A DNA stretch of 64,000 nucleotides from Burkholderiaceae bacterium (GTDB taxonomy: Bacteria; Pseudomonadota; Gammaproteobacteria; Burkholderiales; Burkholderiaceae_C): the NCBI GenBank assembly GCA_017992055.1, contig JAGOPK010000010.1, positions 108,659-172,658 on the forward strand, given 5' to 3'. The position numbers and the translations under genes were made by a program. The notes under the pieces are model-generated. The model ran no database searches and was not told the origin of the DNA. It worked only from the letters and a program-made list of their open reading frames with translations. Shown here piece by piece: positions 1-64,000 of the stretch (position 1 is the first letter of the stretch; every line of letters begins with the position of its first letter).

Positions 1-1
1 C

Positions 2-142
2 GGCAAGCCCATGCACGACCCCATCCCCGAGCCCGAGTTCTTCAACGGCCTGCTGCGCATCTGGCTGGGCAAGTCGCCGGCCGACCACCTGCTGAAGGAT
101 GCGCTGCTGGGCAAGCCTCCCAAGAGCGGCAACGAGAACTGA
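2..142 (+). CDS. Chalcone isomerase-like protein, C-terminal fragment
   Basis: Only the last 46 codons are in the window; the reading frame is open from base 2 to the TGA at 140-142. The visible stretch contains PEFFNGLLRIWLGKSPAD followed by LKDALLG. This matches what I know of the C-terminus of the bacterial chalcone isomerase-like (CHI-like) periplasmic family, which usually ends with an F-x-x-x-L-L-x-I-W-L-G segment and a K-x-A-L-L-G tail. The family's function in bacteria is unclear, and a flavonoid role should not be assumed. The assignment rests on this short tail. The gene converges with gph, 15 bp away. Confidence 0.6.
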   Translation, partial: GKPMHDPIPEPEFFNGLLRIWLGKSPADHLLKDALLGKPPKSGNEN

Positions 143-157
143 CCGCGCCCAGCCCGC

Positions 158-847
158 TCAGCGCGGCGCCAGCAGCGCCGCCAGCGCGTCGAGGCCGGTG
201 ATCACCGCATCGGGCGCGGCCTCGGCCACCGGCCGGCCGTGGTTGTAGCCATAGTCCACCAGCACCACCGGGCAGCCGGCGGCGCGTGCGGCCTGGGCAT
301 CGTTGCTGGAGTCGCCGACCATCAGCGTGGCCGCCGGCAGCGAGCCCAGGGCCTTGCAGGTCTCCAGCAGCGGCAGCGGATCGGGCTTCTTGCGGGCGAA
401 GGCGTCGCCGCCGAACACCAGGCCGGGATCGAAGAAGCGGTCCAGGCCCTTGGCCGCCAGCAGCGGCCGCGCAAAGTCGCCGGGCTTGTTGGTCAGGCAG
501 GCCAGCTTCAGGCCCAGCGCAGCCAGCCGCTGCAGGCCCTCGATCACCCCGTCGTAGACCCGCGAGGCCTGGCCGTTGATCTGCAGGTAGTGGCGCTGGT
601 AGTGCTGCCAGGCCGGCTCGGCCAGCGCCTGCACATCTGCGCCCAGCCCGGCGCCCACATGGACCAGGGTGCTGCGGATCAGGTGCTCGCTGCCCTTGCC
701 CACGGTGCGCTCGATGAAGGCGCGCTCCACGCCGGGCAGGCCCAGCTCGGCCAACATGCGGTTCAGCGCCAGTTCAAAGTCGCCGACGGTGTCGACCAGG
801 GTGCCATCGAGATCGATGATGGCGGCTTGCAGCGGGGGCAGGAACAT
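158..847 (-). CDS. gph: Phosphoglycolate phosphatase (HAD superfamily)
   Basis: This 229-residue protein is a typical-length HAD-like phosphatase that would dephosphorylate 2-phosphoglycolate in the cytoplasm, a metabolite of DNA repair and photorespiration-like reactions. Motif I is DLDGTLVDT near residue 13, with the nucleophile and acid/base aspartates. Motif II is the CLTNKP segment. Motif III/IV is KKPDPLPLL followed by MVGDSSNDAQAARAAG, which carries the magnesium-binding aspartates. A helical cap lies between motifs I and II. I chose the ATG at 847 because the HAD core begins only about ten residues later; the open frame extends upstream to 1126 but that extension is low-complexity and overlaps the divergent gene. 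Gph and other HAD phosphatases of the same subfamily cannot be fully separated by sequence. Confidence 0.85.
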   Translation of the reverse strand: MFLPPLQAAIIDLDGTLVDTVGDFELALNRMLAELGLPGVERAFIERTVGKGSEHLIRSTLVHVGAGLGADVQALAEPAWQHYQRHYLQINGQASRVYDGVIEGLQRLAALGLKLACLTNKPGDFARPLLAAKGLDRFFDPGLVFGGDAFARKKPDPLPLLETCKALGSLPAATLMVGDSSNDAQAARAAGCPVVLVDYGYNHGRPVAEAAPDAVITGLDALAALLAPR

Positions 848-864
848 CGTGGCAGGGAAGTGGA

Positions 865-879
865 TGCGCGTAGCGCGCA
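865..879. promoter_or_regulatory. Perfect inverted repeat in a divergent promoter region
   Basis: TGCGCG, a three-base loop TAG, then CGCGCA. It lies in the 70-bp gap between gph (leftward) and the secreted-protein gene (rightward), so it could be an operator or simply a GC-rich coincidence. Confidence 0.25.
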
Positions 880-917
880 CTGTAGCCACTGTGCCGGGCG
901 GCGGCAGAATCCCGGCC

Positions 918-2006
918 ATGGCCTTGCACACCGCCCTGCTCCTCTGCCTGCGCAGCAGCCTGGCGGCGCTGCTGCTGGCGCTGACGCTGCCGGCCCAGGC
1001 CCAGACCCCACCGCCGCGCGAGCTGCAGCCGCTGGACGCCGCCGCCATCGCCGCCGCCCTGCAGCGACCGGTGGGCGCGGCGGTGCCGGCGGCGCGCACC
1101 AGCGGCCAGCTGGCGCTGCAGGGCAAGCGCTTCTACATCGCCGAATACCAGCTGCTGATCGAGGTCGGCGGCGAGCAGCGGCTGCCGGCCCGCGACGGCG
1201 CCCTGCTGGGCCGGCCGGTGTGGGGTGACAGCGCACGCCTGGTCTGGCGCAGCCAGCCCGACATCGCCGCGCTGCAGGCCCTGGTCGACCGCGGCTGGGC
1301 CGATCTGCAGGCGCGGCTGGCCGCGGCCGGCGTGCGGCCGGCCAGCATCGACGGCCTGCTGGGCAGCGCCGGCGCCGTCTACGAGGCCAGCGAGCCGGCC
1401 AGCACGGCGGCGGCGCCGGTGTTCGTCGAGTCCGGCAGTGGGGAGCTGCGCCGCCGCTACCTGGTGCTGGCGCCCAGCGGCCAGCGCATCGTGCCGCGCA
1501 CGGCCGGCGGCCTGAACCCCGGCAACCTGGCCGCCCGGCTGGCCTTTCGCGCCCAGGGCATCGAGGCGCTGTCGCTGGGCCTGGCCATCCACCTCAGCGG
1601 CCACGAGCCGGGCGCCGAGCGGCGCAGCGGCTTTGCCAATCCCGACCTGCCCGGCGAGGAACGCCGCGGCGCGCTGGCGCCGCTGATGGAGCTGGTGCCG
1701 GCACCCGACCTGGCGCTGATCGCCGCCCATGCGCAGACCGACAAGGTGGCTCTGGCCGAGGCCCTGGTGCTGGCGCCCGAGTTCGGCCGGCTGCGCGCAG
1801 CGCCGGCCACGGCAGGCACGGCCGAGGCCTCGCCGCTGCAATCGCTGCTGCAGCTGGGCCGCAAGCTGGGCGTGGCGCCGGCCGAGGCGACGCGGGTCGA
1901 CGGCCTGCTGGAGCTGGACGGCCCGGCCAGCGCGCGCAGCCTGCTGTATGCGCTGGCCGCGGCCAACCAGGCCATCGCCGAGGCCCTGGCCGCGGCCACC
2001 CGTTGA
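918..2006 (+). CDS. Secreted protein of unknown function
   Basis: I do not recognise the family. The 362-residue product starts with a clear Sec signal peptide: a short N-region, a leucine/alanine-rich hydrophobic core at residues 5-26, and cleavage likely after AQA near residue 28. The mature part is alanine/leucine-rich with no membrane segment, no cysteine pattern and no catalytic motif that I can name. The start at 918 is preferred because it gives the signal peptide; the frame is open further upstream only because the DNA is so GC-rich. It lies 52 bp upstream of a Ser/Thr kinase and may be cotranscribed with it. A periplasmic location is inferred. Confidence 0.7.
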   Translation: MALHTALLLCLRSSLAALLLALTLPAQAQTPPPRELQPLDAAAIAAALQRPVGAAVPAARTSGQLALQGKRFYIAEYQLLIEVGGEQRLPARDGALLGRPVWGDSARLVWRSQPDIAALQALVDRGWADLQARLAAAGVRPASIDGLLGSAGAVYEASEPASTAAAPVFVESGSGELRRRYLVLAPSGQRIVPRTAGGLNPGNLAARLAFRAQGIEALSLGLAIHLSGHEPGAERRSGFANPDLPGEERRGALAPLMELVPAPDLALIAAHAQTDKVALAEALVLAPEFGRLRAAPATAGTAEASPLQSLLQLGRKLGVAPAEATRVDGLLELDGPASARSLLYALAAANQAIAEALAAATR

Positions 2007-2058
2007 AGGGGCGGCGGCCGCCACGGCCGGCGGCGCGGCTCGGGCTATCCTCGCTGAC

Positions 2059-3972
2059 ATGAGTTCCAGCGCCGCCGACCCGATCAGCGCCCTGCCCCGC
2101 GGCACGCGGCTCGGCGAATTCGAGGTCCGGCGCGTGCTGGGCGTGGGCGGCTTCGGCATCGTCTACCTGGCCTTCGACCATGCGCTGGAGCGCGAGGTGG
2201 CGGTCAAGGAATACATGCCGGCTGCGCTGGCCGCGCGCAGCGCCACGCTGGAGGTGTCGGTGCTGTCGCAGGCCAGCGAGGAATCGTTTGCGCTGGGCCT
2301 GCGCTCCTTCGTCAACGAGGCGCGGCTGCTGGCGCGCTTCGACCACCCGGCCCTGGTCAAGGTCTACCGCTACTGGGAGGCCCATCACACGGCCTACATG
2401 GCCATGCCCTACTACCAGGGCCAGAACCTGCAGCAGGTGCGGCGCGGCCTGAGCGCACCGCCCGACGAGGCCTGGCTGCGCAGCATCGTCGAGCCGCTGC
2501 TGGGCGCGCTGGCGCGGCTGCATGCCGAGGGCGTGTACCACCGCGACATCTCGCCCGACAACGTGCTGGTCGAGCCCGATGGCCGGCCGGTGCTGCTGGA
2601 CTTCGGCGCGGCGCGGCGGGTCATCGCCGACAAGAGCGTGGCGCTGACCGCGATCCTGAAGCCGGCCTATGCGCCGATCGAGCAATACGGCGAGGTCGCC
2701 GCGGTCAAGCAGGGGCCGTGGACCGACCTGTATGCGCTGGGCGCGACGCTGCATTTCCTGCTGCTGGGCCATCCACCGCCGCCGGCCACCACGCGCATGC
2801 TGCACGACGAGCTGCAGCCGCTGGCGCAGCGTGCGCCGTCGCTGCCCGGCTGCAGCCCGCGCTTTCTGGCCTGCATCGACTGGATGCTGGCACCGCGTCC
2901 GGCCGACCGGCCGCAGAGTGTGGCCGAGCTGGGCCAGGCCCTGGCCGGCCAGCGCGAGCCGCCGACCCCGGCCGACGCGCCCTGGCAGCGCACGCAGATG
3001 CTGGGGCCGGGTGCGGTGACGCCGGCCGGCCCGTCGCGGGCCGAGGCGCGCACCGAGCTGCTGCCGCGCCCGCCGCTGCCGGGCAGCGAAGCCACCCAGG
3101 TGCTGCCGCCCCCGAGTGCGGCCACGGAACCCGCGCCGGAACCCGCGCCAGAGCCGGCGCCGACGCCAGCGCCGACGCTGGACGCCGTGCTGGACGAGGT
3201 GCCGGGCGAGCACCAGGACCGGTCGGCGGCTGCACCGGCCGCCGGGCCGGCGCCAGTGCCCGTGCCCAAGGCACCGGCCCGGCGCGCGCCGGTGCGCCTG
3301 CTGGCGGCCATGGCCGCGACGGCCGGCCTGGCGGCGGCACTGTGGTGGTGGCCAGGCCCGGACCGCGCGCCGACCGCCCCACCCGTCGCCGATGCGGCCG
3401 CCAGCGCGGTGCCGGTATTGCCGGTATTGCCGGCAGCGCCGGCGGCATCGGCCCTGCCATCGGCCGGCGCCTCGGAGCCGGCCCTCACCGCCGCCGAGCC
3501 CGCGTCGGCCACCGCGCCCCGCGCCGCACCCACCGCAGCGGCGCGCCCGCCCCAGCGCCCGGCCGCGACCGAGCCCGCCGGTGGCTGGCCCGAGCGCGCA
3601 CCGCCGCAGCTGCCGCCGGCGCCGGTCGCCACCGGCGCTGGCCCCGGCCCGGCCAGCGCCCCGTTGGCCGGCGTGGCCCCGGCCACCGTCCAGTCCCCAC
3701 CCCAGACCACGACCCCGGCCACGACCCCGCCGCTCCCCGCGGCCGCGGCACCGGCGACCACGCCGGCCGCCGCCCAGGCCGCCCCCCAGGCCGCCACCGA
3801 GCGTGGCGAGTCCGACGCCATGGTCGTGCGCTCGCGCCCGCTGTCGCCGGCCGAGCGCTGCGAGGCCAGCAATGTGCTGACGCGCTGGAGCTGCATCGAA
3901 CGCCAGTGCGCCAGCGTGCCCGAGCTGCGCAACCACCCCGACTGCGTCAAGGCGCGCAGCGGCAGCCGCTGA
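2059..3972 (+). CDS. Membrane-anchored serine/threonine protein kinase
   Basis: This 637-residue protein has an N-terminal Hanks-type kinase domain at about residues 18-290. It shows the glycine loop GVGGFG (28-33), the ATP-binding lysine in VAVKEY (K50), the catalytic loop HRDISPDN (D163) and DFG (D181). The lysine usually found two residues after the catalytic aspartate is serine here. A long Ala/Pro-rich linker follows from about 300, then a single membrane helix near 410-430 (a run of alanine and leucine ending in WWWP), more Ala/Pro-rich sequence, and a cysteine-containing tail. The kinase would be cytoplasmic, with its C-terminus outside the membrane. The substrate is unknown. A second kinase at 11727-13622 is closely related in its catalytic domain. 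Confidence 0.85.
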   Translation: MSSSAADPISALPRGTRLGEFEVRRVLGVGGFGIVYLAFDHALEREVAVKEYMPAALAARSATLEVSVLSQASEESFALGLRSFVNEARLLARFDHPALVKVYRYWEAHHTAYMAMPYYQGQNLQQVRRGLSAPPDEAWLRSIVEPLLGALARLHAEGVYHRDISPDNVLVEPDGRPVLLDFGAARRVIADKSVALTAILKPAYAPIEQYGEVAAVKQGPWTDLYALGATLHFLLLGHPPPPATTRMLHDELQPLAQRAPSLPGCSPRFLACIDWMLAPRPADRPQSVAELGQALAGQREPPTPADAPWQRTQMLGPGAVTPAGPSRAEARTELLPRPPLPGSEATQVLPPPSAATEPAPEPAPEPAPTPAPTLDAVLDEVPGEHQDRSAAAPAAGPAPVPVPKAPARRAPVRLLAAMAATAGLAAALWWWPGPDRAPTAPPVADAAASAVPVLPVLPAAPAASALPSAGASEPALTAAEPASATAPRAAPTAAARPPQRPAATEPAGGWPERAPPQLPPAPVATGAGPGPASAPLAGVAPATVQSPPQTTTPATTPPLPAAAAPATTPAAAQAAPQAATERGESDAMVVRSRPLSPAERCEASNVLTRWSCIERQCASVPELRNHPDCVKARSGSR

Positions 3973-4782
3973 TCAGGCGGCGCGCATCCAGTCCTGCATG
4001 GCGGCGATCACCGCCTCGGCCTGGTCCTTGTGCGGCGAGTGGCCGCAATGCGCCAGCTCCAGCAGCCGGGTCTGCGGCACGCGCTCGGCAATGCCGCGGA
4101 TCTGCGCCAGCGTGCCGTATTCGTCGTCCAGGCCCTGGATGGCCAGCAGCGGGCAGCGGATGGCCGCCAGCTCGTCGGCGATGTTCCAGTGGCGGAAGCT
4201 GGGATGCAGCCAGATGTCGTTCCAGCCCCAGAAGGCGCTGTCCGCATCGTCGTGGTAACGCGCCAGGCGCTGGCGCAGATCGGTGTGCAGATAGGCCTGG
4301 CGGGCCTGTTCGATGCTGGCCACCGAGACCGGCTCGACCAGGATGTGCGGCGCCAGCACCACGCAGCCGGCCACGTTGTGCACCGGGTCGGCCGCATGCA
4401 GCAGCGCGATCGAGCCGCCATCGCTGTGGCCAAACAGCCAGTAGCGCCCGGCCACACCCAGCGCCTGCAGCAGCGCCGGCAGCAGCTGCCGTGCCTGCTG
4501 GTGCATGAAGTCGGGCGCCCAGGCCTCGTGCGGCGCCCGCGGCGTGGAGCGGCCATAACCCGGGCGCGAATAGACCAGGCCCCGCGCGCCCAGCGCCGCG
4601 CACAGCCGGGCCGGAAAGTCGCGCCACATCGCCAGCGAGCCCAGGCCCTCGTGCAGGAACACGATCAGCGGCGCGCCATCCGACGCGGCACCGACCCAGG
4701 CATGCTCGATGCGCCAGACCCGGCCCTGCAGCGGCAGCTCGACAAACTCTGACGGCTTGTGCACGGCGGTTGCGGCCATCAT
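3973..4782 (-). CDS. Alpha/beta hydrolase, probably box-pathway associated
   Basis: This 269-residue protein has an alpha/beta hydrolase fold. The oxyanion strand region is FLHEGLGS near residue 43, and the nucleophile elbow is GHSDGG near residue 118. The acid is likely in GLDDEYGT near 216, and the catalytic histidine is in HCGHSPH near 246. It is divergent from boxR with a 48-bp gap that holds an inverted repeat. Hydrolases of this type are commonly found in aerobic benzoate (box) clusters, so a role on a CoA-ester or lactone intermediate is plausible, but the substrate cannot be read from the sequence. It ends directly against the stop of the convergent kinase gene with no visible terminator. 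Confidence 0.75.
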   Translation of the reverse strand: MMAATAVHKPSEFVELPLQGRVWRIEHAWVGAASDGAPLIVFLHEGLGSLAMWRDFPARLCAALGARGLVYSRPGYGRSTPRAPHEAWAPDFMHQQARQLLPALLQALGVAGRYWLFGHSDGGSIALLHAADPVHNVAGCVVLAPHILVEPVSVASIEQARQAYLHTDLRQRLARYHDDADSAFWGWNDIWLHPSFRHWNIADELAAIRCPLLAIQGLDDEYGTLAQIRGIAERVPQTRLLELAHCGHSPHKDQAEAVIAAMQDWMRAA

Positions 4783-4799
4783 CGGGATGAATTATTGTG

Positions 4800-4811
4800 C
4801 GTGCCAGCACG
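4800..4811. promoter_or_regulatory. Candidate BoxR operator (inverted repeat CGTGC-CA-GCACG)
   Basis: A perfect inverted repeat lies between the divergent hydrolase and boxR genes. The same half-site core, GCAC/GTGC, recurs as a perfect inverted repeat at 5847-5858 just ahead of boxC. Autoregulation by BoxR through both sites is an inference. Confidence 0.4.
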
Positions 4812-4830
4812 ATAGGCCCGAGGAGGCGGG

Positions 4831-5766
4831 GTGTCAAGCACTATAGTTCATGAAGGTCCGGCCGCCGGCCTGGGCCCGGCCGATGCCGAGGGCGAGGAGA
4901 AAAACCCCTTCCTGGCCGCGCTGGGTGACCGCGTGCGGGCGCTGCGGGCGCGCCGCGGCATGACGCGCAAGGCCGTGGCCCTGGCCGCCGGCGTATCCGA
5001 GCGCCACCTGGCCAACCTGGAGTACGGCATCGGCAATGCGTCGATCCTGGTGCTGCAGCAGGTGGCCCAGGCCCTGCACTGCCCGCTGGCCGAGCTGATC
5101 GGCGACATCACCACCTCCACGCCCGAATGGCTGCTGCTGCGCGAGCTGCTGGAGCACCGCGACGAGGCCACGCTGCGCCGCGTGCGCGTGGCCGTGGGCG
5201 AGCTGCTGGGCACCGGCGGCGGCAATGCCGGGCGCAGCCCGCGCGTGGCCCTGATCGGCCTGCGCGGCGCCGGCAAGTCCACGCTGGGCCAGCTGCTGGC
5301 CGACGACCTGGGCTTTGCCTTTGTCGAGCTGAGCCGCGAGATCGAGAAGTTCGCCGGCTGCAGCATCAGCGAGATCCAGGCCTTGTACGGCCAGAACGCC
5401 TACCGCCGCTACGAGCGCCGGGCGCTGGAAGAAGCCATCCAGATCTATCCCGAGGCGGTGATCGCCACGCCCGGCGGCCTGGTGTCCGACCCGGCCACCT
5501 TCAACCTGCTGCTGGCCCACTGCACCACGGTGTGGCTGCAGGCCAGCCCGGAAGACCACATGAAGCGCGTCACGGCCCAGGGCGATCTGCGGCCCATGGC
5601 CGCCAGCGCCGAGGCCATGGACGACCTGAAGCGCATCCTGGCCGGGCGCGCCGCCTTTTATTCCAAGGCCGAGTTCACGCTGGACACCAGCGCCCAGGCC
5701 CTGGAGCCCAGCTTTGCCGCGCTGCGCGAGCTGGTGCGCCGGGCGCTGAACCTGCCGCCGGCCTGA
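4831..5766 (+). CDS. boxR: BoxR-type benzoyl-CoA-responsive transcriptional regulator
   Basis: This 311-residue protein joins an N-terminal XRE-type helix-turn-helix (about 32-92, with GVSERHLANLEYGIGN as the recognition region) to a C-terminal shikimate kinase-like domain. That domain has a P-loop GLRGAGKST at 143-151 and the shikimate-site-like segment ATPGGLV. This architecture is characteristic of the BzdR/BoxR family, in which the kinase-like domain senses benzoyl-CoA and relieves repression of aerobic benzoate degradation genes. Translation starts at a GTG, supported by a strong GAGGAGG sequence about 10 bases upstream. It lies directly upstream of boxCBA in the same orientation and divergent from a hydrolase. 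Confidence 0.92.
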   Translation: MSSTIVHEGPAAGLGPADAEGEEKNPFLAALGDRVRALRARRGMTRKAVALAAGVSERHLANLEYGIGNASILVLQQVAQALHCPLAELIGDITTSTPEWLLLRELLEHRDEATLRRVRVAVGELLGTGGGNAGRSPRVALIGLRGAGKSTLGQLLADDLGFAFVELSREIEKFAGCSISEIQALYGQNAYRRYERRALEEAIQIYPEAVIATPGGLVSDPATFNLLLAHCTTVWLQASPEDHMKRVTAQGDLRPMAASAEAMDDLKRILAGRAAFYSKAEFTLDTSAQALEPSFAALRELVRRALNLPPA

Positions 5767-5793
5767 TCGGGGCCTGAACACGCAGCAAAGTGC

Positions 5794-5876
5794 TTGACGC
5801 ACCATCATCATATGCAACATACTTCCTGAACTGACATCAAGACCATGCACTTTCGTGCCTGAACCCGTCCAGGAGA
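5794..5876 (+). promoter_or_regulatory. Candidate boxCBA promoter and operator region
   Basis: TTGACG at 5794-5799 and CATACT at 5818-5823 form a plausible sigma-70 promoter with an 18-bp spacer. A TGCA element (5813-5816) lies inside the spacer and another at 5846-5849; TGCA elements are the recognition core described for the BzdR/BoxR family. A perfect inverted repeat GCAC-TTTC-GTGC is at 5847-5858. The ribosome-binding site AGGAGA of boxC is at 5871-5876. Confidence 0.5.
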
Positions 5877-5881
5877 CCGCC

Positions 5882-7540
<1,659 letters not shown>

Positions 7541-7564
7541 GCAATCTCAGGTGGAGCAGACACG

Positions 7565-8992
<1,428 letters not shown>

Positions 8993-9016
8993 AGCCTGGC
9001 ATTCCTGGAGAGCGGC

Positions 9017-10303
9017 ATGGACATGGCTGTCAGCGTCATCAAGCAGCATCTGATCGACCCCGAGATCTGCATCCGCTGCAACACCTGCGAGACCATGTGC
9101 CCGGTGGGCGCGATCACGCACGACAGCCGCAACTACGTGGTCGATGCCGACAAGTGCGACTGGTGCAATGCCTGCATCTCGCCCTGCCCCACCGGCTCCA
9201 TCGACAACTACCGGCGCGTGCCACGCACCCAGGCCTACAGCCTGGACGAGCAGCTGGGCTGGGACAGCCTGCCGGCCGAGCTGAGCCCCGAGCAGCTGGC
9301 CGCCAGCGCCGGCGCGGCCGAGGGGCTGCCCGCGGCCGCGATGGAAGCCGAGACGGAGGCCGAGGCGCGCCCCGACCCCGCCGGCCAGGCGGCCTTCAAC
9401 CCGGCCCAGTACGGCGCCACGCTGCCGCCCTGGAGCGCGGCCCATGCCTACACCAACCTCTACGGCCCGAAGGCGCAGCAGCCCTTCGTCACCGCCACCG
9501 TCACCGGCAACCTGCGCGTCACCGAACTGGGCAGCGACTACGACACCCACCACATCGTGCTGGACTTCGGCGCCCTGCCGTTCCCGGTGCTGGAGGGTCA
9601 GAGCATCGGCATCCTGCCGCCGGGCAGCGATGCCAACGGCCGGCCCCACCATGCGCGCCAGTACAGCGTGGCCAGCCCGCGCAATGGCGAACGGCCGGGC
9701 CACAACAACCTGTCGCTGACCGTCAAGCGCGTGCTGGAAGACCACCAGGGCCGGCCGGTGCGCGGCGTGGCCAGCAACCATGTCTGCGACCTCAAGGTCG
9801 GCGACACGGTGCAGGTCATCGGCCCCTTCGGCACCAGCTTTCTGATGCCCAACCATCCGAAGAGCCACATCGTGATGATCTGCACCGGCACCGGCTCGGC
9901 ACCGATGCGGGCGATGACCGAGTGGCGGCGCCGGCTGCGGCAATCGGGCAAGTTCGAGGGCGGCAAGCTGATGCTGTTCTTCGGCGCACGCAGCCAGCAG
10001 GAGCTGCCCTACTTCGGCCCGCTGATGAACCTGCCCAAGGACTTCATCGACATCCACTTCGCCTTCAGCCGCACGCCCGACCAGCCCAAGCGCTATGTGC
10101 AGGACGCGATGCGCGAGCGCGCCGCCGACCTGGCCGCGCTGCTGGCCGACGGCCAGGCCCACTTCTACGTCTGCGGCCTGAAGGCCATGGAAGAAGGCGT
10201 GGTGCTGGCGCTGCGCGACATCGCCCGCGGCGCCGGGCTGGACTGGGACCAGGTCGGCGCCACGCTCAAGCGCGAAGGCCGGCTGCACCTGGAAACCTAC
10301 TGA
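9017..10303 (+). CDS. boxA: Benzoyl-CoA 2,3-epoxidase, reductase subunit
   Basis: This 428-residue electron-transfer partner of BoxB begins with two [4Fe-4S] ferredoxin motifs, [12 protein letters not shown] (about 18-29) and [12 protein letters not shown] (about 47-58). A variable linker follows, then a ferredoxin-NADP reductase-type FAD/NADPH domain from about 150. Visible elements of that domain are RQYSVASP for FAD and [10 protein letters not shown] plus FYVCGLKAM for the nicotinamide site. It would pass electrons from NADPH to the BoxB di-iron centre. GGAGAG lies about 6 bases upstream of the chosen ATG; an in-frame ATG two codons later is an alternative. boxD (semialdehyde dehydrogenase) and benzoate-CoA ligase do not follow in this window. 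Confidence 0.95.
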
Positions 10304-10367
10304 TCTGTGCCACATCCCCGGGCCAGCCCCGGGGATGGCCGCGCCGCCGGGGCACTACAGTCGCCCC

Positions 10368-11699
10368 ATGCACGAAACCCCGCTGACCGGCCTGGTGCTC
10401 AGTGGCGGCGGCGCCCGCGCGGCCTACCAGGTGGGCGTGCTGCGCGCCATCGCCCGGCTGCGGCGCGAGCGCCTGGGCCACCGCGCCCGGCTGAGCAATC
10501 CCTTCGGCGTCATTACCGGCACCTCGGCCGGCGCCATCAATGCCGCGGCCCTGGCCTGCCATGCCGACCGCTACGACCAGGCCGTGGCCGTGCTGGCCCG
10601 GGTGTGGGAGAACTTCAGCGCCGACCAGGTCTACCGCGCCGATGCCATCGGCGTGATCCGCACCGGCGCGCGCTGGCTGACCATGCTGTCGCTGGGCTGG
10701 GTGATTGCGCGCTGGCGGCGCATGCGGCCGCGCTCGCTGCTGGACAACGCACCGCTGGGCGAGCTGCTGCAGCGCGCCGTGCCGCTGGAGCGGCTGCCGG
10801 CCATGCTGGAGGCCCGCCACCTGCATGCGCTGGGCGTCACCGCCTCCAGCTATTCCACCGGCGAGCACTTCACCTTCTATGCCGCGGGCCAGAAGATCAC
10901 GCCCTGGCAGCGCTCGCAGCGCGTGGCCCTGCCGGTGCAGCGCATCGAGCACCACCACCTGCTGGCCTCGTCGGCGATCCCGTTCATCTTTCCGGCCACC
11001 TGCATTCCCGGGCCGCGCGGCCGCACCTGGTTCGGCGACGGCTCGATGCGCCAGAGCGCGCCGCTGTCGCCGGCCATCCACCTGGGCGCCGAGCGCCTGC
11101 TGATCATCGGCGCCGGCCGCATGCACGAGCCGCCCGCAGCCGCGCCGGCCGATGCCGACTACCCGACGCTGGCGCAGATCGCCGGCCATGCCATGAGCAG
11201 CATCTTCCTCGATGCGCTGACGGTGGACATCGAGCGCATGCAGCGCATCAACCGCACGCTGGCCCTGCTGCCCGACACGGTGCGCCAGGACACGCCGCTG
11301 CGGCCGCTGGAATCGCTGGTCATCTCGCCCAGCCAGCGCATCGACGACATCGCCACCCGCCACCTGCATGCGCTGCCGGCGCCGGTGCGCACCCTGCTGC
11401 GCGGCGTGGGCGTGGGCAAGGCCGCCGGTGCGGGCAGCGACGCGCGCGGTGCGGCCCTGGCCAGCTACCTGCTGTTCGAGGCGCCGTTCACGCGCGAGCT
11501 GATGGCCCTGGGCGAGGCCGACACCCTGGCCCGCGCCGACGAGGTGGCGCAGTTCTTCGCCTGGCCGTCCCTGCGCAGCCCGCGCCCCGGCCCGGCCGGC
11601 GAAGTCGGCATCGACACCACGGTGCTGCCGCTGGGCCATGCCAGCGCCGTGCTGCATCCCGACGAGGCGCGGCCCACGCTGGACATCGCCCTGCCTTGA
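10368..11699 (+). CDS. Patatin-like phospholipase
   Basis: This 443-residue protein has the patatin fold signature. The glycine-rich oxyanion loop [12 protein letters not shown] is at about 12-23, the nucleophile elbow GTSAGAIN is at about 51-58, and the catalytic aspartate is in DGSM near 225. It would hydrolyse acyl ester bonds of phospholipids or glycerolipids. No signal peptide or membrane helix is evident, so a cytoplasmic or peripheral-membrane location is inferred. TACAGT lies about 10 bases before the ATG with almost no leader, so the transcript could be nearly leaderless. It is separated from boxA by 64 bp and is probably functionally unrelated. Confidence 0.85.
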
Positions 11700-11704
11700 A
11701 ACAA

Positions 11705-11718
11705 CGGGCGTCCGCCCG
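11705..11718. terminator. Possible bidirectional terminator hairpin
   Basis: CGGGCG, TC, CGCCCG forms a perfect GC-rich palindrome in the 27-bp gap between the convergent patatin and kinase genes. There is no T-run, so intrinsic termination is uncertain. Confidence 0.35.
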
Positions 11719-11726
11719 AAGGCCGC

Positions 11727-13622
11727 TCAGGGCACCACGTCGTAGCTGATCAGCGCCGCGCCGTAGGCATCCTCGCAGGGCCCGCTGGCCGGGCACTGGG
11801 CACGGCCGGCCAGCAGCGGCAGCGGCCCGCGATGCGCGGCCAGGCGCTGCGCGGCCTCGGCACCGACCGGGAAGCTCAGAAAACCGCCCACGTCCTTGGC
11901 ACCGGCCGCCGTGTGCTCGCGCGGCCAGCGGCTAACCAGCACCAGCAGCTGGTTGACGCCGGCCGGCCCGCTGACATTGAACTCCAGCCGCCCCTGGGGC
12001 AGCTTCAGCAGGCCACCCTTGGCGATGCGCGGCGCCGGCGTCAGGCCGTTGGGATAAAGCTGCTGCAACTGGCCGTCGCTGCCATGGCTGAGCACATAGA
12101 CATGGCCCTCCTGCAGCGAGCGCAGCGTGAACTGCAGCTTGTCGCGGTCGATGCGCAGCGGCGTGCGGTCGAGCTGCAGGTCCAGGCCATAGCCCGGCGT
12201 CTGCGCCTGCACCACGCGGCCGAACTCGCCGGCCACGTCGAAGCTGACGGCCGCCGGGACCGGGCCTGCCACCGCCGCCGAGGCGGCCTCGGGGCCGGCG
12301 GCCACCGGCAGCGCCGCCAGCGGCGGAGCCGCCGGCACGGCCGACGGGGCCGGCGCGCCGGCGCGCATGAACCACCACAGCCCGCCGGCCAGCAGCAGGG
12401 CCGCGCCGCCCAGGCCCGCCCACAGCGCGGGCGCCGGAGCACGGCGGGCCGCCGCGGCCCCCGGGTTTGCCGCAGCGCCGGCCGCCACGGCAGCAGGCGC
12501 CGCTGGCGCAGGGGCCGGCGTGGGCAGCACCGCGGTCGGCCCGGGGGCCCGCGCCGCCACCGTGGCCTTGACCGTCACCGGCAGGGCCGCGCCGCCCGCG
12601 GCCGGCTGGGCCGGGGCCGCCAGGCCGGGGTAGGCGGTGGCGGCCGCGGATGGCGCATCGGTGGGCGAGGCGCCCAGACCCAGCTCGGCCTTGAAGGCGG
12701 CGATGCTGGGCGTGCGCTGCTCGGGCCGCACCGCCAGCCCATGGTCGATGGCCGCCAGAAAAGCCGCACCGCAGCCGGCCACGGCCTGGCCGGCCAGCGG
12801 CTCGTAGCTGTCGTTGAGCAGCCGGCCCACCGACGGCGGCGGCGTGCGCCCGCGCACCGCAAAATGCGCCACCGCGGCCAGCGCATAGACATCGGTCCAC
12901 GGGCCCTGCTTCATGCCCGGCACCTCGGCGTACTGCTCCACCGGCGCATAGCCGGGCTTGAGGATCACCGTCAGCGCCTGCGTCATGTCGCCGATGACGC
13001 GCCGCGCCGCGCCGAAGTCCAGCAGCAGCGGCCGGCCGCTGCCGGCCAGCAGCAGGATGTTGTCGGGCGCGATGTCGCGGTGATACCAGTGCTCGGCATG
13101 GATCACCGCCAGCGCGTCGGCCACCGGGCCGATCCAGCCCAGCACCTCGGCCTCGTCGGGCCGGCTGCTGCGCCCGCGCAGCTCGTCGCGCAGCGTCTTG
13201 CCCTCGTAGAACGGCATCACCATGTAGGCCGAGCCGTTGGCCTCCCAGAAGCGGTAGACCTTGACCAGGGCCGGATGGTCGAACTGGGCCAGCATCTGCG
13301 CTTCCTTGACGAAGCTCTTCAGCCCGGCCTCGAAGGTCTCGGCATGGCGCTCGCTCTTCACGCTGACCTGGGTGCCGTTGCTGCGCAGCGCGATCGACGC
13401 CGGCATGTACTCCTTCACCGCCACCTGGCGCTGCAGCGAATGGTCCCAGGCGCGGTAGACGATGCCGAAGCCACCTTCGCCGACCACGCCCAGTAGCTCG
13501 AACTCGCCCAGGTAGGTGCCGGCGGGCAGCGCATTGCCCGAGCCGGCGGCGGGCGCGGCCTGGGCCGGCCGGGGCACCGGGCGGGTGCGTTCGTCGTCGG
13601 GCAGGGATTCGGCAGGTGGCAT
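11727..13622 (-). CDS. Serine/threonine protein kinase with C-terminal DUF4384-like domain
   Basis: This 631-residue protein has a Hanks-type kinase domain at about residues 35-305: glycine loop GEGGFG, VAVKEY lysine, HRDIAPDN catalytic loop and DFG. An Ala/Pro-rich linker carries a membrane helix (run ending in GGLWWFM, about residue 425). A C-terminal domain at about 470-600 resembles DUF4384, a domain often paired with kinases or caspase-like peptidases. As in the kinase at 2059, the lysine after the catalytic aspartate is replaced, here by alanine. The start is taken at 13622 because upstream residues are non-conserved and overlap the promoter side of the divergent tpsB gene. It faces the TpsB/TpsA-caspase genes; a regulatory link is inferred, not shown. 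Confidence 0.85.
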   Translation of the reverse strand: MPPAESLPDDERTRPVPRPAQAAPAAGSGNALPAGTYLGEFELLGVVGEGGFGIVYRAWDHSLQRQVAVKEYMPASIALRSNGTQVSVKSERHAETFEAGLKSFVKEAQMLAQFDHPALVKVYRFWEANGSAYMVMPFYEGKTLRDELRGRSSRPDEAEVLGWIGPVADALAVIHAEHWYHRDIAPDNILLLAGSGRPLLLDFGAARRVIGDMTQALTVILKPGYAPVEQYAEVPGMKQGPWTDVYALAAVAHFAVRGRTPPPSVGRLLNDSYEPLAGQAVAGCGAAFLAAIDHGLAVRPEQRTPSIAAFKAELGLGASPTDAPSAAATAYPGLAAPAQPAAGGAALPVTVKATVAARAPGPTAVLPTPAPAPAAPAAVAAGAAANPGAAAARRAPAPALWAGLGGAALLLAGGLWWFMRAGAPAPSAVPAAPPLAALPVAAGPEAASAAVAGPVPAAVSFDVAGEFGRVVQAQTPGYGLDLQLDRTPLRIDRDKLQFTLRSLQEGHVYVLSHGSDGQLQQLYPNGLTPAPRIAKGGLLKLPQGRLEFNVSGPAGVNQLLVLVSRWPREHTAAGAKDVGGFLSFPVGAEAAQRLAAHRGPLPLLAGRAQCPASGPCEDAYGAALISYDVVP

Positions 13623-13804
13623 CGCAGCGGCAGCGTCGGCTGGGTCTCGATGGTAGCCGCAGCCCTGGTGCGATGGCCCGCCGTTGCCGGCCGTCCACAG
13701 ACTTCGGGATTGCTGTGTCCCGCAACAGGGGGGGAACATCCCGGTGGGCGCAGCGCCCCGCGCCTAGCATGGGCCGGTTGCGACCCCTGCGCCGCGGAGG
13801 AATG

Positions 13805-15439
13805 ATGAGTCCTTATCCACTCTCGACGCTGCTGACCTGGCTGCTGGCCGGCCTGGGCGCGTCGGGCCTGCAGGCCCAGCCCGCCGCCCCGGCCCCGGCA
13901 TCCAGCGCCGCCGCCGAGGCGCCGGTCACGGTCAGCGGCTTCTGGGTGCAGGGCAACAGCCTGCTCGACGCCGGCCTGCTGCAGCGCACGCTGGAGCCGT
14001 TCCGCGGCCAGCGCAGCCTGGCCGAACTGCAGCGCGCGGCCGAGGCCGTGCAGGCCTTGTACGCGGCCGCCGGCTGGGGCGCGGTGGTGGTCTATCTGCC
14101 GCCGCAGCCGGTGAAGGACGGCACGGTCACGCTGCAGGTGCTCGAAGGCCGGCTGGGCCGCATCGGCGTGCAGGGCGCCAAGCGGCTGAGTGCCGACCGC
14201 GTGCGTGCCGCGCTGCCGGCGCTGAAGAGCGGCCAGACGCCGGCGCTGCGCCGCATCGACCGCGAACTGCAGCTGGCCAACGAGAACCCCGGTCGCCAGC
14301 TCGGCGTGCTGCTGGGCCCGGGCGCGGCGCCGGGCGAGGTGGAGGCCACGGTCAAGGTCGAGGAGGCCGCGGCCATGCGCTGGAACCTGGGCCTGGACAA
14401 CACCGGCAATGAGCGCACCGGCGACTGGCGCGTCAGCCTGGGCTGGCAGCACAGCGACCTGAGCGGTGCCGACGACGTGCTGAGCCTGCAGTTCCAGACC
14501 TCGCCCACCGAGCCCGACATGGTGCAGGTGGCCAGCCTGGGCTACCGCCGGCCGCTGGTGGCCTGGCTGGCGGCGCTGGACCTGTATGCGGCCTATTCCA
14601 GCGTCGACGGTGGCCTGCAGGGCACGGCCGCCGGCGATCTGCGCTTTGCCGGCAAGGGCCGCATCGCCGGTGGCCGCACGCTGTGGTACCTGCCGCGCAT
14701 CGGCGAGTACGACCAGCGCCTGGGCGCCGGCATCGAGTACCGCGCCTACCTCAACGACTGCAGCATCGCCGGCCTGCCGGCCGGGGCCTGCGGCGCGGCC
14801 GGCGAAAGCGTGGCCGTGCTGCCGCTGACGCTGGACTGGTCGCTGCAGCGCTCCGGCGCCAGCAGCGGCGGCGTCAGCCTGGCGCTGGCGCACAACCTCG
14901 GCCTGGGCGGCCGCCACGGCGGAGCCGCCAGCTTCGAGGCCGTGCGCCCCGGCGCGCGCCGCCACTACACGGTGCTGCGCGCCAGCGCCAACCTGGGCCT
15001 GCCGCTGCCGGCCATCGCCGAGGACTGGCAGTTTGCGCTGCGCGTGGCCGGCCAGTACAGCGCCGACCGCCTGGTCTCGGGCGAGCAGTTCGGCCTGGGC
15101 GGCACGGCCTCGGTGCGCGGCTACGAGGAGCGCGAGCTGGCCGGCGACACCGGCCTGCAGGCCTCGGTGGAGCTGGTCACGCCCAAGCTGGACTGGCTGG
15201 GCCAGACGGCCGAGCTGCGCCTGCTGGGCTTTGCCGATGCCGGCCAGGTGTCGCTGAAGGGCGATGCCCGCTGCCGCGCCGCACGCTCCAGTTGCACGCT
15301 GGGCTCGGTGGGCCTGGGCCTGCGGCTGGGCTGGGGCCCGGTGCAGCTGAAGCTGGCCGTGGCCCAGGCGCAGGAGGACGCCAGCAGCACCCAGCGTGGC
15401 GACTGGCGCGGCCATGTATCGCTGACCGCCAGCTTCTGA
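13805..15439 (+). CDS. Two-partner secretion outer-membrane transporter (TpsB; ShlB/FhaC/HecB family)
   Basis: This 544-residue protein has a signal peptide (hydrophobic core from about residue 8, cleavage near LQAQ), a POTRA-like region (about 45-200) and a C-terminal 16-strand beta-barrel ending in phenylalanine, typical for Omp85-family transporters. The barrel segment SVRGYEER matches the conserved VRGY motif of the plug/lid loop. It would secrete the TpsA exoprotein encoded 16 bp downstream. Two adjacent ATGs (13802, 13805) exist; GGAGG at 13796-13800 is too close to the first, so the second is preferred. Confidence 0.88.
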   Translation: MSPYPLSTLLTWLLAGLGASGLQAQPAAPAPASSAAAEAPVTVSGFWVQGNSLLDAGLLQRTLEPFRGQRSLAELQRAAEAVQALYAAAGWGAVVVYLPPQPVKDGTVTLQVLEGRLGRIGVQGAKRLSADRVRAALPALKSGQTPALRRIDRELQLANENPGRQLGVLLGPGAAPGEVEATVKVEEAAAMRWNLGLDNTGNERTGDWRVSLGWQHSDLSGADDVLSLQFQTSPTEPDMVQVASLGYRRPLVAWLAALDLYAAYSSVDGGLQGTAAGDLRFAGKGRIAGGRTLWYLPRIGEYDQRLGAGIEYRAYLNDCSIAGLPAGACGAAGESVAVLPLTLDWSLQRSGASSGGVSLALAHNLGLGGRHGGAASFEAVRPGARRHYTVLRASANLGLPLPAIAEDWQFALRVAGQYSADRLVSGEQFGLGGTASVRGYEERELAGDTGLQASVELVTPKLDWLGQTAELRLLGFADAGQVSLKGDARCRAARSSCTLGSVGLGLRLGWGPVQLKLAVAQAQEDASSTQRGDWRGHVSLTASF

Positions 15440-15455
15440 TTCCGGAGTCGATGCA

Positions 15456-18400
15456 ATGACCTCGAACACCTCTGTGCGCTGCACGCTGCGCCCGCTGGCC
15501 CTGGCCGCTGCGGCGCTGTTCGCCTCCCAGCCCCAGGCCGCCGGGCCCGCCGCGCCGGCCGCTCCCGCCGCCACCACCCTGCCCAGCGGCCTGCAGGTGG
15601 TGCAGGGCCAGGCCCAGCTGGCGCAGCAGGGCAGCCGGCTGACCGTCAGCAACAGCGCCAACGCCATCCTGAACTGGCAGCAGTTCTCCATCGGCAGCCA
15701 GGCCGCGGTGCACTTTGCTCAGCCCGATGCCAGCAGCCGCGTGCTCAACCGCGTCACCGGCGCCGACCCGTCGGCCATCTTCGGCGGCCTGTCCAGCAAC
15801 GGCCAGGTCTGGTTGCTCAATCCCAATGGCGTGCTGTTCGGCGCCAGCGCGCACATCGACGTGGCCGGCCTGGTGGCCTCGACGCTGGCCATCGGCGATG
15901 CCGACTGGACCGCACGCCGCTGGACGCTGGCCGCGCCGGCCGGCTTCGGCGCCGCCGAGGTGGTCAACCAGGGCGAGCTGCTGACGCCGCTGGGCGGGCG
16001 CGTGCTGCTGCTGGGCAGCGGCGGCGTGCGCAACGAGGGCCTGATCCACGCCCCCGACGGCCAGGTGCTGCTGGCCGCCGGCCAGCAGCTGACGCTGGCC
16101 GACACCGCGCTGCCCAACCTGGCGCTCAGCCTGGTCGCGCCGCAGGGCGAGGCGCTGAACCTGGGCCGCGTGCTGGCCGGCAGCGGCCGCATCGATCTGC
16201 AGGCGGCCATCGTCAACCAGCAGGGCATCGTGCGCGCCGACAGCCTGTACGGCAGCGGCGGCCAGGTGCAGCTAACGGGCAGCCAGGCGGTGAACCTGGG
16301 CGGCACCAGCCTGACCAGTGCCTCGGGCGCCAGCGGCGGTGTCGTCGGGGCCGATGCCGGCGCCGCCGGCACGCTGCTGGCCGCCGGCCGCATCGAGGCC
16401 CTGGGCACGCAGGGCACGGGCGGCCAGGTCACGCTGACCGGCCACCATGTGGGCATCGTCGGGCAGGCCCTGGTCGATGCCTCGGGCAGCGCCGGCGGCG
16501 GCAGCCTGCGCGTGGGCGGCGGCCTGCAGGGCCGCGATGCCGGCGTGCGCAATGCGCAGGCGGTGTTCCTCGCGCCCTCGGCCACGCTGCGCGCCGACGC
16601 CCTGCTGCAGGGCGATGGCGGCAGCATCGTGCTGTGGGGCGATGCCGCCAACCGCAGCTACGGCCACCTCAGCGCCCAGGGCGGCCCGCAGGGTGGCGAT
16701 GGCGGCCTGATCGAGACCTCGGGCGGCTGGCTGGATGCGCGCCCGGCCTCGCTGAGCACCGCGGCGCCGGCCGGCCGCGCGGGCCTGTGGCTGCTGGACC
16801 CGGCCGACATCCTGATCAGCGACAACGTCGGCGATTCGGGCATCAGCGGCAGCCCCAACTTCCTGGCCACGGCCTCGACCGCGCTGCTGAGCACGGCCAC
16901 GCTGAACGCCGCGCTCAGCGCCGGCAACAACGTGGTGGTGAGCACGCACGACAGCTCGGGCGAGCTGAGCGGCAATGGCGACATCCTGGTCGTCAATGCC
17001 ACCATCCGCTCGACCTCGGCCACGCCGGTGAGCCTGAGCCTGCTGGCCGACCGCAACATCAGCATCGACTACAGCAGCCTGCGCAGCGAGGGCGCGGCGC
17101 TGTCGCTGCTGCTCAGTGCCGCGCGTGGCGACGGTTATGGCTACGGCAACGACTATGGCGAGTACTTCTCGGCACGCATGCGCGCCGCCGGCCTGGCCGC
17201 CCCGCCGGTGGTGGCCAGCGAGACCGGCCTGCTCGGCCAGTACGGCGCCATCGCCATCCGCTCGTCAACCCTGCACACCGGCGGCGGCGACATCGCGCTG
17301 GGCGGCCTGGGCGCCAGCTGCGGCTACATCAGCTGCGCCGGTGCCGCCAGCAATTCGCTGGGCCTGCAGGCCGGCGCGGTGGCCGTCGACGGCCTGGGCC
17401 TGAGCAACGGCGTGCTGGTATCGGCCTCGACGCTGGATGCCGGCAGCGGCAGCATCAGCATGGTCGGCCACAGCACGGTGCAGGCCACCGAGACCGCCGG
17501 CATCGCCATCACCGACGGCAGCACGCTCAGCGCCAGCCGCATCTCGCTGCTGGGCACGGTGGAGGCCAGCAGCAACTACGCACGCACCGGCGTCAAGCTG
17601 GCCGGCGGGCCGGTGATCGCCAGCCAGCTGCTGGAGGTCACCGGCGCCGCTTATTCGGCCTGGTATGCGCCGCTGGCCCAGCCGGTGGGCGTGGACATCC
17701 TGGGCGAGCTGCGCATCGGCGGCGGCAGCGACGGCGTGCCGCAGCTGCTGATCAGCGGCGAAACCCAGGACGGCCCGCGCAGCGACGGCGAAGTGGGCGC
17801 CCTGCTGCCCCGCTTTGGCGTGGGCATGCGCGGCGAGGGCGCACGCATCGTCGCCAGCGGCGGCGCGGTGGTCACGCTCAGCGGCCGCGACCTGTCGGGC
17901 AATGGCGACCCGGGCCTGCTGCTCGCCGGCACCGCGGCCACGGCCATCGATGCCGCCGCCGCCAGCAACCTGACGCTGGAAAGCAACAGCCAGCTGATGC
18001 TGTCGTCCAACCTGGTCGCGCCCAGCGGCGGCAGCCTGCTGCTGCGCGCCGACTCGCTGCTGCAGATCGAGGCGGCCAGCCTCAGCGGCAACCCGGCCAC
18101 GGCCTGGCTGGAAGCACCGATGCTGGCCATCGGCGTGGGCGGCGAGACCACGCGCCTGGCCTTCGGCAGCAACACCCAGCTGACGCTGGCGGCCTACAAC
18201 CTGTCGCTGGGCGCCTACGACTTCGGCCAGAACCAGGGCACGAGCCTGCGCGGCCCCGACCGCAGCAGCCTGGCCACCACCGACAACGGCGAGGGCAGCA
18301 GCGAACCCATCGCCTCGGCGCCCAGCGCCCGCACCACGCTGGCCGCCGGCGGCCTGATCACGCTGGCCGCCGACTCGCTGCTGATCGGCGCCAGCACCAC

Positions 18401-21356
18401 GGTGCACAGCACGGCCGCCGGCCAGGCCATCGTGCTCGCCGGCAGCCCGTTCAGCGAGGGCAATGGCAGCCTGCAGTTCCTCAGCAACCAGGCCGGCGCC
18501 CAGGCGCTGAGCGCGCCCAACGGACGCTGGCTGGTCTATGCCCAGGACTCCGAGGCCGGCGACGGCCCGCTGTTCGAGCACGGCGGCCTGCGGCCGGCCT
18601 TCCGCCAGTACAACGCCGGCGCCGGCTCGACCCCGGCAGCCGAGGGCAATGCCTTCCTGTTCGCCGCGGCGCCGCTGCTGGGGCTGGACAGCCCCTACCA
18701 GCGGGTCTACGACGGCAGCATCACGGCCGACCTGGCCAGCGTCGAGCTGAGCCCCTCGGGGCTCAAGCCCGGCGTGCTGCTGGATGGCAGCCTGGTGTTT
18801 GCCGACAAGAACGTCGGCAGCGCCAAGCCGCTGCTGCTGGTGGCCCATGGCAACGGCACCGGCTTCGTGCACAGCGACGGCACGCCGGTCTACGGCTACC
18901 GGCTGGACAGCGCCAGCCTGGTCGGCGACATCACGCCGCGCGCCGTCGGCATCGGCGCGGTGCAGGCCTTCGACAAGGTCTACGACGGCAGCACCCAGGC
19001 CACGCTGGGCGGCATCACGCTGACCGGCGTGCTGGGCCAGGACCAGGTCAGCGCCAGCGCCGGCAGCGGCCAGTTCGACAGCCGTCATGCCGGCCAGGGC
19101 AAGACGGTGTTCGTCAGCGGCATCACGCTGGCAGGTGCCGATGCCGGCAACTACGCGTTTTTTGCCGGCGAAGGCGGGGCCTCGTCCAGCACCAGCGCCA
19201 GCACCACCGCCAGCATCCTGGCGCGCAGCATCAGCGCCACCGGCACGGCCAGCGACAAGGTCTATGACGGCGGCACCGCGGCCAGCGTCGGCAGCACGCT
19301 CACGCTGAGCGGCGTGCTCGAAGGCGACCTGGTCAGCGGCAGTGCCAGCAGCGGCCAGTTCCTCGACAAGCGCGTCGGCCAGGGCAAGACGGTGCTGCTG
19401 GGCGGGCTGGCGCTGGCCGGCGACGATGCCGGCAACTACCGGCTCGAATCGGCCAGCGCCAGCGCCAGCATCACGCCACGCAGCCTGGGCATCAGCGCGG
19501 CCAGCGTGGCCGACCGCGTCTACGACGGCACGGCGCAGGCGCGCAGCGCCACGGTGGCGCTCAGCGGCGTGCTCGAAGGCGACAGCGTGACCGCCCAGGG
19601 CAGCGGGCGCTTTGCCGATGCCAACGTGGGCCAGGCCAAGACCGTGTCGCTGACCGACTTCGTGCTCGGCGGCGCCGACGGCGGCAACTACCGCATCAGC
19701 ATCGAGGGCGCGGTGGTGGCCAGTGCCGCCATCACGCCGGCCACGCTGCGCTATGTGGCGGCGCCGGTCAGCGTGGTGCAGGGCGCGGCGCTGCCGGCGC
19801 TGAGCGGCACGGTCAGCGGTTTTGTCGGCGAGGACACGCTGGCCAGCGCCACCACCGGCACGCTGCTGTTCAGCGCCGCCACGGCCACGAATGCCGCGCC
19901 GGGCCAGTACGCCATCAACGGCAGCGGCCTGAGCGCGGCCAACTACAGCTTCAGCCAGGCCAGCGGCAATGCCGTGGCCCTGAGCATCACGCCGGCGCCG
20001 GTGGTCGTGTCCACGGTCAGCGACACGCCCCAGGTGACGCAGACCGCGGTGGTGTCGGTGCTGCCGCCGCCGGTGCTCAGCTCGGCCACCGAAGGCCGCA
20101 CGCTGGATGCGGTGCAGGTGCTCGACGCCGGAACCGGCGGCGCTGGCGAAGGCCGCAGCTTCGCCTCGCTGGACCTGTCGAACATGTCGCAGGACAGCGT
20201 GGCCACGGTGCTGGCGGCGCGCGAACAGTACAAGAAGACCGTCTTCGCCCAGGCCCTGGCCAAGCTGGAGCAGAACCCGGCGCTGGCCGATGCCCCGGGC
20301 TGCGCCACCGCCGAGCAGGCCGCCAGCGGCCAGTGCCTGATGTTCTCGCCGCTGCCCGGCGGCAGCGCCGCAGCGGGCACGGCGCCACGCGCCACGGTGC
20401 AGCTCAGCCCGCTGGCGCCACCGCCGGCACCGACTGCCGCGCCGACACCCACGTCGACACCCACGCCGGCGCCCGCGGCCGCACCGGCAGCCGCACCGGC
20501 CGTGGCGGCCGCCGCCACTCCGGCGGCGCGCCAGGCCACCGTCGCCGCCCGTGCCGCGCGGCCCGCCCCGCGGCTACCCACGGCCAGCGCGGTGAAGACC
20601 GCCTCGCTGCCGCAGATCCGCCGCAAGCTGGCGGTGCTGATCGGCATCGACCAGTACACCGATGCCAAGATCCCGCGCCTGGCCAATGCCGTCGGCGATG
20701 CGCGGGCAGTGGCCGAGGCGCTGCAGAGCAAGCTCGGCTACGACACCCTGGTGCTGGAGAACCCCGACCGTGCCACGGTGTACGCGGCGCTCAACCAGCT
20801 GGCCGGCAGCGTCGGCCCCGAGGATTCGGTGGTGCTGTACTACGCCGGCCACGGCGAGCTGGTCGACAAGACCGGCCAGGGCTACTGGCAGCCGGCCGAT
20901 GCCGATGCCACGCGGCCCGAGACCTGGATCTCCAATGCCGACATCGGCCGGCTGCTGCGCCAGCTGCCGGCGCAGCAGCTGGCGATGATCTCGGACAGCT
21001 GCTTCTCCGGCAGCCTGGTGTCGGGCGAGCGCATCCGCAGCACCGGCGGCAGCAGCGGCCAGGACGCCAATGCCCTGCTGTCGCGCCGCGCCGCGGTGGT
21101 GATGAGCTCGGGCGGCAACGAGCCGGTGTTCGACAGCGGCAAGAACGGCCACTCGCCGTTTGCCTGGAGCCTGATGCAGTCGCTGGGCCAGGTCTCGGCC
21201 TGGAAGCCCGGCGCCTCGGTGTTCGAGCAGGTTCGCTTCCAGGTGGCGCGCCAGCTGCCGCAGCGGCCGCAGTACGGCGCCTCGCGCGATGGCGGCCACG
21301 AGGCCGGTGCCGACTACCTGTTCGAGCAGCGGCAGATCGAGGGCCGCAAGCCCTGA
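15456..21356 (+). CDS. Giant TpsA exoprotein with filamentous-hemagglutinin N-terminus, YDG/MBG repeats and caspase-like C-terminal domain
   Basis: This 1966-residue protein starts with a signal peptide (to about 30). A TPS/haemagglutinin secretion domain follows at about 35-300, with SRVLNRVTG and the diagnostic NPNGVLFG motif, then a long glycine/alanine/serine-rich beta-helix-like stem. Repeats beginning VYDG lie from about 1083 to 1450; at least four are visible and they resemble YDG/MBG domains. A proline/alanine-rich linker is near 1640-1715. From about 1723 there is a caspase (peptidase C14) domain: RKLAVLIGIDQY opening strand, catalytic histidine in YYAGHGE (H1799) and cysteine in SDSCFSGS (C1849), 50 residues apart as expected. 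The N-terminus should be exported through the TpsB encoded immediately upstream. Fusion of a secreted adhesin-like stalk to a caspase-like peptidase is the unusual feature. Confidence 0.85.
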   Translation: MTSNTSVRCTLRPLALAAAALFASQPQAAGPAAPAAPAATTLPSGLQVVQGQAQLAQQGSRLTVSNSANAILNWQQFSIGSQAAVHFAQPDASSRVLNRVTGADPSAIFGGLSSNGQVWLLNPNGVLFGASAHIDVAGLVASTLAIGDADWTARRWTLAAPAGFGAAEVVNQGELLTPLGGRVLLLGSGGVRNEGLIHAPDGQVLLAAGQQLTLADTALPNLALSLVAPQGEALNLGRVLAGSGRIDLQAAIVNQQGIVRADSLYGSGGQVQLTGSQAVNLGGTSLTSASGASGGVVGADAGAAGTLLAAGRIEALGTQGTGGQVTLTGHHVGIVGQALVDASGSAGGGSLRVGGGLQGRDAGVRNAQAVFLAPSATLRADALLQGDGGSIVLWGDAANRSYGHLSAQGGPQGGDGGLIETSGGWLDARPASLSTAAPAGRAGLWLLDPADILISDNVGDSGISGSPNFLATASTALLSTATLNAALSAGNNVVVSTHDSSGELSGNGDILVVNATIRSTSATPVSLSLLADRNISIDYSSLRSEGAALSLLLSAARGDGYGYGNDYGEYFSARMRAAGLAAPPVVASETGLLGQYGAIAIRSSTLHTGGGDIALGGLGASCGYISCAGAASNSLGLQAGAVAVDGLGLSNGVLVSASTLDAGSGSISMVGHSTVQATETAGIAITDGSTLSASRISLLGTVEASSNYARTGVKLAGGPVIASQLLEVTGAAYSAWYAPLAQPVGVDILGELRIGGGSDGVPQLLISGETQDGPRSDGEVGALLPRFGVGMRGEGARIVASGGAVVTLSGRDLSGNGDPGLLLAGTAATAIDAAAASNLTLESNSQLMLSSNLVAPSGGSLLLRADSLLQIEAASLSGNPATAWLEAPMLAIGVGGETTRLAFGSNTQLTLAAYNLSLGAYDFGQNQGTSLRGPDRSSLATTDNGEGSSEPIASAPSARTTLAAGGLITLAADSLLIGASTTVHSTAAGQAIVLAGSPFSEGNGSLQFLSNQAGAQALSAPNGRWLVYAQDSEAGDGPLFEHGGLRPAFRQYNAGAGSTPAAEGNAFLFAAAPLLGLDSPYQRVYDGSITADLASVELSPSGLKPGVLLDGSLVFADKNVGSAKPLLLVAHGNGTGFVHSDGTPVYGYRLDSASLVGDITPRAVGIGAVQAFDKVYDGSTQATLGGITLTGVLGQDQVSASAGSGQFDSRHAGQGKTVFVSGITLAGADAGNYAFFAGEGGASSSTSASTTASILARSISATGTASDKVYDGGTAASVGSTLTLSGVLEGDLVSGSASSGQFLDKRVGQGKTVLLGGLALAGDDAGNYRLESASASASITPRSLGISAASVADRVYDGTAQARSATVALSGVLEGDSVTAQGSGRFADANVGQAKTVSLTDFVLGGADGGNYRISIEGAVVASAAITPATLRYVAAPVSVVQGAALPALSGTVSGFVGEDTLASATTGTLLFSAATATNAAPGQYAINGSGLSAANYSFSQASGNAVALSITPAPVVVSTVSDTPQVTQTAVVSVLPPPVLSSATEGRTLDAVQVLDAGTGGAGEGRSFASLDLSNMSQDSVATVLAAREQYKKTVFAQALAKLEQNPALADAPGCATAEQAASGQCLMFSPLPGGSAAAGTAPRATVQLSPLAPPPAPTAAPTPTSTPTPAPAAAPAAAPAVAAAATPAARQATVAARAARPAPRLPTASAVKTASLPQIRRKLAVLIGIDQYTDAKIPRLANAVGDARAVAEALQSKLGYDTLVLENPDRATVYAALNQLAGSVGPEDSVVLYYAGHGELVDKTGQGYWQPADADATRPETWISNADIGRLLRQLPAQQLAMISDSCFSGSLVSGERIRSTGGSSGQDANALLSRRAAVVMSSGGNEPVFDSGKNGHSPFAWSLMQSLGQVSAWKPGASVFEQVRFQVARQLPQRPQYGASRDGGHEAGADYLFEQRQIEGRKP

Positions 21357-21404
21357 GGACCGCACACACCCGCGCGGTGATCGCGGCGCACAATCCCCCG
21401 GCGC

Positions 21405-21430
21405 ACCGGCGCAGTCCGGTCGGCATTTTT
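21405..21430 (+). terminator. Candidate intrinsic terminator or attenuator after tpsA
   Basis: ACCGG, six-base loop, CCGGT, then CGGCATTTTT. It lies between the tpsA-caspase gene and the OmpA-like gene. The stem is only 5 bp, so it may be weak or act as an attenuator. Confidence 0.4.
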
Positions 21431-21444
21431 CTATGGAGCCCATC

Positions 21445-22047
21445 ATGACCCCCCTCTTCCGCCCGCGACAACTGATCCTGGTCGGGACGCTGTGCACCAC
21501 CCTGGCGGCCGGCCTGCTGCCGGCCACCGCCCAGGCCCAGGCGGCCAGCGCGCCGGCCGCCCCGGTGCTGAAGGCCAGCCAGGTGACCGAAGACGCGCTG
21601 GTCAATGCGCTGGAGATCGAGGCCCCGGAGCAGGCCGCCTCGGGCACCACGCGCGCGATCCGGCCCTCGCTGCGGCCCGGCGCCAGCCAGAGCCGGCCCG
21701 CCGGCCCCGGCAAGGCCAGCCTGATGATCACCTTCAACACCGGCTCGGCCGAGCTGACCACCGAGACCATGCAGGTGCTGGACACGGTGGCCAAGGCGCT
21801 GCAGAGCGACCGCCTGGCCGGCTTTGCCTTTCGCATCGAAGGCCATGCCGATCCGCGCGGCGGCGCCGACCTGAACCAGAAGCTGTCGGAAGAACGTGCC
21901 CAGGCCGTGGTCGGCTACCTGGCCAGCAAGCACGGCATCCTGCCCGAGCGGCTCACGCCGGTGGGCAAGGGCGCCAGCGAGCTGCTGAACCCGCAGCGCG
22001 CCGATGCGCCGGAGAACCGCCGCGTGACCATCGTCACCACGCGTTGA
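21445..22047 (+). CDS. OmpA-family peptidoglycan-associated protein
   Basis: This 200-residue protein has a signal peptide (cleavage probably after AQA near residue 30), a short linker and a C-terminal OmpA-like domain (about 92-200). The domain carries NTGSAEL, GHADPRGG and LSEERAQAVV, the usual peptidoglycan (diaminopimelate)-binding arrangement. There is no N-terminal beta-barrel, so it is a soluble periplasmic cell-wall-binding protein. The second ATG (21445) is preferred over 21433 because GGAG lies 5 bases before it. It follows tpsA and could anchor the secretion machinery to the cell wall, which is inference. Its stop codon overlaps the next start. Confidence 0.85.
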   Translation: MTPLFRPRQLILVGTLCTTLAAGLLPATAQAQAASAPAAPVLKASQVTEDALVNALEIEAPEQAASGTTRAIRPSLRPGASQSRPAGPGKASLMITFNTGSAELTTETMQVLDTVAKALQSDRLAGFAFRIEGHADPRGGADLNQKLSEERAQAVVGYLASKHGILPERLTPVGKGASELLNPQRADAPENRRVTIVTTR

Positions 22048-22991
22048 TGCACGGGTCGGCCTGGCGCGTCGCGTCCTGGCTGCTGGCGGCGACGCTTGCG
22101 CTGCCGGCAGCCGCCGCCGATCTGCCGCCGCTGCAGCGCATCGAGCTGCAGCACCAGGGCCAGACCCGCCATGCACTGCTGCAATGGCCGGCCGGCGCCG
22201 ATCCGAGGCGGCCGCCGCCGCTGCTGCTGGCCTTTCACGGCGGAGGCGGCCATGCCGAGTTCATGGCCGACGATGCCCGCTACGGCCTGCGCAGCCTGGC
22301 CCAGCGCGAGGGCTGGGTGCTGCTGCTGCCCAATGGCCACAGCCGCTTTCCCGGTGGCCGGCTGGCGACCTGGAATGCCGGCGGCTGCTGCGGCGATGCA
22401 CGCGACCGCGGCAGCGACGACGTGGGCTTCATCCGCGCCCTGGTCGGCCAGGTGGTCCGGCAGGGGCCGGTGGATGCCGGCCGCATCTGGGCCACCGGCA
22501 TGTCCAACGGCGGCATGATGGCTTACCGCCTGGCCTGCGAGGCCGCCGACTTGGTGGCCGCCATCGCCGCGGTGGCCGGCACCGAGGCCCTGGCCGAGGC
22601 CGACTGCCGGCCGGCGCGGCCGGTGGCCGTGCTGCACCTGCATGCGCGCGACGACCGCCATGTGCTGTACGACGGCGGCGCCGGCCCCGACGCCTTCCGC
22701 GACCGCAGCAAGGTGATGGACTTCCTGGGCGTGCCGCAGACCCTGCAGCGCTGGCAGCGCCGCCTGCACTGCGCGCCGACGGCCGAGCCCGTGCTGCAGC
22801 GCCCGGGCGCCCGCTGCGAGGCCTGGAGCGGCTGCGATGGCGGCGTCGGCCTGCAGCTGTGCAGCCTGGACGGCGGTGGCCACAGCTGGCCCGGCGCCGG
22901 CCAGGTGCGCCCGCGCCAGGCCCAGGCCACGCAGGCCCTGTCGGCCAACGAGCGCATGGCCGAGTTCTTCAAGACCGCAGCACCGCGCTGA
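22047..22991 (+). CDS. Secreted polyhydroxybutyrate depolymerase/feruloyl esterase-type hydrolase (LpqC-like)
   Basis: This 314-residue protein has a signal peptide (hydrophobic core 8-22, AAAA near the cleavage site) and an alpha/beta hydrolase domain. The oxyanion element HGGGG is near 70, a CCG-containing loop follows WNAGGCCGDA (about 110-120), and the nucleophile elbow GMSNGGMM is near 151-158. A candidate acid lies in HARDDRHV near 198, and the histidine in GGGHSWPG near 285. This matches the LpqC/PHB depolymerase family, extracellular esterases acting on short polyesters or aryl esters; the natural substrate is uncertain. The start codon overlaps the OmpA-gene stop (TGATG), implying translational coupling. 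Confidence 0.82.
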   Translation: MHGSAWRVASWLLAATLALPAAAADLPPLQRIELQHQGQTRHALLQWPAGADPRRPPPLLLAFHGGGGHAEFMADDARYGLRSLAQREGWVLLLPNGHSRFPGGRLATWNAGGCCGDARDRGSDDVGFIRALVGQVVRQGPVDAGRIWATGMSNGGMMAYRLACEAADLVAAIAAVAGTEALAEADCRPARPVAVLHLHARDDRHVLYDGGAGPDAFRDRSKVMDFLGVPQTLQRWQRRLHCAPTAEPVLQRPGARCEAWSGCDGGVGLQLCSLDGGGHSWPGAGQVRPRQAQATQALSANERMAEFFKTAAPR

Positions 22992-23011
22992 GCGCCGGGC
23001 CCGAAAACAAA

Positions 23012-23041
23012 CAGGCCCCTGACCGTTGGGTCAGGGGCCTG
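23012..23041 (-). terminator. Rho-independent terminator of tRNA-Gly
   Basis: A 13-bp stem (CAGGCCCCTGACC paired with GGTCAGGGGCCTG) with a 4-base loop. Read leftward it is followed by TTTGTTTTC, so it terminates the leftward tRNA transcript. It may also stop the convergent esterase gene. Confidence 0.8.
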
Positions 23042-23050
23042 CAGCAAAAC

Positions 23051-23126
23051 TGGAGCGGGAAACGAGGCTCGAACTCGCGACCTCAACCTTGGCAAGGTTG
23101 CGCTCTACCAACTGAGCTATTCCCGC
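23051..23126 (-). tRNA. tRNA-Gly (anticodon GCC)
   Basis: A complete 76-nt cloverleaf with encoded CCA. The acceptor GCGGGAA pairs with TTCCCGC. The D-arm contains AGCTCAGTTGGTAGAGC, the anticodon loop is CTTGCCA (GCC), and the T-loop is GTTCGAGCC. A terminator follows 10 bp downstream and the remnant of another tRNA lies 21 bp upstream, indicating a former tRNA cluster. Confidence 0.97.
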
Positions 23127-23147
23127 GGGGACATCCTTGCGGATGCT

Positions 23148-23180
23148 TGGTGGCCTGGGGCGGAATCGAACCACCCTGCC
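23148..23180 (-). tRNA. 3' remnant of a tRNA (probable attachment-site scar)
   Basis: Read leftward this is GGTGG-TTCGATT-CCGCC, a perfect T-arm with one G-U pair, followed by CCAGGCC, A and CCA: a standard tRNA 3' half. The sequence upstream does not continue into a D-arm or a matching GGCCTGG acceptor strand. Base composition changes here from very GC-rich to moderately GC-rich. This is the pattern left when an island integrates into the 3' end of a tRNA gene. The intact copy would then lie at the other island end, outside the window. Amino-acid identity cannot be given. Confidence 0.6.
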
Positions 23181-23205
23181 AAGCCGCTACTGTAGCGGAT
23201 CTTGG
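23179..23205. repeat. 27-bp palindrome at the island edge
   Basis: CCAAG, CCGCTAC, T, GTAGCGG, AT, CTTGG form a near-perfect palindrome directly adjoining the tRNA remnant. It could be an integrase or excisionase arm site, or part of the disrupted tRNA. Confidence 0.45.
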
Positions 23206-23696
23206 AGGACGGCTCGCCGATCTTCTGCAAAATCTTCTGCAGTCGTGGTCGGAAGCTCCAGGCTCACCCACATGCGTCGACCCGAAAGCCAAGCGCGTTG
23301 ACAGTCTAGCAGTACGCCAACTTTTGGTGTTGCGCTTCTCGGCCCGGATTCCGCGAGGTTCGATTCCTGTTGCGCGGAAGCTGCGGCGAGCCTGACCTAC
23401 TTGGAATTGTCGACAACGAGCCTGATCGCTTCGCCTCCCCACCACAGCGCAGTTGGCTCGCAAGCTATCTACCAATCGTGCTGTTCACGCTGTTGTGTTA
23501 CCCAGGTCGGCAGCGCATGTCAATGGCTCTAACGGCAAATTGCCCCGCTGAGTTGGACATCTGAGCCGACCACGGGTAGAGGGGCCAAATGAACTACCTT
23601 GCAACTACCCAAAACGCCTGAAAAAGCAAAGCGTTCCAGATACGCTTATCTCAAGCGCAAATACCTCTGCGCCGAATTCACACCAACAGCAACCTG
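23206..23696. other. Gene-poor island edge
   Basis: About 490 bp between the tRNA scar and the AlpA-type gene. I see no convincing coding region: the open frames here are short and lack supported starts. No integrase gene or fragment is recognisable. Confidence 0.5.
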
Positions 23697-23927
23697 ATGT
23701 TTGGATCTGACATGAACGCTTGGAAAATGCTCCCTGATGATCGTCTCCTCACTGCGAAGGAGATCTACACGGCCATGCACCTCTCGAAGTCCACCTTCTA
23801 CAAAAACCTCAACGGCGGTTTGTTCCCGAAGCCCTTCAAGTTGGGCACTCGCACTAATCGGTGGCCGAAATCCGCATGGCGTGAGTTCTTCCCCGGTTCG
23901 GACAGTGAGCCGGCAGACATCCACTGA
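23697..23927 (+). CDS. AlpA-family excisionase/transcriptional regulator
   Basis: This 76-residue protein carries a MerR/Xis-like winged helix: DDRLLTAKEIYTAMHLSKSTFYKNLNG, then FPKPFKLGTRTNRWP. The spacing and the R-W pattern match AlpA/phage CP4-57-type regulators, small proteins that activate integrase genes or act as excisionases in genomic islands. The ATG at 23697 is used; an ATG at 23712 would give a slightly shorter product. Its position just inside the tRNA scar supports an island role, but the expected integrase partner is not in the window. Confidence 0.75.
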   Translation: MFGSDMNAWKMLPDDRLLTAKEIYTAMHLSKSTFYKNLNGGLFPKPFKLGTRTNRWPKSAWREFFPGSDSEPADIH

Positions 23928-23975
23928 CCCGCAAGGGCCTGCCAAACTTGCTGGGCGCCCGCAATGAACAATACG

Positions 23976-23994
23976 GGGGCCCTAAGGGCCTCCG
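23976..23994. terminator. Candidate hairpin between convergent genes
   Basis: GGGGGCCC, TAA, GGGCCTCC forms a GC-rich stem downstream of the AlpA-type gene and beyond the end of the leftward defence operon. No clear T-run follows on either strand. Confidence 0.35.
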
Positions 23995-24123
23995 TTAGCT
24001 TCTCCAGCCACCGGAGGCTATTGCTCACGGCAGGTACGCAGCGTACGCGGCCGTGGACCTCCCCAGGCCTAACGCAAGGTGGTGGGCCCCAGGCTGACCT
24101 TCAAGATGAGGTGAACTGCCGCC

Positions 24124-26859
24124 TCACTCTGGGCTACGCAGATCCATCGCGAGTGCCTGACGAATCGACGTGTGAAGCGGAATTCGGGCCTCTTCAGTAT
24201 CGGTCGCATGTTCGTCGGCGCCCGACGGCCGTCCCATCACGATATCGAACCATTGCGCTCGGTCCTTGACGACGCGGAACATCTTCTCGTCGTGCGTGCC
24301 CGCGAGGTAAGGCTCGTACACCTCGATGTCTTTTCCCTCGCGCTCGGCGAGCGCCCCGATACGGTCCAGTCGACCGGTTCGCTGCTCGAGCACGCTCGGA
24401 TTCCAGTCCAGGTCATGGTGAATGACAAACCTACAGTCCTGGTGAAGGTCGATTCCCTCTCCCATGACCGAACTGGCCACGAGCAGGTCTGGGGATAGTG
24501 GCGTATTGAACAGCGCGATCACCCGCTCGCGCACGTCGCGCTCGGTGCCTCCATGCGCCCTTCTGACAGGATGGAGGCTCGCGCCCCGGCGATGCGCTTC
24601 GTCATCCTCGCCCTGGGTGCCGAGGAGGGCCTCCCTGATGCGGGTGAACTCGCTGTCCTGGAACTCGGCGGCGCCGACCGCCTCGATCTGCAATCGGGCT
24701 CGTGCGAGGCGTTCCGCGAAGGACCGCCAGCGGTCTAGCAGGACAACCCCGTGGGGATTAGCCTCGCTGATGCCCTTCCAGACGTCCTCATCGGTCATGC
24801 TTCTGCCGAGCGGCGTGAATCGGGTGAGGTAGCTCGGCGTGCGCAGGTGACGTATGGATGAGTCGACGACGAGATTGATGACATCCGGGTGGCGTCCGGC
24901 CGGTCCCGCCAGCGCATTGGCCAAGCGCTCCCGCAGGCGGACATAGGAGGATCCATCTCGTCGAAAGAGCCGCTCCGAGATCCGCTCAAGCTCGGCGCGG
25001 GCGTCATCGACCGAGTTCGTGCCAAGAGCTGCGCACGCCCGCTGAATGATCAGGTCGTCGACCCTTCTGGCCAGCTCGCGTTCGACAGCCTCACCAGTCT
25101 TTATGAACCAGCAGAAGATCAAGCACTTCTCGCCGGCAAGCCAGAGCCGTGCAGCCTTCTCGACGGTGGCATTGACCTTCGGGTGGGCGGCGAGAGCACC
25201 GGGGCGTCTCAAGGCCCTGTCGATCTCGCCGCGGTACCACCTCACGGCATCCAGACCCATCTCGCGACTCCTGGACCTCTGCGCTTCTGACTCCTGGTCC
25301 TCGGCAGGGACGTCAGAGTCTCTCAGCTCGTCTGGCTGTCCGGTACCAAGGCGCCGGAACGCTTCATAGGAGGACGCGATCCCGTAGGCGAACAGCGGTC
25401 GGGAGTGGTTGTCGTCGAGGGCAACGCTCTGAGCACTCGCCGCGAGTAGAAAGGGCAATGCAGCCTCATCGGCGATTGGCAGACCGCCACTGCTCTTGTC
25501 GCCCATGACGATGGCCGCACCAGCGAGGTACCTGCGGCGATGGGCCCGTTCGTGGCGGATCACCCAGGGTCTCAGCGCACGGTTCATCTCCTGGCGGGCG
25601 CGGACTGCGAACTTCGCGTGCTCCCATGCCTCGCGCGCGGTTGGACTGATACTCTCTGGGGCCGGGGCTGCCGGTCCCCAGGCGTCGAACGTGGCCAGGT
25701 CTTCCCGTGAGAGTCGTCCCCATGCGGCGTCCAAGGTGAGCGCGGTGGTCTGCGCGTGCGTGAGCCTCTGCTTCAAGGCATCTAGGCGGTCTTCAAGCGG
25801 CTTGGCTGGTTCGGGATCCAGGGGGCGCACGGCGGACATGCGGCTGAGAACCTCTATGAGTTCCGCATGGCCGAGCTCGAATGGTGTGGCGGTCAGGAAC
25901 AGCATGCGGCGGAAGATGCCCCGGAACGCCCCCGCGTCGTCGCCGTTTTTCCGTTCCGCAAACAGCCTGCTGATGAGGGTCGAGGGATTCTTCAGCCGGT
26001 GGGCCTCGTCGACGACCAGCAGGGGAAGGTCGAGATCGGTCGACGAGAGCAGCCACTTCCAAGTGGCCTGCGTCGCCGTTGCCAATGCCACGCGCGCCTG
26101 CTCCAGGCGACGCTGGATATCAGCGGACGAGCGGATTGGCAGGTTGTCGAGGGCCACCCGGAGCTCTTGAAGATTAAGGTTGCGAGCGGCTCTCTCAAGC
26201 GCTTCAGGCACCGGATCGTCCGGGAGCTCCTCACCGGTCAGGCGCAGCCAGCATGCACGCCACTTCGATGGTGGGGTGGCGAGTAGCTCTCTTACACGCT
26301 CTGTCGTGAACTGCGCATTGCGAATAAGCCCACGCAGTCCGTCCGACCACTTCGCGATACGGTCTCTCAGATCGCTGCCGTCACGCACATAGCGCGTGGC
26401 AAAGTGGAGCAGTGCCAGCTGGATGAACGTGTCCTTCAGCGTTGCCGTCAGCGCGGTGTGTGTCACGACGAGGATGTGCTCGCGCGCATGTGCCTGGTCG
26501 TCGAGCTTCTTGAGGAACTCCTCGCCGCTGCGGATCGGCTTGTCGACGCAGCGGATGCCGGTGTCTGGCGCGAGAAGCGACTCGCTGAACTTTCTCCACT
26601 CGCGCACCCACTTGTCGGCGACCGAGGCAGGCACGAAGATCACGACACGTCCGAGCTCCGGTGTGGACAGGATCTGGCTGACGACGACAGCCAGCGCGAC
26701 ATACGTCTTGCCCATGCCCACCTGGTCGGCGAGGATCACGCCCTCCATGGTTTGCAGCCTGCGCAAGATGTCGGCCGCGGTGCGGCGTTGCCGTGCCCAG
26801 TCATCCTCGAAGCGCGGCTCCGTGTGGATCCGAAGACGGGCACTCAGAGCGCAATGCAT
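24124..26859 (-). CDS. SNF2/DEAH-type helicase (SF2 ATPase), last gene of the defence operon
   Basis: This 911-residue SF2 helicase has a Walker A-type motif I DQVGMGKTYVAL near residue 46, motif II VDEAHRLKN near 290, motif III LTATPFELGH near 330, and C-terminal helicase motifs. The latter include VASSVMGEGIDL and HHDLDWNPSVLEQRTGRLDRIG (arginine fingers, about 800-850). The Q-x-x-G-R-x-x-R arrangement and DExH box place it with SNF2-like DNA translocases. It overlaps the upstream PLD gene by 16 bp and has an AAGGAGG ribosome-binding site, so it is translated as part of the operon starting at 36608. A role in recognising or remodelling foreign DNA with the PLD protein is inferred. Confidence 0.88.
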   Translation of the reverse strand: MHCALSARLRIHTEPRFEDDWARQRRTAADILRRLQTMEGVILADQVGMGKTYVALAVVVSQILSTPELGRVVIFVPASVADKWVREWRKFSESLLAPDTGIRCVDKPIRSGEEFLKKLDDQAHAREHILVVTHTALTATLKDTFIQLALLHFATRYVRDGSDLRDRIAKWSDGLRGLIRNAQFTTERVRELLATPPSKWRACWLRLTGEELPDDPVPEALERAARNLNLQELRVALDNLPIRSSADIQRRLEQARVALATATQATWKWLLSSTDLDLPLLVVDEAHRLKNPSTLISRLFAERKNGDDAGAFRGIFRRMLFLTATPFELGHAELIEVLSRMSAVRPLDPEPAKPLEDRLDALKQRLTHAQTTALTLDAAWGRLSREDLATFDAWGPAAPAPESISPTAREAWEHAKFAVRARQEMNRALRPWVIRHERAHRRRYLAGAAIVMGDKSSGGLPIADEAALPFLLAASAQSVALDDNHSRPLFAYGIASSYEAFRRLGTGQPDELRDSDVPAEDQESEAQRSRSREMGLDAVRWYRGEIDRALRRPGALAAHPKVNATVEKAARLWLAGEKCLIFCWFIKTGEAVERELARRVDDLIIQRACAALGTNSVDDARAELERISERLFRRDGSSYVRLRERLANALAGPAGRHPDVINLVVDSSIRHLRTPSYLTRFTPLGRSMTDEDVWKGISEANPHGVVLLDRWRSFAERLARARLQIEAVGAAEFQDSEFTRIREALLGTQGEDDEAHRRGASLHPVRRAHGGTERDVRERVIALFNTPLSPDLLVASSVMGEGIDLHQDCRFVIHHDLDWNPSVLEQRTGRLDRIGALAEREGKDIEVYEPYLAGTHDEKMFRVVKDRAQWFDIVMGRPSGADEHATDTEEARIPLHTSIRQALAMDLRSPE

Positions 26860-28841
26860 TTGCGAGCCTCCTTGATGGCACGGCTTGCGTACGAGGCAAG
26901 ATCGGCCGGCTCCGAGCCGACGCGCGCACGCAGGGCGTCCAGTGTGGACATGGTGTCCTCGACCATCTGCGCGCCCTTTGAGAGGTCTACATGCGCCAAG
27001 ACCCGTGGCCAGTCGATCCTGCCGACGGATAGCGCGATCTCCGCAATAGTGAAGATCGCTTCCGCACGCGACTGCTCACCCGCCTCGAAGGCCTCGGCGA
27101 CCTTGGTTGCCAAGAACACAGGTCCGAGCGGGCTGGCCAGACGCCCTCGAAGCGTGTCGAGCGTCACCAGCGGTCGCTCGAGGCGGCGCTGCATCGCCGC
27201 CAGCGATGCAGCGAGTGCACGTCCCTTTCGCAGCAAGGAACCCTCGACCTCGAGTCTCCTGAGAGGGTCCAGTACGATTGGAACCGTTTCGCGCGCGGCG
27301 GCCTTTTCGCGCTCGAGCACCTCGCGCAGAATCTGTGCCAGGGGGCGGCCTGTGGCCAGCGCGTCGAGCAGGTGCTGAGCTTTCAGGTTCGAAAGCGAGG
27401 GACCAACGGGTAGTGAGTGCGGATCTTGCGCGACCACCGCCCACGGAGTCTTGTGGCCTTGCCAGGAGACGATCACGAACATCGGCATCGCCTGCAAGGC
27501 AAGGTCAACAGCCTCCACCTCCGGCTTGCCGTGCTCAGTCCACCGAGCACTGGTCATGAAGGGCTCGCCATCCGTCGTGAAGGCGATCTGCCACTCTGCG
27601 GGCATGTCGCGTGTCTCGGTGATGCCGAGACGCAGTTGCCACTGAGCGTTCTGTCCGTTCCTGAAGACCTCGCAAAGTCCGAAGCAGGTGGGCAGGGCTG
27701 GGAGCTCCGTCTCGTCTTCGTCCTTAGGCTCGACCACCTCGGTGTCTCGAGGGACCTTTCCTCCTAGCGCTATGAGATCGCGCAGGGCACGGCCCTCCTT
27801 GCTTTCGAGCGGAGCACCGAGCCACACGTTCATCTCGCGATGGCGGCGGGCGTTGGAGAGACCAAGGCCCGCCTTCGTATGGTTGGAGCTGCCCACAAGG
27901 GCGGCTACCCACTCGTCACTCTCGATGAGGAGGCACTTCGCGTGAAGCGTGCGAACTTCGTTGTCGAGCGCTTTCAGCTGTCTGACCGCATCGACCTGCT
28001 CGGCAAGTTGCTTCGAGAAGGCAGACTGGCCGCGCGGACCTAACACGACGGCGACTTCTTGCTTGCGTCTGTTCGCAGGACGGCCGGTGAGCAGCTGTCG
28101 GACGGTGGCAAGCGCCTTGGGGTCGTTTGAATCCCAGTAAGGCGAGAGGTGCGTCGCGCGAAGTGGCTTTGACCCGCTCCATGCTTGATCCAACGAGTCC
28201 AGCGGCGCTTTCCTAGCGTTCGTTGGCGCGAAAGCGACCCGCAGGCCGGTCGGCCTGCTGGATTGCTCGGCAATCCGCTGGCGAAGCAGGTCGAGCGTGC
28301 TTGTTGCACGAGCAAACGCAGCGGTTCGCGGGTCGTAGCCGGGAACCAGTGCTAGGTAGGCTTGGAGTTCATCGACCAGGGCCTTCAACACCTCTGGAGG
28401 GAATAGGCACTGCGGGCCAAGGTCCGCGGCAAGACCCAACTCGATCTGGCGACGATAGCCAGCCGCCGTGAGGTTCGCGGAGCCAAGGATGAGCCGCGTT
28501 GCTCGCTCCCAAAGCAGCACGGCGACCTTGGCGTGCAGCAGACCACCTTCGACCTTGCAAGACAGAAGGTCCCAATGCAGCGTGGAGCGATGCACGGGCG
28601 CGCTCCGGTCGGCCAGGACGGTCACGCTGGTCTTCTGCAGAGATTCGTGAAGTTCCACGGCGGCGACGATGTCGTCGACGGATTTCGTCTCCTCGTTCAC
28701 GGTGGAGACTTCGAGAAACCGGGCCAGGCAGTTCTGTTCGAAGAAGTCCGGTTGGAGTGCGTAGGTCGTGGCCAGAAGCGCTACCGGCTCGCCCGCGTCC
28801 GCAGGCTTTTGCCAGAAATCGAGCAGGGGTGTGGGCTTCAT
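26844..28841 (-). CDS. Phospholipase D-like nuclease-family protein
   Basis: This 665-residue protein has two HKD-type motifs: LHAKVAVL with GSANLTAAG (about 102-127), and LHAKCLLI with GSSNHTKAG near residue 300. PLD-fold proteins with this arrangement in defence islands are usually nucleases rather than lipases. The C-terminal half (about 400-665) has no domain that I recognise. It overlaps the DUF6361-like gene by 4 bp and the helicase gene by 16 bp. A PLD-type protein next to an SNF2 helicase recalls DISARM (drmC with drmD), but no drmA or drmB partner is present, so it is not called DISARM. Confidence 0.85.
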   Translation of the reverse strand: MKPTPLLDFWQKPADAGEPVALLATTYALQPDFFEQNCLARFLEVSTVNEETKSVDDIVAAVELHESLQKTSVTVLADRSAPVHRSTLHWDLLSCKVEGGLLHAKVAVLLWERATRLILGSANLTAAGYRRQIELGLAADLGPQCLFPPEVLKALVDELQAYLALVPGYDPRTAAFARATSTLDLLRQRIAEQSSRPTGLRVAFAPTNARKAPLDSLDQAWSGSKPLRATHLSPYWDSNDPKALATVRQLLTGRPANRRKQEVAVVLGPRGQSAFSKQLAEQVDAVRQLKALDNEVRTLHAKCLLIESDEWVAALVGSSNHTKAGLGLSNARRHREMNVWLGAPLESKEGRALRDLIALGGKVPRDTEVVEPKDEDETELPALPTCFGLCEVFRNGQNAQWQLRLGITETRDMPAEWQIAFTTDGEPFMTSARWTEHGKPEVEAVDLALQAMPMFVIVSWQGHKTPWAVVAQDPHSLPVGPSLSNLKAQHLLDALATGRPLAQILREVLEREKAAARETVPIVLDPLRRLEVEGSLLRKGRALAASLAAMQRRLERPLVTLDTLRGRLASPLGPVFLATKVAEAFEAGEQSRAEAIFTIAEIALSVGRIDWPRVLAHVDLSKGAQMVEDTMSTLDALRARVGSEPADLASYASRAIKEARKCIAL

Positions 28842-30133
28842 TCTGTTTTCGCGAGCAAGCTGGCCATGGTCACAAGACGCATAGGGTGCGCCCAGATCTC
28901 GTCGTCCAGCTCATCCGTCTGATTGCGGTACGGACTGCGGACGGTCCAGTCTCCGTCGACCTGGTCAAGCCATGGCAGCTTGCCTTTCGTAGCCTGCACC
29001 TGCTCATGGCGCGCCATGAGCGCATCGAAGAACGTCGCGGCGGTTAGCTTGTCCTGAAAGGCGCCAAATCCGTGCTCCGCGTCGTGGGCGAGCATGTCAT
29101 CGCCTAGCGTGGCCACGGAATCGATGGCCTTGCGCACGAGGCCTCCGATCTTCGGCGCCAAGGCGGCAAGTCCTGGAGTGGCCAGGGCTTTGGCCTGCGT
29201 GATGACTGTGCCGTGCTGCTGCACCGTATGGGCAAGAAAGCGCCGGAAGGTGTTGTCAAGCGCGGTTGCCGCCTCCTCATAATCGATTGCGGCCTGAAGG
29301 GCTTGGCGTGTGGACATGCTGACCTTGGCGAGTAGCAACTGCGCCAGGTCGCGCTGAGTCGCTTGTTCGGCGGAGGGCGTCCTTATCAACTGCGCCGCGA
29401 GCTCGTTTCGGATCTCGTGGTCGCTGACAAGCAGAAGATCTCGCAGCACCCGACGCTCGTTGGATCTGGCTTCGCGCGGGGCGAGACGTTCCGAAAGATC
29501 ACGCAGGAGTTGCCCCGTGGGCGGGCAGGCGCACTCTGCCTTATCCAGTGAACGAATACAGGCGTCGGCGATGTCTTTACGAAGGCGGCCACCTGTGGAA
29601 CCAGGGACACCGTCCACGTACCCATCGAGCTTGAAGTCGCGCTCCCAGGCCTTGACTAGTCGCAGCGCGTTCTGCGCGGGTCGGTCGTCCAGGCTCAGCA
29701 CCCCTGCGTCGCGGGAGAGGGGACGATAGACGCCCGTGAAGCCAAAAACCCGCGGACCGCTAAGGTAGGTACGACGGCTCAGGCGCATGCCCGCCGCCTT
29801 GGCCCTCGATGCCTTCTGGTTGCCCGGTAGACCTTCAGCGCGACCGTTGCCTGGGTATCGAACGATAGCCTCGACAACCAGCCATTCGAAAACGATGTCT
29901 ACCGTTGTCTTGCCTTCGTCGGCCGTCAGGTCATGCAACGCTTGGTAGGCGAAGGCGCCGACTGCCGACACAGTCACGAACCGTGGGTGTGACATCCGGG
30001 CTCGTACACCAGGCGCCAGCTTGTCGGCGATGCGGTCGGCCACGGCCGCAAGGCCAAGCGGGTCAAGCCCGCCCTCGCCAACTGCGCCGGGGTCGTATGC
30101 CGACAGTCGCGGCAGTTGATCAAGCCATGCCAT
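28838..30133 (-). CDS. DUF6361-like protein, part of helicase/PLD module
   Basis: This 431-residue protein shows features I associate with the DUF6361 family: an N-terminal MAWLDQ start, then DPLGLAAVADRIADKLAPG and an ARMSHPRFVT segment (about 50-57). That family is found next to helicase and PLD-like genes. No catalytic motif is clear. A leftward TTG at 30157 could extend it by 8 residues; the ATG at 30133 is preferred. It follows jetD by 46 bp and overlaps the PLD gene by 4 bp, so it opens the second half of the operon. The family name is from memory of its sequence pattern and is moderately certain. Confidence 0.65.
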   Translation of the reverse strand: MAWLDQLPRLSAYDPGAVGEGGLDPLGLAAVADRIADKLAPGVRARMSHPRFVTVSAVGAFAYQALHDLTADEGKTTVDIVFEWLVVEAIVRYPGNGRAEGLPGNQKASRAKAAGMRLSRRTYLSGPRVFGFTGVYRPLSRDAGVLSLDDRPAQNALRLVKAWERDFKLDGYVDGVPGSTGGRLRKDIADACIRSLDKAECACPPTGQLLRDLSERLAPREARSNERRVLRDLLLVSDHEIRNELAAQLIRTPSAEQATQRDLAQLLLAKVSMSTRQALQAAIDYEEAATALDNTFRRFLAHTVQQHGTVITQAKALATPGLAALAPKIGGLVRKAIDSVATLGDDMLAHDAEHGFGAFQDKLTAATFFDALMARHEQVQATKGKLPWLDQVDGDWTVRSPYRNQTDELDDEIWAHPMRLVTMASLLAKTE

Positions 30134-30179
30134 AGCCCGTATTTCTCGCGATCTCAAGAATGGCCACTGACATTACGCC

Positions 30180-31016
30180 TTAGTTTTTCTCATGAACGCG
30201 GAGCATTCGCTCCTGAGTTACGGCACTGCGAAGCTCGGCCATAACGGCCCACGCGCTTCGCACTTCGGGAAGCGCGGCGCGCTCTAGGCTCGGTCTTGCC
30301 CGTTGTTCCTGCTCGTCAAACAATTGGCGTCCTCGCGATGTGTTTGCTGCCTGACGAAGCCACGCCTCATCAGGAAGAACGATTCGTTCAAGGCGCCCAG
30401 CGGGAAGCGAGTTCGCAATAACCAAGCCCGCTGGGTCGAAATCGACAAATGCCCAGACGGGCTCCTGCCTGACCCGCAGCAGTTGGAGAGCCCCACCGGT
30501 AGACAGCGCAGCATCCCCTCGATAGAGGACGAGCACCGAACACCCTAGGTAGTCAATCCAGCCGTATCGCTCGAGCTGACGAAACGTCTCCAGGTTCTCC
30601 ACCAGCATGAGCCGGTCACACCTGATGCGACCGGCGACCTCCGGTGTAACGACCAGATATGTTCCCTCTGGCGTGTGGAGTGGTACCCCGTCCAGCGTAC
30701 ATAAGCCAATGCACTTCACTCCGATGGACCCGGCGTGGGGCGCAGCGCTCAATGCCTTTTCCGACATCCCGCCGAAAACTGCAACCTCGGCCCGGGAGGC
30801 CCCCGGGGCCATCGGGTTCACGGGCAGGTCATGCGTTCGCAGCAACGCAGCAGCCGAGCGATGATGTTCGTCTCGGTACTCCACTAGCCGCCCCACCACC
30901 GTTCCGAGGCTGTAGTGCTCGCTGAAGTGTCTTGCGACGTCGCCTGCGCGGCGCTGAGCCGGCCGCTCGCTGACCAAGCGCTGGAGGAACTGAATCTGCG
31001 GCGCGGTGAACGACAT
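30180..31016 (-). CDS. jetD: JetD/MksG-like Toprim-domain protein of a Wadjet-type system
   Basis: This 278-residue protein has a C-terminal Toprim-like domain with the conserved glutamate in MLVENLETF (E140) and the aspartates in VDFDPAGL (192-197). JetD subunits use such a domain to cleave plasmid or other small circular DNA that the SMC complex recognises. It is shorter than classic JetD proteins (about 380-420 residues) because the N-terminal DUF3322-like arm is reduced or absent. It starts within the jetA stop codon (TGATG). An N-terminal winged-helix-like region (about 1-70) is likely. Confidence 0.78.
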   Translation of the reverse strand: MSFTAPQIQFLQRLVSERPAQRRAGDVARHFSEHYSLGTVVGRLVEYRDEHHRSAAALLRTHDLPVNPMAPGASRAEVAVFGGMSEKALSAAPHAGSIGVKCIGLCTLDGVPLHTPEGTYLVVTPEVAGRIRCDRLMLVENLETFRQLERYGWIDYLGCSVLVLYRGDAALSTGGALQLLRVRQEPVWAFVDFDPAGLVIANSLPAGRLERIVLPDEAWLRQAANTSRGRQLFDEQEQRARPSLERAALPEVRSAWAVMAELRSAVTQERMLRVHEKN

Positions 31017-32251
31017 CAGGCGGCCTCTGGCAGAGGTCTTTGGACCACGACGTCGTAGAACGCCTCGTTGACGGGGAACGGGTCAAGCTCCGGCTGCTCA
31101 ACGAAGCTCAGCCGCATCCCACCGCCCTTGAGTTGCAGACACGAGAACATCAACCAGGCGTCGTCGCTCACATCGGCCAGCTCGGGCCTCACTCGCTTCC
31201 AGTCGAGCAACGAGATGGGGGCATCCGACCGCAGTGCGTGGGCTACCAGTTCCAGAAGCGCCTTTCGCGGTGGGTCAACGACCTCCACTACCTCGCTCGC
31301 TTCGTCTTCAAGCAGGAGCTGAGGGCCTTCCTCAGCCCTAGGCGCAGGCGGCGCTTTCTTGGGCGGAAGCTTCGAGACCGCAACGAGGAGGTTGTCCCAG
31401 GCAGAGGGGTCAGTGTCCGCGACGTCTGGCTGCGGTCGAAGCTCGATGCACTCAGGCCTGAAGAGAGCTGCGCTGGCGCTGTTCTCAACGGCGATGTCCC
31501 AGCCGTCAGTGGTCTTGTGGCGCGTCAACCAGAGCGCGAAGCGCGACAGCCGCTTGAGGCGGTCCTCCATCAGCTTGGCCTCGAACAGCCGCTTGCTGAT
31601 GACGGCCTGCGCATCCTTGATTTGCGAGGTCCAGTTCAGGCATCGTGCCCCAAGCCGCCGGGTGACCAGGTGCCTGACGTCGGTCATCCCTGAAGCAACG
31701 GCTTCTTCAGCGATTTGCTCCACGAACGCGTCGATGCCCTCGACGTCGCGAAGGAACTGAGTAACCTGCTTGGCGTAGTAGCGGTTCTGCCGCAGCTTCG
31801 AGCTCAGGTCATCGACGTTGCCGTACTGGGTCGACAGCAGCGAGTGCAGCATGGCGAGGTTGTGCTCGATGGAGTACGCCATCTCCACGATGGACTCATC
31901 GAAGGCCGCGTAGAGGCGTACGACGTCCTTCGAAGCACCGAGCCTCTTGAGCCGACGCAGTTCTCGCCACTGCTCCTGCGCTTGCTGCATCGTGCCTGAC
32001 ACTCTGCGCAGCGCCTGGAAGGCGTGGTAGCTCGAGAAGTAGTCGGCGAAGAACTCGCGCAGGCGAGGATTCAGCCGGTAGCTGTCCTCGTCGTACGGCT
32101 TGAGGACCCCCAGCCCGAACAGAGCTTCAATCCCGGCGTTCCGCTGCTTGTCCCCGCCGGAGACGGCGCCGTCGAACGCCTCGGCGATGAGGTCCGCGTG
32201 CTTGGCAAGGCTTGCCAGCAGCTTCTGAACCTGGTCGCCACGCTCGCTCAC
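31016..32251 (-). CDS. jetA: JetA/MksF-like kleisin subunit of a Wadjet-type SMC complex
   Basis: This 411-residue protein fits the MukF/MksF/JetA kleisin by position and by its largely helical composition. It has an N-terminal winged-helix-like segment (about 30-75, GLGVLKPYDEDSYRLNPRLREFF), a long helical middle, a charged Pro/Glu-rich linker near 300-330, and a C-terminal winged-helix-like part. It begins with GTG overlapping the jetB stop (GTGA). No motif diagnostic on its own is visible; the call depends on the neighbouring jetB and jetC. Confidence 0.72.
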   Translation of the reverse strand: MSERGDQVQKLLASLAKHADLIAEAFDGAVSGGDKQRNAGIEALFGLGVLKPYDEDSYRLNPRLREFFADYFSSYHAFQALRRVSGTMQQAQEQWRELRRLKRLGASKDVVRLYAAFDESIVEMAYSIEHNLAMLHSLLSTQYGNVDDLSSKLRQNRYYAKQVTQFLRDVEGIDAFVEQIAEEAVASGMTDVRHLVTRRLGARCLNWTSQIKDAQAVISKRLFEAKLMEDRLKRLSRFALWLTRHKTTDGWDIAVENSASAALFRPECIELRPQPDVADTDPSAWDNLLVAVSKLPPKKAPPAPRAEEGPQLLLEDEASEVVEVVDPPRKALLELVAHALRSDAPISLLDWKRVRPELADVSDDAWLMFSCLQLKGGGMRLSFVEQPELDPFPVNEAFYDVVVQRPLPEAA

Positions 32252-32913
32252 GCTGCTGTCCCCTCATCTGCCTGGGCAGCGTCGACGAGGTCCCCGCCCA
32301 CCTCGTCTGCTTCGCGGTCATCGACCTCGGAGTCGGGGATGACCTTGTTCTCGTCCAAGAACTGGAGTACTGCGTACAGCTGCTCAATCTTGCCTGTGAC
32401 TTGATAGGTCCCCGAGTCCTTGTTGACCAAGATGGCGTAGCCGTCCTTGACCAGCTGGTCCAAGAGTCGCCGCAGGTTCTCGTGGTTGGTGTTTCGCTGC
32501 GAGGCGTTGCTGATGACGCTCAGGAGGCTCTTGAGCTGGGTCTCCATCATGGTCGATTGCGACACCGCGGCCTCAAGCTGGTACAGCGCGATGTACTCGC
32601 CTGGACTCAGAAAGACACTCCCGGCATCGGCCTGCCGAATGAAGTCAAGCAGCTGTACTGCCGGTCCGTACTCGTCACGAAACTTGAGCAGCTCGTTCTT
32701 GACCTGGGTGATTTCCTTCACCCCGATGTACGCCGGTGCCATGAAGAACGCACCGTCTTCCCCGAGCCTGGCCAGCCTCATGTTCAGGCTCTCCAACCAG
32801 GTGTTGACCGACTCTTGCTCGTCCGCATCTTCGAGGATGCTGAACTCATCGCGGTAGCGCACCGAGCAGATGTACTCGCCTGCGAGCAACAGCTTCAGGA
32901 CACGGGAATTCAT
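32248..32913 (-). CDS. jetB: JetB/MksE-like subunit of a Wadjet-type SMC complex
   Basis: This 221-residue protein has the length and tandem winged-helix character expected of MukE/MksE/JetB subunits, which bridge kleisin and SMC heads. The segment NTNHENLRRLLDQLVKDGYAILVNKDSGTY... (about 140-170) looks like a winged helix. The C-terminal 30 residues are very acidic. It overlaps both neighbours by 4 bp. The identification is from context and general fold. Confidence 0.72.
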   Translation of the reverse strand: MNSRVLKLLLAGEYICSVRYRDEFSILEDADEQESVNTWLESLNMRLARLGEDGAFFMAPAYIGVKEITQVKNELLKFRDEYGPAVQLLDFIRQADAGSVFLSPGEYIALYQLEAAVSQSTMMETQLKSLLSVISNASQRNTNHENLRRLLDQLVKDGYAILVNKDSGTYQVTGKIEQLYAVLQFLDENKVIPDSEVDDREADEVGGDLVDAAQADEGTAA

Positions 32914-35900
32914 GGCTTGGACTCCTCGACGTCAGGTCCCGCAGCGGCGACGAGGGACTCCAGAGGCCTGTACTCACGAATCCGACCTCGGTCCTCGAAC
33001 AGGTACCGCTGAGCGAACATGGCTTGTTGTGCCGGCCCGAGCTCCGGCGATGCCGTCACCACGTCGATGCGGTTGTCCCGCAGCATTTGCATCAGCGCGC
33101 GGAAGTTCCTGGGGTCGAACTTGCCGACTTCATCGGTGACCCAAGGCACATGCACCGGTTCCGTCCCGCGGATGGTGTTGAGAAGCGCTGTCATCAGCGT
33201 GATGAGGACGAGCGAGGTCAAGCCCTCCGACGAGATGTTCTCCAGCTCACTGGCGCGCTTGAACTCCTTGTGCTGCCCGTTGTTGGAAACGCTGCCCTTC
33301 AGCGTGATGTGCTGGGAGAGGTTCACCTCGACGTTGCCGTCAGCGCCGAGAACACTCATGAAGTCACCCAAAGCACGGGCGGTTTCATCTGGCGGGAGCT
33401 CTCGCGTGTAGTCCTTGCCGACCTCGCTTGCGTTCAGGCGAACGACCTCTTCCATGCGCGAGAGCTTTTTGTAGAACCCAAGGCCCTCAAAGTTGGTGAC
33501 GATGTCCAGGCGCAGGTCCTTGACCCGCTCGAAGCACTTGACCTCGGTGAGCCCTTCCTGCAAGCGACGGTTGAAAGCCGACACCTCACGCTCGAAGGCC
33601 TGAATGGCCTTCTGGAACGCACCGATGTTGGCGAGCAGCGTGCGCAAGGTGAGGTTGACGTCGTTCGCCACCTGGGGCCCGACCTGCCGGTAGCAAATGG
33701 ACAGCGCCGTCGCGCGACTGATGATGCCGTCCCCGCTGGCCTGTTCCAGGCTGGTGTCGACCAACTCCTTCACCAGGCTGTTCTTGGCGGTCAATGTCTG
33801 CCGCAAGGTCGAGGTCCGTCGATTGATGGCTTCTTCGAGTTTGTCGATTTCCGTACGAACAGTGCGCACCTTGGACCGCAGGTCGCGAGCCGAGGCCTTC
33901 GGGTCGATGACGGACGTGCCGCTTGCCAGGTAGTCGCCAAACGACTCATCCAGCTCTTGCAGGACCTTGATTTCGTCAGCGACATCGCTCAGCCGACGCT
34001 CGTGCAACGCAACGGTAGCGTTGTATTCACGACCTAACTTCTCTGCTGCTTGCTCGAACTCGGTGACCTTTGTGGCCGCTACCCGGGAAGCTTCAGCTGA
34101 CCTGGCTGCTGCTACCTTGAGTGACTCGACGCGCGTTGTGCCGCCCGCTTTGAGCCAAACCCTCCAGGCCTCCACCAGTGCTTGGTGGTCTTCCCGCTCG
34201 CGGATGCCCTTGCGCAGCATGCTGACCTCGGCTCGCAGTCCATCGAGGCGCTGGACATCCACACCCGCGCTGTTGAGGTGTTCGTTCAACTGCTCCGTGA
34301 GACTGCGAAGCGTCGTCTCAAGCTCTTGCTGGAGCCGGGCCGCTTGGGCATCAATGGCCGTCACTGCCTCGTCGCACAGTCGCTGGGCCTCGACACGCTG
34401 TTTGTCATGTGCCGCCTTGACAGCAGCGCGAGAGGTGGCGTGTTCGACTCCGAGCGTCTTGAGTTGCTTCTTGAGCTCGTCAATGGCGGTCTGCACCTTT
34501 GCCAGCTCGGCCCCAGCCCTCTCGCGAGCGTTCCGCTTCTCTGTATCGACTCGCTGTCGGGCAACGTCACGCTGACTTCTGCGCTCCTCGGTCTGGTTGT
34601 TGAGTACGGCCAGTCGGGCCTGTGACGTCTGGACCTTGAGCGTCGCGTCGTCACGGTTGCGGCTTCGCTTGGTGAGCTCCGCCTCTTGCTCTGCCACCCT
34701 AGCTTCTGCCGACTCCACCTTCGCCCTGGCAGTCTCGACTGCTTGGCGCGCCAGCGCATCATCGGCCCAGTCTGGCGCACCGATAACGCCCGTGTTGAGC
34801 CTCCAGCCGTAGAGCGTGTTCGCTGCATCTTCGACAGCGGCGACGTGCAGGTCATCTCGGCCGAGAAGCTCCGGGTTGACAACCTTTGCGAGATTGCGCT
34901 TCCAGTCGTCGCTCGGATGCGTCCGAAGGGCCGCAAGGAACGACCCTTCTGGAGGGCTGAGCCTCGCCAGTGCTTCGGCGTGGTGGGCTTTGGCCGAAGC
35001 CAAGTCAGAGCGCGCTTTGCGCAGAGCTTCTTCTTGACGCTCGAACGCATGATTTGCTGCCTGAAGCTCGGTCTGTGCTGTGCCAGCCACCTGCTGGACC
35101 TGATTGACATCTCCCAGATGGCGCTCAAGCCGGGTTTCAGCCTCCCGCACATCCCGAAGCGCCTCGTCGGAGGCAGCGGGGTTGGCCTGCCGCGTCTCCC
35201 AGGTGCCGCGCTGCCCCTGCAGGGGCTCCATCTGGTCGTCCAGCTCTTGCCGCCGAGCGACAGCCGCCTCGTCGCACAGCTTCAGAGCATCCGTCTCTGC
35301 AGCGGCAATCTGACGGAGCGCTTCCGCCAATCGCTCGCGGTGAGGGCCCTTGGTGCGCTCCAAAGCAAGGCACTGCTCGCTGGTACGGGTCTTAGCCTCT
35401 TCCTGAAGCCTTGCATACCTGGCGGTCGCCTCGGATTGCACCGCCTCTGCCACGCCAATCTGGGACTCGAGCGTCTGGACACGAGCCTTCAGGCTCGGGA
35501 GCTCCTCAATGAGCTTCTCCCAATCTGCGGCCTTCCCCGTCTCGAAGCGTCGCGCCTGGACCTGTGCCTCATCGAACGCCGCCTTCGCCGTGGCCGACTC
35601 ACTCGCAGCGGCTGACGCAGCGCGCGCCAGCTCAGTTCTCGTCACCCCTTCGGCTTCAAGCGCTATCGCCCGTTTTGCCGCCAAGTCCTCCAGCGTCTTA
35701 CGCAGCCCTTCGGCCTCTTGCCCGCGCGCCACTGTCAGGGCGGCGACATCAGCGCGGCATACCCGGTAGCGCGCTTCAGCCGCGCGATGGTCGCGAAGGT
35801 CGTCATCCAGCTCAGCGAACTCAGGTGCGAGTCGGAAGGCTTCTGCGCAGGCCTCGCGGTTACGCAGCCAACGCTCGATGGGCGCCTTCCCCTGCTTGAA

Positions 35901-36608
35901 CGTCAGCTTGGCGCGCTCCGCGCCTTGACCCAGGTCGTGCTGAACCAGGCTAACCGCGACCTGAACGATGTCCGCGAAGTTGATGTGCTTCTTCACCATA
36001 GCCGCGACGACGCGGTCCAGGTTGTCCAGCTGCTTGGGGCCGAACGACCACTCGACGGCGAAGCGGCGAAGCTTCTCTCGCTCCTTGGAGACGGCCGGCG
36101 TGCGCAAGATGACCGAGCGGTACTCCGATGTCGTCAGCTTGCCCGTGGTCGGGATGTTGAGCTCGGTCGCCTTGAGCTGCGTCTCGTCATCGCTCAGGAA
36201 CCGTCCTTCATCGACGAAGAGTTCCTTGCGGAACCCACATCTGTACAGCCGGTACAACGGCACATCGGGGTCATCGGCGCGGCGTCGGATGACGGCCAGG
36301 CGCAAATCGTCGTCCGCGTCCGAGCCCCGTTGGTACTCGAACGCGATGGCGCTGGCGTCCGTGGGAAGCACGAACCGCACCATGGCCTCTTGACCGTGGC
36401 CAGCGGCAACGATTTGACTGGGCAGGTGCCCGAAGAAGAGCGGGAGGATGCGCAGAGTGGTGGTCTTACCTACCCCGTTGTCCCCGAGCACCGCGGCCCC
36501 GCCTCGAGGGTCGATAGCCGTGATGCGCCCGCTGGGAACATGCATGTTCGTCCCAGCGTTGATAAGCACCATCCGACAGAGTTGGTACTTGGTTGCTCGC
36601 CCCTGCAT
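32910..36608 (-). CDS. jetC: JetC/MksB-like SMC ATPase of a Wadjet-type system
   Basis: This 1232-residue SMC-family ATPase has Walker A GDNGVGKTT at about 42-50, and long coiled-coil regions (about 270-560 and 640-960) rich in Glu, Ala, Arg and Leu. A hinge-like middle lies between them, and C-terminal ATPase motifs include SSEGLTSLVLI (signature-like) and WVTDEVGKF (Walker B). MksB/JetC proteins form DNA-translocating rings that sense small circular DNA. The ATG at 36608 is preferred; a GTG two codons upstream is an alternative. It is the first gene of a seven-gene leftward operon. The Wadjet subtype is not assigned. Confidence 0.82.
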   Translation of the reverse strand: MQGRATKYQLCRMVLINAGTNMHVPSGRITAIDPRGGAAVLGDNGVGKTTTLRILPLFFGHLPSQIVAAGHGQEAMVRFVLPTDASAIAFEYQRGSDADDDLRLAVIRRRADDPDVPLYRLYRCGFRKELFVDEGRFLSDDETQLKATELNIPTTGKLTTSEYRSVILRTPAVSKEREKLRRFAVEWSFGPKQLDNLDRVVAAMVKKHINFADIVQVAVSLVQHDLGQGAERAKLTFKQGKAPIERWLRNREACAEAFRLAPEFAELDDDLRDHRAAEARYRVCRADVAALTVARGQEAEGLRKTLEDLAAKRAIALEAEGVTRTELARAASAAASESATAKAAFDEAQVQARRFETGKAADWEKLIEELPSLKARVQTLESQIGVAEAVQSEATARYARLQEEAKTRTSEQCLALERTKGPHRERLAEALRQIAAAETDALKLCDEAAVARRQELDDQMEPLQGQRGTWETRQANPAASDEALRDVREAETRLERHLGDVNQVQQVAGTAQTELQAANHAFERQEEALRKARSDLASAKAHHAEALARLSPPEGSFLAALRTHPSDDWKRNLAKVVNPELLGRDDLHVAAVEDAANTLYGWRLNTGVIGAPDWADDALARQAVETARAKVESAEARVAEQEAELTKRSRNRDDATLKVQTSQARLAVLNNQTEERRSQRDVARQRVDTEKRNARERAGAELAKVQTAIDELKKQLKTLGVEHATSRAAVKAAHDKQRVEAQRLCDEAVTAIDAQAARLQQELETTLRSLTEQLNEHLNSAGVDVQRLDGLRAEVSMLRKGIREREDHQALVEAWRVWLKAGGTTRVESLKVAAARSAEASRVAATKVTEFEQAAEKLGREYNATVALHERRLSDVADEIKVLQELDESFGDYLASGTSVIDPKASARDLRSKVRTVRTEIDKLEEAINRRTSTLRQTLTAKNSLVKELVDTSLEQASGDGIISRATALSICYRQVGPQVANDVNLTLRTLLANIGAFQKAIQAFEREVSAFNRRLQEGLTEVKCFERVKDLRLDIVTNFEGLGFYKKLSRMEEVVRLNASEVGKDYTRELPPDETARALGDFMSVLGADGNVEVNLSQHITLKGSVSNNGQHKEFKRASELENISSEGLTSLVLITLMTALLNTIRGTEPVHVPWVTDEVGKFDPRNFRALMQMLRDNRIDVVTASPELGPAQQAMFAQRYLFEDRGRIREYRPLESLVAAAGPDVEESKP

Positions 36609-36630
36609 CGCCACCCTTTGACTTGCCTTC

Positions 36631-36682
36631 TTGTATGAGAGACCGTATCCTTATTGTATGAGTCTTTTTTCTATACGCATAC
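36631..36682. promoter_or_regulatory. Direct repeats and promoter between jetC and the WYL regulator
   Basis: TTGTATGAG occurs at 36631-36639 and 36654-36662, spaced 23 bp (about two helical turns). GTATG (36656-36660) also pairs with CATAC (36678-36682) as an inverted repeat. Read leftward, the second repeat overlaps TACAAT (36653-36658), a near-consensus -10 element for the jet operon. This is a natural operator for the divergent WYL regulator. Confidence 0.5.
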
Positions 36683-36722
36683 TGGTTATTCGCACAGGCC
36701 AGCCAGGCCGAGCACGCAGAAC

Positions 36723-37613
36723 ATGACTCAATCGCCCAAGCAGCCCAAGACCACAAGTCGGTGGGGGCAGGAACGTCGGCTGGAGTTCATCGACGTCCGC
36801 CTGCGCTGGGATGGTCGCATCAACCGAAGCGACCTGACCACGTTCTTCGGCATCTCGGTGCCCCAGGCCTCTCTCGACATCGCCAGATATGTGGAGCTGG
36901 CTCCGGACAACGCCGTGTACGACCGCAGCGCGCGGGTTTACCTTGCGGGTGAGCGTTTCAAGTCCCTGTACCCGAGCAATACCCCGCAGCGCTACCTCAA
37001 CGAGTTGCTGGCGCACGCTGCTGGAATTACTCAACCGGGGGCATCATTCCTAGGTTGGACTCCGCCGGTCGACTTAGCGGCAAGCCCAGGACGACAAGTT
37101 TCGGCCGAAGTCCTACTGCCTCTTCTGACTGCCATACGGGAAGGCAAGCAAGTATTCGTCAACTACCAGTCAATGTCCTCAAAGGAGCCTGGTGAGCGTC
37201 AACTTTCGCCCCATGCAATCGCGTTCGATGGTTTTCGTTGGCATATCCGGGCGTTCTGCCACCGCAAAGAGCAGTTCCTGGACTTCGTCATCGCTCGTGT
37301 GCTCAGCGCGCGCGTGACGGACCAGACTGGACCCAGTCACGCCGAAGACGAAGCGTGGCATCGAATGGTCACCTTGCTGCTAAGCCCAAACCCAGAGCTG
37401 CCGGCTGCGGCGCAGCGCGTCATTGAGCTGGACTATGGAATGACCGACGGGGTGGTAATGCTGGAGTGCAGGCAAGCTCTACTGTTTTACACGCTCAAGC
37501 GGCTGGGATTGCTCGATGGCCAAGAAGCACCGCCAGAGGTTCAGCAGATCACGTTGCGGAACCGTCAAGCAATCGCGCAGTACTTACCCAAGAAGTCTCC
37601 GGCAACTGGCTGA
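36723..37613 (+). CDS. WYL-domain transcriptional regulator (BrxR/CapW-like)
   Basis: This 296-residue protein has an N-terminal winged helix with the segment RWGQERRLEFIDVRLRWDG and DLTTFFGISVPQASLDIARY (about 10-60). A WYL-type domain follows at about 120-195 with FVNYQSMSSKEPGERQLSPHAI and FDGFRWHIRAFC, and then a C-terminal dimerisation-type region. This layout matches BrxR/CapW repressors of defence islands, whose WYL pocket is thought to sense nucleic-acid ligands or damage. It is divergent from the jet operon with the repeats at 36631-36662 between them. A frame extension to 36654 starts at TTG and would run through the repeats, so ATG 36723 is preferred. Confidence 0.82.
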   Translation: MTQSPKQPKTTSRWGQERRLEFIDVRLRWDGRINRSDLTTFFGISVPQASLDIARYVELAPDNAVYDRSARVYLAGERFKSLYPSNTPQRYLNELLAHAAGITQPGASFLGWTPPVDLAASPGRQVSAEVLLPLLTAIREGKQVFVNYQSMSSKEPGERQLSPHAIAFDGFRWHIRAFCHRKEQFLDFVIARVLSARVTDQTGPSHAEDEAWHRMVTLLLSPNPELPAAAQRVIELDYGMTDGVVMLECRQALLFYTLKRLGLLDGQEAPPEVQQITLRNRQAIAQYLPKKSPATG

Positions 37614-37891
37614 ACGAATGACGCTCCCAAAGCATTCACTCTGCGGACCTCATCGCCCCGGACGTCATCGAAGCTGCAGGTTCTCAATCTGAGAGCTGCC
37701 TCCCCTTGTTCCGACGCATGAGGAGGTGCGAGCTGTCACCGTCGACGACCCCAATCGCAGCCCCCAAATGCCTTTCATTTCGCGCTGCAACACCCGGGTC
37801 CCGAGCTCTCAGGCGGAGCAAAGTCTTGCTGCTACATTTCAGAAGAGCCCTCACAGACAGGGCCAAACGCGCACGAGACAGAGGAATAGTC

Positions 37892-38665
37892 GTGTCACGC
37901 CCTCTCCGCAAGTACAAGCCAGACGGTACGCCGTATTTCCGGCGAAACGAAGTCGAAGCCGAGCTTCAATCTCTCACCGGAATCAGCGAAACCGAACTCG
38001 AACGGCGCGCGAGTCAGTGGTCAGCCAAAGAGCCCGATTTCGTTTCCCCCGAGGCACTGCTGTACTTTGTGCGGAACGCGGCACCCGGGCCCCACCGCGA
38101 TAAGCTGACCGATAACCTTCTCGTCCGCTTGATTCGCCGCGTCCCGTCAATTGCCAACGCCGGCGGCGATACGGTTTCGTTGACCAGGATGAACATCCGC
38201 GAAGAGGTCCGAGACCACTTCATCGACCTGCTACTCAGCGACCGGGAACAGTACGACGACCGCCTCGACTACTACGAGGTCAACTTCAATCACGCGGTCG
38301 CGGTGGATCGTCATGATGCGAATGCCCGTCATTGGAAGCGCGAAAATCGCGCTGCCGAACTCGAGAATGAGGACGGTGAGGTCTCTACCAAGGTCGAAGC
38401 GGTAGTCAAGTACGACCCGTTCGACGCCGACGAGCTCGACAAAAAAGATTACCGGCTCCGCCTTGACGATGCGATTGACAGCCTGCCTGATTTGCAGAGG
38501 AGGATCGTCGTGATGCTGCGCCAAGAAGTTCCTATTGAGTCCAAGGACCCCTCCGTTGAGTCCATCAGCAAGGCGCTGGGTAGGTCGGAAAAGAGCGTTC
38601 GCATGCATCGTGACAAGGCCTATGCGTCTCTAAAGCTTCGCCTCGAGCGCAAGGGGAAGATGTGA
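37892..38665 (+). CDS. Sigma-70-like DNA-binding protein (region 4-type helix-turn-helix)
   Basis: This 257-residue protein ends with a sigma region 4-like helix-turn-helix: LDDAIDSLPDLQRRIVVML, then SVESISKALGRSEKSVRMHRDKAYASLKLRL (about 190-250). A plausible region 2-like helical part lies at 100-170. It could be an alternative sigma factor or a sigma-like transcription activator for its own operon. The start is a GTG with GAGGA 6 bases upstream; the frame is open further up without support. Its stop overlaps the next gene's start (TGATG), so it is translationally coupled. Confidence 0.7.
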   Translation: MSRPLRKYKPDGTPYFRRNEVEAELQSLTGISETELERRASQWSAKEPDFVSPEALLYFVRNAAPGPHRDKLTDNLLVRLIRRVPSIANAGGDTVSLTRMNIREEVRDHFIDLLLSDREQYDDRLDYYEVNFNHAVAVDRHDANARHWKRENRAAELENEDGEVSTKVEAVVKYDPFDADELDKKDYRLRLDDAIDSLPDLQRRIVVMLRQEVPIESKDPSVESISKALGRSEKSVRMHRDKAYASLKLRLERKGKM

Positions 38666-39231
38666 TGGCCCAGCGTCCCCAGATCACGGCCGATGACGTC
38701 CTGAGTGCGTTCGCCATGGACTTCGAGCCTGGAGCCGGCGTACTGCAGCGATACCTCGCCCTGTACCCAGAACATTCCGTCGCTCTGATAGACCTTTCGA
38801 TGGAGCTGACTAGAGAGTTCGACGACGACCTCCCACCTGGTGCCGCAGAGTTCGACCTTGTCGCTGCAGGTATGGCGCGGCTTCGGGAGAACTCGATCAC
38901 CTTAGAGGCGTTGCAAGCCGCACCAGCCAAGGTCTTCACGACGGCATTCGACTTGCTTTCCCTGCCGTTGCAAGTTGGTCTTGCCTTCCGCGAACGTCGA
39001 ATAGACGTAACGACCTTACCCCGACGCATGGCCTTGACAGTGGCGAAGGCATTGAAAACATCGACAGAGACGCTTCTTTCGTATCTCTCGCTTCCTCCGA
39101 TGGTCTCAGCTGTACGCGCGAGGAAGTCGACCGTCAAGCCAACAGCCCCTGAGAAGGTGTCATTCGAGACGGTCTTGCGAGACGCTGGCCTCGATGAGAA
39201 TCAGATTTCGAACCTGCTCCGCGAGGAGTAG
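38665..39231 (+). CDS. Unknown protein paired with an ImmA/IrrE-type protease gene
   Basis: This 188-residue protein is not recognised. It is mostly helical by composition, with the segments GAGVLQRYLALYPEHSVALI (about 32-51) and ALTVAKALKTSTETLLSYLSLP (about 120-141). The latter is helix-turn-helix-like in spacing but not convincingly so. It lies between a sigma-like gene (overlap of 1 bp) and an ImmA/IrrE-containing helicase gene (2-bp gap). ImmA/IrrE proteases usually cleave a repressor encoded next door, so this protein is a candidate substrate or anti-sigma-like partner. That is inference. Confidence 0.65.
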   Translation: MAQRPQITADDVLSAFAMDFEPGAGVLQRYLALYPEHSVALIDLSMELTREFDDDLPPGAAEFDLVAAGMARLRENSITLEALQAAPAKVFTTAFDLLSLPLQVGLAFRERRIDVTTLPRRMALTVAKALKTSTETLLSYLSLPPMVSAVRARKSTVKPTAPEKVSFETVLRDAGLDENQISNLLREE

Positions 39232-39233
39232 TC

Positions 39234-42200
39234 ATGGACCCCATTGAGCTGGGGAGGCAGCACGCTCGGCGACTGCACGACGCCGCCGTTAAACGTGGAC
39301 GCAATCCGTGGTCACCATATGAATTTGCTGTCGGCATAGCCAAGGACCTCGGCATCAAAGTCGAAAGCTGCGCTCCAGGTGGCGCGCTCCTCGATGGCGG
39401 ACGCGCCAACTTTGACCCCGACGTCTCCCTCATCGTCCATGAGAAGAATGGGTCGCCCTTCGAACAGGCGTTCCTGGTAGCGCACGAAATCGGACACGCA
39501 CAACTGGGTGACGGCGAAGCAGAGGCTCTGCCCGCGGCGAACATCGACCCGGCTCGTACTTCGGAAGCGGCACCTGTCGGGATGGACCGCGTCGTCGACT
39601 ACAGCCGGCGCCAGCGAAGGGAGGTCCAGATGGACCTCTTTGCGCGTGAACTTCTTCTTCCTCGGCACCTAGTTGTCGATCAGCATCTCGCCCAAAGCCA
39701 AACCTGCTCCGACATTGCCGCGCGCCTTGGGGCCCCGTTCGAGGTCGTCGCGCAGCAGATGCTGGACGCACTGTTGCTCCCTGCCGTTCCGAACGTCGTC
39801 GCGGCGGAACCGGTCGAAATCCCGCTCAACGATAAGCAGAGAACCGCGGCCGAACACCGCGGCGCTGCGTTCTTGCTCCAGGCCGGTCCAGGCACGGGGA
39901 AGACGCGCACGCTTGTGGCCCGCGTTGAAAGCCTGCTCGACGATGGCGTAGACCCCAGGCGCATCCTGCTCTTGACCTTCTCGAACAAGGCCGCCGGAGA
40001 AATGGCCGAGCGGCTTGCGCAGAAGCGCCCACAGCAAGCGGCTGCGCTATTCATTGGCACGTTCCACAGCTTCGGCCTAGACATCCTCAGGCGGTTCAAT
40101 GACCAGTGTGGGCTGCCCGAAGACCCCCGTCTGATGGACCGCACCGAGGCAGTGGAGTTACTCGAAAACGAGTTCCCTCGGCTCGGCCTGAAGCACTACC
40201 GAAATCTATACGACCCCTCGCAGACGGTGGCCGACATCCTCACCGCGGTCTCCCGCGCCAAAGATGAAGTCACTGGCCCCCAGGCTTACCTCGACCTGGC
40301 TCAGGACATGCGCGCGGCGGCGGCCGACCCGGCCGCCCTCGAAGTAGCTGAGAAGGCAGAAGAGGTTGCCAAGGTCTACGCGCTCTACGAGGAGCTCAAG
40401 GCCACCGCTGGGTGCGTCGATTTCGGCGACTTGGTCATGCAGCCGGTGCTCCTCCTAGAGCGTGACGAAGCGGTCAGGACCCTGCTTCAGAGCGACTACG
40501 ACCACATCCTCGTCGATGAGTACCAGGATGTGAATCGAAGCAGCGTGCGGCTGCTCACGGCCCTGAAGCCCACCGGGGAGAACCTGTGGGTAGTTGGGGA
40601 TGCCAAGCAGTCCATCTATCGCTTCCGTGGAGCCTCATCGTTCAACATGGAGCGGTTCGGCAACAAGGACTTCGTTGGAGGGGTCCGCGACAGCCTGGAC
40701 ATCAACTACCGCTCCACATCGGAAATCGTCGGCGCCTTCTCGACATTCGCGACCACCATGAGCGCAGCGGACGGGGCCACGGCGCTCAAAGCCGACCGCG
40801 GCGCCGGTGGCGCAAAGCCAGAAATCATCACGGTCGGTGGTGGCGCACTCGTGACCCCGGCGCTCGTCGACAGCATCGAGAGGTTCCGGACAGCAGGGTT
40901 CCGCTATCGCGACCAGGCGATTCTCTGCAGAGGCAATGACAGGCTGTCCGATACCGCGCAAGAGCTTGAGCGTGCCGGCGTACCCGTCCTGTTCCTTGGC
41001 AGCCTTTTCGAGCGCACCGAGATAAAGGACCTGGTTGCGGTGCTGACGCTCCTCGTGGACAGGCGTGCAATGGGCCTGATTCGCACCGCTTGCTGGCCCG
41101 AGTTCGCGATGACGCTTGAAGACGCAGTGCGCGTGTTTGAGCGCTTGCGCAGTGCAGAAGTTGAGCCTGGAGCATGGCGGCAAGGCGCACCCGACGTCAC
41201 GCCAGGCGGGCAGGCTGCCCTGGCTGCACTTGGGGCCGCGCTGGACGGCTTCACCGCCACTTCCCAGCCTTGGACGGTGCTGGCGACTCTCTTGCTCGAC
41301 CGAACTAGACTGGCGGCGCGCATTGCCTCGTCGTCCAGCGTTCCCGACCAGGCGCAAGGTATTGCCATCTGGCAGTTCATGAACTTCGTGCGGGTCCAGC
41401 CCAACGGCCAAGGTCTCCCGATCCAGCGCTTGGCGGACCGCGTCCGGAGGCTCCTACGCCTGCGCGACGACAGGGACCTCAGGCAACTTCCTGCCGCGGC
41501 CCAGGGTATCGACGCGGTGCGCCTGATGACTATCCATGGGTCAAAGGGCCTCGAGTTCCCTGTCGTCCACATGGTGGGTGTGAATCAGGACTCGATCCCG
41601 GGCGCCATCCGGCCCTCCAAGTGCCCGCCGCCGAACGGCATGGTCACCGGTGGGCAGGGCAGCCCAGACGAAATTGCCCGAGCCGCGCACAACGAGGAAC
41701 AAGAGTGCCTCTTCTACGTGGCAATGTCGCGGGCTAGGGACCGTCTAGCGTTCTACGCCGCCACGGCGAAGTCCAACGGCGCGTCCAGACCGTTGTCCAA
41801 GTTCCTTGAACGAATCGGCGGTATCAAGCCAGAGCAGGTCACGCCATCGACGGTATTGCCGCCGGCCCCGGATGTTGCGCACATACCGGTGAACTTTTCA
41901 GGTACGCCGCGCTTTAGCGCCGAGGCAATTGCCCTGTATGAGGGATGTGGGCGGCGGTTCCTGTACACGCACCTGCTGCAGATCGGCGGCCGCCGACGAG
42001 TGAGCGCCTTCATGTTGATGCATGAGGCCATCCGTGACGTCTATAGGGCGGTCATAGCCCAGGGCGCCATCTCGGCAGGTCAGTGCGACGCGCTGCTTGC
42101 AGAGGCGTTTGTCGCCCATGGACTTCATGACCACGGCTACGTTGAGGAATTCCGTGCCATGGCGTCGTCGATGCTTGGCTACTTCCTCGAGTCACGGGCC

Positions 42201-42617
42201 GGCGCTCTGGCGGAAGCTCCCACCGCGTTGCGAATCATCTTTGACAACCATGAGGTTGAGGTTAGGCCTGACGAGGTTTTGGTGCGCAATGGCGTTCGAA
42301 CGCTGCGTCGGGTTAAGACCGGGCACGCTACCAGCAGTGCAGGGAAGGACGTCGGCGCCGCAGCGTTCGTCCTTGCGGCCCGTGCCGCCTTCCCGGACGC
42401 AATCGTGGAGCTGGTCTATCTGGCCGACGCCGATGCCAGACCGCTGGTGCTGACGGCCAGTCAACTGACCAAAAGTCAGCTCAAGTTGGGCGGCATCCTG
42501 GGCGACATCCGTGCGGGGAACTTCCGAGCGGCGGCGTCAGACATGACGTGCCCCAACTGCCCGGCATTCTTCGTGTGCGGCGCTGTGCCACAAGGGACCT
42601 TGGTGAAGGTCTTCTAA
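39234..42617 (+). CDS. ImmA/IrrE metallopeptidase - UvrD helicase - Fe-S PD-(D/E)XK nuclease fusion
   Basis: This 1127-residue protein has three parts. Residues 1-185 form an ImmA/IrrE-like zinc peptidase with AHEIGH (H84, E85, H88) and a downstream glutamate in REVQMDLFARELLLP. A UvrD/Rep-type SF1 helicase spans about 195-850, with motif I QAGPGTGKTRT (216-226), motif II VDEYQDV, motif III GDAKQSIYRFRG, and motif V TIHGSKGLEFPVV followed by YVAMSRARD. The C-terminus (about 880-1127) looks like a Cas4/AddB-type nuclease: one Cys in YEGCGRRFLY and three in CPNCPAFFVC, a pattern that binds a 4Fe-4S cluster. The catalytic E/D-x-K is atypical (RRVKTG). It starts 2 bp after the preceding stop. Confidence 0.85.
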   Translation: MDPIELGRQHARRLHDAAVKRGRNPWSPYEFAVGIAKDLGIKVESCAPGGALLDGGRANFDPDVSLIVHEKNGSPFEQAFLVAHEIGHAQLGDGEAEALPAANIDPARTSEAAPVGMDRVVDYSRRQRREVQMDLFARELLLPRHLVVDQHLAQSQTCSDIAARLGAPFEVVAQQMLDALLLPAVPNVVAAEPVEIPLNDKQRTAAEHRGAAFLLQAGPGTGKTRTLVARVESLLDDGVDPRRILLLTFSNKAAGEMAERLAQKRPQQAAALFIGTFHSFGLDILRRFNDQCGLPEDPRLMDRTEAVELLENEFPRLGLKHYRNLYDPSQTVADILTAVSRAKDEVTGPQAYLDLAQDMRAAAADPAALEVAEKAEEVAKVYALYEELKATAGCVDFGDLVMQPVLLLERDEAVRTLLQSDYDHILVDEYQDVNRSSVRLLTALKPTGENLWVVGDAKQSIYRFRGASSFNMERFGNKDFVGGVRDSLDINYRSTSEIVGAFSTFATTMSAADGATALKADRGAGGAKPEIITVGGGALVTPALVDSIERFRTAGFRYRDQAILCRGNDRLSDTAQELERAGVPVLFLGSLFERTEIKDLVAVLTLLVDRRAMGLIRTACWPEFAMTLEDAVRVFERLRSAEVEPGAWRQGAPDVTPGGQAALAALGAALDGFTATSQPWTVLATLLLDRTRLAARIASSSSVPDQAQGIAIWQFMNFVRVQPNGQGLPIQRLADRVRRLLRLRDDRDLRQLPAAAQGIDAVRLMTIHGSKGLEFPVVHMVGVNQDSIPGAIRPSKCPPPNGMVTGGQGSPDEIARAAHNEEQECLFYVAMSRARDRLAFYAATAKSNGASRPLSKFLERIGGIKPEQVTPSTVLPPAPDVAHIPVNFSGTPRFSAEAIALYEGCGRRFLYTHLLQIGGRRRVSAFMLMHEAIRDVYRAVIAQGAISAGQCDALLAEAFVAHGLHDHGYVEEFRAMASSMLGYFLESRAGALAEAPTALRIIFDNHEVEVRPDEVLVRNGVRTLRRVKTGHATSSAGKDVGAAAFVLAARAAFPDAIVELVYLADADARPLVLTASQLTKSQLKLGGILGDIRAGNFRAAASDMTCPNCPAFFVCGAVPQGTLVKVF

Positions 42618-42702
42618 AAAAATTTACCGGCGACGTCAGGTCGGTCCGATTGATGGGGTGTAGGGCAGCAATGGAGCTTCCTACAGACCTCACGAGGACT
42701 AT

Positions 42703-43443
42703 ATGAACTACGACGACGTTGGTGATGCGATCCGAGAGGGTCGTGCTTTGAGGGAGGCTTCCGCCTACCGCTTCCGGTTTGCCCTGGAAGGGCTGACCTT
42801 TCGCAACATTGATGTGCCTGACCCGGTTCCCACCGGCCGGCAAATTCTGGCCAGCGCGGGCCTGGACCACCGCGCTGACTACATCCTGTTCGCCTACCTG
42901 GACACGGGTGACTTCGAGGACGTCCGCCTGGACGAGACTTTCGACCTGCGCGGCAAGGGCGCTGAGCGCTTCATCGCGTTCAAGTCCGACCGCGACTTCA
43001 AGTTCTCGATGAACGACCGCCAACTGGCCTGGGGCCGCGCCGAAATCTTGGGCAGTGTCCTTTACGACCTCGCCGACGCCGCGCCGGATGAAGCCGTCTT
43101 TCTGGAAGTTCGCGGCGGTGAAGACCGCCTGATCGACCCGGACGACCGCATCAACCTCGACGCGCCGGGCATCGAGCGCTTCATCACCGCGCCCAAGCCG
43201 GAGACGGGCTACGTCATCTTGGTCAACTCTGAAGAGAAGTCCGTGCCGGACAAGCACGTCACCTTCGAGCAGGTGGTCAAGCTGTACTACCCGAACGCGG
43301 GCAGCGAGACGAACGTCAAGTTCTCGATGACCTATCGCAATGCGGCCTCGCTTCCCCACGCCGGCGAGCTCGGCGAGGGCGGCTCCGTCGAAGTCAAGAA
43401 GCAAGGGACGATCTTCAATGTCACCCGCACTGTTCAGTCTTAA
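42703..43443 (+). CDS. Multi-ubiquitin-like domain protein
   Basis: This 246-residue protein carries three tandem beta-grasp (ubiquitin-like) repeats of the Multi_ubiq type. The approximate spans are 20-93 (YRFRFALEG opening), 97-162 (FKFSMNDRQL opening) and 168-240 (GYVILVNSEEK opening). Each shows the alternating beta, helix, beta pattern. It is placed immediately upstream of a ThiF/E1 gene, as in predicted bacterial ubiquitin-like conjugation loci. The C-terminus is NVTRTVQS, without a Gly-Gly end. It begins 85 bp after the helicase fusion, with GAGG upstream, and its end overlaps the E1-gene start by 26 bp. Confidence 0.85.
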   Translation: MNYDDVGDAIREGRALREASAYRFRFALEGLTFRNIDVPDPVPTGRQILASAGLDHRADYILFAYLDTGDFEDVRLDETFDLRGKGAERFIAFKSDRDFKFSMNDRQLAWGRAEILGSVLYDLADAAPDEAVFLEVRGGEDRLIDPDDRINLDAPGIERFITAPKPETGYVILVNSEEKSVPDKHVTFEQVVKLYYPNAGSETNVKFSMTYRNAASLPHAGELGEGGSVEVKKQGTIFNVTRTVQS

Positions 43444-44599
43444 TCCCGATCTCGCCCGCCTTCGTTCGGAGGGCTACTTCATGCGCATCCAGGGCAGCCT
43501 CCTGGTGATGCTGGAAGTGCCCTACGTCAACGCGCAGGGCGAGGTCCGCTTTGGCACGCTGTCGTCGGCCCTTGACCTGGCCGGCGACCGCACCCGCAAG
43601 CCTGAGACGCACGTCATCAACTGGGACGGCGACTTCCCCTGCAATGCCGACGGCACGCGGCTGCAGGGGATCTCGCATGCGGAGCCGAACACCGACCTTG
43701 GCCACGGGCTCAAGGCACGTTTCAGCTTCTCCAGCAAGCCGAACGAATTGGGCTACCCGGACTACTACGCCAAGATGTCGACCTACGCGACCATCGTGTC
43801 CGGGCCAGCTGCGGTGCTGCAGCCGGGGATCAGCCCGCGCGTGTTCCGTGGCGGCGACGAGGAAGAGGAGGCCCGCGTCTTCCACTACCTCGACACGGCA
43901 TCCAGCCGCGTCGGGATCGGCGCGCTGGCCGCCAAGCTTGAGCAGGAAGTCGTGGCCATCATCGGCCTCGGCGGGACCGGCGGCTACATCCTCGACTTCG
44001 TGGCGAAGACGCCCGTCAAGCAGATTCACCTGTTCGACCCCGACGTCTTCCTGTCGCACAACGCCTTTCGTGCGCCCGGTGCGCCGACCCTGGACGAGCT
44101 GCGGGATGCCCCGATGAAGGTGGACTACCTGAAGGGCATCTACGGGCGCATGCACCGCTTCATCGAGGCACACCCTGTGGAGATGCAGGCGGAGACGCTC
44201 GGCCTGCTGGACGGCATCACCTTCGCCTTCCTCAGCATGGATGCCGGCGAGGAGAAGCGCTCCGTCGTGGCCAAGCTTGAGGCTCTTGGCGTGCCCTTCA
44301 TCGACGTTGGCATGGGCCTGGAACTCACGAACGGCAGCCTCGGTGGCATCCTGCGCGTCACGACGAGCACGCCCAAAAAGCGCGAACACATCCACCAGGG
44401 GCGCATCTCCTTCGCCGGCGGTGGTCGCCAGGACCTGTACGCGTCCAACATTCAGGTGGCCGACCTGAATGCCCTGAACGCGTGCCTAGCAGTGGTGAAG
44501 TGGAAGAAGCTCCGAGGTTTCTACCGCGATCTGGAGAACGAACACCACAGCACGTACACCACCGATGGCGGCATGCTGCTGAATGGAGACCGGACATGA
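43418..44599 (+). CDS. ThiF/E1-like adenylyltransferase with DUF6791-type N-terminal domain
   Basis: This 393-residue protein has an N-terminal domain (about 1-160) resembling the DUF6791 domain, which I take to be E2-like. Conserved-looking elements are INWDGDFPCNADG, FSSKP and LGYPDYYAKMSTY. The E1/ThiF fold begins near 178 with VAIIGLGGTGGYI (nucleotide loop) and continues with LFDPDVFLSHNAFR, the adenylation aspartate and arginine. Only two cysteines are visible, in FPCNADG and NACLAVVKW; the first is the better candidate for a thioester site. E1 enzymes adenylate the C-terminus of a ubiquitin-like protein, here probably the multi-ubiquitin protein encoded upstream. ATG 43418 lies inside the preceding gene's end. 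Confidence 0.82.
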   Translation: MSPALFSLNPDLARLRSEGYFMRIQGSLLVMLEVPYVNAQGEVRFGTLSSALDLAGDRTRKPETHVINWDGDFPCNADGTRLQGISHAEPNTDLGHGLKARFSFSSKPNELGYPDYYAKMSTYATIVSGPAAVLQPGISPRVFRGGDEEEEARVFHYLDTASSRVGIGALAAKLEQEVVAIIGLGGTGGYILDFVAKTPVKQIHLFDPDVFLSHNAFRAPGAPTLDELRDAPMKVDYLKGIYGRMHRFIEAHPVEMQAETLGLLDGITFAFLSMDAGEEKRSVVAKLEALGVPFIDVGMGLELTNGSLGGILRVTTSTPKKREHIHQGRISFAGGGRQDLYASNIQVADLNALNACLAVVKWKKLRGFYRDLENEHHSTYTTDGGMLLNGDRT

Positions 44600-45081
44600 T
44601 GCGTCACCAGACTCTTGAGCATCGCTTCGTCCGCAATGCCCCCCGCGAGCTGGATCCCGGCGTGCTGTACATATCGGTGGAATATGCGACCGCAGTTCAC
44701 TCGTGCTGCTGCGGCTGTGGCGACCGAGTAGTGACGCCGTTTACGCCGACAGACTGGCGCATGACATTCGACGGTGAGTCGGTCTCGCTTGATCCGTCGG
44801 TGGGTAACTGGAACCAGAAGTGCCGGTCCCACTACGTGATACGCCGGAACCGTGTGCTGGAGGCCGGCCCTTGGTCAAACGCCCAGGTCGAAGCAGAGCG
44901 TCGTCGAGACAAGAGGGCTAAAGCCGCCTATTTCGGCAAGACAGCAAACGCCCTGCCCAGCGCAGTTAACCAGGTGGCTGACTATGCGCCCAGCACAGCT
45001 ATGCAAGAGGCCAATCACTCTTCGCAGAGCCTCTGGGCACGGATCAAGTCGTGGATAGCCTTGTCGCGTTCGAGCAGGTGA
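44596..45081 (+). CDS. DUF6527 protein (ubiquitin-like system accessory)
   Basis: This 161-residue protein matches the DUF6527 pattern: a cysteine-rich segment HSCCCGCGDRVV followed by a W and then CRSHYVI, a likely metal-binding arrangement. The family occurs beside E1 and multi-ubiquitin genes. A processing-peptidase or conjugation role has been suggested for DUF6527-type proteins, but it cannot be tested from sequence. The start ATG overlaps the E1 stop (ATGA). A 54-bp gap separates it from the next gene. Confidence 0.75.
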   Translation: MMRHQTLEHRFVRNAPRELDPGVLYISVEYATAVHSCCCGCGDRVVTPFTPTDWRMTFDGESVSLDPSVGNWNQKCRSHYVIRRNRVLEAGPWSNAQVEAERRRDKRAKAAYFGKTANALPSAVNQVADYAPSTAMQEANHSSQSLWARIKSWIALSRSSR

Positions 45082-45135
45082 GCAAGGCGAAATAGAACGC
45101 CTGCATTCGATTTTTGTCATGGGAGCCATATCAGC

Positions 45136-47754
45136 ATGCACGTCACCTTTGGCCTGTTCCTGGACGCCCGCCAGGGCCCATCACCGACGAATTTCTTCAA
45201 CAGCCCTCTTGTTGGCCGGTTGGGCTTTCTCTCCCTGCTGGAGACCTACCTTGGCTTGTCGGCGCCCGAGGCCTCGTTCGCGAAGCGGGTAGCGGTCCAC
45301 TCCGGCCTGCTTCGAGCTCACGACAACGGCTCCCGCTTCTACAGCGAGTCCCTGCAGGTAGACAGCATCGGTACCGCCGCGCGCCTCCTGGCTTGGCGAG
45401 ACGAGTGGCGCCTCGGCGGCTGGGACGGCAGTGCGAAGGCAACGCACCCAGCGCGGATTCAGGAGCTTTCCGCCATCGAGACGGCCGCCGCCGGCAAGCT
45501 CCCGCCCGGGGAGGCCGAGCGTTTGCAGCTGGTAGTGCAAGCCCTGCGCGAGTCTGGCCCTGGCCCCATCAAGTCGGTTCACCTCGTTGACCCGTCCGAA
45601 GACTTCCCTCGCCTCTGGCGGCAAGTGCTCGACCTCCTGCCTGCCGTTGAGGTCCGTCTCCCCGAACCACAAGGCACAGGCCACCTCCGCGAGGTGCAGG
45701 AGCAGGCGCTGGCCGTTCTGGCTGGCCACCCGGCTGGCGACTTGGGCGCACCCGACGGCAGCGTCGTGTTGGCGCGCTCCCTCGCGGCCACAACCGCCGA
45801 GCACTGGCTGAGCGCCCACAACTTGCACGAGCCGGGCGACCGCCTGGTGCTGGCCGAGGACGCCGGAGATGGCCTCGACGTGTCCCTGTGCGCAACTGGC
45901 GGGGTCAACTGTGGGTTCGAACACCCTAGCCAGCTCCGTCCTGCCCTTCAGGCCCTGCCCCTTGCCCTCGAGCTGTGCTGGACGCCCCTCGACATCAACC
46001 GGCTGCTGGACTTCCTCACCCACCCGGTCGGCCCGTTCAGCCGCCGCGCAAGGGGTATCCTCGCCCGCGCTGTGTCCAAGCAACCCGGGATTGGAGGGGA
46101 GGCCTGGACTTCGGCCAAGGCCAAGCTCGCGACGGGAGAGGACGCCAAGGGAGTCGCCGACGAAATTGCCTTCTGGCTGGAATCCGAGCGCTGGACGCGC
46201 AACAGCGGTGTGCCCGTCGACGCACTCATCGCTCGGGTTGACCGATTGAAAGAAGCGATGCGGACGCGCCTCACGGGTGAAACCGCTGACGTTACGAGCT
46301 TTTTGGCTGCGCATCGTCAGTGCGCAGCCGTCCACGACGCGCTGACCGAGCTCGCCAGCCAGGGCCTGGCGACGGTGCTGCCTCGGCAAATTGAGCAGTT
46401 GGTCGCCCACGCCACGCCTGCAGGGGCCACTAACCCCGCCGCGGTTTCGCATGTCGGCTGCATGCGGTCTGCCAGCACCCCGGCCGCCTGTATAGAGGCC
46501 GCCGACGAAGTGGTCTGGTGGATGCCGTCCACCCCCGCCCTACCGTCGCCGCTTCCGTGGTCGCCGTCCGAAGTGGAAGCTCTCACCCAGCTTGGTGTCC
46601 AGCTACGCGACCCGGCACGCGAGCTGGTATCGCTGGCCGCGCAGTGGCTTCGCCCGCTGCTCGCAGCGCGCAAGCGCTTTGTCCTTGTCTGCCCTCCCCC
46701 TGGCGCCGAAGTGCATCCGATTCGCCAACTGCTCAAGAAGCTGCTGCCTGCAATCGAGAGCACCGCTATCGACCTTGATGCGGCGATAGGCTCCACTTTC
46801 ATCGGGTCCACCGCCGCAGCACTGGCACCGCAGCCTTTGCCGACGTCACCTCAACAAGTCCAACTCCCGCAGCCCGTACCGCTTGGTGGCTCCGAGCAGT
46901 CTTTCACCTCGCTCAACGAGCTCTTCAACGACCCTGCGCTTTTCGTGCTGAAGCGAGTGGCGGGCTTGGAGCCAACCTCGGTCCTGACCGTGGAGGAGGA
47001 CAACCGCCTGCTCGGCATCCTTGCGCACCGTGTGTTCGAGAAACTCTTCGAGCATCCCGATGCACTGACCTGGTCGAACCCCGACGCCGTCGCGTGGTTC
47101 CACGCCGAGGCCGACACGCTCCTGCAGACCGAAGGCGCCGTCCTGCTGATGCAGGGCGCGGGCGTCAGCCAGCAGCACTTCCGAAAGGTCTGCGAGGGCG
47201 CCATCTGCAGCCTGCTCGACCATCTGAGGTCGGCCGGGGCAACTCAAGTTCAGACCGAGGTCGCCTTCTCCGGAACCCTGGGTGCAGTACCGCTGGTCGG
47301 CAAGATTGACCTGCTGGTCACGCTCGATGACAAGCGAACCGTCGCCCTCGACATGAAGTGGCGGAGCGACAACTACTACGCCTCGCTGCTTCGCTCCGGC
47401 GAGCACCTGCAACTCGCGCTCTACTCCAGCCTCGTCGAGCAAAAGAACGGGGCCGCACCCGCCGCGCTCGGCTACTTCATCTTGGAGAGCGGCGCGCTCT
47501 ACATCACAGCAGCAGACATCTTCCCGAAGGCGCAGGTCAGGCGGCCGCCAGAAGGGGTAACCGTCGCCACCCTGCTGGACCAGGCGCGTGCGACTTGGAA
47601 CTGGCGCAAGGAGCAACTGGACGCCGGGGTCATCGATGTCGTTCCGGTAGACCCACCAGATGACTTCAACGGGCCCGATGGAACGCTTCCAGTAAAGGGA
47701 CCGAACAGCCGCTTCGACGGCGACCACCTCGTCTTGCTGGGAGGCTGGGAATGA
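45136..47754 (+). CDS. AddB-like PD-(D/E)XK nuclease protein
   Basis: This 872-residue protein has no Walker A motif but ends in a RecB-type nuclease domain (about 605-830). Visible elements are LGILAHRVFEKLF, GKIDLLV, then ALDMKWR (catalytic D...D-x-K) and HLQLALYSSL. The N-terminal 600 residues resemble the degenerate helicase-like body of AddB/RexB-type subunits. The start of the downstream AddA-like gene overlaps its stop (ATGA), the usual arrangement of an addB-addA pair. I see no Fe-S cysteine set. In this operon the pair is probably a specialised relative of AddAB rather than the housekeeping recombination enzyme. Confidence 0.78.
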   Translation: MHVTFGLFLDARQGPSPTNFFNSPLVGRLGFLSLLETYLGLSAPEASFAKRVAVHSGLLRAHDNGSRFYSESLQVDSIGTAARLLAWRDEWRLGGWDGSAKATHPARIQELSAIETAAAGKLPPGEAERLQLVVQALRESGPGPIKSVHLVDPSEDFPRLWRQVLDLLPAVEVRLPEPQGTGHLREVQEQALAVLAGHPAGDLGAPDGSVVLARSLAATTAEHWLSAHNLHEPGDRLVLAEDAGDGLDVSLCATGGVNCGFEHPSQLRPALQALPLALELCWTPLDINRLLDFLTHPVGPFSRRARGILARAVSKQPGIGGEAWTSAKAKLATGEDAKGVADEIAFWLESERWTRNSGVPVDALIARVDRLKEAMRTRLTGETADVTSFLAAHRQCAAVHDALTELASQGLATVLPRQIEQLVAHATPAGATNPAAVSHVGCMRSASTPAACIEAADEVVWWMPSTPALPSPLPWSPSEVEALTQLGVQLRDPARELVSLAAQWLRPLLAARKRFVLVCPPPGAEVHPIRQLLKKLLPAIESTAIDLDAAIGSTFIGSTAAALAPQPLPTSPQQVQLPQPVPLGGSEQSFTSLNELFNDPALFVLKRVAGLEPTSVLTVEEDNRLLGILAHRVFEKLFEHPDALTWSNPDAVAWFHAEADTLLQTEGAVLLMQGAGVSQQHFRKVCEGAICSLLDHLRSAGATQVQTEVAFSGTLGAVPLVGKIDLLVTLDDKRTVALDMKWRSDNYYASLLRSGEHLQLALYSSLVEQKNGAAPAALGYFILESGALYITAADIFPKAQVRRPPEGVTVATLLDQARATWNWRKEQLDAGVIDVVPVDPPDDFNGPDGTLPVKGPNSRFDGDHLVLLGGWE

Positions 47755-50700
47755 TGAACAACATCGAGTTCATCAGCGCAGGCGCGGGCAGCGGCAAGAC
47801 CTACAAGCTGACCGAGACCCTCGCCCAAGCGCTCGAGTCCGGTGCCGCACGGCCGCAAGCCATCTTGGCGACCACCTTCACGGTGAAGGCCGCCACCGAA
47901 CTGCGAGAGCGCGCCCGTTCCTGGCTCCTTGAGAAGGGACGCATCGACCTGGCCACCGCCATCGGCCAAGCGCGCCTGGGCACCGTCAACAGTGTTTGCG
48001 GCCAGATGCTCAAGCGGTTCTGCTTCGAGCTGGGTCTGTCGCCCGACCAGACCGTCCTGGGTGAAGGCCAGTCCAAGCGACTGCTCAAAGCCACCCTGGC
48101 CGAGTCCATGGATGCCGCCGCGCAAGCGGAGCTGGTTTGGCTGACCGAGCGGTTCGGAATCGAGCAAGCGGACTGGTCCAAGAACGTCGAGGCCGTCGTC
48201 AAGGCCGCGCTCGACAATGACATCACACCAGCGGCGCTTCGCGCGATGGGCGCCCAGAACGCAGACGCGATGCTCGCGAACTGGCCTGCTCCGACCGCAG
48301 GACCAGACCCGACCGCGGCGCTGAGCGCTGCGCTCAGCAAGGCGAACAAGGACGTCGTGTCCTACATCGAACAGACCCAAGCTGCCGGCGGAAAGATTGC
48401 CGACAACCTGCTCAAGGGACTCGACGCTTTGCAGAAGCTGGACCGACTGTTCAGCAGCGGCCGCTGGAGCTGGCCAGACTGGATTGGGGCGGCTGGACTC
48501 GACGCAGGCGCCAAGGTGAAGGACCTCATCGCCCCGCTGAAGGCCGCCGCTCAAGCCCACGAGTCGCACCCAGCCTTTCATGCGGAGGTTCGCCGGTATC
48601 TGGACTTGGTCTTCAACCTGGCCGCCGACGTTCTCGACGCCTACGAACAGGCCAAGAAGGCCCTGGGCGCCGTTGATTTCAGCGACCAGGAGGTTCTGCT
48701 GCTGCGGGCGCTGAGGACAAAGCCCAGCGTCCGCGAAGCCCTGGCGGCCGAGCTGGACCTCATCATGGTCGACGAGTTCCAGGACACCAGCCCGCTTCAG
48801 CTGGCGCTCTTCGTGGAGTTAGCTAAGCTGGCCAAGCGGTCGGTCTGGGTCGGCGACCCCAAGCAGGCCATCTACGGGTTCCGCGGCACAGACGCGAGCC
48901 TCATCGCAGGCGTCCTGGGCGCCATCAAGGATTGGGGCGGAACCATTGGGAAGGCCCTCGACACCTCCAGGCGTTCGGTCGAGGGCCTCGTTGCGCTCAC
49001 CAACGGCGTGTTTAGGTCTGCGTTCGAGCCCGACCTGACTCCAGCGCAGGTTCAGCTGCAACCGCTGCGAAAAGACATCCCGGACCAGGCAGCCCTCCTG
49101 AACTGGAACTTCGAGAGCAGCCGAAACGACTCGGACTACCTGGGCCTTGGACAAGCCGTCCGCGAACTGCTGGCTTCAGGCGTCAAGGTCGAGGACAAGG
49201 ACACCAAACAGCTGCGACCGATTCAAGCCGGCGATGTCGGGGTGCTCTGCCGCTATAACGACCAGGTCGAGTTTGCCGTCACGTCACTCACCCGCTGGGG
49301 CATCCCTTCAGCCAGCCCACGCTCCGGCCTGCTGGGGACTGCCGAGGCCATCTACGTGATGGCATGCCTGCGGCGCCTGAACGACCCGACCGACACGGTC
49401 GCGACGGCGCTGGTTCTCACCCTGGCTGACGGCATACCGGTCGAAACATGGCTTCAAGATCGGCTGCGGCACCTTGCCACCGATGGAGCCAAGTCCCATG
49501 AGTGGAAGACGACCGGCGACAACGCGCATCCGCTTCTGGCTCGACTGGAAGAGCTGCGCCCAACGCTCAACGCCTTGACACCACAGGAGGCGCTGCGACT
49601 TGCCGCCGCTGAATCCCAGGTCGCGCGCCTGGTCGGCCAATGGTCGGCCTCTCCTCACGAGAGCCGCAACCGCCTAGCCAATGTCGAAGCGCTGGTCGAG
49701 TTCGGCAAGACCTTCGAGGACGAGTGCGCTGCTGCGAAGCGGCCGGCAACCGTCAGCGGCATGCTGCGTTGGCTGGACGAGCTCGCCGGCGCAGAGGACG
49801 ACAACCGGGCGACCTCGGCAGACAACTCGGTCGCGGTCTTGACGTACCACGGAGCCAAGGGCTTGGAGTGGCCCGTCGTCGTGCTGACAAGCCTGGACGC
49901 GACAGCGCGGAGTTCACTCTGGGGCGTTCGCGCGAGGACGGTCGGTGCCTTCGACCCGCAACAGCCGCTGGTCAACCGCTTCGTCCACTGCTGGCTCAAG
50001 ACCTGGGGCAAGCGGTCCCAGCCACAGGCGGCCGCTAACGCCGAGGGTAGCGTCGCTGGTCAAGCCATGCAGGCCGAAGCTATGGCGGAAAACAAGCGCC
50101 TTCTATATGTGGGCCTCACCCGAGCCCGCGACATGAACGTCGCAGTCTCGTTCGTTCGGTCTCGCGGACCTGGACGAGCCTGGATTGAAGAAGTCCAGGG
50201 CGCGTCCAACCTGCTGTTCGGAGATTCCGGGAGTGTGGAACTCCCCGACGGCCGGCAGCTCTCCCGTTTGACAAAGACGTGGAGCAAGGAGGATTGCGCC
50301 GTCGAGCCGCCCGTCAGGGCTCGTGAGACTTGCCACTGGTTCATCCCTCGGCCCCGTACTGAGGGTGAGCCGCTGTGGCATCGACCCAGCGCCGCTTTCG
50401 GCGGCAGCTTCAAGGTCATCGATACCGATGTCGTAGGCGTCAGGCTGAGCCTGGCAGGAAAGCCGGACATGGCATCGCTGGGCACAGCACTCCACCTGTG
50501 CATCGCACGATCAGGCGTGCTTGGCAGCGTCCAAGCCCCGGAGGTCGAGCGCATCTTGGCGACTTGGGCCGTTGTGCACGCGGTGGACAAGGTCGCCGTA
50601 TGCGCCCAAATCGAAGCGTTCCAGGCATGGCTGAACAAGCGCTGGCCTAGCAGCCCCGTACATATCGAGGTGCCTATTGAATCTGCTGGCCCGAACGGCA

Positions 50701-50927
50701 CGCGAATCCGGGGTCGCATCGACATGCTGTTGGACACTCCAGAAGGCTGGATTCTCCTTGACCACAAATCAAACCCGGGTAGTGCCGCAAGGGACGAGGA
50801 CCTCGTGACTGAGCATGGCCCTCAACTTGACTCCTATGCTCAAGCCATCCTTGCTGCGACCGGAAAGCCTGTAAGTCAACGATGGTTGTACCTGCCGGTC
50901 GCTGCCCGGGTTGTACGCCTATCTTGA
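47751..50927 (+). CDS. AddA-like UvrD helicase-nuclease
   Basis: This 1058-residue SF1 helicase has motif I SAGAGSGKTYKL (9-20), ATTFTVKAATELRERA, motif II MVDEFQDTSPLQL (about 340), GDPKQAIYGFRG (about 365), YHGAKGLEWPVV (about 700) and VGLTRARD (about 785). A C-terminal RecB-type nuclease (about 900-1058) follows with RGRIDML and LLDHKSN (catalytic D-x-K) and QLDSYAQAI. It would unwind and degrade double-stranded DNA ends together with the AddB-like partner. Its start codon overlaps the AddB-like stop. It is the last gene of the rightward operon and converges with the gene at 51052-55620. Confidence 0.85.
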   Translation: MMNNIEFISAGAGSGKTYKLTETLAQALESGAARPQAILATTFTVKAATELRERARSWLLEKGRIDLATAIGQARLGTVNSVCGQMLKRFCFELGLSPDQTVLGEGQSKRLLKATLAESMDAAAQAELVWLTERFGIEQADWSKNVEAVVKAALDNDITPAALRAMGAQNADAMLANWPAPTAGPDPTAALSAALSKANKDVVSYIEQTQAAGGKIADNLLKGLDALQKLDRLFSSGRWSWPDWIGAAGLDAGAKVKDLIAPLKAAAQAHESHPAFHAEVRRYLDLVFNLAADVLDAYEQAKKALGAVDFSDQEVLLLRALRTKPSVREALAAELDLIMVDEFQDTSPLQLALFVELAKLAKRSVWVGDPKQAIYGFRGTDASLIAGVLGAIKDWGGTIGKALDTSRRSVEGLVALTNGVFRSAFEPDLTPAQVQLQPLRKDIPDQAALLNWNFESSRNDSDYLGLGQAVRELLASGVKVEDKDTKQLRPIQAGDVGVLCRYNDQVEFAVTSLTRWGIPSASPRSGLLGTAEAIYVMACLRRLNDPTDTVATALVLTLADGIPVETWLQDRLRHLATDGAKSHEWKTTGDNAHPLLARLEELRPTLNALTPQEALRLAAAESQVARLVGQWSASPHESRNRLANVEALVEFGKTFEDECAAAKRPATVSGMLRWLDELAGAEDDNRATSADNSVAVLTYHGAKGLEWPVVVLTSLDATARSSLWGVRARTVGAFDPQQPLVNRFVHCWLKTWGKRSQPQAAANAEGSVAGQAMQAEAMAENKRLLYVGLTRARDMNVAVSFVRSRGPGRAWIEEVQGASNLLFGDSGSVELPDGRQLSRLTKTWSKEDCAVEPPVRARETCHWFIPRPRTEGEPLWHRPSAAFGGSFKVIDTDVVGVRLSLAGKPDMASLGTALHLCIARSGVLGSVQAPEVERILATWAVVHAVDKVAVCAQIEAFQAWLNKRWPSSPVHIEVPIESAGPNGTRIRGRIDMLLDTPEGWILLDHKSNPGSAARDEDLVTEHGPQLDSYAQAILAATGKPVSQRWLYLPVAARVVRLS

Positions 50928-51051
50928 CTTATCAAGGATGCACTGGCCCAAGTTCGACACCGATGGTCGCCAGTAATCCTCCTGGGCTGCCTGGTTGTCA
51001 GCGAAGTTGTGATCGGCGAGAACTGGAATGGAGACTGGTCACTGGAAACTG

Positions 51052-54000
51052 CTAGACCGACGCCGCATCTTCCGCTTCGTCTACAGCCTGCGCAGCACGA
51101 ACCTCTCCGGCAGGCGCAGTGGCCGGAGGCCAATCCCGGCTCTCTACCACCGTCGGCACGCGCGCAAGGGCTCCTAGTGGTTCGATACCCATTGCATGCA
51201 ACCGTCCCCGGAGTTCCGTCAGCACATCGTCCTTGCGCAGCGACCACGTTGACGCAAAGCACCGCCAGAAGATCCATCCGGCTCGCTCAAGGATGCGCTG
51301 CCGCTGCATGTCGGCCGGCCACCTGTCAGGCCCGTGGAACTCATCGCCGTCGCATTCGATGGCAAGGCGAGTGTCGTTGGCACCTTCGACCACCATGTCG
51401 ATGCGGTAAGCGCCCGATTTCACTTGCGGCGTAACCCGGTAGCCAAGCTCGACCAGAGCGGAGTAGACGTCGCGCTCGAAGCCCGACTCGCACAGGTCGA
51501 TGAGCGTCTTCTCGGCTTCGGTGTCTTCCAGCGGGGAGCTGAAGTGCTCGACGAGGGTGCGGCGCACGTCGCTCAGTGAGAGCTCACCGAGCTTGACCGA
51601 GCGCACAAGATACATGCGGTCGCGTGCCCGGCTGGCTGCAACGTTGAAGCGCTGTTCGAACAGCTGGCCCGAGAGCGCGTGATGCTTGGAGTGGTCTGCG
51701 ACCATGCTCAAGAACATGATGTCGCGCTCACTGCCCTGGAAGACATACGCGTCACCACAAGCGAACTTTCGGCGCTCAAGCTCCGAGACATCCACGCGGC
51801 CGACCACAAGGTTGTAGATGTACTTCGCCTGGTCCGGTCCCAAGAGAGACACGACGCCGAGGGTGCGATTTCGAAGTTTCGGGTCACGCAAGATAGCCTC
51901 GATTTCATCGGCGATGAAATCGGCCTCTAATTTGTTGACATCCCGTGTGTCCCGAACGCCCTGCTCGATGAAGACGTCCACGAGCGGCGGGTCGATGCGT
52001 TCAGACGCCTTGGGCACACGCAAAGGCCGAATCTGGTTCTTGTAGAAGGTCTTGTTGCTGTAGGCGATGATGGGCTGCACGCAACGGAAGTGCTCGGCGA
52101 GCATCACGCGCTCGGCCGCAAACACGGTCGAGGCGATGTCGTAGAGCGACTTCTCGGGCGTGAGGTCGCGGCCATAGGGCTGGTCGGAGAGGAAGCGCTC
52201 TCTAAGCGCCAGTATCTTGGCTGCCGAGATGAACCCGCCGCTGGGCGAGACTTGCTTGTCGTCGCCCACCACCAGAATCTTCTTGCCGCGCAAGATGGCG
52301 GGCAGGGCCCAGAGGTCGGACTGGCTCGCCTCGTCGACGATGACCAGGTCGAAAACACCAAGCTGCGCGGGCATGCTCTCCGAAACCTTGGCGTGGCTCA
52401 TCACCCAGCACGGAATAGCCCCCTGCGCATCGACCATGGCCTTCTGAGCGTCTCGCCGGTAGCGCGTGGCGTTGGGGCCTGTGCCCTGTCCAATCTTTCG
52501 GATGGCGACGCGGTAGCTCTCCAGCGCGGAGAGCACTTTGGCCGAGGCCTGCGCCTTGGTCTGCAGCCAGGCCGATTTGGCCACGAGCTGCTCATATTGC
52601 TGCGCGAGCACCTTCTCCAAGTCCCTGCGGCGCTGCGAGAGCGTCAGCAGTTCCTCCCTCGCTTCGATGCCGGCGAGGTGGTTCTTGATGCGCGCCCAGT
52701 TCCAGGCCTCGCGCCAAGACACTGGCAGCGCCTCGTCGTCACCACTGGAGCTGAGCACCTGCGAACGCAGGCGAGCTGCCCACTTCTGGCCTCCACCACG
52801 CTCGATGCGACTGCACAGGTCGTTGACGCTGGCCAGGCTTGTCGAGAGCGACTCGATACGCTTGAGCTCGCCAATGAGCTCTGCATACTGGGCGACCACT
52901 CGCTCGGTCGCGACCTCGGGATTGCCCAGCTGGCCGTCGATGAAGCCTCGCAGGCGCTCAACGACGGGGCCATTGGTCCCGGCGAGCTTCTCTTGCAAGA
53001 TAGCCAGCTGTGCTGCAGCACTCGCGAGCTCTGCCCTTGTAAGGTGGCGTCGAAGCTGCTCGCGGACTTTTTGCAGCTGGGCTGAGCCTCCTAGCAGCTC
53101 GTTCTTCGGAGCGTCCCGGAACACCGTCTCGGCCAGACGCGGCAGGTGCGCATCGTGGTTGGTGGCGAGCTCATGGGCACGCTTGGCCGCCAGCGCAAGC
53201 TGCTCGGTCGAGCGCAGTGCCTCCACGTCCGCCTTGATTTCAGGCACCGAGAGCTCGCGCGCGAACTGGTTCCAGCGAACTGAGAACGACAACACCCGCT
53301 CGTGCAGACGCACATAGCGATGCACATGCACCCAATCGTCCTTCTGTTGCGGCGCGAGACCTGAGACTCGGATGGCGGCGACCAAATCCTTGAAGTCCCC
53401 GCCCCCGAAGCTCATCAGCCCAAAGGGCTTGCCCGTCTCCTTGGCCCGCTCGATGGCCTGCGTGACCTTGGGGTTGCCCAGCGCTGCCGAGGGCAGTGCC
53501 ACCGGTCTTTGCAGGAACGCAGCGCGTGCCTGCACCAGCTCGTCGACCTCGGTGAGCAACGCCTTGAGGGCCTCCTGTTCACTCACGAAGTCTGGCCGGC
53601 GGCACTTGGCGCGCAGCTCGAAGACCCAGGGTGACTCCAGTTCTTCGAGCTGCTGGACGGTCTTCAGCACAAGCTCCACAGCCGAGAGCATCCTGCGAGC
53701 TTCCTCAAGCACATCTGACGTCAAGGCACGCAGTGCGAGCAACTTGCCGTCGGCCTCGGCGCCGTCGATCTCTCGAATGCCCACCAGCGCGTCGTGAAGC
53801 TTGGCTACCTCCTCGCTGGGCAGCAGCTCGAAGCTCGAGGGCAGCCGAACGCCTGCGTAGACGAGGTCTGCGCCCAGGCGCCGGCGAGCGTCCTTCAGGG
53901 CTTGCGCTTCGAGGGTTGAGAGCGGCGGGGCGTGCTCAGGCTCGAGCGTGAGCTCGTCATCGAACCACCCGTGCGTTTGCTGGCCAGAGACCACGAGCTC

Positions 54001-55620
54001 GGCCATCTTCTGCGCTCGCATCTGCACGCCATCAATCTCGATGCTTGAGAGCTGCAGCGCGGCAATCTCGTCGACTCGTTTGTCGATCTTGGCGACTTCA
54101 GCGTGGGCAGCGTCGATCTGCTGCTTGCAGCGCTCGATCTCGTCCTCGGTCACCCGAGTGTTGAGCTGCGAGAGGTTGTGGATGATGGCTTCAATGGAAG
54201 CCTGGAACTGCCGCATCCCCTCCTTGTCGCCTGAGAGCAGGGCCACCGTCAGAGGTCGTACTTCTTCTGGAATCTTGTCCTGCAGGACCGAGAGCGCGTG
54301 CTCGCCCTTGGAGGTCACGAGCACCTTGCGGCCCGTGGCCAGGTAGTGGCAGATGATGTTGGCAATCGTGTGCGTCTTGCCCGTGCCCGGTGGCCCCTGG
54401 ACCGAGACGCCCGGAGCGCGCTCGAGCATCTCGACGATGGTCTCTTGCTCTTGGTTGTAGGGCAGCGGGAAGTAGAGCTCCCGCGGCTCGCCCTTGGAGC
54501 GGCTGCCGCTGCACAGGCCCCGAAACGAGATGGCATCGTACTTGACAACCTCGTCCGAAGGCGGCGTGACGAAGCAGGCAGGCCCGGCCGGAATCGTGTC
54601 GCCTGAGAGCAATCGGCCCTTGAGGCGCCGGATGTCTTCGACCAAGAAGTTGGCTGAGCGTGGACGCACGAGCATCACCCAGCCTGCCGTCACCACGAGG
54701 TGCTCCGAAGGAGTAGGCAAGCCCTGGAAGCCGGGATCGTATCGGCCCGCCCGGTCGAGATTGCCGGCCGCGAGCTTCAAGATGGGCTCGAAGCTGCTGG
54801 TGTCGAACGGCGTTAGCGGGCGCTCGGCGTCAGATTCCAACAGCACCTTCGCCTGCTTCTCGACCTCAGCGGCTCCCATGACTTGGCAAGCACCGAAGGC
54901 GTCGAACTCCAAGCGCGGGGCGACGGCGCGAGGCCTCACCGAGATGGTGTGCGTCTGTGCATCGAGGTCGATTTCGACGACCTGGGTGAGCAGCGGGTAC
55001 TGGTAGTCGATGCTGACCGACTTCCCGTTCCCGTTGTCGGTGAGCGTTCCCGAGAACTTCCAGGCCGACACGCCCATGCCCCAGACGAGCTCCGAGGGTG
55101 TTGAGGACTCTTCGGCTTCGAGGCGCCCCTTGAGCATGAAGAGGTCGCCGTAGAGGGAGATGGTCCGTCGGCGGGGCTTCTCGCCTTCGGCCCAGGCTCG
55201 CCACAGCGGCGTGTATTGCGCCAAGGCCTGTGTGATGCGCTCGCGCCGGCGCTGGTCGCCCGTGGCGGCGGCCTCCTCGCTCATCGAGCGCCGGTCGGTC
55301 ACCAGGCGGTGCTTGAGCGCCATGTCGTTGATGGCAGGCGACGGGCCGCTCGGGTCGTCCGAGAAGGTGATGTACGGGCGCGCCTGGTCGTCCGGAGCCG
55401 GCGGTGACTTTGACTCCAGGCGAGCCACCTGCAGCCAGATGTGGTCGCCTTCGACCTTGCGATCAAGCTCGACGCCGGGCAGCCCTGCGAGGTCCTTGGG
55501 AAACCTCCTGAAATCAGAAGAGCCTGTGAGCACATAGGCACGCGGGTCGATTTCCTTGCCTTGCTCGACAACGTAGTCGAGAAGCCTTGTAAGCAAACCG
55601 TGTTGCGGGGTTGACGACAT
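51052..55620 (-). CDS. Large SF1 helicase with C-terminal Vsr-like nuclease
   Basis: This 1522-residue protein is an Upf1/AAA_11-AAA_12-type SF1 helicase: motif I VQGPPGTGKTHT near residue 408, motif II VIVDEASQSD (about 1090), GDDKQVSPSGGF (about 1115), EHFRCV (about 1175), and motif VI-like FNVAASRARDRMYLV (about 1320). A long region of coiled-coil character lies between (about 460-1050). The C-terminus (about 1400-1500) is a Vsr/DUF559-type PD-(D/E)XK nuclease with AIECDGDEFHG and RQRILERAGWIFWRCF. Such fusions are common in defence islands. A 1-bp overlap (TGATG) with the small gene upstream implies coupling. Confidence 0.85.
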   Translation of the reverse strand: MSSTPQHGLLTRLLDYVVEQGKEIDPRAYVLTGSSDFRRFPKDLAGLPGVELDRKVEGDHIWLQVARLESKSPPAPDDQARPYITFSDDPSGPSPAINDMALKHRLVTDRRSMSEEAAATGDQRRRERITQALAQYTPLWRAWAEGEKPRRRTISLYGDLFMLKGRLEAEESSTPSELVWGMGVSAWKFSGTLTDNGNGKSVSIDYQYPLLTQVVEIDLDAQTHTISVRPRAVAPRLEFDAFGACQVMGAAEVEKQAKVLLESDAERPLTPFDTSSFEPILKLAAGNLDRAGRYDPGFQGLPTPSEHLVVTAGWVMLVRPRSANFLVEDIRRLKGRLLSGDTIPAGPACFVTPPSDEVVKYDAISFRGLCSGSRSKGEPRELYFPLPYNQEQETIVEMLERAPGVSVQGPPGTGKTHTIANIICHYLATGRKVLVTSKGEHALSVLQDKIPEEVRPLTVALLSGDKEGMRQFQASIEAIIHNLSQLNTRVTEDEIERCKQQIDAAHAEVAKIDKRVDEIAALQLSSIEIDGVQMRAQKMAELVVSGQQTHGWFDDELTLEPEHAPPLSTLEAQALKDARRRLGADLVYAGVRLPSSFELLPSEEVAKLHDALVGIREIDGAEADGKLLALRALTSDVLEEARRMLSAVELVLKTVQQLEELESPWVFELRAKCRRPDFVSEQEALKALLTEVDELVQARAAFLQRPVALPSAALGNPKVTQAIERAKETGKPFGLMSFGGGDFKDLVAAIRVSGLAPQQKDDWVHVHRYVRLHERVLSFSVRWNQFARELSVPEIKADVEALRSTEQLALAAKRAHELATNHDAHLPRLAETVFRDAPKNELLGGSAQLQKVREQLRRHLTRAELASAAAQLAILQEKLAGTNGPVVERLRGFIDGQLGNPEVATERVVAQYAELIGELKRIESLSTSLASVNDLCSRIERGGGQKWAARLRSQVLSSSGDDEALPVSWREAWNWARIKNHLAGIEAREELLTLSQRRRDLEKVLAQQYEQLVAKSAWLQTKAQASAKVLSALESYRVAIRKIGQGTGPNATRYRRDAQKAMVDAQGAIPCWVMSHAKVSESMPAQLGVFDLVIVDEASQSDLWALPAILRGKKILVVGDDKQVSPSGGFISAAKILALRERFLSDQPYGRDLTPEKSLYDIASTVFAAERVMLAEHFRCVQPIIAYSNKTFYKNQIRPLRVPKASERIDPPLVDVFIEQGVRDTRDVNKLEADFIADEIEAILRDPKLRNRTLGVVSLLGPDQAKYIYNLVVGRVDVSELERRKFACGDAYVFQGSERDIMFLSMVADHSKHHALSGQLFEQRFNVAASRARDRMYLVRSVKLGELSLSDVRRTLVEHFSSPLEDTEAEKTLIDLCESGFERDVYSALVELGYRVTPQVKSGAYRIDMVVEGANDTRLAIECDGDEFHGPDRWPADMQRQRILERAGWIFWRCFASTWSLRKDDVLTELRGRLHAMGIEPLGALARVPTVVESRDWPPATAPAGEVRAAQAVDEAEDAASV

Positions 55621-55856
55621 CAGTTCTCTTCCCTGAGCGGTTCATTTTTGTCTGTCCCCGCAATATCTCTCGTAGCAAGCGCAATGGCACCCTTAGGAAC
55701 AGCAATATGGTGGCGCCTGACGTACTCAAGGATGGCAACCTCGAAGACGTTGGCCAGCGAGCGGCGCTCGAACTCAGCCGCAGCCTCCCACGCACGCCTG
55801 ACCTCAGGCGTGAGCTTGATGGTCGCAACTTCGGTTTTACGACGAGGGCGTGGCAT
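55620..55856 (-). CDS. Small ribbon-helix-helix-like DNA-binding protein
   Basis: This 78-residue protein is basic at its N-terminus (PRPRRKTEV). It then has a short strand TIKLTPEVRRAWEAAAEFERRSLANVFEVAILEYVRR that fits a ribbon-helix-helix fold of the CopG/MobC kind. It may repress its own operon, which continues into the large helicase with a 1-bp overlap. The match is structural by eye; the family is not firmly identified. Confidence 0.65.
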   Translation of the reverse strand: MPRPRRKTEVATIKLTPEVRRAWEAAAEFERRSLANVFEVAILEYVRRHHIAVPKGAIALATRDIAGTDKNEPLREEN

Positions 55857-56292
55857 GAAATGCGTGGCGGGGAACTTTGCGGTGTTGCAAAAGTATTGCC
55901 CTCAAACGCGCTGGTCGTCAATGCGCGTGGACAGGCGCGCGGTTTCGCAATCAGGACGGATGAGTCTCGCCTCTCGTCAAGGTGCGTCGGCATCGAATTC
56001 CGCGGCGCGAGTAGGGCACTCTGCGCCACGCGCGCGCTCCATTGCGACCGTCACTGAACCCATCTTTTGCTTTTGGCTGGACTAGCCATGTAGCAGTGGC
56101 CGCCAGATCGCCCGTATGGCGCTCCCGCTTTGGCGTCTAAGCTGCGCGTCCTGTACCGGCCTGTAGCGGTTGCCAAGCGTGTTGGCGCCGCCGTGGCCCT
56201 TCTATACAGCGGATTGTTGATGGGGCTTGGGGTTCGCGCCACGGAGCTCAACCGTCATGCGCTCGGCTCCGTATGCGAGCGGCGCCAGCAAT
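55857..56292. other. Intergenic region, promoter side of the large helicase operon
   Basis: About 436 bp between the ribbon-helix-helix gene and the end of a leftward gene. I see no convincing gene or RNA. An imperfect inverted repeat CTTTTGC...GCAAAG (read leftward) lies about 20-40 bp ahead of the 55856 start and could be an operator. Confidence 0.35.
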
Positions 56293-56832
56293 TCAGGTAG
56301 CGACACACAGGTCGAAAGTGCCCACTCGCGCACTCAGCTCGAGGCCGCCACGCAGGGCTGCGATGCGCTTCAAAGAGGCTTTGGCTTCGACCGCCTGCGC
56401 CAGTGCACGGAGCGTTTCCAGGCCACCCATGCGCTGGACATGCGCAAAGCGAACACACGCGGCCAGGTCGCCGCATCCCTTCAGCAGGTCGGGCATGTCC
56501 GACTGGAAGGCCGGAGTCGCGGCCTTGAGCTCCGCTTTGAACGCGGACCAGCGGCCCTTTGCGGTGATCAGCTCACCGCGGTCGTTGACGTAGTGGACCC
56601 AATACGACCATCCGCGGGTTTTGCGCGGGTGGTTGGCTTCACCCTCGAACAAAATATCGCCGCTGAACAAGTCGATTTCCCCGTTGCGAAGATACGGTCC
56701 CGCAATGCTGTCGGCGCCACTGACATCTTTCGGATGCGGAAGGTCTGCGCCAGCGCGGATCAGCTTTGACCAATACCGGCAATTGGCCCGATAGGGCCGA
56801 ATGGAGAAGGTGATTGAGTTCGGTGATTTCAT
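56293..56832 (-). CDS. Unknown protein, paralogue 1 of a flanking pair
   Basis: This 179-residue protein is not recognised. It shares its layout with the gene at 59051-59587: a tyrosine-tryptophan-rich N-terminus (YWSKL), GEIDLFSGDILFEGEA (about 50-65), a GWSYWVHYVND strand, and PDLLKGCGDLAACVRFAHVQRMGGLETLRAL (about 110-140). No catalytic residue set can be named. It lies on the opposite strand from the RepB-type primase gene. Confidence 0.65.
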   Translation of the reverse strand: MKSPNSITFSIRPYRANCRYWSKLIRAGADLPHPKDVSGADSIAGPYLRNGEIDLFSGDILFEGEANHPRKTRGWSYWVHYVNDRGELITAKGRWSAFKAELKAATPAFQSDMPDLLKGCGDLAACVRFAHVQRMGGLETLRALAQAVEAKASLKRIAALRGGLELSARVGTFDLCVAT

Positions 56833-57516
56833 GATGGATACGTTGGCCTAAGGGGTTGCGTGCCGTTGAATCGGGCTGTGTCCATGATGCCAACCTCGGG
56901 ACGATCGCGTAGCCAATTCGGGCCGCTACGGCGAGGTCCATTTCAGGGGCCCTGCTAACCATCAAATCTTCCGAAAGGTGCGCAAACTGCGAGACTTCGT
57001 TGATGAAACGATGACAGCAACTTCAAAGTGATGCACATGTTGATCAAAATGGGGTCAACCATGAGCGAAAGAAAATTTGGTGCAAACCAAGTGTCCCCAG
57101 CTTTGGACGCTCAGGCATCAGCAGGAAATCTGCTCACGCCGCAGAGACTGTTCAAGCCAGCCATGCGAATCGAAGCACATCGCAAGCATCCGACTGGAGC
57201 TGAGATCAGGAAACTTGTACCGAAGAGCTTGAATACAGGGGGCGGGGCCGCTGTGTATGTTCTTGATAACACTATTCAGAGTTCACAATTTCATGTGAAG
57301 CAACGGGCACATTGGTCTGCTCGGCGCCGACCCTGACGTCCCGTTTAGCACCCCTGGATCGGATGCCCTTCGCAGATTCGCGCGAGCGGAAGGGGTCTAA
57401 AACGGACTGCCGCCAAAGCGTCGTTTTGGAGGGTTCGAGCGACAAGTCGCTGGGACAATGCGGTCATACCGAGGGCTGCTCACCGTGCAGCCTGGTGTGT
57501 GCCCGGAGTTAGCGTC
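56833..57516. other. Region upstream of the primase gene
   Basis: About 684 bp. A short open frame at 57061-57336 (91 codons) could be a gene, but it lacks a recognisable family or convincing ribosome-binding site. A hairpin AAAACG(G)AC ... GTCGTTTT spans 57399-57427, about 90 bp before the primase start, and could be regulatory. I see no iterons typical of a plasmid origin. Confidence 0.35.
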
Positions 57517-58908
57517 ATGACCAAGGAAGTCCCATCCACTGCCATTGCTGATCGAGCTGCGAATTTGAAGCAGGTTGACGTGTTGCTGCTGCGAGCCTTG
57601 CTGCAGCGTTTGCCTCCGGGGCAGTCCGTCGTACGCCTACTCAACGCGCAATTGGCGCTGGCAGTAAAACGCACGCCTCGCACGGTGCAATGTTCGCTCA
57701 AGCGTCTTGTGGCGGCGGGGTTGGTTATCCGAGAGGCTCACACCTCGCAGGGCAAGTCGAAGGCCATCGGCACTGAAGTGACTTGGCCATTGAGCTACGC
57801 CGCTGAGTGCCAATGCTCGCCAATTCAAGTGATCGAATCGCTCGGCGCAGCGGTCACGGCAGCGACGCGCCGCCCTAAGAAGTCGCGGGCCAAGCGTTCG
57901 TTGGACGCCACCGTGTCAACTGGGCGCTTCGAGTATCGACATTTGCGGGCAGCGCATCGTGTTTCTCACCTGGCCGACGCTGTGCCAGCAGCGCTGGCAG
58001 ACTGCGAAGCCTTTGTCGAGTTCCTGGCCCGGGGCTTCAGCAGGAGTGCAACTCCTGTGGAAATTCATCTCTTCGGCCTGCGCAGGAAGGTGACGGACGG
58101 CGAGCGGGGTGCACCCGCGCCTCAGCTCACTACGGAGTTGGTAGGCACCTGGGGTGCGCCCTGGCGCTGGGCGAGTCACCTTCGTCGATGCCTCGGGGAC
58201 AGCAAAGACGTCGCCGAGGCCATGTTCCGCGTCGAGGATGACTGCCATCCTTTGCTCCTCGTCGACGATGTTCGAGCGCCGGCCTTGAGTCGAATTCCCA
58301 AGGGCTCTGCAGTCGTTGAAACCTCCCCCGGCTGCTACCAGGTCTCGGCGTTTGCGCCGCGCAATCTCAGGCCACAGGAGCGCCTGTTTGCCCAGCGCGC
58401 ACTGATCGCATTGCTGGGTGGCGATCCGGCCGCCAAGAGCTCTCGCCAACTGCGCCGGATGCCTGGCTCCGTCAACAACAAGAATGACATTGACTGCGCG
58501 TACGTGGCCCGGCTGGTCAGCGTCGACAACGCGCCTCACTTCGACGAAGCCACCCTGCAGAAGCTGCTCAACGAGGGCTGGGTGCTGTCCATGGGCGGAG
58601 AATCGGACCTGCGGCAAACCCCTGAAGCGACCCATACCCCTTCAGCGTTGTCAGGCAATTGTCGTGAGGGCGCTGACACCACCCAGAGCGGACGCGACAT
58701 GCGCATGGTGATGCGGCGCCTGGCCAACGGCGAGGCGGAGTCTGTGGTTCGCCGCAGCCTTGAGCGCTCGGCCATGCAGCGTGGCAAAAGCCTGAGCTCA
58801 GCCACAGGAAGCCGTGGCTACGTGGGCGCAACCATCGCGAAGGCCAAGAAGTTCCTGGCGGAGCGTGGAGCCTTGCCCAGGCTTGCAGTCCGAGCAGCGG
58901 GCCAGTAA
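57517..58908 (+). CDS. RepB-type primase/replication protein
   Basis: This 463-residue protein has an N-terminal winged-helix-like part (about 15-90, SVVRLLNAQLALAVKRTPRTVQCSLKRLVAAGLV) and a C-terminal primase-like part with CHPLLLVDDV (about 235-250) and RQLRRMPGSVNNKND (about 310-325). The R-x-P-G-S-x-N-x-K element is characteristic of RepB/archaeo-eukaryotic-type primases of plasmids and islands. The ATG at 57517 is preferred, with GGAG 9 bases upstream. It suggests the island, or a part of it, once replicated autonomously. Its flanking genes (56293-56832 and 59051-59587) are paralogues of each other. Confidence 0.65.
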   Translation: MTKEVPSTAIADRAANLKQVDVLLLRALLQRLPPGQSVVRLLNAQLALAVKRTPRTVQCSLKRLVAAGLVIREAHTSQGKSKAIGTEVTWPLSYAAECQCSPIQVIESLGAAVTAATRRPKKSRAKRSLDATVSTGRFEYRHLRAAHRVSHLADAVPAALADCEAFVEFLARGFSRSATPVEIHLFGLRRKVTDGERGAPAPQLTTELVGTWGAPWRWASHLRRCLGDSKDVAEAMFRVEDDCHPLLLVDDVRAPALSRIPKGSAVVETSPGCYQVSAFAPRNLRPQERLFAQRALIALLGGDPAAKSSRQLRRMPGSVNNKNDIDCAYVARLVSVDNAPHFDEATLQKLLNEGWVLSMGGESDLRQTPEATHTPSALSGNCREGADTTQSGRDMRMVMRRLANGEAESVVRRSLERSAMQRGKSLSSATGSRGYVGATIAKAKKFLAERGALPRLAVRAAGQ

Positions 58909-59050
58909 GGCGAGACGAACGGCCCGCAACTGGCGTCGAGGCCAAGCGCTGCCGCTACAACGATTGAAGAGTGCTGGCCAATTGAAGCGGCGAGCGCTTC
59001 ACCCACTCAACAACCTCAAGGCACCGTGGGACGAATCTGCAGCGCAAGTC

Positions 59051-59587
59051 TCACCTCGTCCCATCAGCACCGAGCAATGGAGCCGTGGGGGCAGATCGCG
59101 ACTGGGCAATCCGTGACATCAGATCGTTGGATGCCGCAGCCATCGAAAGCGCCCGGATGGCCTCAAGGCCCCCGCGTCGCCGGACGTGCGCGAACCGGAC
59201 GCACGATGCGAGGGCGCCGACCCCCTTCATCAAGTCCGGGTCACAGCCGGCGACCAGCGACTTCAGCTCTGCATTGAACGGCCCCCAATTGCGGTAGCGC
59301 ACAGCAAGCCCACCGTTGTCGTGAAAGTAGGTCACGAGATACAGCCAGCGGTAGGGCGCACGGTCGTGGTGGCGCTCACCTTCAAAAATGAAGTCGCCGG
59401 GGTGTACTTCAATATCGCCCCGAGGAAGAAAGTCGCCGGGCAAATTTTCTGGGGCCTTGACTCCCCCCGGCATGGGCAGGCGGTCATCCACCCGCACGAT
59501 CTTGGCCCAGTAATCGTAGTTCTCGAGAGGCCCGCCGATGAAGGACCAAACAGACTGAGGGAAGTTCGATGTAGGGCTCACGAGCAC
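59051..59587 (-). CDS. Unknown protein, paralogue 2 of a flanking pair
   Basis: This 178-residue protein is related to the gene at 56293-56832. Shared features are YDYWAKI, GDIEVHPGDFIFEGE (about 55-70), YRWLYLVTYFHDN and DPDLMKGVGALASCVRFAHVRRRGGLEAIRAL (about 112-145). Identity looks moderate along the whole length, so this is an old duplication rather than a recent copy. It starts at a GTG; a second in-frame GTG lies two codons later. It converges with the primase gene. The hairpin array lies upstream of it. Confidence 0.65.
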   Translation of the reverse strand: MLVSPTSNFPQSVWSFIGGPLENYDYWAKIVRVDDRLPMPGGVKAPENLPGDFLPRGDIEVHPGDFIFEGERHHDRAPYRWLYLVTYFHDNGGLAVRYRNWGPFNAELKSLVAGCDPDLMKGVGALASCVRFAHVRRRGGLEAIRALSMAAASNDLMSRIAQSRSAPTAPLLGADGTR

Positions 59588-59662
59588 TCTCCCGGAAGTA
59601 GGGGACTGATCAGCACCTCAGAAAGATGCCGAATCAAACCGCTGCACCTCTGCAAATAAATT

Positions 59663-59705
59663 GGGGCAGCCCATCGGACTGCCCCGTGAATCCACCCGAA
59701 GGTGG
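59663..59705. repeat. Two small hairpins leading the array
   Basis: GGGGCAG, nine-base loop, CTGCCCC (59663-59685), and CCACC, CGAA, GGTGG (59692-59705). They precede the 58-60-bp periodic hairpins and may be degenerate members of the same array. Confidence 0.45.
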
Positions 59706-59711
59706 AGAGTC

Positions 59712-59916
59712 GAACAAAGCCACCTGCGTGGTGGCGAACAAGACGCTGCTACCGAAGCAGAGCACCGTTTTCTTCTAAGCCACCAAGATGGTGGCGAACC
59801 CTGTGTTGAGGCTTGCGCCTGAACACTTCCTTCTAGGCCGCCTATTCGGCGGCCAACTTCAGCGAGCCTCAGGGGCAGACTCGGTTTACTTCTAAGCCGC
59901 CTTAACGGCGGAGGAC
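59712..59916 (+). CRISPR. Degenerate type I-F-like repeat array (no cas genes nearby)
   Basis: Four 28-nt repeat-like units lie at 59712-59739, 59772-59799, 59830-59857 and 59889-59916, with intervening segments of 32, 30 and 31 bp. This is the repeat/spacer geometry of type I-F CRISPR. The units share CTTCTAAGCC-type starts (units 2 and 4), a GCC-rich stem-loop and ends such as GCGAAC. The stems differ from unit to unit but stay complementary: GCCACC/GGTGGC in units 1 and 2, GCCGCC/GGCGGC in unit 3, CCGCC/GGCGG in unit 4. Active CRISPR arrays have near-identical repeats, so this is a relic, an array tail, or another kind of structured repeat. No cas gene is in the window. Confidence 0.45.
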
Positions 59917-59920
59917 ACTG

Positions 59921-60244
59921 CGCCCTTGTACAGCAGGAGCGCCGCTTCTCGACTTCGACAGTTTGCCGAAACATCCCCGCAGGCGGGGAGAAACGAGTGC
60001 GAGATATCACTCGGTTGGCGAAGCGCAGCCGTTTCCAGCTTTACCTCGGTTACGAACCATCCCCGCGAGCGGGGAGCTTATGCGCCCTTGTACAGCAGGA
60101 ACGCAGTTTCTCAACTTCGACAGTTTGCCGAAACATCCCCGCAAGCGGGGAGAAACGAGTGCGAGAAATCACTCTGTTAGCGAAGCGCAGCCGTTTCCAG
60201 CTTTACCTCGGTTACGAACCATCCCCGCAGGCGGGGCGCGAATG
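59921..60244 (+). repeat. Tandem duplication of a 162-bp structured unit
   Basis: Two copies, 59921-60082 and 60083-60244, are about 90% identical. Each contains two GC hairpins CCCCGC-NN-GCGGGG with two-base loops (AG, GA, AA, AG over the four), a GAGTG...CACTC stem and a GCGAAGCGC element. Hairpin-to-hairpin distances are 86, 76 and 86 bp. The hairpins resemble type I-E repeats but the spacing does not fit a CRISPR array. The unit could be a duplicated small structured RNA. Confidence 0.7.
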
Positions 60245-60744
60245 GATGCAATAAATCGTCACGCCAGTGGAGGCCTACTTTATAAGGCATTCCTCCAACA
60301 TCCCGATTTTGCCGAGGCGAATCGGTAGCAGAACGATGGTCTTGCATCCTGTTGACTCACGCGTTTGTGTGAATCGACAGAACGAACTTTACGCGAATTC
60401 TTCGTCCGCGCAATGAGAATCTGGCTCTTTGGGCAAGGTGCATTTCTGGCCCTGCCGGCACTGCCAAGCAGAAAACAATGCCTCTCGGGTTGATAACTGA
60501 TCAGGTAGTACTTCAAAGTGCGCAGGAAGAGTATCAAAATAACCTCGAAATACTCTTCGTCGCGCGTTGATCGCAACAATCATCGACGCGCGGCATCAGC
60601 TTTGTCAGGCTGGCAATGATGTTGCGTTTCGGCAACGTCGGCGATTGAGTGCCCTCACGGCGCAGCCTCCTCTCTGCTTCGGCGTCGGGTCAGCGCTGCG
60701 AGAGCCGATGCAGCCTCGACAATGGTCGACAGGGAGCACATCGA
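60245..60744. other. Gene-poor region before hsdR
   Basis: About 500 bp of lower-GC sequence after the tandem repeat. A 99-codon leftward open frame at 60280-60579 has no recognisable motif and I do not call it. The hsdR ribosome-binding site AGGGAG is at 60731-60736. Confidence 0.4.
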
Positions 60745-63159
60745 ATGAGCATGAACGAGGCTGACACCCGTTATCACCTGATCGATCCCGTCCTGCGGGC
60801 GAAGGGCTACGTCAGCCGCGACCACGTCACGCTGGAAACGGTCCTGACCCCGCCGCCCGTGGAGCCCAGTGGCCCCAAAGGCCGGCGCCGCAAAGGTCCT
60901 GGCCGGACCGACTACCTGCTGTGCGTGAAGCTCGACAGCGCCCCCAAGCCCATGCCGGTGGCCGTGCTTGAAGCCAAGAAGGAAGCCGATGACCCGCTCA
61001 CGGGCATGCAACAGGCCCGCGGCTACGCCGACACCCTGCGGTTCGACGTGAAGTATGTCTTCGCGACCAACGGCCACAAGTACGGCGAATACGACCGTTT
61101 CACCGAGCTGATCACCGGCCCCAGCCCCTTCACTGACTTCCCCGAGCACGCAGCCCTCACGGCGCGCTTTGCCAAGGACAGCGGGCTCGATCTCACGCAG
61201 CCCGCCGCAGCCTTGCTGTTCCAGGCCGACAGCCCCGCCTGGTCAGCCAGCCGCTACTACCAGGACGCAGCCATCCGCGCCGCCTTCGAGAAGATCCTGG
61301 CCGACCAGCAGGCGGGCAAGGCCCCTCGCGTGTTGCTGACACTGGCCACCGGTGCGGGCAAAACCATCATCGCCACCAATCTGCTTTGGCGCATGTCGCA
61401 GGCCGGCCAGTTGCCCAAGCCCGCGCTGTTCCTGTGCGACCGCGATGAACTGCGCGGCCAGGCCTACAACAAGCTCAAGGCGGCGTTTGGCGACAACGCG
61501 CGAATCGTCAAGACCGAGAAAGGCGGCAATGCTGCTGCCAACGCCCGGGTGCACATCGCCACGTACCAAACCCTGGGCCTGGACGATGACGAAGGCTTCG
61601 CCAGCTTCCTGACCGAGCACTACGGCGAGGACGCTTTCAGCGTCATCATCGTTGACGAGTGCCACCGCTCGGCCTGGGGCCGGTGGTCGGAGGTACTGCG
61701 CCGCAACCCCAACGCCATCCACATCGGCCTGACGGCCACACCGCGCAAGCTGGAGCAGTCCGACAAAGCGTCCAAGGAAGACCTGGAGATCACGGCCAAC
61801 AACCGCGGGTACTTCGGTGAGCCGGTGTACGAGTACACGCTGATCCAGGCGCAGGAAGATGGCTACCTGGCCGCCTGCGAAATCGTCAAGCGCAAAGCCA
61901 GCATCGACAGCGCCACCTTCACCAAGAAGGAAGTCCTGGACGCTGGCGTGAAAGACATCAAGACCGGTCTGCCCTTGACCGAGGACGACCTGACAAAGGA
62001 CGAGTACACCGGCAAGGATTTCGACAACGAGTTGTTCATTGACCTGCGCACGCCCAAGATGTGTGCCGACCTGTTCCAGCTGCTGTGCGACAACGGCGGC
62101 CCGGAGCAGAAGGTCATCATCTTCTGCACGCGCGAGATCCACGCCGACCGCGTGGTGCAGCAGATGAACAACTTGTACGTGCGCTGGTGCAAGGCAAACG
62201 GCCAGACCCCGAAGGACTACTACGCCTTCAAGTGCATGGGCGGCCCGAACAATGGCGCCGACCTGATCGAACCCATGCGCGGCTCGGGCGAGCGCGCCTT
62301 CGTGGCCTGCACCGTCGACCTGCTGGAGGCCGGTGTCGACATCGAGCGATTGAACGCCGTCGTGTTCTTCCGCTACCTGCAATCGCCGATCAAGTTCTAC
62401 CAAATGGTCGGCCGCGGCACCCGCATCCATGAGGAGACGCAGAAGTACAAGTTCTGGCTCTACGACTACACCGACGTCACCCAGCTCTTTGGCACCGACT
62501 TCATCACAAAGCCGCCGCGGCCGGGTGGCGGCGGCGGCAAGGGCAGTGGAGGTGATGGCGGTGGCGAAGGGGGCGGTGATGGCGATGGCCCGGCCGTGGG
62601 TGAGATGGGTGGCCAGCGGGTAAGCATCACGCCGCAAGGCCGCTTCATTCTTAGCCGGCGCGACGGCCGCGACACCCCCATCCCCGTTGACGAGTACCGG
62701 CGTGAAGTGATCCAACGCGTGATCGCTGAAGCGCACAACCTCGACGACTTCCGCGCGCTGTGGATCGAAACCCAGAAGCGCCGCAATCTCATCGACCACC
62801 TGCTGGGCGACAACTTCAGCCCCGAGGTGATCCGTGAAATCGACCAGATGACCGACTTCGACCTCTACGACTTCTTTGGCCACCACGGGTACCGCGCGCG
62901 GGCCTTGCGCCGCCCTGAGCGCGGCGACCTGTTCATCCGCAGCCAGCGCCCCTGGTTCGACAGCATGGACCCCAAGGCCGCCATCGTGATCCAGGGCCTG
63001 GGCCACCAGTTCGCGGTGGGCGGTACGGATGCGCTCGAGACACCTGCGCTGTGGGAGGTGCCGGAGATCAAGTTGGCCGGGGGCCTGGGGGCACTGCGTG
63101 CGCTGGGCAAGCCTACGGATGTGGTGCGTGATGCCAAGGGAAGGCTGTTTGGCGCATGA
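60745..63159 (+). CDS. hsdR: Type I restriction enzyme R subunit
   Basis: This 804-residue motor/nuclease subunit fits the HsdR/EcoEI-type. An N-terminal nuclease-like region carries GRTDYLLCV and AVLEAKKEADD (D...E-x-K, about 50-85). A DEAD/DEAH helicase follows, with motif I LATGAGKT (about 202), motif II IVDECHRS, motif III LTATPRK, and VDLLEAGVDIERL with QMVGRGTRIH in the C-terminal half. A glycine-rich linker (about 592-620) joins the motor to a C-terminal domain. It would cleave unmethylated DNA after translocation in a complex with HsdM and HsdS. The next gene starts within its stop (ATGA). hsdM is not upstream, so it should lie beyond the window. Confidence 0.9.
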   Translation: MSMNEADTRYHLIDPVLRAKGYVSRDHVTLETVLTPPPVEPSGPKGRRRKGPGRTDYLLCVKLDSAPKPMPVAVLEAKKEADDPLTGMQQARGYADTLRFDVKYVFATNGHKYGEYDRFTELITGPSPFTDFPEHAALTARFAKDSGLDLTQPAAALLFQADSPAWSASRYYQDAAIRAAFEKILADQQAGKAPRVLLTLATGAGKTIIATNLLWRMSQAGQLPKPALFLCDRDELRGQAYNKLKAAFGDNARIVKTEKGGNAAANARVHIATYQTLGLDDDEGFASFLTEHYGEDAFSVIIVDECHRSAWGRWSEVLRRNPNAIHIGLTATPRKLEQSDKASKEDLEITANNRGYFGEPVYEYTLIQAQEDGYLAACEIVKRKASIDSATFTKKEVLDAGVKDIKTGLPLTEDDLTKDEYTGKDFDNELFIDLRTPKMCADLFQLLCDNGGPEQKVIIFCTREIHADRVVQQMNNLYVRWCKANGQTPKDYYAFKCMGGPNNGADLIEPMRGSGERAFVACTVDLLEAGVDIERLNAVVFFRYLQSPIKFYQMVGRGTRIHEETQKYKFWLYDYTDVTQLFGTDFITKPPRPGGGGGKGSGGDGGGEGGGDGDGPAVGEMGGQRVSITPQGRFILSRRDGRDTPIPVDEYRREVIQRVIAEAHNLDDFRALWIETQKRRNLIDHLLGDNFSPEVIREIDQMTDFDLYDFFGHHGYRARALRRPERGDLFIRSQRPWFDSMDPKAAIVIQGLGHQFAVGGTDALETPALWEVPEIKLAGGLGALRALGKPTDVVRDAKGRLFGA

Positions 63160-64000
63160 CCGCTCAACTGACTCTAGGCGAATTGCTCATCGATATCCAG
63201 GCGGGAAGGAGCTTTCAGACAGCTGAGGTACCAGCAAGGCCTGACGAGTTTGGTGTGCTGAAGGTCAGCGCGGTGACTTGGTCCGACTTCGCTCCGCACG
63301 AAGCAAAGGCCCTGAAGGTTCAGTACGAGCCGGAGCCCCATCACCGTGTGCGCAAAGACGATCTACTGATCTCGCGTGCAAACACGAAAGAATTTGTCGG
63401 CGCGGTCGTCTTGGTAGACCGGGACTACCCACTTCGTTTGCTTTCTGACAAGACGTTGAGGCTTGTCGTCGACGAATCGCGGGTAGCCAAGGAATACCTT
63501 CTGTTCGCACTTCGTTCGCCGAAGGCAAGGCGACACATTGAACACTTCGCCACCGGAACAAGCGAATCGATGCGCAACATCGGACAAGGTGTGATCGCCA
63601 CCATTCCGATAGATCTCCCCTCGCTGCCGGAGCAGCGGATAGTCGCAGAGCGACTTCGCGTACTCTTCGCGGAAGCCGACGCCGCTCGCAAGGCAAGCTT
63701 GGATCAAGCTGACGACATCGCGCGGCTTCGGCTCTGCGTGCTCGCAGAGGTGTTTGCAGCCGTTGCAGGCGCCCCAACCAAAGTGCTTGGTGATCACGCT
63801 CCAACGACAAGCGGCAGCACTCCAGCGCGTGGCGTGAAGGAGTATTGGTCGCCCGCTGATATCCCGTGGATCAAGACCGGCGAAGTCGCGTTTGCGCCCA
63901 TCACGCAAACAGAAGAGGCGATCTCGGCGAAGGCGCTCAAAGAGTGCTCGCTGAACTTGCTGCCGCCAGAGACAGTGTTGGTCGCGATGTACGGCCAAGG
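63156..64000 (+). CDS. hsdS: Type I restriction enzyme specificity subunit, partial
   Basis: The window ends inside this gene, after about 281 codons. It shows an HsdS layout. The first target-recognition domain is at about 1-150 with LGELLIDIQAGRSF and DDLLISRANT. A central conserved helix at about 150-200 contains DLPSLPEQRIVAERLRVLF. The second recognition domain begins with WIKTGEV near 245. HsdS binds the bipartite DNA recognition sequence and positions HsdM and HsdR; the recognition sequence cannot be predicted. The start overlaps the hsdR stop by 4 bp. Confidence 0.88.
   Translation, partial: MTAQLTLGELLIDIQAGRSFQTAEVPARPDEFGVLKVSAVTWSDFAPHEAKALKVQYEPEPHHRVRKDDLLISRANTKEFVGAVVLVDRDYPLRLLSDKTLRLVVDESRVAKEYLLFALRSPKARRHIEHFATGTSESMRNIGQGVIATIPIDLPSLPEQRIVAERLRVLFAEADAARKASLDQADDIARLRLCVLAEVFAAVAGAPTKVLGDHAPTTSGSTPARGVKEYWSPADIPWIKTGEVAFAPITQTEEAISAKALKECSLNLLPPETVLVAMYGQ

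Follow-up and report, generated by a model that had tools for sequence, protein, structure and literature searches.

According to the accessible text of Iyer, Burroughs and Aravind 2006 (PMC1779556), the polyUbl operon of Table 1, row 6e, encodes a protein with two to three Ub-like domains in tandem, an E1 domain fused to JAB or, in variant b, to a distinct domain instead, an inactive E2/RWD-type domain and a small metal-binding protein with the pattern C-x3-C-x(35-38)-H-x2-C. Bub (bacterial ubiquitination-like) operons carry an upstream DNA-damage-responsive controller, which consists of CapH and CapP, of CapW, or of CapK and CapS; according to the accessible part of PMC13373217, protection against phages has not been demonstrated for them. 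In the Synechocystis plasmid pSYSX, a cassette with mUb, E2, E1 and a metal-binding protein adjoins an ImmA-type (COG2856) gene and is interpreted in the available sections of the paper as stabilized by a toxin-antitoxin pair (PMC4963859). ImmA/IrrE-type metallopeptidases with HExxH are described for PprI/IrrE-DdrO and CapP-CapH, switches in which the peptidase cleaves a partner repressor of HTH type, in the part of PMC10904395 at hand. The terms ‘helicase’, ‘UvrD’ and ‘sigma factor’ had no occurrences in the accessible text of PMC1779556 or of PMC4963859.

The window, i.e., the whole stretch of 64,000 nucleotides of Burkholderiaceae DNA analyzed here, was shown by its ORF calls to contain eight rightward ORFs on the forward strand between positions 37892 and 50927. 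The junctions were as follows: a 4-bp overlap between genes 1 (sig) and 2 (unk), a 2-bp gap before gene 3 (ImmA-UvrD), an 85-bp gap before gene 4 (mUb), a 26-bp overlap with gene 5 (E1; start set at 43418, the first position of the NCBIfam match), a 4-bp overlap with gene 6 (DUF6527; start set at 44596), a 54-bp gap before gene 7 (AddB-like) and a 4-bp overlap with gene 8 (AddA-like). These ORFs and all seven spacings agree with the tight block described by the first-pass annotation, which had also placed the block next to a Wadjet-like operon and a restriction-modification locus. Both neighbors were recovered in kind, as a leftward MksE/DUF3584 condensin-type operon (no Wadjet model in PADLOC) and as a ResIII/EcoEI_R_C-type protein.

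Judged from their sequences, genes 4–6 fit the polyUbl operon of row 6e. Gene 4 (P0004, 42703–43443, +; C-terminus ...TRTVQS) carries three tandem ubiquitin-like domains (three Multi_ubiq repeats in Pfam, 185 bits) and matched solved multi-ubiquitin chains, e.g., 9cd2. Gene 5 (P0005, 43418–44599, +) encodes DUF6791 fused to a ThiF/E1 domain, with no JAB; ThiF stayed below its own cut-off, and the protein scored 676 bits against NF004802 (cut-off 601). An alignment of 39 ORFs of 380–435 aa, out of 58 matched by the E1 profile, showed that the GxGGTG residues of the E1 were kept in 38–39 sequences and that the Cys of the DUF6791 motif (H-x2-N-W-x-G-x2-P-C) was present in 38. DUF6791 may be E2-like, and this Cys hints at an active E2; no separate E2/RWD domain was found by Pfam. 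Gene 6 (P0006, 44596–45081, +) encodes DUF6527, a probable metal-binding protein with conserved residues C75, C77, C79, C114 and H117, whose pattern C75-x3-C79-x34-C114-x2-H117 is near but not identical to that of row 6e. The locus differs from row 6e in that a trio of sigma-like, unknown and ImmA-UvrD genes and a two-copy motif belong to the unit. This trio was not found in the literature searched, which covered neither of the two Bub papers (Ye et al. 2026; Gong et al. 2025).

The six-gene order sig-unk-ImmA-UvrD-mUb-E1-DUF6527 was found in 8 of the 15 loci fetched with E1 (gene 3 interrupted in one of them, L029), and genes 1–6 stood in the same order across alpha-, beta- and gammaproteobacteria and in further genomes and plasmids. 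Gene 2 was present at 31 loci, one of them in the window, and these form 24 clusters when grouped at 80% identity. The gene-2 profile was detected in 6 of 397 genomes, own genome included, each time in a polyUbl locus, compared to 18 of 397 for Multi_ubiq. An E1 relative was present in 116 plasmid records, and near-identical plasmid DNA occurred as short pieces alone, in four records. The eight genes had been proposed as a candidate new system, and this was borne out in part: ImmA-UvrD and the Ubl genes were found together in many genera, which argues against a chance set of neighbors, but AddB and AddA were not fixed. We conclude that genes 1–6 form a conserved, mobile bacterial polyUbl conjugation cassette and that the eight genes are not one system.

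Gene 3 (P0003, 39234–42617, +; 1127 aa) combines an ImmA/IrrE peptidase with a HEIGH motif (Peptidase_M78), a UvrD helicase and a PD-(D/E)XK-like domain (PDDEXK_1). Full-length relatives from 27 of the 31 loci were aligned, leaving out L029, L032 and L064, in which the gene is interrupted, and L055, in which none was recognized. The peptidase residues H84, E85, H88 and E130 were invariant in all 27, E130 being the putative third metal ligand; likewise, helicase residues K223, D428 and E429 were present in 27/27, with fully conserved helicase motifs, as were Cys905, Cys1106, Cys1109 and Cys1115. The position of the PD-(D/E)XK catalytic acid (1026; D/E-x-K motif located by eye against P0007 and P0008) was acidic in none of the 27 relatives, and on this ground the reading of gene 3 as an active helicase-nuclease was rejected. 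In phages, gene 3 was unmatched at E 1e-40.

Genes 7 (P0007, 45136–47754, +; PDDEXK_1) and 8 (P0008, 47751–50927, +; UvrD and PDDEXK_1) are partners that resemble AddAB/RecBCD, with both nuclease sites and the helicase motifs retained: residues D725, D739, K741, Q759 and Y763 of the AddB-like protein were conserved in 10/10 sequences, and D991, D1004 and K1006 of the AddA-like helicase-nuclease in 9/9. Unlike AddAB, P0008 stayed far under the AddA cut-off (TIGR02785; 159.6 vs. 707.65) and P0007 had no NCBIfam match, so neither gene reached the AddA/AddB equivalog cut-offs. The block had been credited with two helicase-nucleases; of these, only the AddA-like protein looks able to cut, as gene 3 lacks the catalytic acid.

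Sigma region 4, at the C-terminus, was the only sigma part detected in gene 1 (P0001, 37892–38665, +; 257 aa), by TIGR02937 over residues 145–251 (E 1e-6, below the model cut-off). The protein stayed below Pfam and NCBIfam cut-offs, including its best Pfam match, Rogdi_lz, and its profile matched a sigma alignment at 97.8%. Relatives of gene 1 are annotated variously, some as ‘response regulator’ or ‘LuxR’ and others as sigma factors. Gene 2 (P0002, 38662–39231, +; 189 aa) resembles nothing known and had no Pfam or NCBIfam match; among viral contigs, 22 pattern matches were obtained, none of them a relative. From its position, gene 2 is tentatively proposed to be the partner that holds the sigma-like protein and the substrate of the ImmA peptidase.

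When 2.6 kb around the cassette were examined, separate ImmA, WYL or CapK-like genes were found at 22 of 29 polyUbl loci lacking the trio, compared to 1 of 31 trio loci (the WYL gene of the window). Counting around the Ubl gene alone, which is blind to the region before sig, gave 21/29 and, apart from two gene-3 pieces, 0/31. The stand-alone ImmA-type genes beside the other loci encode 173–362 aa. Because separate controllers are so unevenly distributed, genes 1–3 look like a control module for the Ubl genes. The locus would thus be like Bub operons, whose types of controller genes occur beside the non-trio loci, but here the controller would consist of a sigma-like protein and an ImmA fused to a helicase (compared with the accessible part of PMC13373217).

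A promoter-like motif, TTWCCGG-N15/16-CGATT, had two matches in the 5.9-Mb own genome, both at the locus (reversed-pattern control 0), and no perfect match appeared in 100 shuffles of the window. Copy 1 (TTACCGG-N16-CGATT; 38449–38476, +) lies within the coding sequence of P0001, 185 bp upstream of the start of gene 2, and is followed by AGGAGG with an in-frame ATG 9 nt later (Met208 of P0001; 38498–38515, +), a candidate internal ribosome site. Copy 2 (42624–42651, +) lies 51 bp upstream of the start of the polyubiquitin gene. The fetched loci, 1.26 Mb in total, contained 38 matches, of which 37 fell at these two places. With at most one mismatch, the motif was present inside sig in 25 of 31 loci (absent in 6) and behind gene 3 in 24 (absent in 7), whereas it preceded the Ubl gene in none of the 29 loci without the trio. 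Comparison of sig sequences from 30 of the 31 loci (gene not recognized in L074) showed that the motif constrains synonymous codons of the sigma gene at the DNA level: Arg was CGG in 22/26 (expected 5.65), Ala was GCG in 21/21 (expected 6.85) and Ile was ATT in 24/25 (expected 7.18). Some of the constraint on codons falls beyond the boxes themselves, at R266 and L260. Both copies shared first-box variants in L030, L032, L042 and L075, and were unlike each other in L020, L029 and L064. Across eight genomes, motif matches outside the locus (15/29) were near the reversed control (12), and no wider regulon is therefore claimed. A scan of the window allowing three mismatches was uninformative (34 found vs. 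26.6 expected). An RNA hairpin at copy 2 was considered and rejected: ACCGG...CCGGT occurs in the spacer of some species and is absent in others, which shows that conservation concerns the two boxes rather than a stem.

It appears about evenly balanced to us that genes 1–6 are a mobile polyUbl cassette with a built-in stress switch, to which the AddB/AddA-like pair is independent. Gene 4 would supply a three-domain Ubl tag that the DUF6791-E1 fusion activates and transfers, with gene 6 as a metal-binding accessory and defence as the putative output. Since its Fe-S-type, nuclease-like domain is catalytically degenerate, the UvrD helicase of gene 3 is probably a reader of DNA that is damaged, single-stranded or broken, and does not cut it. 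This state would turn on the fused ImmA/IrrE protease and lead to cleavage of gene 2, which would free the sigma-like gene 1 to direct RNA polymerase to copy 1 (genes 2 and 3) and copy 2 (genes 4–6); in the own genome, transcription from the Ubl promoter may continue into the AddB/AddA-like pair. The HExxH of the metallopeptidase is shared with PprI/IrrE-DdrO and CapP-CapH, and a DNA signal and a cleaved partner would be shared with them too; unlike in these switches, the peptidase is fused to UvrD, P0002 has no recognized HTH (no Pfam match) and the output would be sigma-like (compared with the part of PMC10904395 at hand). The specific form of this proposal, in which a nuclease-dead helicase-protease acts as a DNA-damage gauge that, by cutting a partner of anti-sigma type, frees a private sigma with two promoters genome-wide, one of them inside sig with an internal ribosome site, so that sensor and tagging genes are co-induced and the trio is shared among at least four Ubl operon types, is tentative, and we lean somewhat against it. 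Three loci, L029, L032 and L064, have an interrupted gene 3, and the switch would be dispensable or decaying there.

An operator for a repressor or activator, read either by gene 2 or by gene 1, which would then be an HTH protein other than a sigma factor, could also explain the two-box motif, and its constraint is compatible with any DNA-binding protein. Sigma region 2 was undetected in gene 1 (no match in a Pfam Sigma70_r2 search of the own genome), no sigma factor was found when the gene-1 profile was compared with solved structures, and the N-terminal half matched the sigma alignment at 3% (E 0.015), below an unrelated ImmA control (8.6%, E 0.0039), which raises the operator reading and lowers that of a sigma switch. 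Gene 1 could thus be a non-sigma activator, in line with the ‘response regulator’ and ‘LuxR’ labels of some relatives, although others are labeled sigma factors. Two unlike, asymmetric boxes at a fixed spacing of 15–16 bp and 51 bp before the Ubl start are nevertheless -35/-10-like, and a simple scan of 36500–51200 detected no sigma-70-type promoter; we regard the operator as somewhat unlikely. That gene 3 is itself the effector, a combined helicase and protease unwinding invading DNA and cutting a protein at that site, targeted by the Ubl genes, would agree with its conserved helicase motifs and with its PADLOC matches (GajB and a DRT-associated helicase), although the helicase domain common to them may by itself account for these matches. 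This is unlikely, given that gene 3 occupies the place of dedicated regulators in other polyUbl loci and forms one unit with the sigma-like gene and motif copy 1, and that the stand-alone ImmA-type genes are too short for such a helicase.

The model of the first-pass annotation, one defence system of eight genes whose Ubl machinery would mark a target, possibly one of the nucleases, and whose two helicase-nucleases would process invading DNA, is favored by the tight spacing and by the 54-bp DUF6527/AddB gap, in which no terminator-like site is listed. Besides, SbcD/SbcC-like or RmuC genes stand behind other polyUbl triads, and AddB/AddA-like pairs stand directly behind DUF6527 in R. etli, A. 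fabrum and Mesorhizobium. These latter pairs are of two AddB types unconnected by BLAST, and they make the neighborhood a recurring optional add-on. However, of the 18 six-gene loci for which 6 kb or more of downstream sequence was available, only three were followed by an AddAB-like pair, two of them with a dissimilar AddB, so that the window alone has the P0007-type family; on these counts, the eight-gene unit was rejected as the conserved system. The closest AddB relatives found (65% in G285, 53% in Variovorax) stand without a Ubl gene, in the whole G285 genome and in the 22.6 kb of the Variovorax plasmid that were covered. With no motif copy before AddB and the nuclease acid missing in gene 3, the eight-gene model is decidedly improbable, and AddB/AddA form an independent, optional module. 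We give still less credence to the idea, proposed for Synechocystis, that ImmA-HTH pairs and the trio are toxin-antitoxin stabilizers of mobile Ubl cassettes. In its favor, 70% of PF14452 proteins adjoin COG2856/DUF955 loci, read as toxin-antitoxin pairs in the accessible text of PMC4963859, and E1 relatives occur in plasmid records as counted above. Against it, regulation is implied by the motif, which sig has in common with the stretch upstream of the Ubl gene, and regulation in response to DNA damage is the reported role of ImmA-type proteases that have a partner repressor (accessible parts of PMC10904395 and PMC13373217).

With its two defined promoters, a private switch of sigma type would provide a direct reporter assay for its signal, with gene 2 as a specific candidate substrate, and copy 1 would be a regulatory site hidden inside a coding sequence and kept by selection across genera. 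Upstream of the cassette, a WYL regulator gene (36654–37613, +) ends 278 bp before gene 1; it may control P0007-P0008 or, alternatively, the condensin-type operon that runs leftward. Insertion of the cassette between WYL and AddB is not claimed, because the orientation of WYL differs from that in Variovorax, despite 58.6% identity to the WYL protein facing the AddB-AddA pair there. Some AddAB-like relatives have a WYL gene nearby.

The eight forward-strand ORFs at 37892..50927 and the spacing of their junctions were, on re-reading, as the first-pass annotation had described them, and its domain calls for genes 3–8 were recovered in Pfam, PADLOC and NCBIfam scans. Gene 3 (ImmA-UvrD) was shown to encode a Peptidase_M78-UvrD-PDDEXK protein, gene 4 a ubiquitin-like (Ubl) protein with three Multi_ubiq repeats, gene 5 a DUF6791-ThiF protein (E1; NF004802, 676 bits against a cut-off of 601), gene 6 a DUF6527 protein, gene 7 a PD-(D/E)XK protein (AddB-like) and gene 8 a UvrD-PD-(D/E)XK protein (AddA-like). 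In the same scans, gene 1 (sig) matched sigma region 4 alone, with a score below the curated cut-offs, and gene 2 (unk) had no match. On the minus strand at 28838–36614, a condensin-type operon encoding DUF3584, MksE and DUF7281 together with two unassigned genes has the Wadjet-like layout reported before, but no PADLOC Wadjet model matched it. The minus-strand gene at 51052–55620 encodes an SF1 helicase of 1522 aa that also contains an MTES_1575 restriction-type domain; in PADLOC its best match was PDC-S37. The genes for an SNF2-type helicase adjoining a PLD-domain protein (24124–28841) and for a ResIII/EcoEI_R_C restriction-type protein (60649–63159) are probably further defence-island genes.

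The proposal that all eight genes form one system was not supported: genes 1–6 recur together, whereas an AddB/AddA pair follows only a few such loci. An E1 pattern scan of the species-genome collection yielded 15 loci, eight of which contained genes 1–6 in identical order (Acidovorax, Azospira, Thiobacillus, Pseudomonas, Duganella, Derxia, Rhodoplanes, and Burkholderia); the remaining seven had the Ubl gene and genes 5–6, with the trio of genes 1–3 absent within the stretch examined. The AddB of the window was found behind the cassette in none of the 15, within stretches that were short in some loci. The six genes were also present on plasmids of Agrobacterium, Mesorhizobium, Cereibacter, Acinetobacter, Klebsiella, and Rhizobium, gene 3 being interrupted in the examined Acinetobacter and Rhizobium copies. 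Three of the compared loci (L029, L032, and L064) have an interrupted gene 3 in an otherwise complete cassette.

Among 18 six-gene loci with an E1 of the window's type and at least 6 kb of downstream sequence (the window, L015, L017–L021, L031, L032, L034, L037, L041, L044, L054, L064, and L069–L071; L016 and L029 were left out because their downstream stretch was too short), an AddB/AddA-like pair, recognised by annotation or BLAST label, came next in three, the window and two further loci (L031 and L071). In L018 a RecB-like gene lies 2.9 kb downstream, and L069 has a small gene and UvrD; behind the cassettes of L042 and L050, which have a longer E1, such a pair was likewise absent. The window's AddB showed no match in L031 and the AddB of L071 is of the L031 type, thus the AddB of these two loci differs from that of the window. 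An AddB of the window's family (29–32%) was found in R. etli (L062) behind a Ubl triad (genes 4–6) without genes 1–3, and L047 from genome G304 was 100% identical to this locus in E1, AddB and AddA. The window's AddB was found in seven of 397 Pseudomonadota genomes, its own genome counted, and among the six others Multi_ubiq occurs in just G304. In Variovorax, a WYL gene faces AddB-AddA and no Ubl gene was found across the 22.6 kb examined. The AddB/AddA pair is thus a separate module, at times located behind Ubl triads. On an R. etli 8C-3 plasmid (L063) the Ubl triad has a WYL gene and a RecB-like nuclease upstream and RmuC downstream, and in L030, on an R. beringeri plasmid, SbcD/SbcC-like genes lie 3′ of DUF6527; these two loci suggest that Ubl triads repeatedly acquire DNA-end-processing genes from unrelated families.

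The predicted co-occurrence of the genes elsewhere, which failed for AddB/AddA (3/18), held for the trio and the Ubl genes: a gene-2 profile matched six of the 397 genomes, each time within the Ubl locus and in one of the 18 genomes that contain Multi_ubiq. In plasmid-borne gene-3 relatives, picked from match lists and not a random sample, the trio was found to accompany further kinds of Ubl set: in R. beringeri, polyUbl together with JAB and an E1 of another type; in S. mexicanum and, in divergent orientation, in Robbsia, polyUbl together with DUF6527 and a longer ThiF. On plasmids of X. euvesicatoria, Variovorax and R. leguminosarum (L077, 5452–13084; L076; L078) the trio heads another Ubl set, consisting in L077 of a small unknown protein, DUF7665, JAB and ThiF; such a set is seen in Xanthomonas, and the Variovorax and R. 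leguminosarum layouts resemble it. P. koreensis is an exception: gene 3 is followed there by an IS66 element, and a Ubl-type ORF lies another 6.4 kb on. The R. beringeri locus (L030, 14057–24560) contains two divergent Ubl cassettes, a JAB type with the trio and a DUF6527 type without it, which may have one common switch.

A search of 60 loci for stand-alone ImmA, WYL and CapK-like genes extended to 2.6 kb from the cassette. Such a controller was found in 22 of 29 loci without the trio (18 ImmA, 1 WYL, and 3 CapK-like; three ImmA, E 2e-7 to 1e-4, and one CapK-like being weak) and in one of 31 trio loci, counts to which no probability is attached since the loci share descent and many were fetched via E1 similarity. 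The one trio locus is the window, whose WYL gene lies 278 bp upstream of gene 1 and is closest to the AddAB-linked WYL of Variovorax; two more trio matches (L029 and L064) are fragments of the locus' own interrupted gene 3. The trio loci of S. mexicanum and R. leguminosarum have WYL genes at greater distance, and L063, among the seven non-trio loci without a controller in this range, has a WYL gene beyond the intervening RecB-like gene. According to PMC4963859, ImmA-type genes adjoin 70% of PF14452 proteins, which was interpreted there as toxin-antitoxin loci.

A two-box motif is present inside sig (38449..38476) and, as TTACCGG-N16-CGATT, in the stretch separating gene 3 from gene 4 (42624–42651). 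A pattern scan for TTNCCGG-N14-17-CGATT in 1.26 Mb of compared loci returned 38 matches: 16 lay within sig, 21 either behind gene 3 or upstream of a Ubl gene, and one elsewhere. The window has two perfect matches compared to none in 100 shuffles, and its own 5.9-Mb draft genome exactly two, both at this locus; across eight genomes with the trio, 29 matches were found, 14 of them at the two places and the other 15 close in number to the reversed control (12). With up to one mismatch, the motif was found behind gene 3 in 24 and within sig in 25 of the 31 trio loci, and upstream of the Ubl gene in none of the 29 non-trio loci. At this threshold it was absent behind gene 3 in L029, L048, L055, L074, and L076–L078, and within sig in L044, L048, L074, and L076–L078. 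The Ubl genes of L074 have the opposite orientation; L055, without gene 3, nonetheless gave a copy in the 1.26-Mb scan. This locus (7654–12007; genome G033) has sig, unk, both motif copies and the Ubl gene, with neither gene 3 nor E1 recognised, and is perhaps a decayed cassette. The two copies vary jointly in L030 (both TTTCCGA), L032 (both TTACCGA), and L042 and L075 (both TTTCCGG), and are unlike each other in L020, L029, and L064; joint variation in some loci would be expected from a common reader protein. The box spacing of 15–16 and the location 51 bp upstream of the Ubl start favour a putative promoter.

The sig copy of the motif is conserved at DNA level. In the codons that the boxes cover, CGG encodes Arg in 22 of 26 sequences, GCG encodes Ala in 21 of 21 and ATT encodes Ile in 24 of 25, against 5.65, 6.85 and 7.18, respectively, predicted from local codon usage. 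The codon immediately preceding the first box has T as its third base in 26 of 30, irrespective of whether the residue is Asp, Ile, Phe, Asn, Ala, Thr, Tyr, Arg, or Leu. The three box columns were within the top five of 92 sig columns tested, with AGG at R266 and CTA at L260, both just downstream, making up the five; no column of gene 2 showed comparable codon bias (best z 4.3, 67 columns). At 38498–38515, an AGGAGG is located 9 nt upstream of an in-frame ATG inside sig, with Met at that position in 22 of 30 sequences. This suggests a candidate internal ribosome site, which could yield a product of 50 aa comprising region 4 only, or translational coupling into gene 2.

Profile comparison of gene 1 with 12 sigma proteins of its own genome gave 97.8% probability, due to region 4; the N-terminal half alone reached 3% (E 0.015) compared to 8.6% (E 0.0039) for the best unrelated control, ImmA. 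The Pfam region 2 model was not found in gene 1, and a profile search of solved structures with it returned no sigma factor. We regard a sigma factor as the somewhat more probable identity of gene 1. All 27 full-length gene-3 relatives have the ImmA residues H84, E85, H88, and E130, the Walker residues K223, D428, and E429, and Cys 905, 1106, 1109, and 1115, four cysteines that by analogy may be of Fe-S type. At the D/E-x-K site, assigned by eye against the window's AddB and AddA, the catalytic-acid position was acidic in 0 of 27 (Arg in 20) and the lysine position was Lys in nine and Arg in 14; Asp1013 upstream of it was kept in 23. The nuclease function assigned to gene 3 was thus not upheld, and the Pfam nuclease label is no proof of cutting, as the catalytic acid is absent from every relative. 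Nuclease sites are retained in window-type AddB (10/10 relatives) and AddA (9/9). Gene 3 appears sensor-like from its residues. In the mechanism we propose, gene 3 would detect DNA and thereby switch on its ImmA part, which would cut gene 2 and release gene 1, and the latter would drive transcription of genes 2–3 and 4–6. According to PMC10904395, ImmA relatives are activated by ssDNA and cleave a partner.

Genes 4–6 agree with the polyUbl operon (row 6e) of Iyer et al. (2006; PMC1779556), in the variant in which another domain replaces JAB. As far as we searched, the trio has no earlier description as a putative polyUbl controller, and recent Bub-operon papers, outside the search scope, may list it; the degenerate nuclease domain of gene 3 and the motif present twice, once within the sigma gene, likewise appear to be new within this search. 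The ThiF nucleotide loop is retained in gene-5 relatives. DUF6791 Cys101, in the motif H-x2-N-W-x-G-x2-P-C ten residues past the His, was present in 38 of 39 relatives, a His-to-Cys spacing that we take to be like the E2 HPN-Cys layout. The Ubl has a C-terminal Ser in 39 of the 40 genes that come from loci with an E1 of this size, the only other one belonging to the JAB-type cassette of L030.
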